64,000 bases of DNA from Henricia sp. BOLD:AAB3569. Lineage: Eukaryota > Echinodermata > Asteroidea > Spinulosida > Echinasteridae. This document shows positions 1 to 64,000 of this stretch, in pieces. The stretch's first letter is position 1; each line of letters opens with the position of its first letter. The translations under genes were made by a program, and so were the position numbers. The notes under the pieces are model-generated. The model ran no database searches, was not told the origin of the DNA, and worked only from the letters and a program-made list of their open reading frames with translations. The stretch lies in the NCBI GenBank assembly GCA_037783545.1, contig JBBELK010001002.1, forward strand, positions 124,001 to 188,000. Direction: 5' to 3'.

Positions 1-737
1 TGTACACACAATAATTTTTTGATGGTCCTTGTAAAAAAAAGATCGTCAAAATGTACCGTAATTAACCACAAAAGCTTAAAATGAATAAAAACAGTCAATA
101 GTCGAGTTATACGCTTTACCAGGTTCCTCGGACTTTGTGTCAAAATTTTATGTTCGACTTTTCAGAGTTATGTTTAACTTTTGTTTCATAACCTGAATAA
201 ATACCGGTAGTCTCTTTTGTCAAAAAAATCAGAGCTGAATTTGATGCAGTACTGCAGTAATAAACTCAGTCAGGAATGAACTGTGTATCACACGGCCATA
301 CGGCTGGAAATAAAACTAACTCAAAGGACACGTGATTTATCGGAACCAGAATCTAGTTCCGATAAATCACGTGACCTCAAGTTTTTTGAAAAATGCTAAA
401 AAACGGCCAAATTTGATGGTTTCTTTTCAGGTTCTCTTCAGAATCATGTATGGGTCTATTTCGAGCCAAAAATAGCCCAACCATGTTTCCTTCCTCCATG
501 GCCCAACAAAGCCAGTTTTCCCTTTAACCCATTAGTCCATAAAGCGCCCAAAACCGCTGTGCAGCTTTCTCCTCAAAGTGCCCCAAACCACCGAGTATTT
601 TCTTCTATGTTCAACTCAGTGAAATTCAAATTTCTGCAAACACACCCTCAATTGATAGGCATGTACTCATAGCTTGACTCATCCTTTTTCATTTGAAATA
701 ATTTGTTCAGTAAGCTAGGGTGGCTACTATTGGATAA
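1..737. other. AT-rich non-coding stretch with one perfect hairpin
   Basis: I see no exon with paired splice sites here. A perfect 18-bp stem occupies 329-373 (CACGTGATTTATCGGAAC and its complement around a 9-base loop). Its arms contain CACGTG at the base. The remainder is unassigned; the SRCR gene on the minus strand may continue through it. Confidence 0.5.
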
Positions 738-914
738 TATACAAATATTGACTGCAATGAGGGGCATGGTTAAGATTATAGGCCCAAGGTGATCTCGAAG
801 CCATGACTATGCCCCGAGGCGGAAGCCGAGGGGCATAGTCATGGCTTCGAGATCACCGAGGGCCTATAATCTTAACCATGACCCGAATAAACAGCAGTCA
901 ATATTTGTTTTATA
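738..914. repeat. Long near-perfect palindrome (MITE-like)
   Basis: The outer arms pair CAAATATTGACTGC with GCAGTCAATATTTG. The inner arms of about 55 bp (from 761 and ending at 884) pair with only a few mismatches around a short GAGGCGGAAGCCGAG centre. This is visible directly. The structure fits a short terminal-inverted-repeat transposon derivative; no target-site duplication was identified. Confidence 0.75.
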
Positions 915-1860
915 TACCGAATGTGTAGATTTTTGTCATCTGGTTGGTTAAAAGTAACGAAACATCATACAGTCATGACAGTGGGATGGTCCTTCGAGTT
1001 TCGATTTCGGAAGCTGGTCTACGGCAGAAAAGTTGTATATTTACAGCAAACATTTGTAGCATAATCACCTGGCACTTTAGTAGCACATTTCACCTGACAC
1101 AGTTTTCACTGTAGGCCACTTCTCTTACTTTCTTAAGGACTTCATCATCTACGACAGACGACAAAATGACGTCGAGATTCCGCCATTACCGTCCTGATGA
1201 ATGTTTACGTGAAGCGCACAGCTGCATAGTTGGTGCACAGCTATAGCTATGCTAACACATGTAATGCGCGCGTCCGGAACCCGCTAAATGACTATGCCCG
1301 GGGCATGGCAAAGACTATTGACCAGTTGGCATACGCGCCGGGTCTAGCCGATTCAATGCCCTCACTTTTAACCAATCGGATGACAGGAATCTACGCATGA
1401 GGTATATAACATTGGTTATTGACCTTGATAAGGAACATTACTTAATTACCAAAAGCCTCTGAGGAGTAATAAGAGACACTAAGATTGTGTTATAAAGAGA
1501 AGTAGCCTACGATATGAGAACCAGTCAATGGACAACAAAGCATGCCCAATAAAGTCAATTTAAGTTGTGGGGTATTCTGCACATAAATAGACCAGCAGAC
1601 CTTTGACATGTACAGATTGGTTCTCGAATAGATGGCATTCCGCAATAAGCGATAGGATTAGGAACTGGTCCATATGTCAAAGGTCCGCTGTACTAAAAAA
1701 TACATGAGTATGCTAATTCCATTGTGTGCGAAAAACCCCGAACTGATCTATTCCGAGAGACAATGCCGGAAACTAGCGTCTGGGCTGAATTAACAATGTC
1801 TTTTTGCGCGTGATTGTGACGCAAGTGGTTTTGAGATAATAAGAGGTGTTGACGATCGAA
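915..1860. other. Intergenic or intronic DNA, no gene seen
   Basis: No supportable exon was found. At 1270-1320 the text ATGCCCGGGGCATGGCAAAG recalls the end of the preceding palindrome, suggesting degraded repeat. The unread 3' part of the SRCR gene could lie here or beyond the window. Confidence 0.35.
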
Positions 1861-1985
1861 TTTGGAGTGAAAGAACACAAAATCCCCCAAAAAGCTTACT
1901 TCCCGAGTCGTTTCACTCCAAATTCAATCCTTTTTTTCTGAAAGCGACACACAGCACATTTACGCACGAAAAGGCTTAGTGTAAA
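1861..1985. repeat. Palindromic repeat, relative of 16853-17043
   Basis: TTGGAGTGAAA at 1861 pairs with TTTCACTCCAA at 1911. The right part runs into ACGCACGAAAAGGCTTAGTG. The same features (TTTCACTCCAAA, then CGAAAAGGCTCAGTG) close the element at 16853-17043, so these look like two members of one family. Confidence 0.5.
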
Positions 1986-2003
1986 TCCACGGTTACTGCT
2001 TAC

Positions 2004-2318
2004 CATTTGAAGCACACTTGATCCCAGCATCCTCGGCATGACTGCAATCGTGCACCCCAATTCCGCCGTGCTGACACCTCGTCAAGTTATGCTCAGTCCC
2101 TTCGCACCCGACATCGTCCAGGTGAATCGCTCCATTTCCCCGCCCGAAGCTGTCTCCTTTGGTTGCTGCTGTGGCGTCTGGGAAGCCCAGCTGTCGGCAT
2201 GCCACTCTAGCATCGTCAATGTCCCAGTCGTCGTCACAAATTGTCCCCCATCCGCCGTTGATGAGGACCTCTAGACGACCCTCACGATGGGTTTTGCCAC
2301 CAACAAGACGAAGTCCAG
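2004..2318 (-). CDS. SRCR domain exon 3
   Basis: The exon is 315 nt (105 codons), with acceptor CATGTAG before base 2318 and donor G/GTAAGC after 2004, phase 1 at both ends. The translation carries the SRCR signatures [19 protein letters not shown] and HLDDVGC, and closes with [12 protein letters not shown]. Six cysteines are present, the group-A pattern (one exon, six cysteines). The sequence is intact with no frameshift. The next exon to the left was not found. Confidence 0.9.
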
Positions 2319-5300
2319 CTACATGGGAGAATTTAAATGGAAAGTTTCTCATTTTGAAGCTTTAAAAAGTCATGTTCTCCGCTACCACAACTTCTCTATT
2401 AAATCAGGGCAAGCCCATGCCTATAACGTTATAGACCATCATGATTCATTCAGTCAAAATAGTTACCTTGAAACGATAAAATTCTTGTTTTCTAAAGTTA
2501 GGATTCAGAATAACAGTTACCTATAAATACTGATTTAGATAGAGTACGTGTACATGTACCTATACATGATTGGTAAACTGTTTTAAAAAATCAGAAATTT
2601 CAGCCATCTACAGGCCTAGATGCAGTAATACTTCAGAAAACATTAAACATCCATGCATGGTTTTGTTGTCTGCCTGCAGACATGCAGCTTTTAAAAAAAC
2701 AGTTTCAGAACTTTGGCAATTTCTCCCACAAAGTTACAATTTACATGAAAAAATCCATGTGATGTTTATTACCATTACAATTAACACTTTTAGTCCCTTT
2801 TTTTCCTCACCAACGTGTGAAGTAAAAATGTTGAAAATGATGCATATTGGTGATTTAAGTTACACAAATCCCTTTTAAATTTTGCTCACAGGGTGCTCGA
2901 CACCGTACACCGGCATCACTGCAGTTGTCGCTGTCCACTTCGCTGTGCCGACAACCAAAGACTGATCGTTCATCTTCTCGACACTTCAGCCGATTCTGGG
3001 AGACCTCCTGGCTATCTGAACCAGCTTGACTGGGAGGCAGCACTTCCTCGGCTCCTACAAAGCCCAGCTCTCGGCAGATGACATCGGCGTCCTGTTTGTC
3101 CCACTCATTGTCGCAGATGGTTCCCCAGCCTCCATCCAAGAAAACTTCAACTCGGCCCTCGTGTGGACGCAAGCTGTTTACTAATCGAACTTGGTGGTAA
3201 AACAGAAAGAAAGGGGTTTTCCACTGGGTTCGGCTCTAGCTCTCGACTTATTATTTATATTATAAAGACCCCGTTCTATTGGGGAAAATATGCTTCGTTC
3301 GACAAAGATTAGCTAATCATTGTTAATTAAACGTGCGTGTACATCTCATCAAAGATCGAACGAAGCAACTGCATATCAAACGTGTCAAATCGTTTCGTCA
3401 AGTGAAGACCCGGAGTGAAAGACGGTGTTTCACATGTTTTTATAAATTGGCTTTGTCGACTGTCTGTCCATATTTCACGCGAAAGCGAATTTGTCGTCAC
3501 GGCGACGTTTTCGCACCGCGAATTTGAAGAATTTGAAAAAGTTTAACTGGTTTCAACTTGCGCGATTGTGTTCGCCGATTTAGATTCGGCCTTCAAGCGA
3601 TATCTTCATCGAATCAAGCCAGTTTGCTTCATCGGACCGAAAGCGATTCTATTTGTGGAATGAAGAGCCATGATGCATCCACATAAGAAAAGCCTACTAA
3701 GCCATGAGGAAGGTGCATCGCACCGAAAGCTTGGCTTCATTTTTTTTTCTCGGTGAGCACTGTTTTGTATTTTGCATTTCCACTTTTAAGAAAATGTTTG
3801 TCGAATCATCGTCGAATCTTCAATTTCCTATATGTGAATGGGCAGGCGCGGATCCAGAGGGGGGCGGGGGGGTTGGGGGTCAAAACCCCTCTTTGCTCCG
3901 ACACCAACAAATATAATGTAATGCATTTTTTGTGTGTCCGCCTGTCCGAAACAAGCTGACATAAAAATCTGACATGCAAAACCCCTCCCTGGTGGCAAAA
4001 CCCCCTCCTGGAAAAAGTCATGGATTCGCCCCTGATGGGATCTGAGCCATCGTTTCTGTCTTCACCTGCTCTTCGCCAATGGGATTGCGTAAAATGTGGG
4101 ATACTTATGAATATATTTTTGATTGGATAAAGCAATATTTAGGCTACAAATAAATTTATTATTGAATTACCCGCTGGAGCGCAGACAACTCCTGCGTCTT
4201 CGCGATGGTCGCAGTCGTGGACCTTGGCGTGCTTACACCTTGTTAATTGGTGTTCCCTTCCGAAGCACATGACGTCATCCAGGTGAATTGGCCCTGTGCC
4301 AGGGCCATATGACGCACCACGAGTCGCTTCCCGTGCATCCGGGTAGCCAAGCTGCCTGCAAGCCACTTGGGCGTCCAAGACGTCCCAATGATCGTCACAG
4401 ACCGTGCCCCATCTGCCGTTAATCAGGACCTCCAGGCGGCCTTCGTTCGGCGTTGGCCCATCGACGAGGCGGAGTTGAGCTGTACGCGGAACAACCAATC
4501 ACACACTATCAGTTACATCATATTATTGGGTTTCACTTGGCTTGACAGCGGTTGCTATCCGCCATTACTGTGGCACACCAAAGCGAACAATAATTTAACA
4601 CTGATAATTTAATGTTGACGCATATTTTCGCAAATGTTGTGCAAGAAAAAAAATTGGCATGACTTTTAAATTTGGATAGACTGTTTGAAACTGGCATACC
4701 GTGCTTTTGTTGGCAAGTTTTAAAACATTTTGAGACTAATTGTTTTTCAGGGTTGATGGCAAAATTGTCAGTATTTAATTATTTTTCGCTTTGGCGTGCC
4801 ATAGTGTGGACACAGTAATGGCGGATATAGCAACCGTTGTCAAGCCAAGTGAAACCCAAGAATATGCTGAACAGGGACCTCTTTTCATGATCATAACCCA
4901 GAAACATGTCTCTGCATGATGTTGGGTTCAACCAATGGCCGGCTTTGGTCGTCGGCAACAGAAGCCGTTCATTGGTTGAACCAGTAATTATGTCAGAAAC
5001 GTTTATCTGGTTATGGTCGCGAGAACAGACTACGGAAGCGAAAGTCGCATGCAGGCGCACGCAACACAGTTTTCCGCGATAATAGGGGCGTTCGAGATGC
5101 TTACACCGGGTAACACCAACTTACACCGGACCGTTCTTTTAGCCATCACGTGATACACGAGTCTGCCCCGGTTGCAGCCACTACTGCCCGAGCTCGCGGC
5201 TGGGTCTCTGGTGTAATGACGTCATCTAGTAACCGCGAGTAGTACAACATGGCGGACAGTTTGGAATCGCGACGTGAGTGCGAAGAAAAACACAGATTTA

Positions 5301-7303
5301 GACCTATGACACAAAATAAAAGGGAATAGGGCTGTAAATACGTTTTGTTTAATCAGTAGATGTCTGTTGGCATTGACAAAGTTTATTGCGGTACTTTAGG
5401 GCAACTGTTTTTGCGTAGCGCCGGCTTCATTTTTCATCGTGAGTCAAACGATAACAGCATTTATAAAGCTCCACCCGGCAACAACCTTTGACATGTGTTC
5501 CCAGAAACCCCGTGTCGTTCGTTTTGCATCTTCTGGAGGCTTCCCCCGGTGTAAACCCCGTGTTACCCGGTGTAAGTATCTCGAACGCCCCTAATGTGAA
5601 CGCCGCTTAAAGGCACAGACTCGTCAATGCGCGCGTGAGGCCAAATTCGTGCCACGAAATACGCAGCTCCATAGTAAATGCATTGAGCTGCATATTTCGT
5701 GGCACGAATTTGGCCTTACGCGCGCATTGACGATCCTCTCTTCTTAATTTGTTCCTTCAAATCTCATTGTAGCGCTCTTCAAGGGACCGAACTTATCGAA
5801 GCTTTATATCCAGAGAGCGCGTGCACACACAATGAACAACGACCGGGACTTATAAAATAGAGCTTTATATCAGGGAGTGTTTGGACATTTTACCACTGTA
5901 CTGGAGATGACCCCGCGTGAGTTTTTAAATAATATTATGCAAGCTAACCGAGAACACCTCACTGAGAAAAGTTGTAAAGACCTTGGAAAACAGTGAAAGT
6001 CAAAGTGCGCTTCCATTCAATATACAGGGAAAAAAAGAGACTCGGGGTGCAGTGCAACTATATATACACTGGATGAAGCAACGATGTCTAAAATGCACTG
6101 TAACGACTATTGCACAAAATTTGTCACAAATGGGAATCGAACCAGGGACATTCATAACAGAAGTCTATCACTTTAACCACTACACCAAACGACCTCGTTG
6201 CAAGCGATGAGTTCAACCCTAACCCCTGACCCCTAACCCTTTACCCCTACCATAGTCTTTTCTCAAGACGTTCTCATATAGTCTGTAATAACAACGAATA
6301 ATGCTCTAGGACCATTATTGTAGGCCAGAATCTCATACATGCCGTCTAAAATTGAAGCCACCGTCCGCCATTGTACCCAACTCTAGGTCAAGCAATTGTT
6401 CGTGGGGTACAATGGCGGCCGGTGCATGGCATTAATTATCGTATAGCCAACTGCTATTGTATACTTCATACTGCTATGTGTATATTTATTTAATTTATTT
6501 ATTTATTCACCACATATCCAACAGCGGAAGGACCGCCACTTACAGGAAAGGGATCAATTAACATAGATATTCGAATAACTATCAACTTCTATTTGGGTCT
6601 GTCCACAGTAATGGGGTACATTTCTGTAACATTCAAGATCTTAGGTCCGTGTTCACTTCAAATGTCTTAATTTTATCTTTAAATTATCAAGCTAAACTGA
6701 GGAAATAACTTTTTCACCAAGGAGTAAGAAAAATAGTCCTACAACATACATTTCTGAAAACCCCGTGCACAAATTTTCCTATTACGCGTGTAACAAAGAC
6801 GGAAAAAAATGTCACAAAATGGTCTGTCCACGTTACCTACGTAATAGGAAAATTTGTACACAAGCTTTTCAAAAATGTATGTTGTGGCAGAAATTTTTTA
6901 CCTTTTTGGGCAAAAGTTATCTCCTGAGAACAAAACAAGGACATTTCTTTAATTCTGAGATAAACTAAAGACATCTGAAAGGAATTATTTACTTACTTTT
7001 CAAATGTACCCCATTAGTTACTGTGGACAGTCCCACTTCTAAGTTGAATTAGAAACGGCCAGAGACGCCGGGGAATCCCTCCCATTGCTCTTCACGAAAG
7101 AATGCTCTGGGATCTTTAAAGTGCGTTACCTAACACATATGGATGGTGCAGTGAATAGTAACCTAGATAAGAACACGACAAGAATGGAAATTTAAGACGT
7201 TTTTATCACTTAAATATCTTGCTTGAATTAGACATTTAAACTTACCTTGAAGAAGATCAAATGTTAAAACGAAGACAAGAACACACAGCTCAAGTTTCAC
7301 CAT
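2004..7303 (-). CDS. Secreted or membrane protein with at least three SRCR domains (5' part of gene)
   Basis: Minus-strand gene model: signal-peptide exon 7246-7303, then SRCR exons 4171-4479, 2890-3189 and 2004-2318. Every junction is GT/AG and every intron is phase 1, so the exons join in frame without editing. SRCR domains are extracellular, disulfide-bonded, about 100-residue binding modules; proteins with several of them are commonly scavenger or pattern-recognition receptors, and echinoderms are known for a greatly expanded SRCR family. No stop codon, membrane helix or further domain was found to the left, so the 3' end is missing or outside the window. The 2.8-kb first intron carries several inverted-repeat elements. 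The ligand and membrane anchoring are unknown. The first-exon assignment is the weakest link. Confidence 0.7.
2319..2889 (-). other. Intron between SRCR exons 2 and 3
   Basis: Bounded by donor GTGAGC at 2889 and the acceptor AG at 2319-2320, read on the minus strand. I see no additional exon or repeat in it. Confidence 0.7.
2890..3189 (-). CDS. SRCR domain exon 2 (divergent)
   Basis: The exon is 300 nt (100 codons), phase 1 to phase 1, with acceptor ACCACCAAG and donor T/GTGAGC. The core motifs WGTICDNEW and VICRELGF are kept, and the domain ends NCSDAGVRC. The middle segment ([20 protein letters not shown]) replaces the usual AxxxFGxGxGPIWLDDV loop, so the strand pairing with the LDDV segment is altered. 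Six cysteines remain. It diverges clearly from its two neighbours, which resemble each other more. Confidence 0.85.
3190..4170 (-). other. Intron between SRCR exons 1 and 2, with repeat insertions
   Basis: Contains a degraded relative of the CGAACGCGAA-type element (3470-3600) and a complete short element at 3843-4034. No further exon was seen. Confidence 0.6.
3843..4034. mobile_element. Short terminal-inverted-repeat element with 5-bp target duplication
   Basis: The ends are CAGGCGCGGATCC and GGATTCGCCCCTG, imperfect inverted repeats of the CAG...CTG type. ATGGG occurs directly outside both ends (3838-3842 and 4035-4039), a convincing 5-bp target-site duplication. No coding capacity. The ends and the 5-bp duplication suggest a non-autonomous hAT-like element; the superfamily is inferred. 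Confidence 0.65.
4171..4479 (-). CDS. SRCR domain exon 1
   Basis: The exon is 309 nt (103 codons), phase 1 to phase 1, with acceptor CGCGTACAG and donor G/GTAATT. The translation begins [18 protein letters not shown] and contains [29 protein letters not shown] and [12 protein letters not shown]. Six cysteines, group-A pattern, no defects. It joins in frame to the signal-peptide exon at 7246-7303, which would place the mature N-terminus at about the first residues of this domain. Confidence 0.9.
4519..4866. repeat. Foldback element in SRCR intron 1
   Basis: The left arm starts CATATTATTGGGTTTCACTT; the right arm is its complement, ending near AAACCCAAGAATATG. Arms of about 80 bp also pair through CCGCCATTACTGTG. 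No open frame of note. It sits 40 bp from the SRCR exon acceptor. Confidence 0.7.
5085..5591. mobile_element. About 500-bp MITE with TA duplication
   Basis: Both ends carry GGGGCGTTCGAGAT followed by CTTACACCGGGTAACAC in inverted orientation, with TA directly outside both ends (5083-5084 and 5092-5093 equivalents at the right, 5592-5593). The interior is non-coding. A TA duplication and this size fit a Tc1/mariner-type derivative; the superfamily is inferred. Confidence 0.7.
5609..5735. repeat. Hairpin element, TTAA family, copy 1
   Basis: TTAAAGGCACAGACTCGTC opens the element. The arms contain TCAATGCGCGCGTGAGGCC and CACGAAATACGCAGCTC and pair with the reverse copy around a short centre. 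Close relatives lie at 34181-34313, 38256-38383 and 40283-40368, with a half copy near 24116-24162. Confidence 0.75.
6490..7150. repeat. Dispersed repeat interrupted by a palindromic MITE
   Basis: The outer sequence (ATTCACCACATATCCAACAG at the left; GAATGCTCTGGGATCTTTAA at the right) has a relative at about 45740-45910. It is split by an inserted element at 6599-7030 whose ends read CTGTCCACAGTAATGGGGTA in inverted orientation. The interior of the insert is itself palindromic and related to 50494-50873. Confidence 0.6.
7246..7303 (-). CDS. Signal-peptide exon, probable first coding exon of the SRCR gene
   Basis: ATG at 7303 opens [19 protein letters not shown], a typical short n-region, hydrophobic core and polar end. 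The donor G/GTAAGT follows after 19 codons plus one base (phase 1), exactly what the downstream SRCR exon needs. An upstream in-frame ATG would add a poor N-terminus (MTVCAQKRR...), so this internal ATG is preferred. The link to the SRCR exons rests on strand, order and phase only. Confidence 0.55.
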
Positions 7304-7759
7304 TTCGAAATGGGGAATTATGCAGGTGGTCAAGAACTGGTCAAATGTAATTCGTCGCTTTTGAGCACATACAGTCATGTATGCTACATGTACATATTGT
7401 AGTGCCTGATACTATAGTCTACTTTGATAATCGTCAACTTTGAAAGAGCGAAGTCTGTTTTATCTGAATACAAGCAAGTATTCACGCATGCACTGACTGT
7501 TTGATTTAAACACCAGAATATGAATTCCAGGTTTTCCAGTACAGGAATCGGGATGTCAAGGATGAGTCTTTTGACCGAGGAACAACCTTACAACTAAAGT
7601 TTCATAGGAAATGAAGCCGGCCCGCTGTCCTCGTATCACGGAAACATACGAGGGTCAGAGGGCGTCTTTGTCCTATATATGACCTATATAGAACCGCTTT
7701 GGCACCAGCTATAGTAAGCAAAATGGTGTGCTTGACCAGTCCTGATGTAGGCCTACTCT

Positions 7760-7880
7760 GGGGCCAATTTCATAAAGCTGTTTATAGCAGAAAAAAATTG
7801 CTGAATCCAACATTCGTTTGCTTTGTAAAAATGGGTTTTTCAGTCAATTTTATACGATGTGTATTACAGTACGTGTTGTA
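7760..7880. repeat. Partial copy of the GGGGCCAATTTCATAAAG element
   Basis: GGGGCCAATTTCATAAAGCT is followed by AAATTGCTGAATCC and TTTGCTTTGTAAAAATGGG. Related complete inverted copies lie at 14519-14765 and 19671-19914. Only the left half is present here. Confidence 0.6.
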
Positions 7881-8349
7881 GTCGAGTCACCAATATCGAG
7901 TCCGAGTCTCGAGTCACTAGCCTCGAGTCCGAGTCTATAGTCTCAAGTCATTAGCCCCGAGTTACGAGACACTCTCCTCGAGTCCGAGTCCGAGTCACGA
8001 GTCACTTGTTCGTCAAAAGAAAACTGAATCTGCTATAGTTTCATACACACAATATGTGAAATTATGACGTACTCGTGCGCTCATATCCTTGCCGGCCTGG
8101 TGGGACGGTGTACATATTCACGCATCAAACTGTGTTTTTCCCCCTACGAATCCTGCATTAAGCGTGCGAATATATATCTTTATTATTTTTTTTAAATATG
8201 ACTCGTAAGTCACGAGTCATCGTAGTCGAGTCCGAGTACGAGTACGAGTCATTGTCCAATGTGACTCGAGTCGAGTTTAAGTTACGAATATTGTGACTCG
8301 AGTCGGACTCGAGTCCGAGTCCTGCTATGGACTCGAGTCCTACAACGCT
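7873..8349. repeat. GAGTCC-rich palindromic element
   Basis: TTGTAGTCGAGTC at the left and GACTCGAGTCCTACAAC at the right are inverted ends. Both flanks consist of irregular GAGTCCGAGTC repeats. A related short element with GGTTGTAGTC ends is at about 48572-48713. Non-coding. Confidence 0.6.
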
Positions 8350-8830
8350 GCAGTTGGCTATACGAGAATTGGAGCCATGCGCCGAGCGCCATTGTACCCC
8401 ACGAACAATACTTGGCCTAGACTGCCGCCATGCGGTTCATGCGATCGCTTGCATTCCACTTAACACATGTAGACCATGATGTAATGTGGGCGAAGAAGGT
8501 ACATGTCATGCTTCTTAATTTTAAAGACCATTTGGGGTATGTTAATTAGGTACTGATTTTTGTGCAGCCTTCTGAGCTTTACCCGCGGTGCTTATGGTAA
8601 TGCAAAAAGCGTCGCAGGGGTCCCGCAGCGAAATTCAGTGTGGGCCTCAACCAATCAATGATGAGCTCTCATCGTGATTCCCCAGACCAGGGCTGCGTTC
8701 CAAATGCGCAAACGTTGGCAACGTTGGCCAATAATTCGAGTGGAACGTATACTAAACTATACACTGTATTTTACTGTAATCTCATACAGTAATTTACTGC
8801 ACTTACAGCACGGGCAGTCTACGTTTTTCC

Positions 8831-9130
8831 AGGGCACAATTTATAAATTGCCATTTTAAAAGAAGGCGACCGTGCGATATTTACGTCAAAGTCATCAGTT
8901 AAAATCGTTCCCGTGCCTTACCCCGTTTGTTGTGTTGCGGGCAACCCATTAAACTATAGACCTACTTAGGGTAATAACATATTTCACATTGACTGCGAAG
9001 TGGCTTTAGCTGTTACTGGAATCAGACAGTGGTTAGTTGCCGGGCAGTGAGAACAGAACGTCTCTATCTTCGCTCTGGCAGCACGTTACGTTTAGCGATC
9101 GAGTGCTATCGTCCGATAGCCGCAAAAATC
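8831..9130 (+). promoter_or_regulatory. Promoter and 5'UTR block, copy 1
   Basis: GCACAATTTATAAATTG (TATA-like TTTATAAA) begins a roughly 300-bp block ending at the ATG of the truncated secreted-protein copy. It aligns by eye with 12263-12545 (which reads TTTTTAAA instead) and, for its first 170 bp, with 24239-24410. Shared words include GCGACCGTG, ATTTACGTCAAAG and CGCTCTGGCAGC. The conservation across three copies is seen directly; promoter function is inferred. Confidence 0.5.
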
Positions 9131-10096
9131 ATGGAAGAATTAACTCTAGTGATTCTGTTTGCTGCTGTATTCTATTACCAAGGTAGGCGCTATAGACCCA
9201 TGTTAAAATATGATCATACTTTGTAATTAATAATTAGTTTGAAATAAATAAAAACAAACACGGACCAAAACGTGGTAACCATAATGGGCATGTAAACATA
9301 AGAAACATACATATAGGGCTTAGTCCTATGTGGTCCTATACATGTGACCCACGTCATTACTTTGTCAGCCAATGGTCGATTAGCGTATGACGCAATGCAT
9401 TCTTGCTTAATACTTTAATGAGTGCAAGTCGAAAAGTGCTTTAGCATGTCTTTGTCGTTTCTGATTTCCATTTTGCAAATTTAGTTTCCTGACTTTTTAC
9501 AACAACCTTAAAAAAGCGTGCTCAGATTTCTCCAGAAAATGGATTTCGTTTTAACCTAACAATCATGCATGTAAAAAACCTAAAATATTATCCAAAAGAA
9601 AACATGAAATTTGCAATCTCCAATTTGGATGTGGAAGCAGAAAGAGTGGTGTAATCACTGCACTGCTTTATGGAATCGGATAAATTAGTTTACAAAACAT
9701 CAGTGTTTTTTTTTTTTACGATATCCTTATAAATATTCGGATTGAGAAAGCAATATATGAAAAATATGACAAATTACGTGGTTTCAAAATCTCAACAAAG
9801 TGGGAAAAATGGGGGAAGCGCCTCAAACATGGAATCTGGACACGCTTATTTAAAACACTTATACTGTGCTTTGTCCAGTTTCTGCGGCACGGGTGTGTTA
9901 CCCGGGTCAAGAACCCAGCCCAATTCCTGGCAGTCTGCAATGGTCAGTCAACGAGAGGGACCTGCGTGAATGCTCGGAATACCGTGTGGGCGGGTTGAAC
10001 ACGAGAGCACACCCTAAGCCGTACGGGGTGATCATTGGTAACGATCAGCACTTGCAGACCCCTGACAATGCCGTCATTATGAAGCAAAGCTTATAG
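9131..10096 (+). CDS. Truncated copy of the secreted-protein gene (two exons, 89 aa)
   Basis: Exon 1 is 9131-9182 (MEELTLVILFAAVFYYQ, signal peptide, donor G/GTAGGC) and exon 2 is 9879-10096 (acceptor GTCCAG). They join in phase 1 and end at a TAG. Exon 2 matches exon 2 of the complete gene at 13203-13403 closely through the words VCYPGQEPSP, GSLQWSVNERD and PYGVIIGND. The homology breaks just before the place where the complete gene has its donor site; the frame then runs into a stop, so exons 3 and 4 are missing. It could be a pseudogene or could make a short secreted protein. The frame is intact and the promoter block is kept. The protein family is not recognised. Confidence 0.55.
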
Positions 10097-10102
10097 GCAC
10101 AA

Positions 10103-10325
10103 AGTTGTTTAGGATGTCACAGGCCCTTTAAGGTATATACTTAGAAGTATGATCAGTACGTGTGCCGTACTAAAATTCTTGTAATTAATTTTTCCTGGTT
10201 TTTATGTTTTTTAATGTGTTCATCCTGATTCTTATGGTTTTTTTTTATACTTAATTAGTTTTTAAGATCATAATAATGTAACATGCATAATTCAGTTTCT
10301 GACTGCCAAGCATGTTTTAATAATC
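10103..10325 (+). repeat. Dispersed repeat fragment
   Basis: AATTTTTCCTGGTTTTTATG and the following 150 bp, to CCATTATTGAATTGAATGG, recur in inverted orientation at 15515-15745. It begins right after the truncated gene copy, so its insertion may have caused the loss of exons 3 and 4. The AT-rich composition resembles a retroelement 3' end; no coding remains. Confidence 0.55.
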
Positions 10326-10331
10326 CATTAT

Positions 10332-11790
10332 TGAATTGAATGGAAAGTAGGGGGCGGGGGGAGTTACGTACTTGGTCTCATGTCTTGCAGCACATATAGA
10401 TTTTGAAGACTGACATGTCAGGCTAGACTTGGTTTCAAGTCTTTCAAATCGCTTTTTTGTACTGCTCATTGTGGTTTTGTAAAAAGTGGGTACTAGGAAC
10501 AAATCTATTCCTGCTTCCGAGTACTTAGTGGATATTTACTGGCAAACTAAAAGATAAGCACCTTTTCACGGCCGAAAAACACGATTTTACGCGATCTTGG
10601 ACTTGGAATCAAGTCTACCAATTACAGGCAGTTTTCGTATTTTTGGTTATGATTTCAGCATATTTTATGAAATGACATGTTAATAGCTGGGCACCAGTCG
10701 TGGCAGCTAGTCATATCTCGTGTTGTCATATTCTTCTTTCTTCTTCCTCGTGCAGGTAATACAAATTTTGATTTAGGCGTATTCGTTTGAGCTCCAGGGC
10801 GAATAAGAATTAATCTACTTTACCCTTGTTATGTAAAGTGCAACGGTTCAGTGGTCACGAATTATATAAATAGGCACTGGTGATATACATGTAAATAGGC
10901 ACGAGTGACACGCGGTGCTTCACTTCACGTTTGCACTCTACTGCTAGACACACTGTAAAAAAAAAAAAACTCTTGGGGGAGGGCACACTGTTGTTTTTTT
11001 GCTAGCCTGAAAGCAGTTGGTTCCGTCGCCTAAGTCAGGTATACGTTTCCACTTTTTCGGTTTTTCGTATCTGGCAGCCAACGGAACAACGGTTGTGCGT
11101 TGGGTAAAATATACCCTATCAGCTTCAATTTCGAGTTGATTATCCATGTCTTACAGTTAATTTTTCTTTAATTTGTCGATAAAGGAATCGAACCTTTTAT
11201 TTCTTGAACCTTTATTTCTTAGTTTGATGGAACGCTTACATGGAGTTGTTACGCCTAATAAAGTATCCAGGTCACAGCGTCAAGCGGTGATTACCAAAAT
11301 CATTGTAGTTGTGGAGTTGTTGTGGAGTTTTTGTGTACCATGTTTAAAGGGTAATTCGAATTAGTGGTAAATATACATTGTACGTCCTTTTAAAACTTGT
11401 CTAGCGATTCTATTGTTGCCGAAACGCTAATTCCATGGCGTGCCGCGCAGGCGCACAAGTCTTTGCCTTGTCGATTTGTTTAACCATTTTAATAATAATT
11501 GTCCGTGCGTTTTGGGTGTGGCAAACTTGACAAAATAATTTGAAAACAAAAGTTATCCGCCTTCAAATGAGACATCATCGAAAAAAATCAATAACAAAAT
11601 CGAACAATTATTGTCAATATTTCAAAGTATTGGCATTAAACGGCAAGGTGCAAAAAAGGGTCATTTTTTTCACGGCGTTTTTCACAGGGTTGCCAATGTC
11701 TAAAATACAAAGAATTTTTTTTTTTTCCGTCAAAATAAAGTAAATGCTGTAAAAATTCGTTCGGAGAAAAAAAGTCAAATTTACTGATAA
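10332..11790. repeat. Duplicated block R, copy 1
   Basis: Matches 21860-23080 over most of its length (shared words: GACTTGGTTTCAAGT, CTATTCCTGCTTCCGAGTAC, AAACACGATTTTACGCGATC). Its right end matches 40370-40760 as well. The other long copy is split by an insert at 22002-22402. It contains no supportable exon. Origin unknown: either a segmental duplication carried with the secreted-protein gene or an old transposon, which the third dispersed partial copy favours. Confidence 0.6.
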
Positions 11791-12074
11791 CCGTGTATAT
11801 AGGGAGAGGAATGTCCCAAAATGCCCGTGAACGCGTATTTTTTTAAAAGACGCCCTCGTGTGAGGAAAAGTATATCACTGATTCTGATATGACTGTTTTG
11901 TGCAGTATAGACTAATCCGACGAAAGAAAACTGCGGTGTATCTCCAAGGTATTTACATGACGTCACAATAGAAATACACCGCAGTAACAATGGAATAATC
12001 ACAAGAGGGCGGGCTCACTAAATGTTGCTCGGATTACACTATATAAACAGCGAACCAGCCTAAATTGGACGGTG

Positions 12075-12545
12075 GCTTGGCACAATTTCTTGAAAGCATC
12101 GACAGTTTCTTAAAAATTATTTAGCAACTTATACACGCGATTTCCCCATGATTGGTTACCAAGTTGCGACTGGCTTTTAAGTCAAACGGTATTATAGAAA
12201 TCCTGCTATTGATTTTGAACTGAAAAATAATCAAGGGCGGTCTTCGCTTTTCACTAAATCACCACGGCACAATTTTTAAATTGGCATTTTGAAAGACAGC
12301 GACCGTGACATTTACGTCAAAGCTATCGGTTTTAATCGTTCCCTTGCCTTACCCCTTTGTGTTACGTGCAATTCATTAAATTATACTTATGGTAATCAAA
12401 TATGCCTATTTCATATTGCCTGCGTAGTTGCTGTTAATGGAATCAGACTGTTGTTAGCTGCCGTGCAGTGAAGACGTCTCTGTCTTCGCTCTGGCAGCGC
12501 GTTGCGTTTAGCGATCGAGTGCTCTATCGTCTGATTGCCGCCAAA
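12075..12545 (+). promoter_or_regulatory. Promoter and 5'UTR block, copy 2 (complete gene)
   Basis: The region upstream of the ATG at 12546 matches 24035-24410 from about 12075 and 8831-9130 from about 12263. A second TATA candidate, CTATATAAACAG, lies at about 12040. The 5'UTR shares TCTTCGCTCTGGCAGC and TTTAGCGATCGAGTGCT with copy 1. The start site cannot be placed from sequence alone. Confidence 0.45.
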
Positions 12546-15500
12546 ATGGAAGAATTAAACCATCTAACTCTGGTATTTCTGATTGCAGCTGCGTTCTATG
12601 TCCAAGGTAGGTCAAGATACGTTAACAATTTTTATTTTGTAGGGGATTGTATCCAAATATTTGGTCAAATCTACAAGTTGTGGGTTAGAATGCCATCCCA
12701 GCCAGCCCATGGCGCGTGTGCCCTTGGGCAAGGCATTTTGTCACATGTTGCCTCATAACCAGAAATAAATGGGTGCCTGCGAGGGTAGTTAAAGGTGATG
12801 TGTATTAAGCTGCACATGACTGTATATGCTTTCCATCAGGGGTCAATTTCTAGTTATGTTAATTTTATATTTGTTTATTGCCCATCTTACAAATTCAGAT
12901 AATTTAATTTGACGTACAAACAATCCCTTGGAGTCGGAGCATAATGCACTAAAACTATATCATTCTCTCACGTTGGATTTGACATTATAATAGTTTCAAC
13001 ACTTTCGAAATTGTTAACATTATGTAACATTTTGAAAGTGTTACTACTGAAAATGTTATCAGTTTAACATAATACCCGCATCCATAATTTTGCACAACAA
13101 AATTAATATTCAGTCACAACATTTTAACCTGTTATTATTATCTTTGCATCGTTTTATTTTGCCCAGAAATTGTAACAATTTCATGACTGTCGTTTTTTGC
13201 AGTTTCTGCGCACGTGTGTTACCCGGGTCAAGAACCCAGCCCCAATCCTGGCAGTCTGCAATGGTCCGTCAATGAGAGGGACCCTCGTGAATGCTCAGAG
13301 TACCGTGTAGGCGGGCTGAACACAATAGCGCACACTAAGCCGTACGGGGTGATCATTGGTAACGATCGGCACCTGCAGACCCCTGACATTGGTGGTAACA
13401 CAGGTAGGCAATGTACAATGTAGTTACGGTAGTGATTTATTTCGTAGAACAAATGATTGGTAAACTGTTAAAGTGGCCTATTTTCACTCGAGATTAAAAG
13501 CCCAGCATGTTGAAAGGCATAAGTGCAGTGTTATACTTCAATCTGAAAACTTGAAAAATCAATGCGTGGTTTTTGCTGAACGTGAATGGTACTGTAAAAG
13601 CCAATATTTTCGCGTACAGATATTTTCGCGCATTTCAACATCACTGACATTTTCGCGAGTTGTTATTTTCGCGGATGGAAATTATGTTTTGTTTCAGGGA
13701 TCGCCACAATTGTTGCAAACGATATTTTCGCAGGTTGTTATTTTCGCGGGCTCTGTCTGGTGAGGAAATGCGCGAAAATAAAACCACCGTGAATATTTCA
13801 GCTTTTACAGTAAAACACGAAGAATACCTTCAGTAGTTAATTTCTCACACACAATTTTGGACTTAAATAAAATCATGTGGAGTTTGGTACAATATTGTTA
13901 TTAGCACTTTTAGTAAGGTTTTTCTTGTCATCTCGTGAAAAAAATGGGGTCACTGCAAATGATGTACTCTACCTTTAAAAATATTTCGTTTGGGGCGGGA
14001 GGGGACACAAGAGGTGGGAGGGGACACAAGAGGAGCACGGGAGGGAAGGGTGTGGAGGGGCGTGTGTCCAAACAAGTATTTCGCACAAAATATTTGATTC
14101 TGGTATAAATGTACCATTTCACAGCACTTGCGACCGCGAGTCCTGCGCCACCATGTGCCACATTTTATTTGACCGCCAGCTGGTACCAATATTATCCCTC
14201 TACTGGGTATTTCAATTCAACCCTGGAGCGACTGGACTTCACACTGAGGTTTACTGGTAAATACCGGTATGATGAGGCGTATGTTTTTCTCTACGGAAAG
14301 TCTGACAAAATCTTGTATGGAATACATGTAGGTAAGGATGGATTAAACCTATATATGCTTGAGTCAGCTTTTGATATCCGTATAACTTTAATTAGAGAAT
14401 AAATGTGGGTTTGGCCAGTCTTAAACAATACGTTTAAAACCGGATAGGGGCCTGGGCAAGTGATAATGGCCCGAGCCGCAAGGCGAGGGCAATTAAGGGC
14501 AATAAAGGGGACAATTAAGGGAAAATTTCATAAAGATGTTTAGCGGAAAATAATTGCTTAATCCAAAACTTGTTTGCTTTATAAAAATGGGTTAATAGTA
14601 AAAATTGTATCTCAACTTGTGTTTTTAGGAAGAATAGCAGAACACCAGTCAAAATTATTGCAATACACATCTCATAAGATTTTGACTTAAAACCCATTTT
14701 TATAAAGCAAACAAGTTTTGGATTAAGCAAATGTTTCTGCTAAACAGCTTTATGAAATTGGCCCCAGGTCCCTAGCCGGTTTTAAACGTATTGTTTAAGA
14801 CTGGCCAAACCCACTTTTATTCCCATTCATAAATATCTTTGTTGTGTAAATCAGTAAAACTCACAAAATTTGCTTGCCGTTTTGCCATATTTTGCATTTA
14901 ATTGTTGGTATGCATCGCGAGTTCGTTCAAACTGCAAGCTGTGCGTCGAGTTGTTTTTGTTCGATCGCGCGTGTTATACAGGGGTGTTGTAGCCTACGCG
15001 TACGCACACGATGGGGTACTTGGACATTTTGCTTTCGGGCGCGTGCAGTTTCTGTGTGCGTGAGCGTGTTCCATACGCGCCGTCTAGGGCGCGGGCACAG
15101 GCGCGGTCCAGGCGAGAAAGTGTTTAAAACTGGCTGACTAGTCTTTATCGTCTGTTTAAAACTGACCACGTGACGTGCTTTCAACCAATAGAGATGCGTA
15201 AACTGTCTAAGGTATTTCATCTCTCTTACATGAAACGTTTCGATGTAAGCGTTGTTGTTGTTGTATATTTTATGGCATCTTCGGCAACTACATGTAAGGC
15301 CCTTTATGCCATCAACTAGACGGTTTTAGCTTTAACTATACTTTTATTATAAACTTGAGATGACGAAGAAGGAGTTGCAGTTTTAGAAGTGGGAGGAAAA
15401 CCCACAGAGAAACCCCGGGGGAAAACCCACGCGGTCAAGTAGGGACTGCAAACCCAATCCACATACACGCCCCGGATTCGAACTCGATGTAAGCTTTGAC

Positions 15501-16842
15501 TATCACAATTCAATTCAATAATGGTTTATTAAAAACATACTTGGCAGTCAAAAACTGAATTATGCATGTTACATTAATATGATCTTAAAAACTAATTAAA
15601 TATAAAAACATAAGAATCAGGATGCACACATTAAGAAGACATAAAAACCAGGAAAAAATTAGTTACAAGAATTTAAAATGTTGTGGAAGTGCACTATTTG
15701 CAAACCGTTTTGTAAAACTGATCATACTTCCGAGTATATCTTAAATTAAAAGAATGTTTTCTTTGAGGCGGTAACCAATCTTTACACACGTTGTGAGATT
15801 CAATTGAGAGATTCAATTTTCTGGAGTGTTTCAAAGTTACATAAATTCAAGGCATTGTCGTAACTGACGTAGTCTTTGCCAAGAATGATCACAACAGGCA
15901 CATAAGGCGCGAGTTCAAAATAGAAACGGTCTGTATACCGGGAAACGGTACATAAACGATACACCGTTGCAGCGTTTTCATTGAACAAGCAAACGATTCA
16001 ACTTGTCTGGCCAGACGATAGATAATTTCAAGCCGGCCCACGTTCGCTGAACAATAGAGAGCTTATCGGATTATGGGCCATTGTGGACTACTCCTGGCTG
16101 ACTGGCTGCCACTGTTTATTACGTGACCGCCAGAACAAGGGCGTTTAACCACAACCCATTCATGCCCCTACCCGGGTTGTGCCCGGCTGGAGAGTCCGGC
16201 GGCTCCCTTTGAAGTCATCGGCCAGTAGTAGCCTTTTGTTCCCTTCGTGCAGGCGGCTAGTTGTAAACCTGTCAATCATCGACCAACCCAGCAAGTTGGA
16301 AACGGTTCCCTTCAAACCGGTACACAGTTTTCTGTAAACAGAGAAACGATTTGAAGAGGGATTAACTCGAATCGTTTCCCGGTATACAGACCGTTTCTAT
16401 TTTGACCTCGCGCCTAAAACACCTGGGGCGACACACGCCTCAACTCTTTGCAGGTGCATGAGCTTGACCACATCATTATAATAACGTGGATGATGTGGTC
16501 ACTTTTTACAGTTCATTAGGGGTATAAACAGCCAAGTTTTGACAACGCTCTCGTCATTGGTCTTCTTTAACAGATGTTTACAATCCGGATTATAATATAC
16601 GCCTTCACAATTACATACGGCATGTACCTGACGCGGTGAGTTCCGACGGGATGTTCAGAAAAGGCGAGCGCATCTGGGCGGCTTTCGCCGACACCAACGA
16701 GTTACAGGTAGGGAAACACGGACACGACAAACCGTTGCTGCGTTTAGCTAACGCCACTCGTACCGTTTGGCGAATTAGTTTACACCTTGAAGAATACAGT
16801 AATGAGGTCACATTTGAAATCTACACACCGTGTAACGATTAG
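12546..16842 (+). CDS. Small secreted protein, four exons, 245 aa, family not recognised
   Basis: Exons are 12546-12606, 13203-13403, 14125-14331 and 16574-16842; all introns are phase 1 with GT/AG ends and the frame stays open to TAG. Residues 1-20 (MEELNHLTLVFLIAAAFYVQ) are a signal peptide. Exon 2 encodes a proline-rich CYPGQEPSPNPGS start and the segment PYGVIIGND. Exon 3 starts with an Ala/Thr/Pro stretch and has an N-glycosylation site at N118; exon 4 has another at N216 and ends TPCND. There are four cysteines in total (one late in each of exons 3 and 4, two in exon 2), enough for two disulfides; no membrane helix. The symmetric phase-1 exons suit exon shuffling. A likely poly(A) signal AATAAA is at 17528-17533. 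Extracellular role inferred; function unknown. Confidence 0.75.
13590..13812. mobile_element. MITE with TACTGTAAAAGC ends in intron 2
   Basis: TACTGTAAAAGC at 13590 and its complement ending at 13812 bound a 223-bp stretch full of ATTTTCGCG words. It lies between exons 2 and 3 of the secreted-protein gene. The inverted ends are perfect over 12 bp; the interior is non-coding. Confidence 0.7.
14398..14823. mobile_element. MITE nested inside another MITE, intron 3
   Basis: The outer ends (GTGGGTTTGGCCAGTCTTAA and its complement) bound the element, with AATACGTTTAAAACCGG continuing the arm. Inside, 14519-14765 is a second palindromic element with AAATTTCATAAAG-type ends, relative of 19671-19914. 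The order shows that the inner element inserted second. Both are non-coding. Confidence 0.7.
15250..15486 (-). mobile_element. tRNA-derived SINE, 5'-truncated
   Basis: Matches the fuller copy at 41967-42249 from the GTTGTTGTTG tail through GGCATCTTCGGCAACTA and ACGAAGAAGGAGTTGCAG to the B-box region (CGGATTCGAACTCG), where it stops. Read on the minus strand it is the body and 3' tail of the SINE without the A-box half. Confidence 0.65.
15515..15745 (-). repeat. Inverted copy of the 10103-10325 repeat
   Basis: Shares CAATTCAATAATGG, ACATAAGAATCAGGATG and AAAAACCAGGAAAAAATTAG with the complement of 10103-10325. Lies in intron 3 of the secreted-protein gene, next to the truncated SINE. Confidence 0.55.
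15905..16415. mobile_element. About 510-bp element with 40-bp inverted ends
   Basis: GGCGCGAGTTCAAAATAGAA at the left and its near complement ending CTATTTTGACCTCGCGCC at the right; the arms continue through ACGGTCTGTATACCGGGAAA. Interior non-coding. It ends about 160 bp before exon 4 of the secreted-protein gene. Confidence 0.65.
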
Positions 16843-16852
16843 GAATTACATG

Positions 16853-17043
16853 TACACTGAGCCTTTTCGCACAGCAATGTGGAGGAAATTTAGAGTGAAA
16901 CAACTCACTGAAAACCACAGTCAACTTGTGTGAAAACAGTTTTAGTGATTGTGTGATTTTCAGTACACCATTTCACTCCAAAATCCGTCCACATTGCTTT
17001 TTTTTTGACGCGTCATTTTTACGCCCGAAAAGGCTCAGTGATA
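16853..17043. mobile_element. MITE ten bases after the stop codon of the secreted-protein gene
   Basis: CACTGAGCCTTTTCG and CGAAAAGGCTCAGTG are perfect 15-bp inverted ends. Inner arms pair GTGGAGGAAATTTAGAGTGA with the TTTCACTCC side. The element would form most of the start of the 3'UTR. A relative lies at 1861-1985. Confidence 0.75.
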
Positions 17044-18220
17044 CCTAAACGTACGTTGCCAACGTTCGCAACTGGTTGCAGTGTTTTTATGTCTTCTTTG
17101 AGCTCATTCAAATCGGCACTTCGCCAAACATACAGATAATATTCACATGATCAACTTCAAGTGAGAAATGCTAATTTACGGAGTCGTATGACTTGGTTGC
17201 CATAAAATTAAACTTTAATTTTGGAGCCGGAGGGGAATTTTCCCATTTTGTGTTGTTGTTTTTTCTCTTAAAAATTTTTTTTGCGGGTTTTTCGCCCTTC
17301 CCGTAATTAGCGTTAATGTGTGTGTTACGTGCATGTATATAATAATTACTTGTGATGTTGTTCTTTTGTAACCATTAGTTTTTTTATGTTGTAGCTGTTG
17401 TACAAATGTATCTTATTCCAGTTTGTTTGTGATTGTGAAGTTGTTCAATTTAGTACTTTTTTTTTCTGGTGTTTGTAGAGCCCAATGGAAACCAGTTTTT
17501 GTAAACTGTTCGGGCATACCCTGGGTGAATAAATGCAATAGACAATGGAGCGTCCGCGGTGGGAGGTGGGTTCACACCCGTGTGTACATGTAGTGGTATA
17601 AAAATGACAAATGTTAAATTTTGAAGCTCTTCATCATAAAAATTGTTAAGATCAAATCATTACCAAAATGAGCCGAAATCGATTAACGTTGTCATGTCCC
17701 CTGCAGAACTTTATATATTTATAGGTATACTCCTAACTTTTTTTAGGTATACTCCTACTTTTTATCTTAAATAACTTTGTCATTTTTCAACGGATTTAAA
17801 CAAAAATTTCACATCAAGTAAATGAGGCCTGACAAATTGTACTGAGTGACTTTCATCGGTTTTGTCCAAAAGGTTGAGATTTAAACGCCATACTAAAAAA
17901 AGAAGTCAATTTCAGAATTCGCTACTTTCGACTGGCCTCCTTCAATGTCAATACGTCCCTCGAGACGGTGGTGGAATGTGTGTGCTGAGCCGAAAGCGTC
18001 TGAGAAAGAGCAGGATCACCCCAAATGTTACAGAAACCATCTCGATCATTTCAAGCAAGACCTTAGACAGACAATTTCCTTGACATAGACAATTTCCTTG
18101 ACTCGACAATGGCGGATGCCATTGCAAGTCGAAAGTGCCAAATTATCAAATTTATGGGTTTTTCGTATGGCGTTTAAATGTCAACCTCTTAGACAAAATT
18201 GATGAAACTCACTCAAGGAA
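17044..18220. other. 3' flank of the secreted-protein gene, then no gene seen
   Basis: AATAAA at 17528-17533, preceded by a T-rich stretch, is the best poly(A) signal for the upstream gene. A tandem pair of TTTTAGGTATACTCCTA-like words is at 17720-17765. A 73-codon open frame at 17862-18083 has no recognisable domain, start context or splice partner and is not called. Confidence 0.4.
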
Positions 18221-18229
18221 ATTTGTCAA

Positions 18230-18800
18230 GCCTTGTTTACATGCAGTGTTCTCCACTGCCGGTTTTGTCCGGGGGCGCCGCCCGGACAAAATCCTCAGAG
18301 GTACCGTTAGCGCCCGGACAAAAATGTGCCGCCCGAACAAAAATCTTGGCCGCCCGGACAAAAAAAAAAGAACTTCTCCCCTAAAACACTCTGAAAGTAC
18401 AGCCGAGTCATTCCAAAATGCGGTGTATATTCACCTAACGTGATTCGGTAGTCACTGGTGTCATTATCGGTCATTTACCACGCAAATCTATCGGATCGGC
18501 GACCCAAATTCGCATCGATAACGGCCATGACAGTATGCATATGTTGAACAGCGCCCTCAAGAGCCGTTTTTGTTTTACTATTGAGGGCGCTGCATGCCAA
18601 CCACTGTGTCGCGACGTACGACCGGCCGGGTGCGTTCGTGCGTTTGGGTAAGTACGTGTTGTAGTGCTGCCGCTGCCGTCGTCCCCGTCGTCCCCATCCC
18701 CCCCTCCCCCCCCCAACCCCCCCCCCCTCCCCCCCCCCCCCCCCCCCCGCTGAGCGACATCAGCGCGCGCGCCCGGACAAAATTTGGACCAGTGGAGATC
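18230..18800. repeat. GCCCGGACAAAA repeats with a long poly-C tract
   Basis: GCCCGGACAAAA recurs at about 18289, 18331, 18351 and 18770. Between 18697 and 18748 the plus strand is nearly pure C (runs of 6 to 18), giving G-runs on the other strand that could form a G-quadruplex. A small hairpin with GCGCCCTCAA arms is at 18552-18589. Non-coding. Confidence 0.6.
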
Positions 18801-19092
18801 ACTGTACATGATGTAAAATGTTCGTTTAAATCCGTTGAAAAATGATTGTTTGAAAAGTTATTCAAGATCAAAATTAGGACATAGTTTTTTTTACACGTAG
18901 TGTGTGAGTGAATTGCCAGCCTTGTTTGTCATCTCCCATGATGCATTGAGAACATCGATAAGGTTTATCAAAATATCTTTGCATACATGTGGAAGACGAT
19001 TCATTTAACCTTTGTATGGGAGAAAGTTGACCTCGGATTTAAATTCGCGACCTTTGACAACGGTTGTAAAGGAATGTGATGATAAAGAGTTC

Positions 19093-19947
19093 CAATAGAC
19101 CAGTTGCGTGATAGATTTGCATAAATCCTAGACTCCCGACTTCACGCTATGGCGCTCGCATGCGAGTACGGAGTCAAGCACCAGACTACATGGCAAATCG
19201 AGCCGTTTCCAAGGGTGCAAGCTGGTCCACAGCAACCGTCGCAAAAGTCGGTACCTAGAATACCTCGCACAGTACTCTATACATTTGTAAGCTGGACCAT
19301 CCGAAATTACATGTTGAATTTTCGTCAAAATAGCGAAATAGAACGTGTTTTTTTACTTGAAATCGATGTCATCTTTGAAAGCTGGAACGTTTCCAAACTG
19401 CAATTATGCATTGAGGAAAGTAGAGAAACGATTTGAGGTTATGTGACTGGTTTGAAGTTGCTGATCAACATGTTTAATCCACATGGTCCAGCAGCTTAGA
19501 AATACATAGAGTAATGTGCGAGGTATTCCAGGTACCGCGCGGTTACCATGTGCCAGCGTGCACCCCCTGCCCTCGAAACGGGGCCGATTTGCCATTATGA
19601 GTCACCCGTACGCGAGCGCCATATAGCGCGAAGGCGGGACTCTAGCATTTATGTATATAAGGCGTGACTCCAGGGGCCAATTTCATGGCGCTGCTAAGCA
19701 CAAAAATTTGCTTAGCACAGGATTGATTTGCTTTATAAAATGGATGACAAGCCAAAATTATACGCCAACATGTGTTCTTCACAAGAGTAGGAGAATACCT
19801 TTCAATACACATTACTTTCAATTTTGGCTGGCAACCCATTTTTGCAAAATAAAGCAAACAAATCATTTGCTAAGCAAATGTTTGTGCTTAGCAGCGCCAT
19901 GAAATTGCCCCCAGGACTTATGCAAATCTATCACGCAACTGGTCTAT
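19093..19947. mobile_element. About 850-bp inverted-repeat element with nested MITE
   Basis: The outer ends are GACCAGTTGCGTGATAGATT (left) and its complement (right, ending AACTGGTC), with TA outside both. The right arm is interrupted at 19671-19914 by a second palindromic element whose ends read GGGGCCAATTTCATGGCG and whose stem carries GCTGCTAAGCAC. The split arm proves the insertion order. Confidence 0.7.
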
Positions 19948-20322
19948 TCTGCGACATCTCTTGGAATTTTTGAAAGTGCGTTTCTTTTCTACATCACTCC
20001 GTTACCGCGTCAGAAAAAAATATTTGTTTTGTTTAAATTGTGTAGTTTTTTGCTTTAATATTTGCAAATGTTGTGTACGTAAACGTTATAGGTTTAGTGA
20101 AGTGAAAATTATCAACCATTTGTTTTTATACACGAATCAGAAGATCAAAGTGTTGCAGACAAAGGGGCAAACTGAAATTTGTTTTCATTTCAGAAAGAAG
20201 TGACCTTTTCTCTACTTAAACATTTTCTTGACAGACGAGGGCGCTGTTTATTGCTAGTCATGGAGGAAACCCACAGTTGAAAAACAAAGAAAGAACATTA
20301 CATTTCAAACAGTACCAGTATA

Positions 20323-21379
20323 CAGGGCTTGAATTTCGGTAAAAAAACCACTGGACCACCGGTCTAGTACCAAAAACCATTTACAAGACCGAAAATATTT
20401 TTACTGGACCAAACTCAAAATAAGACAAAGCACAATTTCCTGGAATGTCCGTTTCCCACGTTTTTCAAACTGCCGGGCGGCCTCAAGTTTCTCTTTTGCA
20501 GACCGCTTGGGAGGCTCTTTGGGTTTACATTTTAGTACAAACTTACGTGCACGTGTAGTCAAAATTCCCGTGCATGCCGTGGGGTGTGGTTGAAACCCGG
20601 AGTAACCCGGAAGTATAATTTTTTGTGACCGTGTAGTACATGCTACAACCTACCTCCGGCTTGTTATTTTAATACAACGTAGCTCCTGAGCTACCGTCAA
20701 TGCACCAACTACACGTTAGCAAAATAAATATACCTCCGGGGACCTTTGGGTACCGTTGACGGGTTTTATAAATTTCCCATGCCGTGTCCAACGACAACAT
20801 GACATCCGACATGTCTGAAGCACGACCATGCAGTGTGTTATTCCGACTCTGATACGTCACACTATGAATAATAATATCGTCTACCACGTGTATTATTTTG
20901 TGCATGTACCGTGCCAATGAAAATACACATGTATTATTCATATGACGTACTGTATTCCGGCGTTGCAAAACAGTGCATCAAACCTTAACGTGACTGGTAC
21001 TTTGGACTGGGAACCAACCAGGCTAGGCGAAGCGGAGATGGCCAGCATGCACGCGCAAGGTACGCCAGTCGACATGGTCGATCATCCCGTACATGTACCG
21101 TCCGCGTTGCGTTGAGCCCGGTGCACCGGGCTCCGAGTCCACGCGGACGGTACGGAATGATCGGAGTGCAATTTCATGCGCACATGCCGCATGATTTTAC
21201 AGTAATGATGGTGCGACATGGGACTTGAGTGTGAGTTGTTTATTTCACAAAAAAACACATGTCTTTTTGTTTCACTGTCCAAGAAATAAATCACTAGACA
21301 GCCGGTCTAGTCGGTCATAAAGACCACTAGACCGGCGCTTAAAATACTAGACTCGGTCCAGCGGGTATTTCGAGCCCTG
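20323..21379. mobile_element. About 1.06-kb non-autonomous element with 5-bp target duplication
   Basis: The ends CAGGGCTTGAATTTC and GTATTTCGAGCCCTG are inverted; subterminal GGTCTAGT words repeat on both sides. GTATA is duplicated outside (20318-20322 and 21380-21384). The interior has a strong hairpin near 21090-21170 (CGTCCGCG arms) and no long frame. The ends resemble those common in hAT-type transposons; the 5-bp duplication is seen directly, the superfamily is inferred. Confidence 0.7.
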
Positions 21380-21859
21380 GTATATAGCCCACTGATCCAT
21401 TTCTGACCCAAACAAACTTGTTGTGATTGTTGCACATGACATACTAAACAAACTCAGTAAACTGTTACAGATCATAACACTAAGAAGTCACTGAAAATAA
21501 CAAAAGCTTTTGTACACAAGTCAATGGAGATTTCCTCTGTTGTCCTGAGATGACATTACGGATTTGCTCATGAATATGGAAATTCATTAGCATAAAAATA
21601 TAAAACTTGCAATTACACCAAAACGGAACAATCAAATTTTCTGAAATTTGTGTAAAACACACCCTCTATTATTATTATTATATTGAATAAAAACCCTATT
21701 TCACACGTCCTTTAAGTAATTTTGACATTTGGTGCCGAATAAGACCGAGTGACTGACTCCCCTTCCATTGCTCCCCCATTATGTGTCAAACATCAAAGGA
21801 ATTTCCTTTCAGGTTTCAGGGGGAGTCGTGTGTTAACAAAATGGGTGTGTTGAGGTATA

Positions 21860-23080
21860 TGGGAAGTATGGGGCGGGGGAGTTACTCGGTCTCATATCTT
21901 GCAGCAAATATATTTTGAAAACTGACAGGCTAGACTTGGTTTCAAGTTTTTCAAATCGTTTTTTTAGCGATCATTGTGGTTTTGTAAATTATGGGGACTG
22001 GGTATGTCCATGAAGTTGGGTCACATTTTGTGACATACCATATCTCAAAAACTATGTCTCATTTCCAGCCTAGAAATGTCAGTCAATGTTCATTTCAGAA
22101 AAAAACCCACTGTAGTAAAAGTACCTACATTACGGTGTAACAAACTACAGTACAGACCCATGAAAATGTCTGTACAGTGTTAAACTTATGTGGTGTCCAT
22201 GTAGCATCGGTACTACAAGAATCTCATAATTGGCGAGTGACTGCCAAATGAAAACATGAATGAATGTAGCAGAGCACTACCAAATATCCAATCCCACAAC
22301 ATTTTGAATGAACAAGTACATCTTCAGTATGTAATTGATACAACTTACACCGATGCTACATGGACACCACTGTATTTTGTGCCCCAACTTCATGGACAAA
22401 CCCGACTACGAATCTATTCCTGCTTCCGAGTACTTAGTGGATATTTACTGGCAAACTAAAAGATAAGCACCTTTTCGCGACCGAAAAACACGATTTTACG
22501 CGATCTTGGACTTGAAATCAAGTCTACCAATTACAGGCAGTTTTCGTATTCTTTGTTATGATTTCAACATCTTTTATGAAATGACATGTTGATAGCTATA
22601 GGCAGCAGTCGTGGCATCTATAGTCATATCTTGTGTTGTCATTTTTTTTCTTTCTTCTCCTCGTACAGGTAATAAAATTCGAATTAGTGGTAATTACGTT
22701 CTTTTTAAAAACTTGCCGAAATGTTAAGTCTTTGCCTTGTCGATATTTGTTTAACCATTTTAAAGAGATTTTTCCCTTGCGTTTTGGGTGTGGCACCTCC
22801 AAAAATTATTGTTTAATTGATATTTTTTCTACAAACAAAAGTTATCGCTTTCAGTTATGAGACATCAACGAACAAATCTACCAATGTTTAGTTATATCGA
22901 GCAATAATTGACTCACGGCAAGGCGCAAAAACGGCCGTATAAAAAAGGCGTTGTTTACAGGATTGCTATGTCTAAAAACACTAAGTAAAAAGCCTACATG
23001 TATGAATTTGTTTTCATTAAAAAAAAGTAAATGCTTTAAAAATTCGTTCGAAAAAAAAAAACGAATTTACTGCATGAGAA
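21860..23080. repeat. Duplicated block R, copy 2, with insert
   Basis: Second long copy of 10332-11790. It is interrupted at 22002-22402 by a 400-bp palindromic element with GTCCATGAAGTTGGG ends, itself containing an inner pair GGTGTCCATGTAGCATCGG. The empty site is preserved in copy 1. Confidence 0.65.
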
Positions 23081-24034
23081 CCACGGACAATACTTTACAG
23101 CTCTGCAGTTCAGGCACGTTTTGACAACTGGTAAAATGCAGTTGAGCAAAATCCATGTAACTTGAAATGGTCTAAATTTATATAACTTTAAAGCCCGGGT
23201 ATGATTTAAAATGTGCCCCATTTAACAGGAAAAAAACTAGATGATGTCTGTTTATAAGGAAACGATAAGTGAAAACACCAATAAATGGAAAAGCACCTTA
23301 AAATCTATCGATTCATTAAATAAAATGAAGTCAATGTTGTCCGAGTTTGTCACAAACAAATAGAAATGTTGAACCTTTTGTTTCCGGTTTGCAATTCCCT
23401 TTACGAATGGCAGGCTCAGGCTTGGTGCATCTCAGAAACATCTACGTGGCTAAACAAATACCCGGTTTGCACTACAAATTGAACGTTCACTTCTGTTGAG
23501 AGTAGATAAAACCACCACCAAAAACCCAAACAAATAAACTACACATGGTCAGGACAGAAAATAACTTTTGAAAACGGCCATAATGCACCTTATTCGTGCC
23601 AACTACACTGCGCCAAAAAATTCGCGCCACTGACTTGCGGACTACCAGCGACGTGCTGTCAGGGATGTGTGGTTTTTATATTACATGTAGGGTTACCAGT
23701 TTATCTCAGAGACGGAAATATAAGGTCAGATAAATGGGATTTTACAAGTAATAAATGGGACTTTAAGAATGTTTACAGTGGACCCCGAATCGGTAGGTGA
23801 AACTGCTAATTTTGACATGGTGTAAAAATGGTGCCGAAAAAAAGTCGCTGCACGTGGTTAAGCTCCTATACGAGGTCTCCGGAAGTCGACGAGTCTCGCG
23901 GAATCCCGCACATTCTCGAGGTCAACTTACACGGTCTATAAGTGGGATTTTAAGAATTTTTAAAGTAGACCCCGAATCCTTTGGTTAAACTAATGGTTAA
24001 ATCATGGTAGTGAAACTGACGTAGAGCCAAAATT
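23081..24034. other. No gene seen
   Basis: AT-rich. A short direct repeat of TAAGTGGGATTTTAAGAAT-like text with GTGGACCCCGAATC occurs at about 23755-23790 and 23935-23975. No exon with matching splice sites was found. Confidence 0.4.
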
Positions 24035-24410
24035 GTACGTGCTTTAGCAATTTCTTAAAAGCATCAATTTCGTGACAGCATTATTGTTTAGCGACTTATA
24101 CACACGATTTCTCTGACGAATTTGGCCTCACGCGCGCATTGACGAGCCTCAGCCTTTAAATCAAACGGTATTATAGAAATCCTGCTATTGATTTTGAACA
24201 GAAAATAATTACGGGCGGTCTTCGCTTTTCACTAAATCACCACGGCACAATTTATAAATTGGCAGTTTGAAAGACAGCGACCGTGATATTTACGTCAAAG
24301 CTACCAGTTTTAATCGTTCCCTTGCCTTATACCCCTTTGTGTTGCGTGCAACTCATTAAATTATACTTAGGGTAATGACAGATTTCATACTGCGTGTGTA
24401 GTGGCTCTGT
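24035..24410 (+). promoter_or_regulatory. Orphan third copy of the secreted-protein promoter block
   Basis: Aligns with 12075-12440 through CAAACGGTATTATAGAAATC, GCGGTCTTCGCTTTTCAC and GCACAATTTATAAATTGG, including the TATA-like motif. The match ends at about 24410 just before the 5'UTR words CTCTGGCAGC and the signal-peptide ATG would appear. A half copy of the TTAA hairpin family (24116-24162) is inserted in it. No secreted-protein exon follows within the window. Confidence 0.5.
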
Positions 24411-25895
24411 TATTTTGGAGCTTTGGATTAGACGACAGAGAGAAACACGACTGTGAAAAATCCGTCCGCGACAAGGCCGTTGCACAAAACTTATTGTCCT
24501 ACTTTGAATCCATTTCGATTTTTACAACGACTCGTGATCAGTCATGTGATCCAAAAAAGTTGTCGTTGTCACCACAACGTTGATTCGCCCAGGGGGCATC
24601 ATGACATTTTTTGTTAATATCCGGTCGGAAAATTTGCCCTTCTATTAGGTGTCAGACCCACCCACCCAATTTTCTTACGTGAAAAATGTTTCGACCCCCC
24701 GGATATTTTGACGTGATAAACCAAAAAATACTCATTTGGAAAGAGACCACCCCTACACCCCCTCGAAAAGTTGCCTATCTCTATAGACACGCCCCCCTCT
24801 CCTTTCAAATTTTAACATGAACAAAAGTGTTGCTTGTTCAAAGCAGTTAGACCTGGAAAATTTACGTGATTAAATAATTGAAAACCATTTTCCAAACCCA
24901 CCAACCATCTATGACTCCCTCTTCCCCCCTCCCACCCTCTTGACCCCGCTCCCCTTCCCAAAGACATGATACAAACTGGTGCAGAGGACTTGGTCACTTT
25001 ATTCATTTTTCATAGGGATTTGTCACATAAATTTGCCCCGGGGTGGGGATTTTGTCACTTGTTAGTTGACAATCCCTAGTGGGGTAGCCCAGGGAGGGGA
25101 GAGGGGACCATTCTTGAGATAGCACTGTGGCTGGAGGACTGGTAGGGGCCCACAGAAAGGGCCTCTGAAGCGAAAAGGTCTCACATCTGGTACCAACCAC
25201 CTTCCCTTATTATAGTGAAAGAGTTTATAGACAAAATTCACATTAGCCCGTTCTGCGCACTTCGTACTTCCGCATTGAAGCCGAGGCTCTTCGTGTCAAG
25301 TCGGCAGTATGCATATGCTACAAGTTAAACAGTACATTGGTAGCAACAATCCAATTAAATGTTTCCGCCCGAGATGATATAATTTTACCACAAAATAATC
25401 CATGAAGATGAAATTATTTAGATCGTTTGAGCGAATATTTGAAACACCCCGCCAAGACCGGCAAAATGCAATATATGGATTTTTATGTTTCTGGAAAACG
25501 TGGTACATTTTGACGGAGCCGACATTTCTTCGGATGAGTATGTTGTCTTTCTTTTGATCTACCATTCCCAGAATCGCTCAAAAACAGATCACATTCATAG
25601 GGCCTTTAAGTGGCAAAATATCCTGAAATTTTAAGTAAATTAAACTATGTTGTTTTGACTGGAATTCATTCTCAATTCTTTTAATTAACGGGATTCTTAG
25701 CTAGCCGAGCGTTTTGCTGTATAGCACAAAGTATTCTATGAGATAATAAATTGCGCCTGCCATGCTATTTTTGTGCCTGCCATTTTGTGCCAAAAATTGT
25801 GCTTGAAATTATGTCGCGCCGCGGTCGAGTTAATGCGTTTTGTTGTAAATAATGTTGTGTAATAGTAAAGGTGTTGAGTAGGTATTACGCTGTTA
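24411..25895. other. No gene seen; pyrimidine-rich stretches
   Basis: A 60-codon frame begins at 24401 in the orphan block but resembles nothing. 24640-25010 contains CCCACCCAATTTTCTTACGT and CCCTCTTCCCCCCTCCC-type text like decayed inverted-repeat elements. Not assigned. Confidence 0.35.
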
Positions 25896-26547
25896 TGCAC
25901 CTGTCAATTGTAATCCCGGCCCCGGGGGCCCCGGGACTTTGGAGAAAGTAGCGGGGACATGGCCGGGGATGTCCAAAAAATCGTGCCCCACTAGCCGGGA
26001 CAATAGCGGGGACTTGGCCGGGGTTGTACAATTTGTTGCCCCGCTATACCGGGACAATAGCGGGGACATAGCCGGGGTTGTACAATTGTGTTGCCCCGCT
26101 ATAGCGGGGACATAGCCGGGGTTGTACAATTGTGTTGCCCCGCTCTACCGGGACAATAGCGGGGACATAGCCGGGGTTGTACAAATTTGCTGCCCCGCCC
26201 CACCGGGACAATAGCGGGGACTTTGCGTTGTACTGTTATGCCCCGCAAGTTAGGGCCGGGACCGCGCGGGGGTTGTCCAAAATGCCCCGCATGTCGGGGC
26301 CGGGATTGTGCGGGGGTTGTACTAAATGCCCCGCATGTCGGGGCCGGGATCGTGCGGGGGTTGTACAATAATACCCCGCATACCGGGGCCGGGGTATAGC
26401 CGGAGATGTACAAAATCAAGTGCCCCGCAGGGCCGGGCACGTAGCGGGGACGTAGCGGGAGTGTCACGCTGGGCCACTTGGACATCCCCGGCCCAGTCCC
26501 CGCTAGTCCCGGGTCTCCCGGGGCCGGGATTACAATTGACAGGTGCA
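25896..26547. mobile_element. GC-rich tandem-repeat element with perfect inverted ends
   Basis: TGCACCTGTCAATTGTAATC at 25896 and its exact complement ending at 26547 continue inward through CCCGGCCCCGGG. TTA lies outside both ends (25893-25895, 26548-26550), a 3-bp target duplication of the kind made by PIF/Harbinger transposons. The interior is about ten diverged units of roughly 50-60 bp with CCCCGC...GCGGGGACATAGCCGGGG and GTTGTACAA. Long open frames on both strands are a by-product of the repeats. Confidence 0.8.
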
Positions 26548-26586
26548 TTAAATGGATGTATATATACTTTGTGTATTTATCGCTGG

Positions 26587-26740
26587 TATAGACTGTATCG
26601 AATAGCCGCCATTTCGTGGGGCACCTTTTGTTACTTAAACCATTCAACAATGGAAGTACAATATGTGCAACTATGCATGTCCTCAAGGAACAAAGAAACT
26701 GCCCCACGAAATGGCGGATATTCGATACGGTCTATACAGT
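26587..26740. repeat. 150-bp hairpin element
   Basis: GTATAGACTGTATCGAATAG and GCCGCCATTTCGTGGGGCA pair with the reverse copy ending at 26740. Flanked closely by the GC-rich element. Confidence 0.7.
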
Positions 26741-27173
26741 GTTTTTGCCCTTGCAGTCATCTGTGCACTCGTTAGATAGAAAGCTGGGTATCAACTGTTG
26801 GCAAACGCGACAAACGTTGGCCATTTGTTGGTGGAAAGCAGCCCCCTTTTAAATTACCAGTAAATTAAAAAAATGTTGTTTAATTCATGTGAAATCTGAT
26901 ATAAAGCATATTTGATCACATGCATTGAAAGCTTATAATGCAGGGCCACTTGGAAGTGGACCCCCTAGGTCAGTTGGGAATTGTATTTAACTGGCTTATT
27001 GAATTAACACATGGTGAGGGGTGTTTTTTAAAAGGGACAATTTGCCAGTAACCTGGGGGGACAACTTTCAAGTGGCCATGTATTCTACCGGTAATTACTT
27101 TTTCTGCCCAAATTCCTGTGACTGAAGGGAATATTACCAATAGGGATTTTTCAATAATTCATTCTCCCTCTCA
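26741..27173. other. No gene seen
   Basis: Short AT-rich spacer. Weak inverted words CCACTTGGAAGTGGACCCCC and GGGGGGACAACTTTCAAGTGG at about 26947 and 27055 suggest another small decayed palindrome. Confidence 0.4.
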
Positions 27174-30100
27174 CCCAGTGGGCACACGACGTGTTAAAGA
27201 CGTCTTTTTACGGTCGTTTTTTGGTCGTGCGTCGTATAGTGGTCGTTACAACAAAACGACGTCTTAAAGACGTCTTTTTTTCTCTATTTGAAACATCATC
27301 TCCACCCAGCAAAAACAACAAAAACAACGACGTCTTTATGACGTCATTTTACCGTCGTTATCAAATCATCTGTCTGCGTACAGCAGGAAGAACAAAAACG
27401 ACGTCTTAAAGACGTATTTTTTTCTCTACTCTGAAACATCATGTCCACCTGCCAAAAACAACAAAAACACGACGTCTTTACGACGTCGTTTTACCGTCGT
27501 TAAAATCGTGGGTACAAAATACAGCGGGGAGAGGAAAAACGACGTCTTAAAGACGTCTTTTTTTCTCTGTTTGAAACATCATCTTCACCCGGCAAAAACA
27601 ACGAAAACACGACGTCTTTATGACGTCGTTTTGCCGTCTTTATCAACTCGTGTGTTTTACGTACCACAGAGAGAACAAAAACCACGTCTTAAAGACGTCT
27701 TTTTTTTCTTTATCTAAAACATCATCTCCACCAGGCAACAAAAGCAAAAACATGACGTCTTTATGACATCGTTATCAAATCATCTGTGCTACGTACAGCA
27801 GGTAGAACAAAAAAGATGTCTTAAAGACGTCTTTTTTCTCTATCTGAAACATCATCTCCAACTGCCAAAAACAACAAAAACACGACGTCTTTACGACGTC
27901 GTTTTACCGTCATTAGCAAATCGTGGGTACAAAATACAGCGGGGAGAGAAAAAAAAAACGTCTTAAAGACGTCTTTTTTTTCTGAAACATTATGTCCACC
28001 TGCCAAAAACTACAAACACATGACGTCTTTATGACGTCGTTTTACAGTTGTTATTAAATCGTGGGTACAAAATAAAGCGGGGAGAAGAAAAACGGCGTCT
28101 TAAAGACGCCTTTTTTTCTCTTACTGAAACAACATCTCCACCTGCCCCAAAACAACAAAAAACACGACGTCTTTATAAGCAAAAACATGACGTCTTTATG
28201 ACGTCGTTTTACCATCGTTATTAAATCTGTGCTACGTACAGCAGGTAGAACAAAAACGACGTCTTAAAGACGCTTTTTTCTGTATCTGAAACATCATGTC
28301 CACCTGCCAAAAACTACAAAAACATGACGTCTTTATGACGTCGTTTTACTGTTGTTAATAAATCGTGGGTACAAAATACAGCGGGGAGAAGAAATACGAC
28401 GTCTTAAAGACGTCTTTTTTCTCTATCTGAAACATCATGTCCACCTGCCCAAAACAAAAAAACACGACGTCTTTACGATGTCGTTTTACGGTCGTTGTCA
28501 AATCGTGTGTACCGTCGTTAGCAGATCGTGGGTACATGTACAAACTACAGCAGGAGAAGAAAAACGACGTCTTAAAGACGTCTTTTTTCTCTATCTGAAA
28601 CATTATCTCCATCCGCCAAAAACTACAAAAACACGACGTCTTTATGACGTCGTTTTGTCATCGTTATCAAATCATCTGTGCTACGTACAGCAGGTAGAAC
28701 AAAAACGACGTCTTAAAGACGTCTTTTCTTCTCTATCTGAAACATCATTTTCACCTGCCCCGCATATAGCGGGAGAAGAAAAACGACGTCTAAAATACGT
28801 CTTTAAGACGTCTTTATGACGTCTTTATTCTTTAGTCTTTACGACGTCGTTTTACGGTCGTTGTCAAATCGTGTGTACGCGTACTGCAGGGAGAAGAAAA
28901 ACAACGTGTTAAAGACGTCTTTTTATGGTGGTTTTGTGGTCGTGCGTCGTATAGTGGTCTTGACAAAAAAAAGACGTCTTAAAGACTTGATACAACATCG
29001 CCACCTGCCAAAAACAACAAAAACACGACGTCTTTACAACGTCGTTTTACCGTCGTTAGCAAATCGTGGGTACAAACTGAAATCTGCAGCTGGGAGAAGA
29101 AAAACGATGTTTTAAAGACGTATTTTTCTCTATCTGAAACATCATCTCCACCTGCCAAAAAGTACTTTTACATGACGTCTTTATGACGTCGTTTTACGAT
29201 CGTTTGCAGATCGGGTGTGCTATGTACAGCCCAGACAGCAAGCATACATGTACGTCGGCAAAGGTCGGCATAGGTCGGCGAACGTCACCCGTCGGTGTAC
29301 GACGTCGGTACGACGTCAGATATGAGCCGGCGATTTCCGTATTTGCTTTACGTCGGCATCAAGTTAGACATTTGGCCAACATCAATATTTGACGTCAATA
29401 AGGTGTCAGAAATAAATGTCGGTAAGACGTCATATAATGGTTATCACATTACGTCAGTACGGTTGTCAATTGAGCGGCATGGCGTTTGGCCAACATTAAC
29501 TGCAACGTTCAAACAACGTTGGGCCAACGTGGAAATGACGTATAAATAATTAGGTGGTGAATTGACGGGCATGACGTTTATACAACGTTAACGGCAACGT
29601 GTGGGCACATGACGTGTTAAAGACGTCTTTTTTCAGTCGTTTTCGAGTCGTGCGTCATAAAGTGGTCGTGACCAAAAAAATGACGTCTTTTAGACGTCTT
29701 TTTCTAGCCATTAAAAAAAATGCAATGCATTGTGGGATTGCATGTAACTCAACAGATTTACCATGTAAAAATGCTAAATTGCTTCAGTTTTGGCAGTTGT
29801 TTTGATTTTTTTAAATGGGTTGTTGCTTGATAATAGGCAAATTGGCAATTGTCGGGGATGAACAAACTCAAAGTGACGAGTGATTCAAATTTAATTAATT
29901 AAATTTGGTATTCGGTTAGTAGGTGTGTGCCAACCATGGGTTACAGGGTGCAGGTTTTTGTGGAGCATAAATAGAAGTTGCACATAGAGGTAACGTATGA
30001 GTAAAGTATAAGAAGTGTATGAGTAGTGTATGAGTAGTGTATGAGTAGAGTATCAGTAATGTAAGTGAGGTACATGTATGAATATGTATGAGTAATGTAT

Positions 30101-30656
30101 GAATAATGTATGTGGCGTCAGGAAAAGACGTCTTTTAGGCGTCAGGGAAAAGACGTCATGGCTTTGCATATATACGACCCAAAAAAGACGTGAATAAGAC
30201 GTAAATTAGACGTCAAAAACAGACGTCTTTTACTCGTCTAAAAGCAGACGTCTTTTTCTCGTCAAAAAACAGACGTCATTTGGCTTTGCATATACGACCC
30301 CAAAAAGACGTGAATAAGACGTCAATAATTTACGTAAATTAGACGTCAAAAAGAAGACGTCTTTTACTCGTCTAAAAGCAGACGTCTATTTCTCGTCAAA
30401 AGGCAGACGTCTTTTACTCGTCTAAAAGCAGACGTCTATTTCTCGTCAAAAGGCAGACGTCTTTTACTCGTCTAAATGCAGACGTCTTTTACTCGTCTAA
30501 ATGCAGACGTCTTTTACTCGTCTGAATGCAGACGTCTTTTACTCGTCTAAATGCAGACGTCTTTTGGCTTTGCATATACGACCCCCAGACGACCTGAATA
30601 AGACGTCAATAATTGACGCCATATCGACGTCTAAACGACGCCTTGTGCCCACTGGG
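27174..30656. mobile_element. 3.5-kb element made of GACGTC repeats, bounded by CCCAGTGGGCACA inverted ends
   Basis: CCCAGTGGGCACA at 27174 and TGTGCCCACTGGG ending at 30656 form the ends. Inside are three zones. From about 27240 to 29180 some thirteen units of 140-150 bp each carry CGACGTCTTAAAGACGTC, a CACCTGCCAAAAACAACAAAAA spacer-type segment (shown here in part), GACGTCTTTATGACGTCG and a TACAGCAGG word. From 29225 to 29620 lies a different GTCGGC/AACGTT segment. From 30110 to 30640 lies a 25-bp array. The left-end text GTGTTAAAGACGTC recurs at about 28909 and 29613. No transposase. Target duplication unclear. Confidence 0.75.
30340..30580. repeat. 25-bp tandem array in the GACGTC element
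   Basis: Units of the type GACGTCTTTTACTCGTCTAA followed by ATGCA repeat about nine times, with early units alternating with TATTTCTCGTCAAAAGGCA. Just upstream, 29995-30110 has loose GTATGAGTA repeats. Confidence 0.75.
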
Positions 30657-31336
30657 CAATATAAAGTAAGGATTCATTGTTTATGTTTTAAGGAGTTATA
30701 ACCAAATTCGAAACTTACATTTCACTCTTTAAAATCTGTTTTCTCGCATGAACTTTTAAAGTTTTTTTTTCTGTTGCAGTGTTTTGTAGAAAATTCACAG
30801 TGCTGCTATTTTGTTGAAATTATTAAACTCAGAATGTGTTAAAACTGATCTTTTCAACTTTATTTTGTATCTTTGAATCGAGCCCTTTTTGTAGTGAACT
30901 GCATGGGATGGAAGGATCCCATATTTGGACACTACAGCGCGAGACCCTCTGTAGAAAACCTATGGGTCGAGATTTTGCAAACTTGAGAATGGACCTTTGC
31001 ATGGCGGCCATGCGACAATAGACCCACAAAGTGCCTACTCGTGCATGACGCGCACTGTGACAATGTGACTGCACTCTATCATGGCCACAGTGCATAAGGT
31101 CTATTGAGTAGCTGACCATCATGGCTTCAGACCTTGTGCATAAAGCATGAGACTGGCTGAGATGTTTGTTTTCTAAGAAAGTCTTCAATTTTTCCCACTC
31201 CTGAATTATTCTATCAAATCTGCACCTATAGGCCTACTAAGTACTAGGCCTAGTACTAACGCCTGGTAGTCATTTAAAAATATTCACTGCAACTTTCCAA
31301 TTCTTACCAACATTTCTAACATAAATAAATCTAAGA
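30657..31336. other. No gene seen
   Basis: Contains several short open frames on both strands between 30829 and 31188 without splice logic or domain features. Not assigned. Confidence 0.35.
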
Positions 31337-31342
31337 TCATAC

Positions 31343-31534
31343 CATTTTGTTGGCTTCTTGGCACGGCATCAAACGTTCCCGATAACTGCATCCATCATAG
31401 TCAATACCTAGTTCCTGCGGTATGGACAACTCGTACCGAAAAAGGTGCGACGTAGAGTTTCTTGCCTCCGTGCACAGAATGTCGTTCAAGGTGGAAAATA
31501 ACATAACATTACGTGAAGAACATTCCCCGTAACT
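31343..31534 (-). CDS. Possible coding exon, cysteine-containing, unassigned
   Basis: On the minus strand an open frame from the TAG before 31534 runs through ILCTEARNSTSHLFRYELS and GCSYRERLMPCQEANKM, then reaches either a donor ATG/GTATGA at 31343 or a stop at 31337. The composition is protein-like (three to four cysteines, one NST glycosylation site), unlike surrounding DNA, and suggests an extracellular segment. The 5' boundary is undetermined: an AG precedes 31534 and an internal ATG is near 31503. It lies 2 kb downstream of the stop codon of the cadherin-23-like gene, on the same strand, so it would belong to a different gene or a further exon of an alternative transcript. Family not recognised. 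Confidence 0.3.
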
Positions 31535-31800
31535 CTAGCTCTGCCTGTATACACAGTGCTTGTTATCCATGAAAACGACATTACAATGATATAATCCACG
31601 ATATAATCCACGTATCCGCTGGAACTTAAATAACGAGAGTTTCTCAGACCAGACGACGTGTCAGAACAACCGTGCATACATCATCGATATATAATCATTG
31701 TACTCCCCAAACAATGCTTTGCCTAGACTGCTCCCCGGTCCACTTAACACGTGTAGACTAGTGAAGACAGTATGACAGTGCTTTGCGCGCGCCACTTTAA

Positions 31801-31990
31801 GCCCGGTTCATACTTCATGCGAACGCGAACGCGAATGCGAATTTGACGTCACAACGATTGTTTCGCGCAGCGAATTCGCAAAAAGTTGAACTAGTTTCAA
31901 CTTGCGCGAATGTTCGCCGCGAAATGTTTGACGTCACATTGACGTGAGATTCGCGTTCGCGTTTGCTTTCGCGTGAAGTATGAACCGGGC
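31801..31990. mobile_element. MITE with GCCCGGTTCATACTTCA ends
   Basis: GCCCGGTTCATACTTCA and its complement TGAAGTATGAACCGGGC are perfect inverted ends, flanked by TTTAA on both sides. Subterminal GCGAACGCGAACGCGAAT words are repeated inverted. A second copy lacking its right end is at 35017-35193, inside an intron of the cadherin-23-like gene. Confidence 0.75.
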
Positions 31991-32023
31991 TTTAAGCCCG
32001 GTCCAAATGTACGTAGAATTTTC

Positions 32024-32110
32024 ATTATTTATGGGTAGAATATTACATATTCTTTGTGTAGAAGTTTCCCTTCTACACAAAGAATATGTAATATTCTACC
32101 CATAAATAAT
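32024..32110. repeat. Perfect 40-bp-arm hairpin
   Basis: ATTATTTATGGGTAGAATAT continues through ATTCTTTGTGTAGAAG and is followed after a few bases by its full reverse complement ending at 32110. No mismatch was seen in the stem, which suggests recent origin. Confidence 0.75.
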
Positions 32111-32647
32111 GTTTTGAGTATTAGCAGTGGGAAATATTTGCCGATTTTTTGGTGTGTGTGTTTCATCGTCTTTTGCAAGCGTATATTTAACTTCTCGCGC
32201 TGCGGACCGGCGGTATATATGCATATGCATGACGTCAGGAGGCGCGGCGCGATACCCGATTGTGATTGGCTATCCGTGCAACAATCCTAACGATTTTGTA
32301 AGCGGTGTGCTGATTGGCTTCGCAGGATATGCGGCGAAGTTTAGCAGTGGTTGGAGCGGGCAAACTAAAGTGGCGCGCGCAAAGCACTGCTTAAGGAGTG
32401 TAGACCAGTCTAGGCAAGGCATTGTATTTGGGGAGTACAATGGCGGACGGTGACTTCAATTTTAGACGTCGTTGTGCATCCAGTGATTATATATCGATGG
32501 CATACATGCACGTGCACTATCTCATTCGCGCAGAACCAATTTGAAATATGTTGACTTGGGTATATAAGGCCTACGATCACGAATGCAAGTAAATCAAGTT
32601 TTTGGAAAGAAATACAATTGTTTAAAAAAGGTATGCCCAAATCATAG

Positions 32648-32864
32648 AGTTATATATAGAAAACTAGAGTGTGCATTGGTTATTCAAGTCACGTTTGTGG
32701 ACCGTGCCGATGTGGGCGGCGCCATGTTTGCTTAACGCTATGAGTGCAAAGTGGGCCAAACCCTTTTGCCCACCGAGCACCCCATAGCGTTTAGCCAAAA
32801 TGGCGGAGTCCATATCGGCACATCGTGTATTGGGATTGCGCACTCTAGTTTTCTATATATAACT
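32648..32864. mobile_element. 217-bp palindromic MITE
   Basis: AGTTATATATAGAAAACTAG and GAGTG at the left; the exact complement ends at 32864. Inner arms pair through GTGCCGATGTGG and AACGCTATG. Non-coding. Confidence 0.75.
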
Positions 32865-33574
32865 ATTTGGCCCAAATATAATTGCGCCCTCTACTTTTTG
32901 TTCCGCCATACCATGTACTTATGAAAAGACAAACTGCAACGTATCGCACTCTGACGTCACAACAAACCAAAACATACCCAGCGTTATGCGCACGCATCGT
33001 GTTTTACATAAATTTGGTTTAGAAATGGAACAGATGATCTCGGAACAGATGAGATACTGAGTTGACTTTTACACAAGCTGGTTTTTATCACACACATCTT
33101 GTAACCTATCTTTAAAGTTGCACTGCCCGTGTTTGGGCCGATTTGGGCGTCAAATTTGTTTTTTAAAGTTAAATAGGTATAAAAAGTTATCAGCTTTCAT
33201 TTGGTACCAAGAACGTAAAAATCCGTCAAGGATTAATGCCAGTCGATTAAAAACAAGAAATGATTAAAAGGCTGGCAGGTCAATTAATCGACAGGGTTAT
33301 GACGTAAATGTACATGTGCGCGTACATGTGTACATTGTATACATACTATGTACATATGAGCGTACGCGCACATGTACAACATGTGAAGCACGTTTCAAGA
33401 AAAAGGCTTGTATCTCCAATTCCCGACGTCAGAAATTTAAGTTTTTGATATTTTTCGTTACAGAGACACGTAAGCTTTCTAAATTCGTTCGCTTGTGTAA
33501 ATTAATTTTTTTAATCCTTTCACCGAAACACGGGCAATGCAACTAGTGAGCTAAAATAGTTCCTATAATTTCGG
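32865..33574. other. Downstream flank of the cadherin-23-like gene
   Basis: Probable 3'UTR and flank for the minus-strand gene ending at 33575. A TACATGT-rich palindromic patch sits at 33309-33380. No further exon is supported. Confidence 0.45.
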
Positions 33575-33844
33575 CTACAGGCTTGTAATTTGGACCTCAT
33601 CCGATTCGTCCTCGTACGCCGTATTTATGACGCCCGAAGTATTGTCCCCTGATTCTGACTCGGTGTCCGAACCCGACGACCCACTACCGCTGTCTGAGCG
33701 TGTGCTGCCGACGTGGTCCGCGGGCTCGGTGTGCGTTTTCTCCGGAAGGGGTGAATCCTTGTACGCGGTGTTTTTCTCGTGGACGGAGTTTTCTACCGCA
33801 GCGTACGTAATACCGAGTGCTGCCGCTATATCATCCGAGGTGAC
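33575..33844 (-). CDS. Last exon of the cadherin-23-like gene: PDZ-ligand tail
   Basis: Acceptor TCTACTTCAG precedes 33844; the exon is phase 0 and ends at TAG. It encodes VTSDDIAAALGITYAAVENS, then a low-complexity SGSGSSGSDTESESGD stretch suited to casein-kinase-type phosphorylation, and ends VQITSL. The spacing of two NTAY(K/E)D motifs may mark tyrosine-based adaptor or endocytic sites; this is inference. Confidence 0.8.
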   Translation of the reverse strand, partial: VTSDDIAAALGITYAAVENSVHEKNTAYKDSPLPEKTHTEPADHVGSTRSDSGSGSSGSDTESESGDNTSGVINTAYEDESDEVQITSL

Positions 33845-36800
33845 CTGAAGTAGAAACAAATAACTCAAGTAATAAAAACTTCGTAAAAAATTGGCAGGAT
33901 CAACCATCCGGACCCGACCGATAGGGCCTCGAAGTTTACTAGCTTACCTGTGATGCGAAACAAACTTGCGTGTCACGGAACATCTTGACCGGCTTCTCAC
34001 TGCTACGATCATCGGGCGGGCTAGTCTTAATCTTGGCTTCACGGCCGGCCTCGGGATCTAGCTCCATATCGCCGTCTCCCAGGACGGCATGGCGTAGTTT
34101 CTTCTCTTGAACATTGCTCCATTGTCTACAAAAGAAAAGAGGAAATAATAGCGCAGGTCGGATTTGTGCAGCGGTATTAAAGGCACAAGATCGTCAGCAA
34201 TGCGCGCGCGCCAAATGTGTGCCACGAAATACGCAGTTGCATGCTTTTGCTATGGAGCTGCGTATTTCGTGGCACGAATTTGGCGCGCGCGCATTGCTGA
34301 CGACCCTGTGCCTTTAAGGGGAGTTCACACTATTGCGGAAACTTCACACTGCCGCGCTGCGCTCATCGCATTGCATGAGGTCCCAAATCGCCGATCTTTC
34401 CAAAACAGAAATTTCAACACCAGTAACACGAGGCTTCTCTGATACCTCATTGGATGCGCGTTGGAAAGGTCAGCGCACCGCGGTCAAAGTTCAATAAATT
34501 TGAACTTTGACCCAGCTCAAAAGTTTTGCGCGCCGCGACATGCTGCGCATGAGCGGCAAACTAGTGCGCAGCCTATCGCGACACGCAAAACATTTCGAGC
34601 TGGGTCAAAGTTCAAATTTGTTAAACTTTGACCGCGGTGTGCTGACCTTTTCAACGCTCAGCCAATTAGGTATCAGAGAAGCCCCAAGTTGCCGGAGTTA
34701 AATTTTCTATTTTGGAAAGATCGGCGATTGGGACCTCTTGCAATGCGGTATGGTGAGCGCAGCGTGGCAGTGTGATTTTTCCGCGATAGTGTGAACTCCT
34801 CTTTATTGGCAGAAAACTGGACCAAAATATACTCACTGCCGCACGTCTTTGGTCGCGTAGTACACCAGTCCAATCACAACGACCAAAATAACGTAAACGA
34901 TGACGGCCATCGCATAGGTTGGAAGTGGGAGTTTCGTGGCGCCCTCTGGAAGAAGTTCCGTCACCTGCCCGGTTAAAATGTCACCCAAAAACTACAGTTT
35001 ATAAATCATCATTTAAGCCCGGTTCATACTTCATGCGAAAGCGAACGCGAACGCGAATCTCACGTCAATCTGACGTCAAACATTTCGCGGCGAACATTCG
35101 CGCAAGTTGAAACTAGTTCAACTTTCTGCGAATTCGCTGCGCGAAACATTCGCTGTGACGTCAAATTCGCACGCGTTCGCTTTCGCAAGATAAATTTATA
35201 GACTGCCGAAGTGAATACGTCATCTTTTGTTGTTGCCTAGGCAATGGATCTATATACAATACAAATCACTAAACCGTGTCCCTGTGCTTTTGCAATGGTA
35301 CTTTTTCCGACGGCCATGATGTTTAGAACCAATTGCCATGGCAATACGTCACACTTCAGCTGTCTATTGAATCAATAATATTGATTACCTTATATCCGAG
35401 CATGTTGACGAGTACTTGATTGTTCAATTCAAACATGAGGTAGAGTTCGTTGGAGCGGAACGCTAGTGGCATGACCACCGAACCAGTCGGGTTCAACACG
35501 AAAAAATGAACCGTAACCTTGCTATTCACATCGGTTGTTGATTCGATATTCGCAATGATGACGTCTTTGGGTCTGGTGACCAATCACATTTAGAGATGGT
35601 CAGAAATGGCGCCAAACACTTTGAAATAATCAGAATTAAATGTAGGCTGTTTTCGAAACGGATGGCGTCGTCTCTGGCCCAGGATTGGTGTATCTCAAAA
35701 AATGAACGTTGCGAAAGAAACTTCAACATGAGCTTGCATCTATATTTAAGGAATGCAGTAGAACTTAAGCAAGTAAACTGCATACAGACAAGACAGAAAG
35801 TTTCAAAAATTAAACTTAATCCCGACGACTCCAGTAATTACAACAAAAAAAACGGCCACAGTTAACCAGTGTGTGAACATCCACTTCTACTTTCAAACAT
35901 CCTTTCATTCCGATATTCGCATCAGTTTTTGTGGCGCTTTTTGTCGCCCCAAATTGCATAATCTTGAGCAGAACGCACCTTTCAGTATAGCAACATTATG
36001 CTTAACAAGAATTCCTATCAACTTTATTATTAATAAAGATCGTAAGCTGGAATAGAAACAAAATGATGGTAAGCATGAAGGGAAAAAAAAAAAAAAAAAA
36101 AAATCTTCTCCACGAAAGGTAACTAAAATTGAAACCGTCCACTAATCATGCACTTTGGGACTGCGCGCTCTTGGCTATTTGCCGTTCCGATTTTTGTGTT
36201 ATCGGGAACACCTATACAATATTGCAAATATTTATTTGAAGGCGTGTCGAGTTGACTGTATACACGAATCTTGACTTGATATTTATTTTCCTGGGGACGT
36301 GTACAATGAAATCTATTTACGGAGGTCATTATTGGTATCAAAGGTCAAAAGATCGGCAATTCTAGATAATCCTAACAAACAAACATTTTGTGCGTTTGTG
36401 TGAATAACGACTGGTACCCTGACTCGCTTGTCTTGACGTGCACATTTAGTATTTGAATTACACGGCCTAAATAATGTTGATGTGCAGTAATATATATACA
36501 ATAAACAAAACACAACCCGAGGCTCCAATTAGCCTTTTACGTGATTAACATAAACAGTGTCAAGTGTACTGACGTACTTCCCACATTCACATTAGTACCC
36601 AATTTATTGACTAGACTAAATTGTTGTTGCCATGTGGTGCACATGGCAGGTTGTGTAGTACTCAATACCGCGTTGAACGTATAGCAGGGAATGGCATAAG
36701 GCCATCAGACTGTTAGTGGCTATATGTGTCATTGCATGCACCACGTAGCAACAACAGTGTAGTATGTAACTTTCTAAACAACACCTCGATTTGATTGTGA

Positions 36801-39800
36801 ACAATTCAGGGCGCCAGCCATAGTGCAAAGGTTAACTGAATCAATACGTCGGCCATCTTACCCCAGGAAAGAAAATGCTTTGCCTAGACTGCTTCCCGGT
36901 CGCTTGAATTTCGCTTAAAGATAGTATACATGATTGGTAAACTGTTACAAATAGTTGTATTCCCTTGTGTGATTGAAGATATGCATGATTAAAACCAATC
37001 TGAGCAAAAACCAGCTCCGTACTTCGTCTAACTTTTGAGAAAACAGTCAAAAAAGGGTTTGCAGTCATTTAGCCCCAAAACCACTTCGCCCTAAACCATT
37101 TCGCCCTGAACCACGGCCTGTGCACGAAGTGGTTTTGGGGCGAAGTGGTATTTGGGAAATGTAGTGTTTGGACGAAGTAATTTGGGGCGAAATGGCACTC
37201 GGACGAAGTGGTTTGGGGCAAAATTGCACTTGGGCGAAATGGTTTTGGGGCGAATTTAATTTTCGTCTCATGAGACGAAAACTAATTGTTTTACTCATTT
37301 CTCAAAGACTATAGCACTTCAGACAAAACCATTTCAGGGGAAGTTTTCTACGGTCATCATGTTTATATTGTGTATAGTTAGTCGTAAATCTGTGAACATT
37401 TCTGATTTTCGAGATTACCAATGATGTATACTGCCTTTAACTGTATTCTTGAAAACAGTATAACCAGTCTAGGCAAGGTATTGTCTTTCCTGGATGGCGG
37501 ACGGTAGTTTTTTTTAAACAAAAGATGGCTACTCGATATACGTACTCAACTCCAACGATGACGTAGCGACTGGACACATTAGCCACCACAACCTTTAACA
37601 TAAGTTGCTGTTCTTCGCTAAACTGCCAAAAGAAAAAAAGAAAAAAATCCTCATCACAATCGAAGTCGGACAGTATTTTGCTTTCAGTAAACCAATTTGT
37701 ACAAGTCCGTTTATCCTTTTAATGTTGTTGTAAAAAAAATTAAATTCTTTTTTAAAATTTAAAATTTTGTTTTTACCTTATTAACGTCTGTGAATGGATC
37801 TAGAACGAGTCGCCCTCCGCCCGTGGTCATGTACGTTTTACACTGCGGGAAAATATTAATAAAATATTAATAAAAAGTGCAACAAGATCACATTTTTTAA
37901 AAACACAACCCCCCGCCCCCTTCCCTCCCTTAATTTTGTTTAATGGGTGTAGAGAATTTGATACCATTCCATTTGTCAAATTATTCTCATTCGAAATATT
38001 TAAAATGATATCGTAAAAAATACAGTTTAGAAAACTAATTTAGTAAACGTGTTTTTCCACTCTGTGGTTGCGCACCGCGCAATTCAACCGTATAGCATGC
38101 TTATGTTATGTACTTACATTGAGACCTTGAGTTCATGCATTTATTGGTTCTGCAATAAACTGTTTACTAATATTTACCTCTGCATTTGTGAATTTGTCCA
38201 AGCAGTCTGGTGCAGCTGGAAATAAAACAGAACAAATAATTGATTTTGACTTGAAGGTACAGGCTCGTCAATGCGCGCGTGAGGCCAAATTCGTGGCACG
38301 AAATACGCAGCTCCATATAGCAAAGGCATGGAGCTGCGTATTTCGTGGCACGAAGTTGGCCTCACGCGCGCATTGATCATCCTGAGATATCAGGGAATTT
38401 GCACTCTGCAAAGCGACATGACAATACCCTGAGGAAATACACGCAAATCTGTGGAGCGAGCCAACTCACGCCCGAGTCATTTTGATTTAATTTAATCAAT
38501 TCGGTCATGTTATGCCAAAAAGAAACAATTTCTATACTTTCCAGAAATTGTATTGGGTTCCGTTCCTTATGACTGTCCCATTCCTACCAAACTTTCAAAC
38601 GACAAACCTTATTTACTCCGCAGTTTTTCAAATTAATAACAGGGATGCATGCTGACGAATGTAATGGAACGGATTCCCCAGTATGCTTTAAATAGCAGCC
38701 AATCGTCGACGCGGACAACGGCCAGCATTACCGAGTACACATGTATCACATGCATGCACGGTGTTTACAATCTGCGCGCGTTACATTTGAATGCCTGCAA
38801 TCGTGCTACAATGCACTGCAAGCGTCCGGATTGGTCCAGCAGAGGCGACAAGATTTCTGTCGCTAGTCCCACCGCCAAATGGGGCCTTTTTCAACAGGGC
38901 CACTGTACGCAGGAGTTAGGGAGTGCGTTAAAGGGGCACTGTTGCAAGAGGATGGCATTGATGTGCCTCTGTTTTTTATTGGGACCAAATGTGTCACTAC
39001 GGTAACGGATGTCGTATAAACACATCTCAAAATCGCAATCGCCGTCTACACTTTATTTGAGAAACTAGTATAAATACAAATGGAATCCCGAATCCTGTAA
39101 ATCGTAATCGATTTAAAAAAAATTGATTTGGAAATAACATAATTCATAATCGAACGACCCGGGACTGAGTCGAGGCGCCTGATGAAGCCAAGCGAACGCA
39201 CTGCTACATTTAAATGCACAGAATGTTTTTCACCGTCAAAATCAGCCAACGGGATGTAATGAAAGATAATACACATAATGGTTATACATATGGTTGCATG
39301 CCGAGCTTCTGGAACCATTTTGGGGGTATCTTTCGTCGATGCTCGACACACAAGAACAAAGTACAGTCTCGTGCATTTTAACGTCTCTTGGGAGATTTTG
39401 TTAATCTTTTACGCGCTACATCCAAATGTGAGCAATTTCAATCGACGACTTAACAATAATAATTCCAATAGAGTCCCTCAAACGACGGGCATTTCCCTTG
39501 TTCGAGAGACTCCACCTTGCTCTACAGCACTGTGCTCTACAGTAAAATTCCGATACGTCGATTCAGAAGTGATTTGTAATGTTCAAGTCAAAATTCTGCG
39601 TAACTCAGAATATGACAGAAATTGAGACTTCATTCGGAGTTACGCGGTGAATTCTTAGAATAAATATATAGCCTGCTGCCACATTATGTAGCGTTTGACT
39701 CGTCAACATAGGCCTAGTCTAGTGATAGAACGACTGTGTAACGAAATGTTCATCTCAATTCCACGTACCTTCAGCGAGAAGCACAAACCCAATTAGACAG

Positions 39801-39829
39801 AGAATCGCACAACTCCCAAGACGCTTCAT
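33575..39829 (-). CDS. Small type I membrane protein resembling the membrane-proximal end of cadherin-23, eight exons, 333 aa
   Basis: Coding exons in order: 39769-39829, 38178-38215, 37777-37842, 37546-37622, 35389-35572, 34837-34964, 33948-34125, 33575-33844. All splice ends are GT/AG and phases 1,0,0,2,0,2,0 match, giving 1002 nt. Residues 1-20 are a signal peptide. Residues 21-158 form an ectodomain with cadherin-like GRLVLDPFTD and LKVVVANVSS (sequon near 70) and then a segment (VTVHFFVLNPTGSVV, LGYK) whose strand-helix pattern resembles the membrane-adjacent, SEA/ferredoxin-like domain of cadherin-23 and protocadherin-15. Residues 159-179 are one membrane helix. The 154-residue tail has NTAYKD (269) and NTAYED (318), a Ser/Asp/Glu-rich stretch and a C-terminal ITSL, a class I PDZ ligand; cadherin-23 ends ITEL and binds harmonin. 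Gene structure is strong; the family is inference from pattern and memory, and no calcium-binding cadherin repeat chain is present. Confidence 0.7.
34181..34313. mobile_element. Hairpin element, TTAA family, copy 2 (complete)
   Basis: AGGCACAAGATCGTCAGCAA opens and the complement closes (ending TGTGCCT). TTAA lies directly outside both ends (34177-34180 and 34314-34317). The arms include CACGAAATACGCAG. A TTAA duplication is typical of piggyBac-type insertion; the superfamily is inferred. Located in an intron of the cadherin-23-like gene. Confidence 0.75.
34318..34803. mobile_element. About 485-bp palindromic element
   Basis: GGGGAGTTCACACTATTGCGG at the left (its first 20 bases) pairs with CCGCGATAGTGTGAACTCC at the right. 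The arms continue for more than 200 bp through CGCCGATCTTTCC and AGTTCAAATTT-type words. It abuts the TTAA element at 34181-34313. It ends about 35 bp from the membrane-helix exon (34837-34964). Confidence 0.7.
35017..35193. mobile_element. Second copy of the GCCCGGTTCATACTTCA MITE, right end lost
   Basis: Left end and interior match the complement-symmetric copy at 31801-31990; the right arm stops at CGCTTTCGCAAGATAAATTT without the terminal CGGGC. Lies between the membrane-helix exon and the preceding ectodomain exon. Confidence 0.65.
35573..37545 (-). other. Long intron of the cadherin-23-like gene
   Basis: Intron between 37546-37622 and 35389-35572. Contains a poly-A run near 36085, an inverted-repeat element at about 36842-37515 (TTGCCTAGACTG ends) and, within it, a run of repeats. 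No further exon supported. Confidence 0.6.
37070..37260. repeat. GGGCGAAGTGGTTTTGG-type short tandem repeat
   Basis: About ten degenerate units of roughly 17 bp (TTTGGGGCGAAGTGG and variants GCACTTGGGCGAAATGG), with the first three inverted (CCACTTCGCCC). Non-coding. Confidence 0.65.
38256..38383. repeat. Hairpin element, TTAA family, copy 3
   Basis: GGTACAGGCTCGTCAATGCG, GTGAGGCCAAATTCGTGGC and CACGAAATACGCAGCTCC with the reverse copy. Ends are eroded. Forty bases from the acceptor of the second exon of the cadherin-23-like gene. Confidence 0.7.
38384..39768 (-). other. First coding intron of the cadherin-23-like gene
   Basis: Runs from the signal-peptide exon to the second exon (38216-39768 in full). 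Two frames of about 100-118 codons (38649-39005 plus, 39046-39351 minus) lack any domain, codon signature or splice partner. Nothing else assigned. Confidence 0.5.
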
Positions 39830-40282
39830 GATCCTGTTTTTGTGAAGACCTGGAGAGGACCTAGGAATTTAGAGAAATTATAAGGCAATACACTGAGCCG
39901 ACTGCTGTATGCCTATATCTTCAACACAGACATGCAAATCATCGCCCGACGCTAATAATACACAGTAGGCCTACCGGTGTGGCACTAAATGAATGAAGTG
40001 TTAAACTTTGACCGCATCTTTGTAATAACCCAATTTACGCGCTGCACGGTATACCGTGCGAACTTTAGCAATACACAATACCTGAATATGTCGTCAAACC
40101 ACCGCGACGATATTTGCCGCGTCGCTAACTGGTATACGTGTAATCTCTATAGTACAATAAATCTGGAATAGTAATGATCCAGTGTGTTTGAGATATTATC
40201 GGACAGGGTCAACAATTCAACAGGTCCCGAAAGCACCTTTACAAGATAAATATGAAGTTATCAACACTCGTGACAAATCAAC

Positions 40283-40368
40283 ACTCGCGCCAAATTCGTG
40301 CCACAAAATACGCAGCTCCAGATATTTACTTTCGAGCTGCGTATTTCGTGGCACGAATTTGGCGCGTT
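40283..40368. repeat. Hairpin element, TTAA family, copy 4 (inner part)
   Basis: CGCGCCAAATTCGTGCCAC and AAATACGCAGCTC pair with the copy TTTCGTGGCACGAATTTGGC. Outer arms are missing, so only about 85 bp remain. Confidence 0.65.
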
Positions 40369-40369
40369 A

Positions 40370-40760
40370 TTCGCTTTCAAATGAGACATCAACGAAAAAA
40401 AAATCGACCAACGTTTAGTTAACGAACAATTACTGTCAATATTTCTAATTACTGGTGGTCCGCCAATAATTCAACTCGCGGCAAGGTGTAGACTTGCCCA
40501 AGTCTGACTTTCCGTGTTTGGTCTGTAATGCGCAGCGTACAGCGCGCCCTCTGGACTGGTGGCCTGTCTAATCTCTTTTTGTCTATTTCTATTAGAAGGC
40601 GGAAAACACGAGAAGTCAGACTTAATTGGGCGTTTTTCACAGGGTTGCCGATGTCTAAAATACAATGTATGAGTTGTTTTCGTTAAAATAAAGTAAATGC
40701 TTATGCTTTAAACATTCGTTTGGAGAAGAACAAAAAAAAAAAATTCGAATTTGCTGTGAA
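40370..40760. repeat. Block R, partial third copy
   Basis: Shares TTTCAAATGAGACATCA, ACAGGGTTGCCGATGTCTAA (with changes) and AAAATAAAGTAAATGCTT with the right ends of 10332-11790 and 21860-23080. A foreign 130-bp segment (CGGCAAGGTGTAGACTTGCC...) interrupts it. Confidence 0.5.
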
Positions 40761-41966
40761 CCACGGACAATATAACTTTAAAAGGTATGGTTGTACACTG
40801 GTTCAAAATCTGTAGAGATTATGATGGTTATTTCAGGTCACTTAAAACTTAGACACTCTGGTTGACAGATATTTCATGTTATTTTGAAACAGGCCAAATT
40901 ATTTCACTATATATAGGCTAAGCCAAAAGATAGTATTATACAGGAGCCCAACTTTGCTCGTTCCCAGCCCCCCATACTGCATGGGCGCTGGGACAAGCTA
41001 ATTTGTTTGCGTACATGATTGGCCAACATTTAATACGCCACGTGACTACGAGGTCACGTGTTTTTCTTGTGGGCAGACAAGGCAGTCTCGCACACAGTAC
41101 ACTCATTTTATTCGTAAATTTGATTTTTTGCATTTTATATGAGCGTTAACAGCGTTTTCATCCATTTTTCGTCTGGCAGTATAAGCAACCCACAATGCTC
41201 CGCGGCTCTGTATAAATTATGATGTGACTTTTCGTCACGTGTTTCCGTCACAGAAATCTGTGAAGGCACATCAGCCCGTACGACAGCGCCCAGTAGGCCT
41301 TTCATATGGGCAGCTGGAAACGAGCGAAGACCCAAACTTACCCAGATTGTGTTGTTTGAGATCTGTACCGTTCGATCTTCAAATTCCCGAGGTGTAAATA
41401 TTGGCCAATCGTACGAGGTTCAAGTGCTCCCTGCCAAATTTGCATAAAATATAGACCTTGCGGCACGTGCACCCCCGTAGTTACGCCACTAGACGAAATT
41501 CGCAGTGCGTTTTAAGACGCTAAAAAGGTACAAACCCCATTGTTCTCCCCTCGCAGTGGTGTAAAAAAAAATTAAGCGACCGGGCCATAACACTTAATCC
41601 CGAGCTAGGGGTCGAACACCGTGACCGTTGGAAAAATTACCATTTCAAAAGCACAGGAACACGGTTCAGTGATTTTTAGTGTAGAGCCATTGCCTAGGCA
41701 ACTAACAAAAGATGTATTCACTTCGGTAGTCTATCAACCCCACACTATATCCAGCACGATATGTGACAAACGGATCCCACTCCTTCCCCCACCCCCCTTC
41801 CACCACCCCAAACCCCTCTCCGAGCTCCCCTTATATTAACACTCCCTTCCCTTCTGTTAACACACGCTCCCCTAAAAACAAAGGAATTCCTTGGATGTTT
41901 GAGACACAATGGGGGAACAATGGTAGGGGGAGGGGAATACGCTCTGCCACATATCGCGCTGCATAT

Positions 41967-42249
41967 GTTGTTGTTGTTGTATATTTTATGGCATCTTCGG
42001 CAACTATGGCCCTTTATGCCATCAACTATACGGTTTTAGCTTTAACTATACTATATTATCAACTTGAGATGACGAAGAAGGAGTTGCAGTTTTAGAAGTG
42101 GGAGGAAACCCCCAGAGAAATTCCCCAGGGGAAAACCCACGCGGTCAAGTAGGGACTGCAAACCCAATCCACATACACGCCCCGGATTCGAACCCGGGAC
42201 CCCAGAGGTGAAAGGCGAGGAAAGAACCCGTACGCCAACCCGACCGCCC
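41967..42249 (-). mobile_element. tRNA-derived SINE, near full length
   Basis: Read on the minus strand it starts with a tRNA-like head: A-box-like GTTGGCGTACGG, then a perfect B box GGTTCGAATCC. A unique body follows (GTGTATGTGGATTGGG, GGGTTTTCCCC) and a (CAA)n tail. A 5'-truncated copy is at 15250-15486 and a copy split by another element is at 58167-59080. Confidence 0.75.
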
Positions 42250-42328
42250 TCCGCGCTGCATATACATTCCTAAGATGTTTAAATAACGATAAGAACAGGT
42301 GTACTCTCAGATGCTATGTGGGCGTCTG

Positions 42329-42772
42329 CTTGGGCGATTCCACGCTGGAGTCGAGTAGAATCGATTCCACGCTGGAGTCGAGTAGAATCGATTCTACTTT
42401 AAGAATCTGAGTCACTATTCCAAATTTTCAGGAATCGATTCCTTTTATCTAGATTCGATCCCCAGTGATAGGTTGCCGAATGCCGATTCTTAGAAATTCC
42501 GGAACCAAAATACACGGGTTTTGCCGTCTTCCTTTCGCAAGGGTCTTTGCTGCACGCTGCACACCGAGTTACCGAGTTACCGAGTTTCCGGTGTGCAGCA
42601 AAGACTCTTGCGAAAGGAAGATGGGGTTTTGCAAGAGTACTCGGCTTGGTTCTGATATCATATCATGAATGTTCAGTACCGCTCAGTGCCACTTATGGAA
42701 TCGATTCCGGGTAGCTAGAATTGCGATCGATTGGAATCGGAATCGAAAATGCTGTCCAGAGTCGCCCAAGCC
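42329..42772. mobile_element. MITE with CTTGGGCGA ends and GAATCGATTCC interior
   Basis: GCTTGGGCGATTC at the left and GAGTCGCCCAAGC at the right are inverted ends. The interior has repeated GGAGTCGAGTAGAATCGATT and a hairpin of CTTTCGCAAGGGTCTTTGCTG-like arms (partly quoted). It ends just before the putative first coding exon of the model at 42669-48548 and includes its ATG. Confidence 0.65.
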
Positions 42773-45700
42773 CGCGTTTCCATTCGAATTACGTAACCAT
42801 GCACCGCATTCCGGACGCAATGAACCGTGGAAGCAGCAGGTAGATTTTGCAACAGACGAACTGCCGACGGCCGGTCAAGATGCTGGTGATGATACGGGAC
42901 GTCCTCGACAATCTAGTACGCTAGTGGGATTTTTAGGTACGTAAACTACGATTGTAACGGTTATCCTATTCCTATGTTTTCATGCTATATGTGGGAATGG
43001 TAAAGTCAGATTAAAGTTTTCTGGGTCTTTTACCTACTTGAAGAAGGGAAAAGTAGTTATGTGGGGTTCGGGATTTAAAATACGTGGGTTGAGTTAGACC
43101 ATAGTCCGCAAGGAACAGTTTCTTGCTCTTATATAGGCTACCACATGAACAATTTCGAGCCGAGGTAACCTTGTCTAAAAGATTACCACATGAACAATTT
43201 CGAGCCGAGGTAACCTTGTCTAGGGTTGAGTGAAATGAACTTGTTATGATTCCTTGCTTGGGGCTTAATCAAGTAACCATCCTTCTAATCTGATTGTTGT
43301 TTTTGCTTTCAGGATGGAGTCGTGTACTACCGTATGACGGCGGCTTCTTGGAAAAGGTGAATTGCGGATCTGTTAATACTCTTAATTGGAAGAAATTCCT
43401 GAAAGATTTTACGGTATTTTTTTCATATACATTGAACACGGATTTGGGTAAATATATATGTTGGAATCGATAGCTTATTCAATTCTAAGATATACTTCCC
43501 ACTGACACTTCCGTCGCAAATGTTGCATTTCTGAGATAAATAAATGATAAAATTACTGAAAAGTGATGAACAAAATGACGTGGCGAGCGGTCTGTGCATA
43601 AGCGCGACAACAGAGGGTGCTGCGCGTGCGTGAATGGTTATCTTGTGCACTAACTGAAGGCAATTTTTGAAGAAGAAAACATGATTTTTCTACAGAAAAG
43701 CAACATTTGCGACAAAAGTGCAAGTGGGAAGTATATCTTAAAATTACATTATGTGTTGATTCCAGGAGGTAATTTCCTTAAAATCTTTGTTCAATGTATA
43801 CGAAAAAAATACCGATTTTACTTTAATACCTGCACTTTCAACTCTTTGTACAAGTCTTATGGACTTCATTAACAAAATTAAGGTTTTTTGTTATTTTATT
43901 CGTTTAGGTTGAACAAAGATGTTAAGGAAATTACCTCCTGGAATCAATAGATAATCCAATTTTAAGATATACTTCCCACTTGCACTTTTGTCGGAAATGT
44001 TGCATTTCTGAGATAAATAAATAATAAAACTACCGGTACTGCAGAGAGTAAGACAAAATCACAGCGAGTAAGCGCGACAATAGAGGCCGCTGCATGCAAG
44101 CGTACATGATTCATCTTGTGCACCAACTAAATGCAATTTTTGAAGAAGAAAATTTCCTTTTTCTTTAGAAAAGCAACATTTGCGACAAAATTGCATGTGT
44201 AAACTGGAAAGTATATCTTAGAATTGGATTATCTGTTGATTCCAAGAGGTAATTTCCTTAAAATCTTTGTTCAACCTAAACAAAAAAAACCCTTTTTTTT
44301 ATTCAGGCTAAAATAATATTTTCACAACAAAATTTCACTTTTTTAGCGGAAGATAAGCTGTATGAATGAAATAATGCAGGTATTTAAGTAGAATAGGAAA
44401 GAATTCTGTTTACTGGCTGCCACTTATTCTCCTTATGACTTAATAACCATCAAAATATTTGAAAGGGAAGTGAATTGTGCAGTAACAAACATTCAAAAAT
44501 TTTCTTGAAAATACTGCCCTGTTCCATAGATTTAACACACGGCGTCTCAGTGGCAACCAGTGAACGGAATTCATACCAAAACAAATTCTGATCATCTTCT
44601 CAACTTTTACCGAAACATGAATTTTATAGTGGATAGTGTAATTTTGGAAAGAATTTACAAGTCGGACATCACATAAGCTTTCCTGCACTAAACCCATCTG
44701 AAAACTGGGAATAATTCCCGGTATTTTTTCCCTTATACATTGAAAATACATTGCGTAAGCGTGACATAAGTTATTTTAAAGGAAAACAATTCTGATTAAC
44801 TTCTCAACTCTTAACTAGAATTCTCTTATTTAATCCACATAGGAACAATTAAAATTACCACAAAACAATAATTCAACAAAATGAGGCCATTTTGAATGAT
44901 CATGGTTAGGGTTTTGGGAACCTTTTATTTATTTTATTAACAGCAATACTTTGTCTTTTCTCCTCAGGTTTTTGATCACCAGCCAAGGGTCCAGTTTAAA
45001 TGTAAGTATCATATAGCCTCTATTGTAACTATGCATTGTTTGAGCTTGGAGCCAATTTTACCATGAATATCTGGGCATGCAATTCTTAGGTTGATGTTAA
45101 TGATATAAATACTACTGAAGTTTTATACATTCACCACCAAAGTAGGTACCTATATTGTTCTGTGTGGAGAGGCAATTTATGGTAAAATGTCTTGCCCAAA
45201 GGCACATCTATACAACCTTTTGAATTAACCAAGGTATTGAGTACATGACACTTGACTGTTTGGATATCTAAATTTCATATTAAAATTGGCCCAGACATTT
45301 TTGTGTGTTTTTACTTGGTTTATTTATCATAAAAAGGCAAATCCTGGGTGTCCGTGCATGGTAATGAACCCCACGTATATTTTGAAGGAAAGAACTAACC
45401 TCCAAATTTAAATCTTGTGTCAAAAAGTAAAACTAAAACAAAATTGGAATATGTGGCCCTGCAGTGACATGAAAGACACTTGGCTTGAGAGATGATGAAA
45501 ATCAATACCTGCATTTTCCGGAAACCATTAGTTTTTGATAATTTTAAAACTAATTAAGTTAGGAAAATAACTAAATTATTGGCCTTTTCGCAATTTCATT
45601 GCTGGAGAAATCAGTGGCAAAATCAGTGTACACAAATAAATTTACTGATAAATTTCTGGTGTCCTTTAATAGCGCATTTCATGTCTCTTGACATCTCAAT

Positions 45701-48548
45701 GCGAACCACCTCAATATTGATACATAGATCGGCAAGTGGCGGCTAAGCCAGAGACATTGGGAAAATTCCCCTTCTCTCTCGAAAGAATGTTCTAGGATCT
45801 TTAAGATGCATTACACAATACTGGACCTAGGGCTTTACATCCCATCCACAGGATGAAGCAATTGGGGTAAAGCGCCTTGCTCAAGGGCACAAGTACCTCA
45901 AGTAGTCTGAAAACCACAACCTTCGGGTGTTTCCACCTGAAGTTTGTAAGTTAATGACCCAAACTGCCACGATACTTATAACTCATTCTGCAAATTACCT
46001 GCACTATGCTATTAAAGAAGAAAATATAGCAATGTATTTGTATCCGTATATCATCCTGAAACCTGTGCACATCAAGTTGAATTTGCGAAAAGGCTACATG
46101 AATACATACATCGTACAGACTTCATCTGTGTCAAAAGTCGGAAGGTTCCATGTTGTGCATGGCCACAATTTTCATTCAGACATGCTGGTAAATGTACAGC
46201 ACAAAATCAAATATGTTTGGCATACGTAGATTAAATATGTTTGGCAAAACATATCTGTGTCGAAAGTCGGAAGGTTCCATGTTGTGCATGGCCACAATTT
46301 TCATTCAGACATGCTGGTAAATGTACAGCACAAAATCAAATATGTTTGGCATGTAGATTAAACAAACTTTACTTATTGCATATGTGCGAAGGGAATGAAT
46401 TTACTTGCTGAAGTGGTTTAAAATTGGAGTACAAACTGCATGTTACAACATGAACTGTCTGCCATTATAATACATGTATTTCAGCAAACATATCAACATT
46501 CACTGTCCTTATAGGTACCCATTTACTCCTGGGTTGAGAGAACCCACGTTTAGAACTAATCATTAGGGAGGTATTCGCACCGTCACGGATACCGATACGT
46601 CATGACTTTATGCGCGTCTCGTGACGCGTAACTGTATATAGTACACATGTTTTCATATGCGTGAACAACGGTTATCGGCCTCCATACGCGTAGCATAAAA
46701 ATGGATACCGGTTATGCAGATTTTTCGCTTTTTCCGTGATGGATTAATAAGTTTTATGCATTTTGTTTCTTTGTGATGTATCTTCCATGAATACCGATCG
46801 AATTTAATGAATCATTCCCACGTGAAAGTGAGGAAAATCTGCTGCAAACAAAGCCAAGCGCAGAGCATATTTAGCAGATGAATGTATGCACGTAGTCACA
46901 CTGAACCCAGTTCAGTGAGCGCATCAACGTGAACGGTTACCGTTATCCGTATTCGTCACCTTGCGAAACCTCTGTATTGTCTCAAATGCAATCCACGCCA
47001 CATGAATTTACCTTTCTTTTTTGTAGAAAATGAAATGTGTAACATGCAGTTTGTGCTCAAAACACGAGAATGGCTAAAAAAAATTCTAAGCAAATTCTTA
47101 AATTGTTTGTTTTTATAGGGAAAAAACCCTTAATTCTTACCTATAAATTGATAATCATTGAAAAACCATAAACAAGTTTGTGTGCATTTTAAAAGTTGAA
47201 CTAAATTAACCTGGTTTTATGAGGAAATAATTCAGTACTCAATCATCAGAAACCAGAGGATTGGCCAAAAAATGTAATTTTGTTTTTGATAAAAATGTGT
47301 CTGACAGCTTGGGCTGAGTTTTTGTGATCATGACTAGAAATTGGCAGTGGATCCAGGCACTGTCTGGGTAGTGCTTGAAATGTCCATAAGCCTAGAACCG
47401 CCACTGATTTCCAGTTATACTTGCAAAAACTTGACTCGGGCTGTGCAACATCCAACTCATTTTAGAATAAGTCACATTTTTTGGGGTAAATTTTGGGTTT
47501 TTCCTGATCAAATCTGCAAATTTTTTGCTGTAACATTTTACATTCTAATAAAACTAAACATGTGGAAATTTTCCTGTCAACCCATTTAGTGATCACGTAA
47601 ACTGGACATGTTTAAATAAACCTATGTGTGTGACATTTTGAAGCATTTCCGGAAAGTCAAGTTTGACTGTCGATTTCTCTCTTGTTGCAAAATAATTTTC
47701 CTTGAATTTTATATCATTGGAAAGCCCTGTTATTCCTCTTTACGATGTGTCATTTGTTATGATTAAGCAATTGGGGGATGTGCAGTACAGCTGAATACGG
47801 GGCGGGTGTAATGTCACAAAATGCATTGCTATTGTCAAAAAGTGCATTGACACATTCCCATCCTCAAAGCAAAAGGGGAATGCACGACAATAGCAGTGAA
47901 TTTTGTGACATTTCACCCACCCCTGTATTCCGCTATACTACACATCCCCCAATCGATTAATCATAACAAATGACACATCACTGTAAAGAGGAATAACAGG
48001 GCTTTCCAATGATACAAATTTCAAGGGAAAGGATTTAGTAACAAGAGAAAAATCGTCAGTCAAACTTGACTTTCCGAACTTTTTGAGGAGTTTAGCAAGG
48101 TAGTCATCTACAGGGGGCACCTTATAATAGTACATCATTTGTTTCAAATTTATCTGAAAGTTCCTTTTTACAGGGGGAAAATGTATGTTACGTGTGTGAC
48201 GTCGGAAATGTCACACACGTGACAGACATTTTTTCCCTGTAAAAAGAAATTTTCAAGTAAATTTGAGACAAATGCTGTATTATATAAGGTGACCCCTGTA
48301 GATGACTTCCATGCTATATTAATGCAAAAGTATTCACCAACAGGAAATTTATTGAACATAATACAGTTCAAAAAGCTACACATGATTTCCAGCTAAAAGG
48401 TACTTTTTTGTACGACTGGTAAATTGTTTTAGGCAAATGGAATAAGTTATGAGAAATTTAACTAAAAAATCATTTTGTTTTGGTATGAAATGCATTGTAA
48501 ATTGTGTTGATCTGAAATTAATTTGTTTTGTAATTTTCTTTTTCAGAA
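42669..48548 (+). CDS. Putative four-exon gene, 134 aa, unrecognised
   Basis: Exons 42669-42936, 43313-43413, 44968-45001 and 48547-48548. Donors GTACGT, GTATTT, GTAAGT and acceptors TGCTTTCAG, CTCCTCAG and TTTTTCAG fit, phases 1, 0, 1. The protein-like part reads DELPTAGQDAGDDTG, SSTLVGFLGWSRVLPYDGG, then NTLNWKKFLKDFTVFDHQPR and ends QFK; the stop is formed across the last junction (T then AA). The first 30 or so codons lie in a MITE and are doubtful as coding, so the true start may be another upstream exon. Poly(A) candidates AATAAA are at about 48991 and 49248. It could also be a fragment of a larger gene or a spliced non-coding RNA. No domain recognised. Confidence 0.3.
43430..44280. repeat. 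Two adjacent palindromic elements of one family
   Basis: AAGATATACTTCCCACT with GCAAATGTTGCATTTCTGAG is followed by the inverted copy (AAAGCAACATTTGCGAC, AGTGGGAAGTATATCTT) at 43445-43775. The whole arrangement recurs at about 43905-44275. Both have GGTAATTTCCTTAAAATC near their right ends. Non-coding, in an intron of the putative plus-strand gene. Confidence 0.7.
45740..45910. repeat. Dispersed repeat with CTTGCTCAAGGGCAC tail
   Basis: GAAAGAATGTTCTAGGATC and AGCGCCTTGCTCAAGGGCAC; the former matches the repeat at 7080-7140. Words like this occur at the ends of many invertebrate dispersed repeats; the class is not determined. Confidence 0.5.
46124..46352. repeat. 100-bp direct duplication
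   Basis: About 100 bp beginning TCTGTGTCAAAAGTCGGAAG and ending AAATATGTTTGGCAT is repeated at an offset of 128 bp with a single change in the quoted part. A 100-codon open frame reads through the first copy but has no coding features. Confidence 0.75.
46566..46976. mobile_element. 410-bp element with GAGGTATTCGCACCGTCACG-type ends
   Basis: The left end GAGGTATTCGCACCGTCACG matches the complement of the right end (CGTATTCGTCACCTTGCGAA...CCTC) imperfectly; the arms continue as GGATACCG. Non-coding. Confidence 0.5.
47651..48310. repeat. Two consecutive long palindromes
   Basis: The first (about 47651-48079) has arms of about 210 bp, with AAAGTCAAGTTTGACTGTCG outside and GGGGATGTGCAGTACAGCTG inside. 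The second (about 48098-48310) pairs GTCATCTACAGGGGGCACC with the complement near 48300 and has a TGTGTGACGTC...ACACGTGAC centre. Both lie in the last intron of the putative plus-strand gene. Confidence 0.7.
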
Positions 48549-48571
48549 ATGGGAGCTCATGAGGCTGCAAG

Positions 48572-49260
48572 CAGGGTTGTAGTCAAGTCCACCACAAGTC
48601 CCTGGATCTTAATTCAAGTCACAGGCTACTCAAATGAACTCCAACAAAGGCATTCGTTTGTGCATGCTCATCCTTTGCTTCTGGACGTTTGACGGACTCG
48701 ACTACAACCTCGGTTCCAGACGGAATAGTTTTTAAATCTTTTCGCGAGTGATGTCTTTGTGCCGTGGTACGTCGTAATCTGGAACAAATTGCCGATGGTA
48801 TTTTTAGTCAATTGGGTATGTAGACAGAAAACTTGAGAAAGTCAATTTTCAGTTTATCGTCATGTTGTTACTAACAATATGTAACTTAATTGTGATTTAC
48901 CAAGTTACAAATGTTGTGTTTTAGTGATTTGTTTCTTGAAATTGCAGTTATCGTTTGTAATTATATTTTCTTGTTTTACAGTGAATGTTTAATAAATCAT
49001 TTTAATTGTATTTCTTTGTACACCATTTTTATTAATGTTTTCTTTAACAGTTAGAGGAGGGAAACCTCCACTTCAATACGTTAGAAAATCGTACAGGGGG
49101 CAACCCCTGTTCGATTTTCAAATTATAAATTTGGACCACCGAACCCTGGACTATCTGTAAAGACAATAGCAATTAGGACCTTGCATAAATTAAGTTAATG
49201 AACATTTTACTTGAATATATTACTTGGTTTACTTATTGGAGTACAGAATAAAATGAGACT
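48572..49260. other. 3' region of the putative plus-strand gene
   Basis: Starts with a small element with GGTTGTAGTCAAGTCC and GGACTCGACTACAACC ends (48572-48713). AATAAA occurs at about 48991 and 49248. A minus-strand poly(A) candidate (TTTATT on the plus strand at 49294) suggests that two genes converge here. Confidence 0.4.
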
Positions 49261-49445
49261 TGTTTACAAATGAAACTTTTGTTGTCAGTGACTTTTATTT
49301 TGACTTTGGAAGTTACTTAACTATATAACACTATTTAAATAAGATTGTTTACAAACATTACTAAGTACATTTAACAATGCTACAAGAGAAATAAATACAA
49401 TTGGTTGTTGCTAAATGAAGACAAGAATATTAAGTACAAGTCAAT

Positions 49446-50120
49446 GTTTACAAACTGTTAGTCATTTTTTGAGAGAATGTTTTGGTTTGTTTACAAACTG
49501 ATAGTCATTTTTTGAGAGAATAATTTGAGCAAGTTTTGGTTTGTTTACAAACTGATAGTCATTTTTTGAGAGAATAATTTGAGCAAGTTTTGGTTTGTTT
49601 ACAAACTGATAGTCATTTTTTGAGAAAATAATTTGAGCAAGTTTTGATTTGTTTACAAACTGATAGTCATTTTTTGAGAGAATAATTTGAGCAAGTTTTG
49701 GTTTGTTTACAAACTGATAGTCATTTTTTGAGAAAATAATTTGAGCAAGTTTTGATTTGTTTACAAACTGATAGTCATTTTTGAGACACTGAAGAGTTGT
49801 GTGCTTAGGGATGGATAGAAGATTCAATGTTTACAAACTGTTAATCAATTTTTGGAGAGAGGCTTGAACAAATTTAGGACAGCTTGTTTGTTTACAAGCT
49901 GTTAGTCATTTTTTTGAGACATTGAAGAGTTGTGCTTAGGAACTGACTGTAGGATGGATAGAAGGTTTTTTCTTCTGTTGATTCAATGTTTGCAAACTGA
50001 TAGTCATTTTTGAGACACTGAAGAGTTGTGTGCTTAGGGACTGACTGATAGATGGAAGGTTCAGTTGAGTTGATTCAATGTTTACAAACTGTTTTTGGAG
50101 AGAGGCTTGGACAGCAGAGC
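49446..50120. repeat. 54-bp tandem array and degenerate continuation
   Basis: Units of 54 bp (TGTTTACAAACTGATAGTCA, then TTTTTTGAGA and a GAGCAAGTTTTG end) start at 49446, 49489, 49543, 49597, 49651, 49705 and 49759. Four spaced, diverged units follow at about 49829, 49890, 49987 and 50078. On the minus strand the array would fall in the 3'UTR of the model ending at 50179; the unit length being a multiple of three explains the long open frame. Confidence 0.8.
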
Positions 50121-50178
50121 TTCTTGTTGTTGGAAATTGCTTTGGGTTTTTTTGGGAACTCTGTGGCAGAAGGTTCAA

Positions 50179-53100
50179 TCATCCTGATTTCTTCAACTTG
50201 TGTCTGCGGGGGAAAAGTAAAAAGTTTTTAAACAGTATAGTAAATCTACAGATGGCACAAATGCAACATTTCCATATTTGTTGAATCAGATAATGTTTTT
50301 CTATGCTGTAAACTCAGGCATGCAACTGTGTTACAAGGGAAATGCAAACAAATCTCCGACTTTGTACAGTGTTTTTTTATTTTCCCGATGGTGCAGATGA
50401 GGAAAAGTTGCATGCCTGTAAACTGCAACTCCTGAAGGCCCAATGGTCATTTTTCGAAAACTGGAGATACTTTATACAGTAAAGAGGGAATTTTGGCAAT
50501 ACAGACCATATTTTCGAGAAAATACCTTTGTCTGGTCTCAAAATAAAAGAAATAAGTTTCAGTTGTTCTGAAGAGATAACTTAGGCCCAAAAAGGGTTAC
50601 AAATAGTGTGACAACATGCCTTTCTAAAAACCCTGTGATCAAATTTCCAATATACGCTCGTAACCGGGACGGACACTTGTGTTACATTTTAGGCCGTCCC
50701 AGTTACGAGTGTATATTGGAAATTGGTATACAGGGTTTTTAGAAAGGCATGTTGTCACACTATTTGTAACTCTTTTTGGGCCCAAGTTATCTCTTCAGAA
50801 CAACTGAAACTTATTTCTTTTATTTTGAGACCAGACAAACGTATTTTCTGGAAAATATGGTATGTGTTGCCAAAATTCCCCCCTTACCGTGGAAAATGCC
50901 AGTATATTGGGGCTCACCGTGGGTCAATCTTGGCCACTCTGAAGACGATGCAGTGAGGTCTGCCAAAACAGATCTTGAAAATATTCAGCTCCTGGTCGAC
51001 ATCGCTTGGCACACATGTCTTTGTCACCTGTCACAAATTAAGAAAACATAACGACTACGGTATAAAATGCTGCAAGTTTAGAGAAAATTAAAAGTTGATG
51101 AATTTTTCAATTTGGCTGGAAAAATGAAGACACGTTAGGTTGCTTACAAAGATTCACATCTGATTTGTTTAAAATCATGGATTGCCTCACGCATGGTGGA
51201 GTTTACAAATAAACTGCTTTGGAGAAATTAACGTGAAGTGTAGAGCAATTAAAATGCAAGATGAGAGGCATTTCCGCAAATATTTGAATGTGTAGTGGAA
51301 TCTTCCCCAATGAGTGTTCACTGTATAAACTGCAGGCTACATTCACAATCAGAGTTGATTGGGATGGTAGAGACGACCCTACCGGGGTACATCAGTATGG
51401 ATTTTCAGCAAAGACAAAAAAGATTCAGAATTTAACTTTGAAACGTACCAAAACAGGTTGGAAACGGGCAAAAATTGTTTTCCTGATAATTTCCGAGACA
51501 TTTTTTAAAAAGTCATATATTTTTATGCCGATTTGTGCAAATAACTGCTGGACTAACCCCTTGTGATTTAAAAAAATAAAATTATTGTCATAAAATTGAC
51601 CCAAAATGGATTTGCAGTAAAGATGAACAGAACAATGGACTGTGACTTACTGATACTGTAGGTCAACACTGGCCAGATTTCTTCTCCCAGCAAACTCAAC
51701 ATGATGGGTGGTGCATATGAACAGTAGCCACAGACTAAAAGGGAAAGAAAATATATAAGTTAACTAAGTTACGGTACTTACAAATCAGAGCTACATGTAA
51801 GACTTCAAACCAAATATCTAACACTAAAGTGGAAAATGTGTGGAGGTATGAATGAACTTAAAGCAGAATTGATCCAAACAAAAGATGGTTTATTTTAGCT
51901 AGTTCATCCACACTGGTACAACCGCAGAAATGCTATCATCTAACTAAATATGACGGTGCCAAAACAGACAACAGGCCCGAAAATGTTATGGAGTTTGAGC
52001 GGAATTTGCTCAAAGATGTTTTAGTAATTAAAAAAGAAAATACAAAAATGTGCCTTACAAAAGTGCTTGAAAGATCTGCTCGGCTGTGGGTTCGAGTCCC
52101 ACCCAAGCACTGGTTTTTAATGATTCAAACTGACAGTCCGACACCAGCTCACTGAGTGGGCGAGTGGTTAAGACAACTGCTCTACAATGCAGAAGGCTGT
52201 GGGTTCGAGTCCCACCCAAGCACAAGGTTCTAACATAGTTCTTGGGAAAGCGCTGAGCACAGAGCAAAAATAAATATCATCAAAAAGGGGCAAGGGATTA
52301 GTTGTGATGCCAACTGCTCCACGATTCAAATAGACCCTTTTGCACCAATGCACTGAGTAGTTGAATAATTTGAGACAACTGCTCTAGGTTCAAGTCCCAC
52401 CCAACCACATTTTGATGTTTTTAGCAGTTCTTATAAATTTGACCAAGAAAGGGCAGTTGTGATACCAACTGCTCCATGATTCAGACTGGCCCTTTGATAC
52501 CAGCGCACTGAGTGGTCAAGTGGTTGAGGCAACTACTCTAGATTAGTTGTGATACCAACTTCCATGATTCAAATTGGCCCTTTGACACCTGCGTAATGAT
52601 TGGTTGAAAGGTTAAAAACAACTGCTCTAGAATTCAGAAGGTTGTGGGTTCAAGTCCACCCAAGCACAGGTTTTAACAGAGTTCTTGGGAAAGCTCCGAG
52701 CATAAAGTGCTGATAAATTGCATCAGAAAAGGGCAGGGGATTAGTTGTGAAACCAACTGGGTCTTTGAGACCAGTACACTCAGTGGTCGAATGAGTGAGG
52801 CAACTGTTCTAGGTTCCAGTCCCAACTGCTCCATGATTTGAACCAGCACACCGAGTGGTCAAGTCAACTGTTGTAGTAGAATGTAGGAGAATGAGGATAT
52901 GGGTTCGAGTCCCACCCAAGCACATTTTGATATTTTTAATTGTTCTTATAAATTGTCGGAAAAGGGCAAGGGATTAGTTTTGATACTAAATGTTGCAAGA
53001 ATCAAACAGGCCCTTTGACACCAGCACACCGAGAGGTTGAGTAGTTAAGGAAACTGCTTCAGAATGCAGAAGGTTGTGGGTTCGAATCCCACCCAAGCAC

Positions 53101-56100
53101 AAATTGTTAACATAATGATAGTTCTTGGGAAAGCACTGAGCAAAAGTGCTGTAAGATTATATTGGGAAAGAGCAAGCTATTCCTAATGTAGAGAAGTAGT
53201 AACAAGCTGATGATTACAATACCTAAAAGCTGCTCATGATGACAAATGAATTACAACAAGAGAGAGACATGTATGTGGAGTCCAATAGTCCAGGTGAGGC
53301 CAAGCATGGGCAGCAACACAAGGGAGCTTCATAAATTGGTCCTGTTAAAAGGAAATCAAATGAAATGCATGAGTATGTAAAGCTCATCCCACAAATTATG
53401 TTCATAACGAACGGGACAAACTGTTAGAGAAATAAACAGGCTTTCCAATGATATCATAGCACACAATGCTAGAAATACAGTAACTTTTTAGACCCTCCCT
53501 CCCCCAACCCCCCCTGTACGCATGGCGTACACAGTGGCTCCAACCTATTCACCCCTGTACGCATACACATTCCATATACCTCAGCATTAGTAAGCATTGG
53601 TAAATGGTTCAGTACTACATGTACGGTATAGTGCTATATACTACTAACGATTCGCATGTCGCCTCCAAAATCTGAAATAAATGAGATTGTTTTTGCATTT
53701 TTGTTTACACAAACTGCAGATTTAATGGGAAAAACCTAAATTGATGAGTGACAAAAATGTGTGGCCTGTCTAATATGTTTGTCAACTTGTCCAATTCCTT
53801 TCTCGTTTTAGTAAAAGCAAATTTTCAGTTTGCGTACATACGCATTGGCTTGGACCCTCCCCCTGCCACCCTGTACGCAATGTCAACAACCCCCTCCCCC
53901 CTCCTTTATGGACGGCCCCTAACAGAGACATGATGATCAACAAAACAAAGTTTGCAAAAATTCCTTGAAAGCTGTATTCAACTCTTGTAGCTTTTTGGCT
54001 GGAAGTAAATGTTTTTGGACTCTTGAGCCACTGTGAGTAACATGCCGTAGTAGAAACAAACATATTTGGGAAATATGGTATGTAAATGAGCAAATTTTCA
54101 AATTAAAATTTTGATGTCAGTATTAACTCATTTCATTCAATGCATTGGGGCATTCTGGGTAGCATCATGAAACCATGGCCACTATGTGACTTCTAAAAAA
54201 TAAAACTGGAACTCAGTTTCAGGGGTATACACCATGCATGAATAAACATGAGAAAATATTGGGGCATTCTGGGTAGCATCATGATAAAACCATGGCCATG
54301 ATGTGACTTCCAAAAAACAAAACTGGAACTCAGTTTCAGAGGGACACCATGCATGAATAAACATGAGAAAATATTGGGGCATTCTGGGTAACATCATGAT
54401 GAAACCATGGCCATGATGTGACTTCCAAAAAACAAAACTGGAACTCAGTTTCAGAGGGACACCATGCATGAATAAACATGAGAAAATATTGGGGCATTCT
54501 GGGTAGCATCATGATAAAACCATGGCCATGATGTGACTTCCAAAAAACAAAACTGGAACTCAGTTTCAGAGGGACACCATGCATGAATAAACATGAGAAA
54601 ATATTGGGGCATTCTGGGTAGCATCATGATAAAACCATGGCCATGATGTGACTTCCAAAAAACAAAACTGGAACTCAGTTTCAGAGGGACACCATGCATG
54701 AATAAACATGAGAAAATATTGGGGCATTCTGGGTAACATCATGATGAAACCATGGCCATGATGTGACTTCCAAAAAACAAAACTGGAACTCAGTTTCAGA
54801 GGGACACCATGCATGAATAAACATGAGAAAATATTGGGGCATTCTGGGTAGCATCATGATAAAACCATGGCCATGATGTGACTTCCAAAAAACAAAACTG
54901 GAACTCAGTTTCAGAGGGACACCATGTATGAATAAATATGAGAAAATATTGGGGCATTCTGGGTAACATCATGATGAAACCATGGCCATGATGTGACTTC
55001 TAAAAAACAAAACTGGAACTCCGCTTCAGGGGAACACCATACATGAGCAAGGGCAAAATAGTAAATTTAGCATGCTGCAGTGACATGTAAATAAGTAGCA
55101 GATTTGCATAATTTTGATTAAGGCAAGAACAGTACATCAATATGTCAGTATTAATTAATGGTGCAGTAATATGTAAATTAAGCATTTATTTGCATAAATT
55201 TGAATACGAACAATTGAATACTACACAAACTATTAAAGTTAAATGCCTGCTGCAAGATAGACTACTCTACCAGGGGCTGACCTCCGTAGAAATTCAAGGT
55301 GCCATTTTAGTAAGCAAACTACCGGTAGATGCGCCTTATGTCCGTTTGACATGACTCTCGCGGTTGCTAATTTTTTTCTCATCCCATAGTTTGGTTGTTT
55401 CATTTCAATGGTGATTAGGTACCATACCAAATATTGTGTTTGTTACTTTGCTCAGTTGCGGTCCCATGCAACAATAAGAGAACAATTGGGTTCTTGAGGC
55501 AAACCTGAGGGAGTATACCACTGTGCCTTATAGCTCAGATGGTAGAGCGTCTGCCCTGTAGCTCATCTGTCTGGTGAGTCAGAGGTCTTGGGGGGAAAAC
55601 CTAAGGGAGTATACCACTGTGCCTTATAGCTCAGATGGTAGACCGTCTGCCCTGTACATGTAGCTCATCGATCTGTCTGGTGAGTCAGAGGTATTGGGGA
55701 AAACCTGAGGGAGAATACCACTTTGCCTTATAGTTCAGCTGGTAGAGCATCTGCCTAGTGTGTCATATGTCTTGGGAAAAATCTGAGGGTGTACATGTAT
55801 ACTACTGTGCCTTATAGCTCAGCTGGTGGAGCGTCTGCCCGGTGTGTCAGAGGTCTTGGGGGAAAACCTGAGGGAGTATACCACTGTGCCTTATAGCTCA
55901 GCTGGTGGAGCATCTGCCCGGTGTGTCAGAGGTCTTGGGGAAAACCTGACAGAGTATACCACTGTGCCTTATAGCTCAGCTGGTGGAGCATCTGCCCGGT
56001 GTGTCAGAGGTCTTGGGGGAAACCTGAGGGATATACCACTGTGCCTTATAGCTCAGCTGGTAGAGCATCTGCCCGGTGTGTCAGAGGTCTTGGGGAAAAT

Positions 56101-57180
56101 CTGAGGGAGTATACCACTGTGCCTTATAGCTCAGCTGGTAGAGCGTCTGTCTGGTGAGTTAGAGGTCTTGGGGAAAATCTGAGGGAGTATACCACTTTGC
56201 CTTATAGCTCAGCTGGTAGAGCATCTGCCTGGTGTGTCAGAGGTCTTGGGGAAAACCTGACGGAGTATACCACTGTGCCTTATAGCTCAGCTGGTAGAGC
56301 ATCTGCCTGGTGTGTCATAGATCTTGGGGGAAACCTGAGGGAGTATACCACTGTGCCTTATAGCTCAGCAGCTGGTGGAGTGTCTGTCTGGTGAGTCAGA
56401 GGTCTTGGGGAAAATCTGAGGGAGTATACCACTGTGCCTTATGGCTCAGCTGGTAGAGCATCTGCCTGGTGTGGCAGAGGTCTTGGGGAAAATCTGAGCG
56501 AGTATACCACTGTGCCTTATAGCTCAGATGGTAGAGCTTCTGCCCAGTGAGTCACAGGTGTCAGGTTGGAATCCCGATAAAGCTCTTACGACTTTTCTCT
56601 CATCCCAAGTGTGGATGCCGCTGTAACTATTCGCCGCGACACAGATTACACTACGAGAGGCATGTCAAACAGACACAAGGCGCGTCTAGTTTGCTTATTA
56701 CTAAAATGGTGCCTTTACATACTTCACTTTATTGAATTGATTTCGCATGGGTGGGCTATCTTGCACTTATGCTGCTATATCATCTTTGAGGAAACCCTAC
56801 CCATGCATGCCTATAAGCGGAAGCTAGACAAGTTTTAATACAGTGGAAAGTCACCATAAATGGGCATCGTATCTGAACCATACAAGTGTTTGTTTTGGTG
56901 GCGTTTAACGCGAACAAATGATTGGGAGCCATGAGCGATGTTCACTGTAGCTGAATGTTCTTTTTGGTGTTCATTATAGCGAAATTCCACTGTAATAAAA
57001 TTGGAATGATGGCCAAAAACTCACCTCTCCTGTGTTTTCAGTATCCATGGCAACACGTCCATTTTTGTAGTGTGTAATATGAAGCTCCACAGTCTGTGGG
57101 CTCCATCTCCAATCTGTGAATACATAATGAACAAAAATTAGCAACTGTGACAGAAATGCAACCAATCCAGGCTTTGACAT
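50179..57180 (-). CDS. Putative small secreted protein, three exons, 96 aa, unrecognised
   Basis: Exons 57025-57180, 50918-51027 and 50179-50203 join in phase (0, then 2) with donors GTGAGT and GTGAGC and acceptors TGTGACAG and CCCCGCAG. Residues 1-21 (starting MSKPGLVAFLSQLLIFVHYV) look like a signal peptide. The rest includes PQTVELHITHYKNGRVAMDT, then CVPSDVDQELNIFKICFGRP and VAKIDPRHKLKKSG before TGA. Three cysteines are present, all in exon 2. The 6-kb first intron contains three tandem arrays and could hide further exons, so the length is provisional. Another exon-like segment at 51650-51718 (between AG and GTAAGT) does not fit the frame and may be alternative. No family recognised. Confidence 0.4.
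50494..50873. repeat. 380-bp palindromic MITE
   Basis: The left arm TGGCAATACAGACCATATTT pairs with the complement ending at 50873; arms of about 170 bp surround GTAACCGGGACGGACAC. Shares its inner text (ACAACATGCCTTTC, AAATTTCC) with 6599-7030. Lies in the second intron of the minus-strand model. Confidence 0.75.
52055..53140 (+). repeat. Array of tRNA-derived SINE-like units
   Basis: About seven to eight units carry an A-box-like GAGTGGTTAAGACAACTGC and a B box in GTGGGTTCGAGTCCCACC, whose T-stem (GTGGG/CCCAC) is perfect, followed by CAAGCACA. Best copies: 52147-52223, 52848-52923 and 53022-53102. Between them come GTTCTTGGGAAAGCGCTGAG and ATAAAT, a tail like those of SINEs that use CR1/L2-type LINE machinery, and AGGGGATTAGTTGTGA-type linkers. 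The acceptor stem is not paired, so these are not functional tRNA genes. Units are shortened or lack a box in places. Confidence 0.75.
53141..54137. other. No gene seen; one repeat end
   Basis: 53831-53921 ends CTTTATGGACGGCCCCTAAC and has GTACGCAATG words typical of a dispersed element end; related text is at 53490-53560 (CCCCCTGTACGCATGG). Otherwise unassigned intronic DNA of the minus-strand model. Confidence 0.4.
54138..55045. repeat. 115-bp satellite, eight units
   Basis: Units begin TTGGGGCATTCTGGGTA and have period 115. Two unit types alternate irregularly: GGGTAGCATCATGATAAAAC (type B) and GGGTAACATCATGATGAAAC (type C). The order is A (54144, diverged), B, C, B, B, C, B, C. The outermost units are most diverged. 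Open frames on the minus strand repeat with the satellite and are not genes. Confidence 0.9.
55520..56590 (+). repeat. Tandem array of 13 tRNA-like units
   Basis: Thirteen units of about 77-95 bp begin GCCTTATAGCTCAG and continue CTGGTAGAGCATCTGCC, a good tRNA D-arm and A box. The T-arm part has become GTCAGAGGTCTTGGGGAAAA in twelve units, destroying the B box. Only the last unit (56513-56580) keeps a near-B box GGTTGGAATCCC. A linker CTGAGGGAGTATACCACTGT separates units. This is a satellite grown from a tRNA-derived SINE head, not tRNA genes. Confidence 0.85.
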
Positions 57181-58160
57181 TAACCAAAGTCACCAAGGCC
57201 AATGGCCTCATGCCCTGCTGAGTTGGCCCCGATGCCCCTTCAAGGTACACACTTTCTGTAAAGCTATACTTTCTGATAAGCTGATAGCAAAAAAAGGATA
57301 TGTCAAATTGACCTCTCGTGCTCCTTGATCCTGTTTTGCATCTTCCATTTTTATGCGCAAGTTAATTTTAGCTTTGTTTACAAAACTAGCCCCTGTTCAG
57401 CCAGGTGTGAAATTCCCAACATGATGACGACGTTAATGAAAACTCGAAACCTATGTCTACCGAGTGTCTACTTTTTCTGATACACCCTGTATAACTTCAA
57501 ATGTTGATAACTTAATATATCTTCAAGCAAACTTGAATCCGTCGTTTTGATTGGTGGATCCATGGCAACCAACAGTGTGATAATGTTTCATAATACTCTT
57601 CCGATTCTCATATTGCACTCTGCGTACCGGTAAATGCACCATGGTATTCCAAGATAACTGTCCCTACGCATATGCGCGGAGTACATGTAGTACTTGCAGA
57701 GTGCGCGTGTTATTAGTGCGTCAATTTTGCTTGAAGATAATATTAGTTATCCCGCGAGCATGAGTGGAATACGGCATTATCATGATTATGTAGGAACGTG
57801 ACAGTCAGACGTCACGTGACCACATTCGTGCGACTAACTATGTTCTTTTTTTGTCTGACGCCTGAAGTGTATGATTTTTAAACTTTATATCTGGGAGGTT
57901 TTAATTTTGTCAAAAAATTAGTTAGTCGTACATTATTACATAATGAAACTATTTATAGCCTGATACCCAAAATCTTGGAATCGTCCAGATTGTACCGTTA
58001 CATTGTTTTAAATTGTTATAAATAATATAAAGAAATTTATATTGATAAAATTCTCACTTTGTCTGTTTTGTTAGTTTGCTTTATTTGTATTTCTTCTTTC
58101 AAACAAACAAATAAGAAAGAAACAACCTGCAGTAAAACCCCCGTTGATCATTTTTAATTT
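57181..58160. other. Upstream flank of the minus-strand small gene
   Basis: No exon assigned. 57480-57780 is rich in short inverted words and ends of decayed elements (TTGAAGATAATATTAG against CTTAATATATCTTCAAGC). A promoter for the 57180 start cannot be placed. Confidence 0.35.
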
Positions 58161-58166
58161 AATTTG

Positions 58167-59080
58167 CTTAAGGGCGGTCCGGTTGGCGTAGTGGTTCTTT
58201 CCTCGCCTTTCCTCTGGCGTACCCGTTTCGAATCCTGGGCGTGTATGTGGATTGGGTATACCCCTAGAACTATGGGGGATAATGTATCCCCCATAGGTAA
58301 TGTTTGTTTCCAATATGGCGGCGCCTGAACTTTAAGATCGGACAGAAACGTTTTCGGCTAGCGCAATAATCCGCTGCCCAATCGCCACCAAACTCCGTCT
58401 GATAGTTCTTGAGACACTCACCTTGCGTGTGTCTACGGAATTTCGGTACCATCTGTCCATTAAATTCTCCTAAAAAATGTTGGGAAATGAACGGGAACAT
58501 GTGCGATGCGTCCACATGCGTGATCCAGGCATTCGGTAAAAGCCGGAGTTGCCGGAACTCCCAGAGTTACCGGAACTGCTTGGATTTTTTATTGGTCCCA
58601 GCTGTTCCGGGAGTTCCGGCAACTCCGGCTTTTACCAAATGCCTGGATCACGCATGTGGATGCATCGCACATGTTCCCGTTCATTTCCCAACATTTTTTA
58701 GGAGAATTTAATGGACAAATGGTACCGAAATTCCGTAGACACACGCAAGGTGAGTGTCTCAAGAACTATCAGACGGAGTTTGGTGGCGATTGGGCAGCGG
58801 ATTATTGCGCTAGCCGAAAACGTTTCTGTCCGATCTTAAAGTTCAGGCGCCGCCATATTAGAAAAAAGTTATCACACCAAGGTGAGTGTCTCAAGAACTA
58901 TCAGACGGAGTTTGGTGGCGATTGGGCAGCAGATTATTGCGCTAGCCGAAAACGTTTCTGTCCGATCTTAAAGTTCAGGCGCCGCCATATTAGAAAAAAA
59001 CAACATTACCGGTACCTATGGGGGATACATTATCCCCCATAGTTCTAGGGGTAGATTGGGTTAGCAGTCCCTATAGTATG
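58167..59080 (+). mobile_element. tRNA-derived SINE split by an inserted element
   Basis: 58167-58258 is a SINE head (A box GGTTGGCGTAGTGG, B-box-like GTTTCGAATCC, then GTGTATGTGGATTGGGT). The SINE text resumes at 59054 with GATTGGGTTAGCAGTCCCTA. The uninterrupted family sequence, GGATTGGGTTTGCAGTCCC, is seen at 42150-42180 in complement. Confidence 0.7.
58259..59053. mobile_element. 795-bp long-inverted-repeat element inserted in a SINE
   Basis: TACCCCTAGAACTATGGGGG opens and its complement closes the element; GATTGGGT is duplicated outside (58250-58257 and 59054-59061), an 8-bp target duplication. Arms of about 270 bp enclose a second, GC-rich palindrome around 58540-58645 (CCGGAGTTGCCGGAACTCCC). 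The right arm carries an internal 132-bp duplication (58749 against 58881). Long arms and 8-9-bp duplication suit Mutator-like or hAT/P-type elements. The matching open frames in both arms are mirror images of one non-coding sequence. Confidence 0.75.
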
Positions 59081-59480
59081 ACGAGCATCTTTAAAGAATT
59101 GTAGAGTATATATTCACAAATACAAAAAAAATTTGTGCTCATCTTTAAAGAATTGAGAAGTTTATTATGGCTTCAGAACTCGTGTACAAACAGACTGGAA
59201 AATTTCTAAGTGTTTCCTCACAAAATCTTAAACTATTCTCACCCAAAATATTGGTTTTCCCCATCAAATCTGCACAGGTTAACCCTTTTAACGATGCTTA
59301 ATAAGTCAACAGGGTCAGCTTCTCAACTCTTACCGATAGGTATACAGTATCAGTACAAAGTGCATAACATTACCTAACTATACTATAGGCGTATACCAGT
59401 AGCCACTCGGCGACGAAGCTGCACAGCCACAGGCGCCGACCCACCATGCGCCGACGTTGTTCACAAAGATTCATGACGAA

Positions 59481-59740
59481 ATTTATTAATATAAGCAAAA
59501 TCGATCGTGCCAACTGGCTTCGGCGCCCCTCAGTTTGGCGTGAACAGACGAGCAGGCGAACATCTCTTGTTCCAAAAAGCAGGCCACGGAATCCCCAAAT
59601 TTGACACAAAACGTGTCTTTGTTCATTGTTTTTGCTCGTATAAAGGCCATTTCGACATTTTCGCGGCCATTTTGAAGGAGGTGCAAAGAGCGCCCTCAAG
59701 CGACGCATGTGCGTGCACAAAACATATCTAAGGCGGCTTC
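59481..59740 (-). other. CpG-containing segment with start-like AAAATGGCCGCGAAAATG
   Basis: On the minus strand the segment reads CTTCAAAATGGCCGCGAAAA, a strong start context, giving only MAAKMSKWPLYEQKQ before a stop. Two other frames stay open over 66-116 codons in both copies (62155-62392 is the second). The in-frame 3-bp difference between copies keeps these frames open, but no domain or splice site supports them. Possibly a decayed first exon or promoter carried by the repeat unit. Confidence 0.25.
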
Positions 59741-60205
59741 GCGCACTGGATACAACTTCGCAATTAATTTGTTTGACTAATTAAATCGATGGCTTTGACT
59801 ATAAAGCTGGTTGATTGTGATTCTATATGAGTTGTTCTTATGCTTCAGTTGAAAAATCTAAATTAAAAGTGCCTTCTTGTCTGAATAAATCGCATTTTAA
59901 GACCCCTTCTTATTTCCCAATTTCTCTAAGATTAAGACGGCTTGATTCCGGCACTAGATACAACCATGGTATACAACTTCGCAATTAATTTGTTTGACTA
60001 ATTAAATCGATTGCTATGACGATAAAGCTGATTGATGATGATTCTACATGAATATTTCTTATATTACAGCTGAAAAATCGTAACAAAAAGTGCCTACTTG
60101 TCTGAATAAATCGATTTTAAGACCCCTTCTTATTTCATAAATTCTCTAAGCTAGAAGGCGGCTTAATTCGCGCACTAGATACAACTCCTCATATTCAGTC
60201 GTTGT

Positions 60206-60380
60206 ATGTGGAATATGTGGAGCGGGAACCAGTCTACGCACATACATTGAAAGATCTAGACTGGTTCCTATCCACATATTCCACCCAGGAGAATAGACTG
60301 GTTCCCGTCCACATATTCCACACTTTCGCAATAAGCGAACCAATCTATAGGGATCGGGAACCAATCTATGAAAGATCACG
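60206..60380. repeat. Palindromic GGAACCAGTCT repeat zone
   Basis: GGAATATGTGGAGCGGGAAC pairs with the copy GTTCCCGTCCACATATTCC near 60300. AGACTGGTTCC recurs three times and ACCAATCTATAGGGATCGGG follows. The counterpart in the second unit is at about 62878-63055. Confidence 0.75.
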
Positions 60381-60763
60381 CCCACATATCACGAACACCG
60401 CGACCCCACACATTGAAATATCCCACATATATGTCGAAATATCCCACATATATTTTTAACATTGCACATATATATCATCAACATCGCATACATATGAAAA
60501 AACATCGCACACATATATTTAACATCGCACATATATTTGTGCATTATCGAATATTGCAACGTTCCACACGCCATAGTTACGGTAGTATATTGCTTTGCGC
60601 CTTCGGAATTCGCAAATATGTTTGCAAATGTTTGTCGTACATTTTGTCACATACTTTGTTGCATACTTGGCATGCCTAGGGTGTTTTTGGTAGGAAGCTA
60701 TAGAGGGTCTAATTACGCGCGTCGCCAGAAAAAGATGGGCAACTGGCTTTGAAAAAATTTTAT

Positions 60764-60975
60764 GTGCGACATCGCAAGTATTTGCAAAGATATTTGCGAC
60801 AAAATGTGCGACATCGCAAGTATTTGCAAAAATATTTGCGACAAAATGTGCGACATCGCAAGTATTTGCAAAGATATTTGCGACAAAATGTGCGACATCG
60901 CAAGTAGGTATTTGCAAAGATATTTGCGACAAAATGTGCGACATCGCAAATATTTGCAAAGATATTTGCGACGTC
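60764..60975. repeat. 42-bp tandem array, copy 1
   Basis: Five units with period 42: TGTGCGACATCGCAAGTATT then TGCAAAGATATTTGCGACAA and AA. The fourth unit has four extra bases. Each unit is partly self-complementary (TTTGCGAC against GTCGCAAA). Frames on both strands are open because 42 is a multiple of three. Confidence 0.85.
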
Positions 60976-61101
60976 CTTTGTACGTAACGATATTCTGAGC
61001 AGTACCTGCGTACTTCTGATTTCTACTTCTGGTCGCAAAATTTCGGCCTATAGACTGCGCGATATTCAACTCGTTTTACACGGGGTCACATTTTTATTTA
61101 C

Positions 61102-61179
61102 CTGTGTTGTCCGAGAGACCTTTTCCAACGAGTCGTCCTGTGCAACGTCGACCGCATCACTGTGGTTACTAACCCCAAT
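61102..61179 (-). CDS. Possible 26-codon coding exon, copy 1
   Basis: Minus strand: acceptor TTCTTGATGAGCGCAG precedes 61179 and donor CAG/GTAAAT follows 61102. The frame reads IGVSNHSDAVDVAQDDSLEK then VSRTTQ (phase 0 at both ends under this reading). The text looks coding, and the identical exon occurs in the second unit at 63779-63856. Neighbouring exons were not found, so it may be an exon captured by the duplication or a chance frame. Confidence 0.3.
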
Positions 61180-61180
61180 C

Positions 61181-61543
61181 TGCGCTCATCAAGAAAACGA
61201 AAATGGGAAACTTTCTTTCAACAAACAGACCATTTCTAAATTGTTTGAAGGCTTGCCCTAATATATAACTTGCAAGATAAACTTTTGACGGATTCCTGGA
61301 ATAAGGGCGTAACATATCTAAAGAAGAATGTTGGTAAACTAGCCTGTAGAAATGTGTTTGCACACACAATTAAAACCACCCTGAGTTGTTACATATTATT
61401 ACAGTACAGTCCTAAGTACTCCGTAAATTAGCGGTCACTGACATCTGGGGGCCCGTTTTCGCGACCACAACCGGAAAAACTTTTTGACGCAATTACTCGT
61501 TCGACCAATGAATGTCTTTGGTTCCCGCGAAGAGAGCCGACTC
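61181..61543. other. Right part of duplicated unit 1
   Basis: 61181-61323 is repeated at the window end; the next 220 bp, including the junction sequence up to GCCGACTCACGC, cannot be compared because the window stops. No gene seen. Confidence 0.5.
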
Positions 61544-63440
61544 ACGCAAGGTGAGTGTCTCAAGAACTATCAGACGGAGTTTGGTGGCGATTGGGCAGCG
61601 GATTATTGCGCTAGCCGAAAACGTTTCTGTCCGATCTTAAAGTTCAGGCGCCGCCATATTGGAAAAAAACAACATTACCGGTACCTATGGGGGATAAATT
61701 ATCCCCCATAGTTCTAGGGGTAGATTGGGTTAGCAGTCCCTATAGTATGACGAGCATCTTTAAAGAATTGTACAGTATATATTCACAAATACAAAAAAAA
61801 ATTGTGCTCATCTTTAAAGAATTGAGAAGTTTATTATGGCTTCAGAACTCGTGTACAAACAGACTGGAAAATTTCTAAGTGTTTCCTCACAAAATCTTAA
61901 ACTATTCTCACCCAAAATATTGGTTTTCCCCATCAAATCTGCACAGGTTAACCCTTTTAACGATGCTTAATAAGTAAACAGGGTCAGCTTCTCAACTCTT
62001 ACCGATAGGTATACAGTATCAGTACAAAGTGCATAACATTACCTAACTATACTATAGGCGTATACCGGTAGCCACTCGGCGACGAAGCTGCACAGCCACA
62101 GGCGCCGACCCACCATGCGCCGACGTTGTTCACAAAGATTCATGACGAAATTTATTAATATAAGCAAAATCGATCGTGCCAACTGGCTTCGGCGCCCCTC
62201 AGTTTGGCGTGAACAGACGAGCAGGCGAACATCTCTTGTTCCAAAAAGCAGGCCACGGAATCCCCAAATTTGACACAAAACGTGTCTTTGTTGTTCATTG
62301 TTTTTGCTCGTATAAAGGCCATTTCGACATTTTCGCGGCCATTTTGAAGGAGGTGCAAAGAGCGCCCTCAAGCGACGCATGTGCGTGCACAAAACATATC
62401 TAAGGCGGCTTCGCGCACTGGATACAACTTCGCAATTAATTTGTTTGACTAATTAAATCGATGGCTTTGACTATAAAGCTGGTTGATTGTGATTCTATAT
62501 GAGTTGTTCTTATGCTTCAGTTGAAAAATCTAAATTAAAAGTGCCTTCTTGTCTGAATAAATCGCATTTTAAGACCCCTTCTTATTTCCCAATTTCTCTA
62601 AGATTAAGACGGCTTGATTCCGGCACTGGATACAACCATGGTATACAACTTCGTAATTAATTTGTTTGACTAATTAAATCGATTGCTATGACGATAAAGC
62701 TGATTGATGATGATTCTACATGAATATTTCTTATATTACAGCTGAAAAATCGTAACAAAAAGTGCCTACTTGTCTGAATAAATCGATTTTAAGACCCCTT
62801 CTTATTTCATAAATTCTCTAAGCTAGAAGGCGGCTTAATTCGCGCACTAGATACAACTCCTCATATTCAGTCGTTGTATGTGGAATATGTGGAGCGGGAA
62901 CCAGTCTACGCACATACATTGAAAGATCTAGACTGGTTCCCATCCACATATTCCACCCAGGAGAATAGACTGGTTCCCGTCCACATATTCCACACTTTTG
63001 CAATAAGCGAACCAATCTATAGGGATCGGGAACCAATCTATGAAAGATCACGCCCACATATCACGAACACCGCGACCCCACACATTGAAATATCCCACAT
63101 ATATGTCGAAATATCCCACATATATTTTTAACATTGCACATATATATCATCAACATCGCATACATATGAAAAAACATCGCACACATATCAGTGAAAAAAC
63201 ATCGCACATATATTTGTGCATTATCGAATATTGCAACGTTCCACACGCCATAGTTACGGTAGTATATTGCTTTGCGCCTTCGGAATTCGCAAATATGTTT
63301 GCAAATGTTTGTCGTACATTTTGTCACATACTTTGTTGCATACTTGGCATGCCTAGGGTGTTTTTGGTAGGAAGCTATAGAGGGTCTAATTACGCGCGTC
63401 GCCAGAAAAAGATGGGCAACTGGCTTTGAAAAAAATTTAT

Positions 63441-63652
63441 GTGCGACATCGCAAGTATTTGCAAAGATATTTGCGACAAAATGTGCGACATCGCAAGTAT
63501 TTGCAAAAATATTTGCGACAAAATGTGCGACATCGCAAGTATTTGCAAAGATATTTGCGACAAAATGTGCGACATCGCAAGTAGGTATTTGCAAAGATAT
63601 TTGCGACAAAATGTGCGACATCGCAAATATTTGCAAAGATATTTGCGACGTC
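63441..63652. repeat. 42-bp tandem array, copy 2
   Basis: Same five units as 60764-60975 with the same four-base insertion in the fourth unit, offset 2677 bp. The shared insertion shows that the array was duplicated as part of the larger unit and not amplified separately. Confidence 0.85.
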
Positions 63653-63778
63653 CTTTGTACGTAACGATATTCTGAGCAGTACCTGCGTACTTCTGATTTC
63701 TACTTCTGGTCGCAAAATTTCGGCCTATAGACTGCGCGATATTCAACTCGTTTTACACGGGGTCACATTTTTATTTAC

Positions 63779-63856
63779 CTGTGTTGTCCGAGAGACCTTT
63801 TCCAACGAGTCGTCCTGTGCAACGTCGACCGCATCACTGTGGTTACTAACCCCAAT
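63779..63856 (-). CDS. Possible 26-codon coding exon, copy 2
   Basis: Identical to 61102-61179 including both splice sites, offset 2677 bp. If real, a minus-strand transcript would include both copies as a tandem exon duplication. Confidence 0.3.
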
Positions 63857-64000
63857 CTGCGCTCATCAAGAAAACGAAAATGGGAAACTTTCTTTCAACA
63901 AACAGACCATTTCTAAATTGTTTGAAGGCTTGCCCTAATATATAACTTGCAAGATAAACTTTTGACGGATTCCTGGAATAAGGGCGTAACATATCTAAAG

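Follow-up and report, generated by a model that had tools for sequence, protein, structure and literature searches.

Gene organization and surroundings

On the minus strand of the window (the whole 64-kb stretch of DNA that was analysed), between positions 39829 and 33575, eight exons with GT/AG borders and compatible phases join into a predicted protein of 333 amino acids. The joined frame is 1002 nt long, comprising the 333 codons and a stop, and the exons start in phases 0,1,0,0,2,0,2,0. This frame contains one stop, which is its last codon, whereas 15 and 20 stops interrupt the remaining two frames of the joined exons. The predicted protein consists of a signal peptide, an ectodomain of about 135 residues, one membrane helix, and an acidic/serine tail of 149 residues with a C-terminal ITSL. 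Two hydrophobic stretches are present in the 333 residues, the signal peptide and residues 158-179, the latter scoring as a membrane helix. The exons and the elements they encode are the following:

39769-39829, minus strand: exon 1, start codon and signal peptide (residues 1-20)
38178-38215, minus strand: exon 2, signal cleavage region and first ectodomain residues (APDCLDKFTNAE)
37777-37842, minus strand: exon 3, ectodomain, with the second Cys of the N-terminal pair and GGGRLVLDPF
37546-37622, minus strand: exon 4, ectodomain SEEQQLMLKVVVANVSSRYVIVGV, a helix when modelled alone; weak donor
35389-35572, minus strand: exon 5, ectodomain core, five β-strands when modelled alone; weak acceptor
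34837-34964, minus strand: exon 6, linker and membrane helix; weak acceptor
34854-34919, minus strand: membrane helix, residues 158-179 (coordinates derived from the exon model)
33948-34125, minus strand: exon 7, first part of the cytoplasmic tail
33575-33844, minus strand: exon 8, acidic/serine tail and stop codon
33794-33811, minus strand: ITYAAV, ITIM-like motif, residues 256-261
33761-33772, minus strand: NTAY (NxxY), residues 269-272
33614-33625, minus strand: NTAY (NxxY), residues 318-321
33578-33589, minus strand: C-terminal ITSL, class I PDZ ligand (class by comparison with the CDH23 and PCDH15-CD1 ends)

The eight exons with matching phases, and the succession of signal peptide, small ectodomain, single membrane helix, acidic/serine tail and ITSL, had been described in a sequence-only reading of the locus and were all recovered. 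As an open gene model, this observation is borne out; it remains a prediction, of which the middle is the least certain part.

The absence of the long cadherin chain, also claimed in that reading, was borne out by the lack of any DxNDNxP motif, strict or relaxed, in the six frames of the 64-kb window. DxD-type motifs were likewise not found in these frames, and a loose pattern of four residues, LDRE, had six matches that are scattered, five on the plus and one on the minus strand. From these motif searches, no cadherin chain is evident beside the gene in the 24 kb that lie 5' of it. Orthologues of CDH23 and PCDH15 are present in echinoderms according to a genome-wide study (PMC10734073).

Intron 6 contains a fold-back element (34316-34803), a palindrome of 496 columns with 84% identity. 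Three smaller fold-back elements occur in or beside the gene at 34177-34317, 38260-38384, and 40286-40366, and share related versions of a core resembling GCCAAATTCGTGCCACGAAATACGCAGCTCC. Three other palindromic stretches, some 420-570 nt long, are located at 47650-48076, 50479-50890, and 58303-58867, where the identity to their own reverse complement is 83, 90, and 93%, respectively. A direct duplication of about 2.46 kb (58875-61323 and 61543-64000, 99.1% identity) reaches the end of the window. Tandem repeats comprise two minisatellites, at 54144-55046 (period 115, 7.9 copies) and 55671-56559 (period 78, 11.3 copies), and a diverged array with a period of about 142/283 and GACGTC palindromes at 27253-28760. 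At 1993-4498 on the minus strand, three open frames contain SRCR domains (Pfam E-values of 1.9e-31, 6.7e-24, and 2.1e-31); they are probably exons of one scavenger-receptor-type gene.

Support for the gene model

The signal peptide MKRLGSCAILCLIGFVLLAEA crosses a phase-1 junction. When the ATGs of the window were filtered for a signal peptide followed by a phase-1 donor, a single one out of 2486 passed, that of exon 1, with a filter that was devised after exon 1 had been seen and is therefore not blind. In-frame stops are found immediately upstream of this ATG, and an ATTAAA hexamer lies 60 nt downstream of the stop codon.

The G+C content of the coding sequence is 0.51, versus 0.41 in the introns. 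Exon 8 shows a clear excess (none of 368 intron windows equally high), as does exon 7 (9 of 413), and exon 6 a moderate one (28 of 441). No excess was found for exons 1-5, which are equalled by 24-42% of the intron windows.

The strength of the splice sites was compared with that of minus-strand GTs and of AGs on a rough, self-typed scale. By this rough measure, good sites are the donors of exons 1, 2, 3, 5, and 7 and the acceptors of exons 2, 4, 7, and 8, while the acceptor of exon 3 and the donor of exon 6 are of intermediate strength. The exon 4 donor is weak, as 16% of minus-strand GTs score the same or higher, and so are the acceptors of exons 5 and 6, with 33% of AGs being equal or better. 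The exon 4/5 junction therefore has weak sites on both sides.

Sequence comparison of the ectodomain

The ectodomain had been likened in the sequence-only reading to the membrane-adjacent domain (MAD) of cadherin-23 (CDH23) and to a SEA domain, and a profile comparison had been proposed. At the cut-offs, no Pfam family was found for the whole protein, the ectodomain alone, or the tail. With E-values of up to 10 allowed, no family was reported for the ectodomain alone, neither PF23206 (PCDH15-like domain) nor SEA, the HMMER filters dropping most matches above E ≈ 0.1 even with this setting. The profile comparison with membrane-adjacent domains was thus negative, whereas the CDH23 MAD segment used as a control passes PF23206 with 29.2 bits versus a cut-off of 27. 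The control segment shows four differences over 116 aligned residues with the CDH23 chain of PDB 8tri. With a small HMM of the CDH23 and PCDH15 MADs, the score of the ectodomain was equalled by 28 of the 448 shuffles that were scored (500 were made, 52 of which had no score). Local alignments were at chance level, with 66-67 shuffles out of 1000 as good for the PCDH15 MAD and 118-188 out of 1000 for the CDH23 MAD.

Global alignment of residues 41-155 gave z-scores of 3.6 with the CDH23 MAD, reached by 5 of 2000 shuffles, and 3.7 with the PCDH15 MAD, reached by 1 of 2000; as a reference, the two MADs aligned with one another have a z-score of 5.5. Both alignments end at the same place before the membrane. 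The joint z-score exceeds those of all 363 decoy windows from Escherichia coli proteins, and those of all 748 decoy windows at three gap settings, with one thin margin (5.87 vs 5.55) and decoys that are solely bacterial. With single MADs, 3 and 0 of the 363 decoys, and 1-4 of the 748, scored at least as high as the ectodomain.

The similarity depends on the linker that precedes the membrane. Windows that keep it (22-155, 33-155, 55-155) have z-scores of 3.2-4.3, and those without it drop to 1.6 and 2.2 (residues 41-146) or 2.3 and 1.9 (residues 55-146) with the CDH23 and PCDH15 MADs, respectively. The z-scores are 2.9 and 2.3 for exon 5 with the linker taken alone, −0.1 and 1.1 for the half encoded by exons 3-4 taken alone, and 0.6 and −1.8 for the reversed sequence. 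With a MUC1 SEA domain, the global z-score is −0.25 and the local score is equalled by 339-364 of 1000 shuffles, which gives no signal of a SEA domain. The similarity of the ectodomain to the base of cadherin-23 is weak in these alignments, and neither a MAD nor a SEA domain is established by them.

Predicted structure of the ectodomain

The MAD has a ferredoxin-like strand-helix-strand-strand-helix-strand fold. Structures were predicted for single exons only, each from one sequence. The model of exon 5 consists of five β-strands (mean pLDDT 82, pTM 0.59; about 65 for three of the five models), without any helix where the second MAD helix would be. Comparison of this model with the PDB named no family. 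Exon 4, modelled with four intron-derived residues, forms a helix (mean pLDDT 76) where the first MAD helix would be. Short isolated peptides often model as helices.

Hydrophobic moments of the two candidate helices are greater at the β-angle than at the α-angle (0.33 vs 0.08 and 0.29 vs 0.22). The MAD helices of CDH23 show the reverse pattern, with α-angle moments exceeding β-angle moments (0.59 vs 0.24 and 0.56 vs 0.20). Most of the secondary-structure evidence thus disagrees with a MAD, the exon 4 model agreeing for helix 1. Of the likeness to a MAD, the global z-scores of 3.6 and 3.7 stood, but they depend on the linker, and neither the PF23206 profile, the HMM, the local alignments nor the moments concurred. 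Because of the alignment and structure evidence taken together, the assignment to a MAD is considered weak and a largely β orphan domain is preferred.

Cytoplasmic tail

The tail has three tyrosines, one in the ITIM-like ITYAAV and one in each of the two NTAY motifs. Two or more NxxY motifs are found in 0.23% of 20000 shuffled tails, and one xxxY tetrapeptide occurring twice in 0.12% of them; 11% of the shuffled tails contain an ITIM-like motif and 3.5% end as class I PDZ ligands, this set of motifs having been picked after inspection of the tail. No similarity to the human CDH23 tail was found, as 1846 of 2000 shuffles score as well.

The ITSL end conforms to a class I PDZ C terminus, a feature of harmonin-binding proteins. 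The PDZ ligand had been compared to the ITEL of CDH23; the class is indeed the same, although it is the one also reached by the shuffled tails mentioned above. The ITEL end of CDH23 is reported to be important for the binding of harmonin, MAGI-1, and PIST (PMC2967513). PCDH15-CD1 ends with STSL, and PIST is reported to be bound by a single PCDH15 isoform out of three that have class I ends (PMC5102745); therefore, the class of the ligand does not identify the partner.

Proposed function and alternative readings

It is rather likely that the locus encodes a small, non-cadherin orphan type I single-pass receptor-like protein with a largely β ectodomain and a docking tail. The open frame, the membrane topology, the lack of DxNDNxP motifs in the window and of a Pfam family for the protein, the β model of exon 5, the non-helical moments, and the repeated NxxY motif are counted in favor of this reading. 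Against it are counted the frequent chance matches to ITIM-like and class I motifs, the exon 4 helix, and the similarity to MADs, which it leaves unexplained. If the exon 4 helix holds, the ectodomain is not all β, because this exon alone models as a helix.

The ectodomain would be a small, largely β orphan domain, perhaps with one disulfide near its start, and may bind a partner at the cell surface or in cis. To judge by its motifs, the tail probably docks to SH2, PTB, and PDZ adaptors: the tyrosines, when phosphorylated, would recruit SH2 or PTB adaptors, and ITSL would tether the tail to a PDZ scaffold, harmonin being one possible scaffold among many. The predicted secretory-pathway protein would act as a short adaptor-docking receptor or co-receptor. 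On this reading it would add to the small membrane proteins that carry a docking tail and belong to no known family, and its interest would be local.

Two alternatives concern the gene model itself. It is improbable that the middle is wrong, with the joins between exons 4, 5, and 6 unused and a different ectodomain being made: the weak exon 4 donor, the weak acceptors of exons 5 and 6, and the fold-back elements in introns, including that of 496 columns in intron 6, point in this direction, but the phases agree across seven joins and the exons form one open frame. It is very unlikely that the exons from 2 or 3 onwards form the 3' part of a gene that continues beyond the window, exon 1 being spurious or an alternative start. 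Exons 1-5 cannot be told from introns by their G+C content, an acceptor-like stretch is seen by eye just upstream of the ATG, and short forms of mouse Cdh23 are reported to arise from internal promoters (PMC2743805). Against this stand the in-frame stops upstream of the ATG, the lack of DxNDNxP-type motifs in the 24 kb upstream, and the selection of exon 1 alone from 2486 ATGs by the signal-peptide and donor filter, albeit a post hoc one.

Another alternative concerns the nature of the ectodomain. The protein could be a stand-alone MAD, that is, the last CDH23/PCDH15-type extracellular domain endowed with its own signal peptide, membrane helix, and harmonin-type PDZ ligand, the cadherin chain having been lost or never acquired. 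The global z-scores, maintained in the other windows that keep the linker, and the joint z-score above all the decoys of both sets are consistent with this proposal, as are the helix of exon 4 at the position of MAD helix 1 and the resemblance of ITSL to the reported ITEL (PMC2967513) and STSL (PMC5102745). It is nevertheless unlikely, since PF23206 detects the CDH23 control but not the ectodomain, the HMM and local alignments are not significant, the z-scores fall without the linker, some bacterial decoys match or beat the single scores and one joint margin is thin, strands are modelled in place of the presumed helix 2, the moments of both presumed helices are unlike the helical ones of CDH23, and the tail differs from the CDH23 tail. 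If true, the base of a tip-link-type cadherin would have turned into a small receptor, able to share or compete for the same scaffold in an invertebrate. A free-standing MAD would show that the domain can live alone, and would offer a natural partner of small size with which the tip-link-anchoring scaffold could be studied. To our knowledge, the MAD is known only as part of long cadherins. Open-access literature searched for a free-standing MAD or CDH23 MAD28 returned papers on long or engineered cadherins and on hearing, from a limited library in which absence proves little.

Comparison with known systems

Like MUC1 and other SEA proteins, the predicted protein has a small extracellular domain adjoining the membrane, and GSVVM in exon 5 is reminiscent of the SEA cleavage motif. 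It differs from them by the absence of a Pfam SEA match and by the z-score with the MUC1 domain given above. PCDH24 (CDHR2) is likewise described as having a membrane-adjacent domain, MAD10, before its membrane helix, but it has nine cadherin repeats (PMC8691648); it is likened here by description.

The mouse CDH23 isoforms v2 and v3 are likewise short, and are reported to preserve the membrane-proximal or the cytoplasmic end. However, v2 retains seven cadherin repeats and v3 is without the membrane helix (PMC2743805), and both derive from a long gene, of which there is no sign here.

The present protein differs from PCDH15 in having no cadherin motif and no PF23206 match, and its stretch aligned with the second helix of the PCDH15 MAD models as β-strands. 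The two have in common a weak end-to-end similarity of the ectodomain with MAD12, and the TSL shared by ITSL and the reported STSL end of CD1 (PMC5102745).

The likeness to cadherin-23 proposed from the sequence was retained in part. The ectodomain does not match PF23206, no DxNDNxP motif is present in the window, the tail is dissimilar to that of CDH23, and the helical pattern is different. On the other hand, the anatomy is that of the membrane-proximal end of CDH23: a type I protein with a domain of about 110 residues before one membrane helix, bearing a marginal end-to-end similarity to the CDH23 MAD, and a class I PDZ end as reported for ITEL (PMC2967513).
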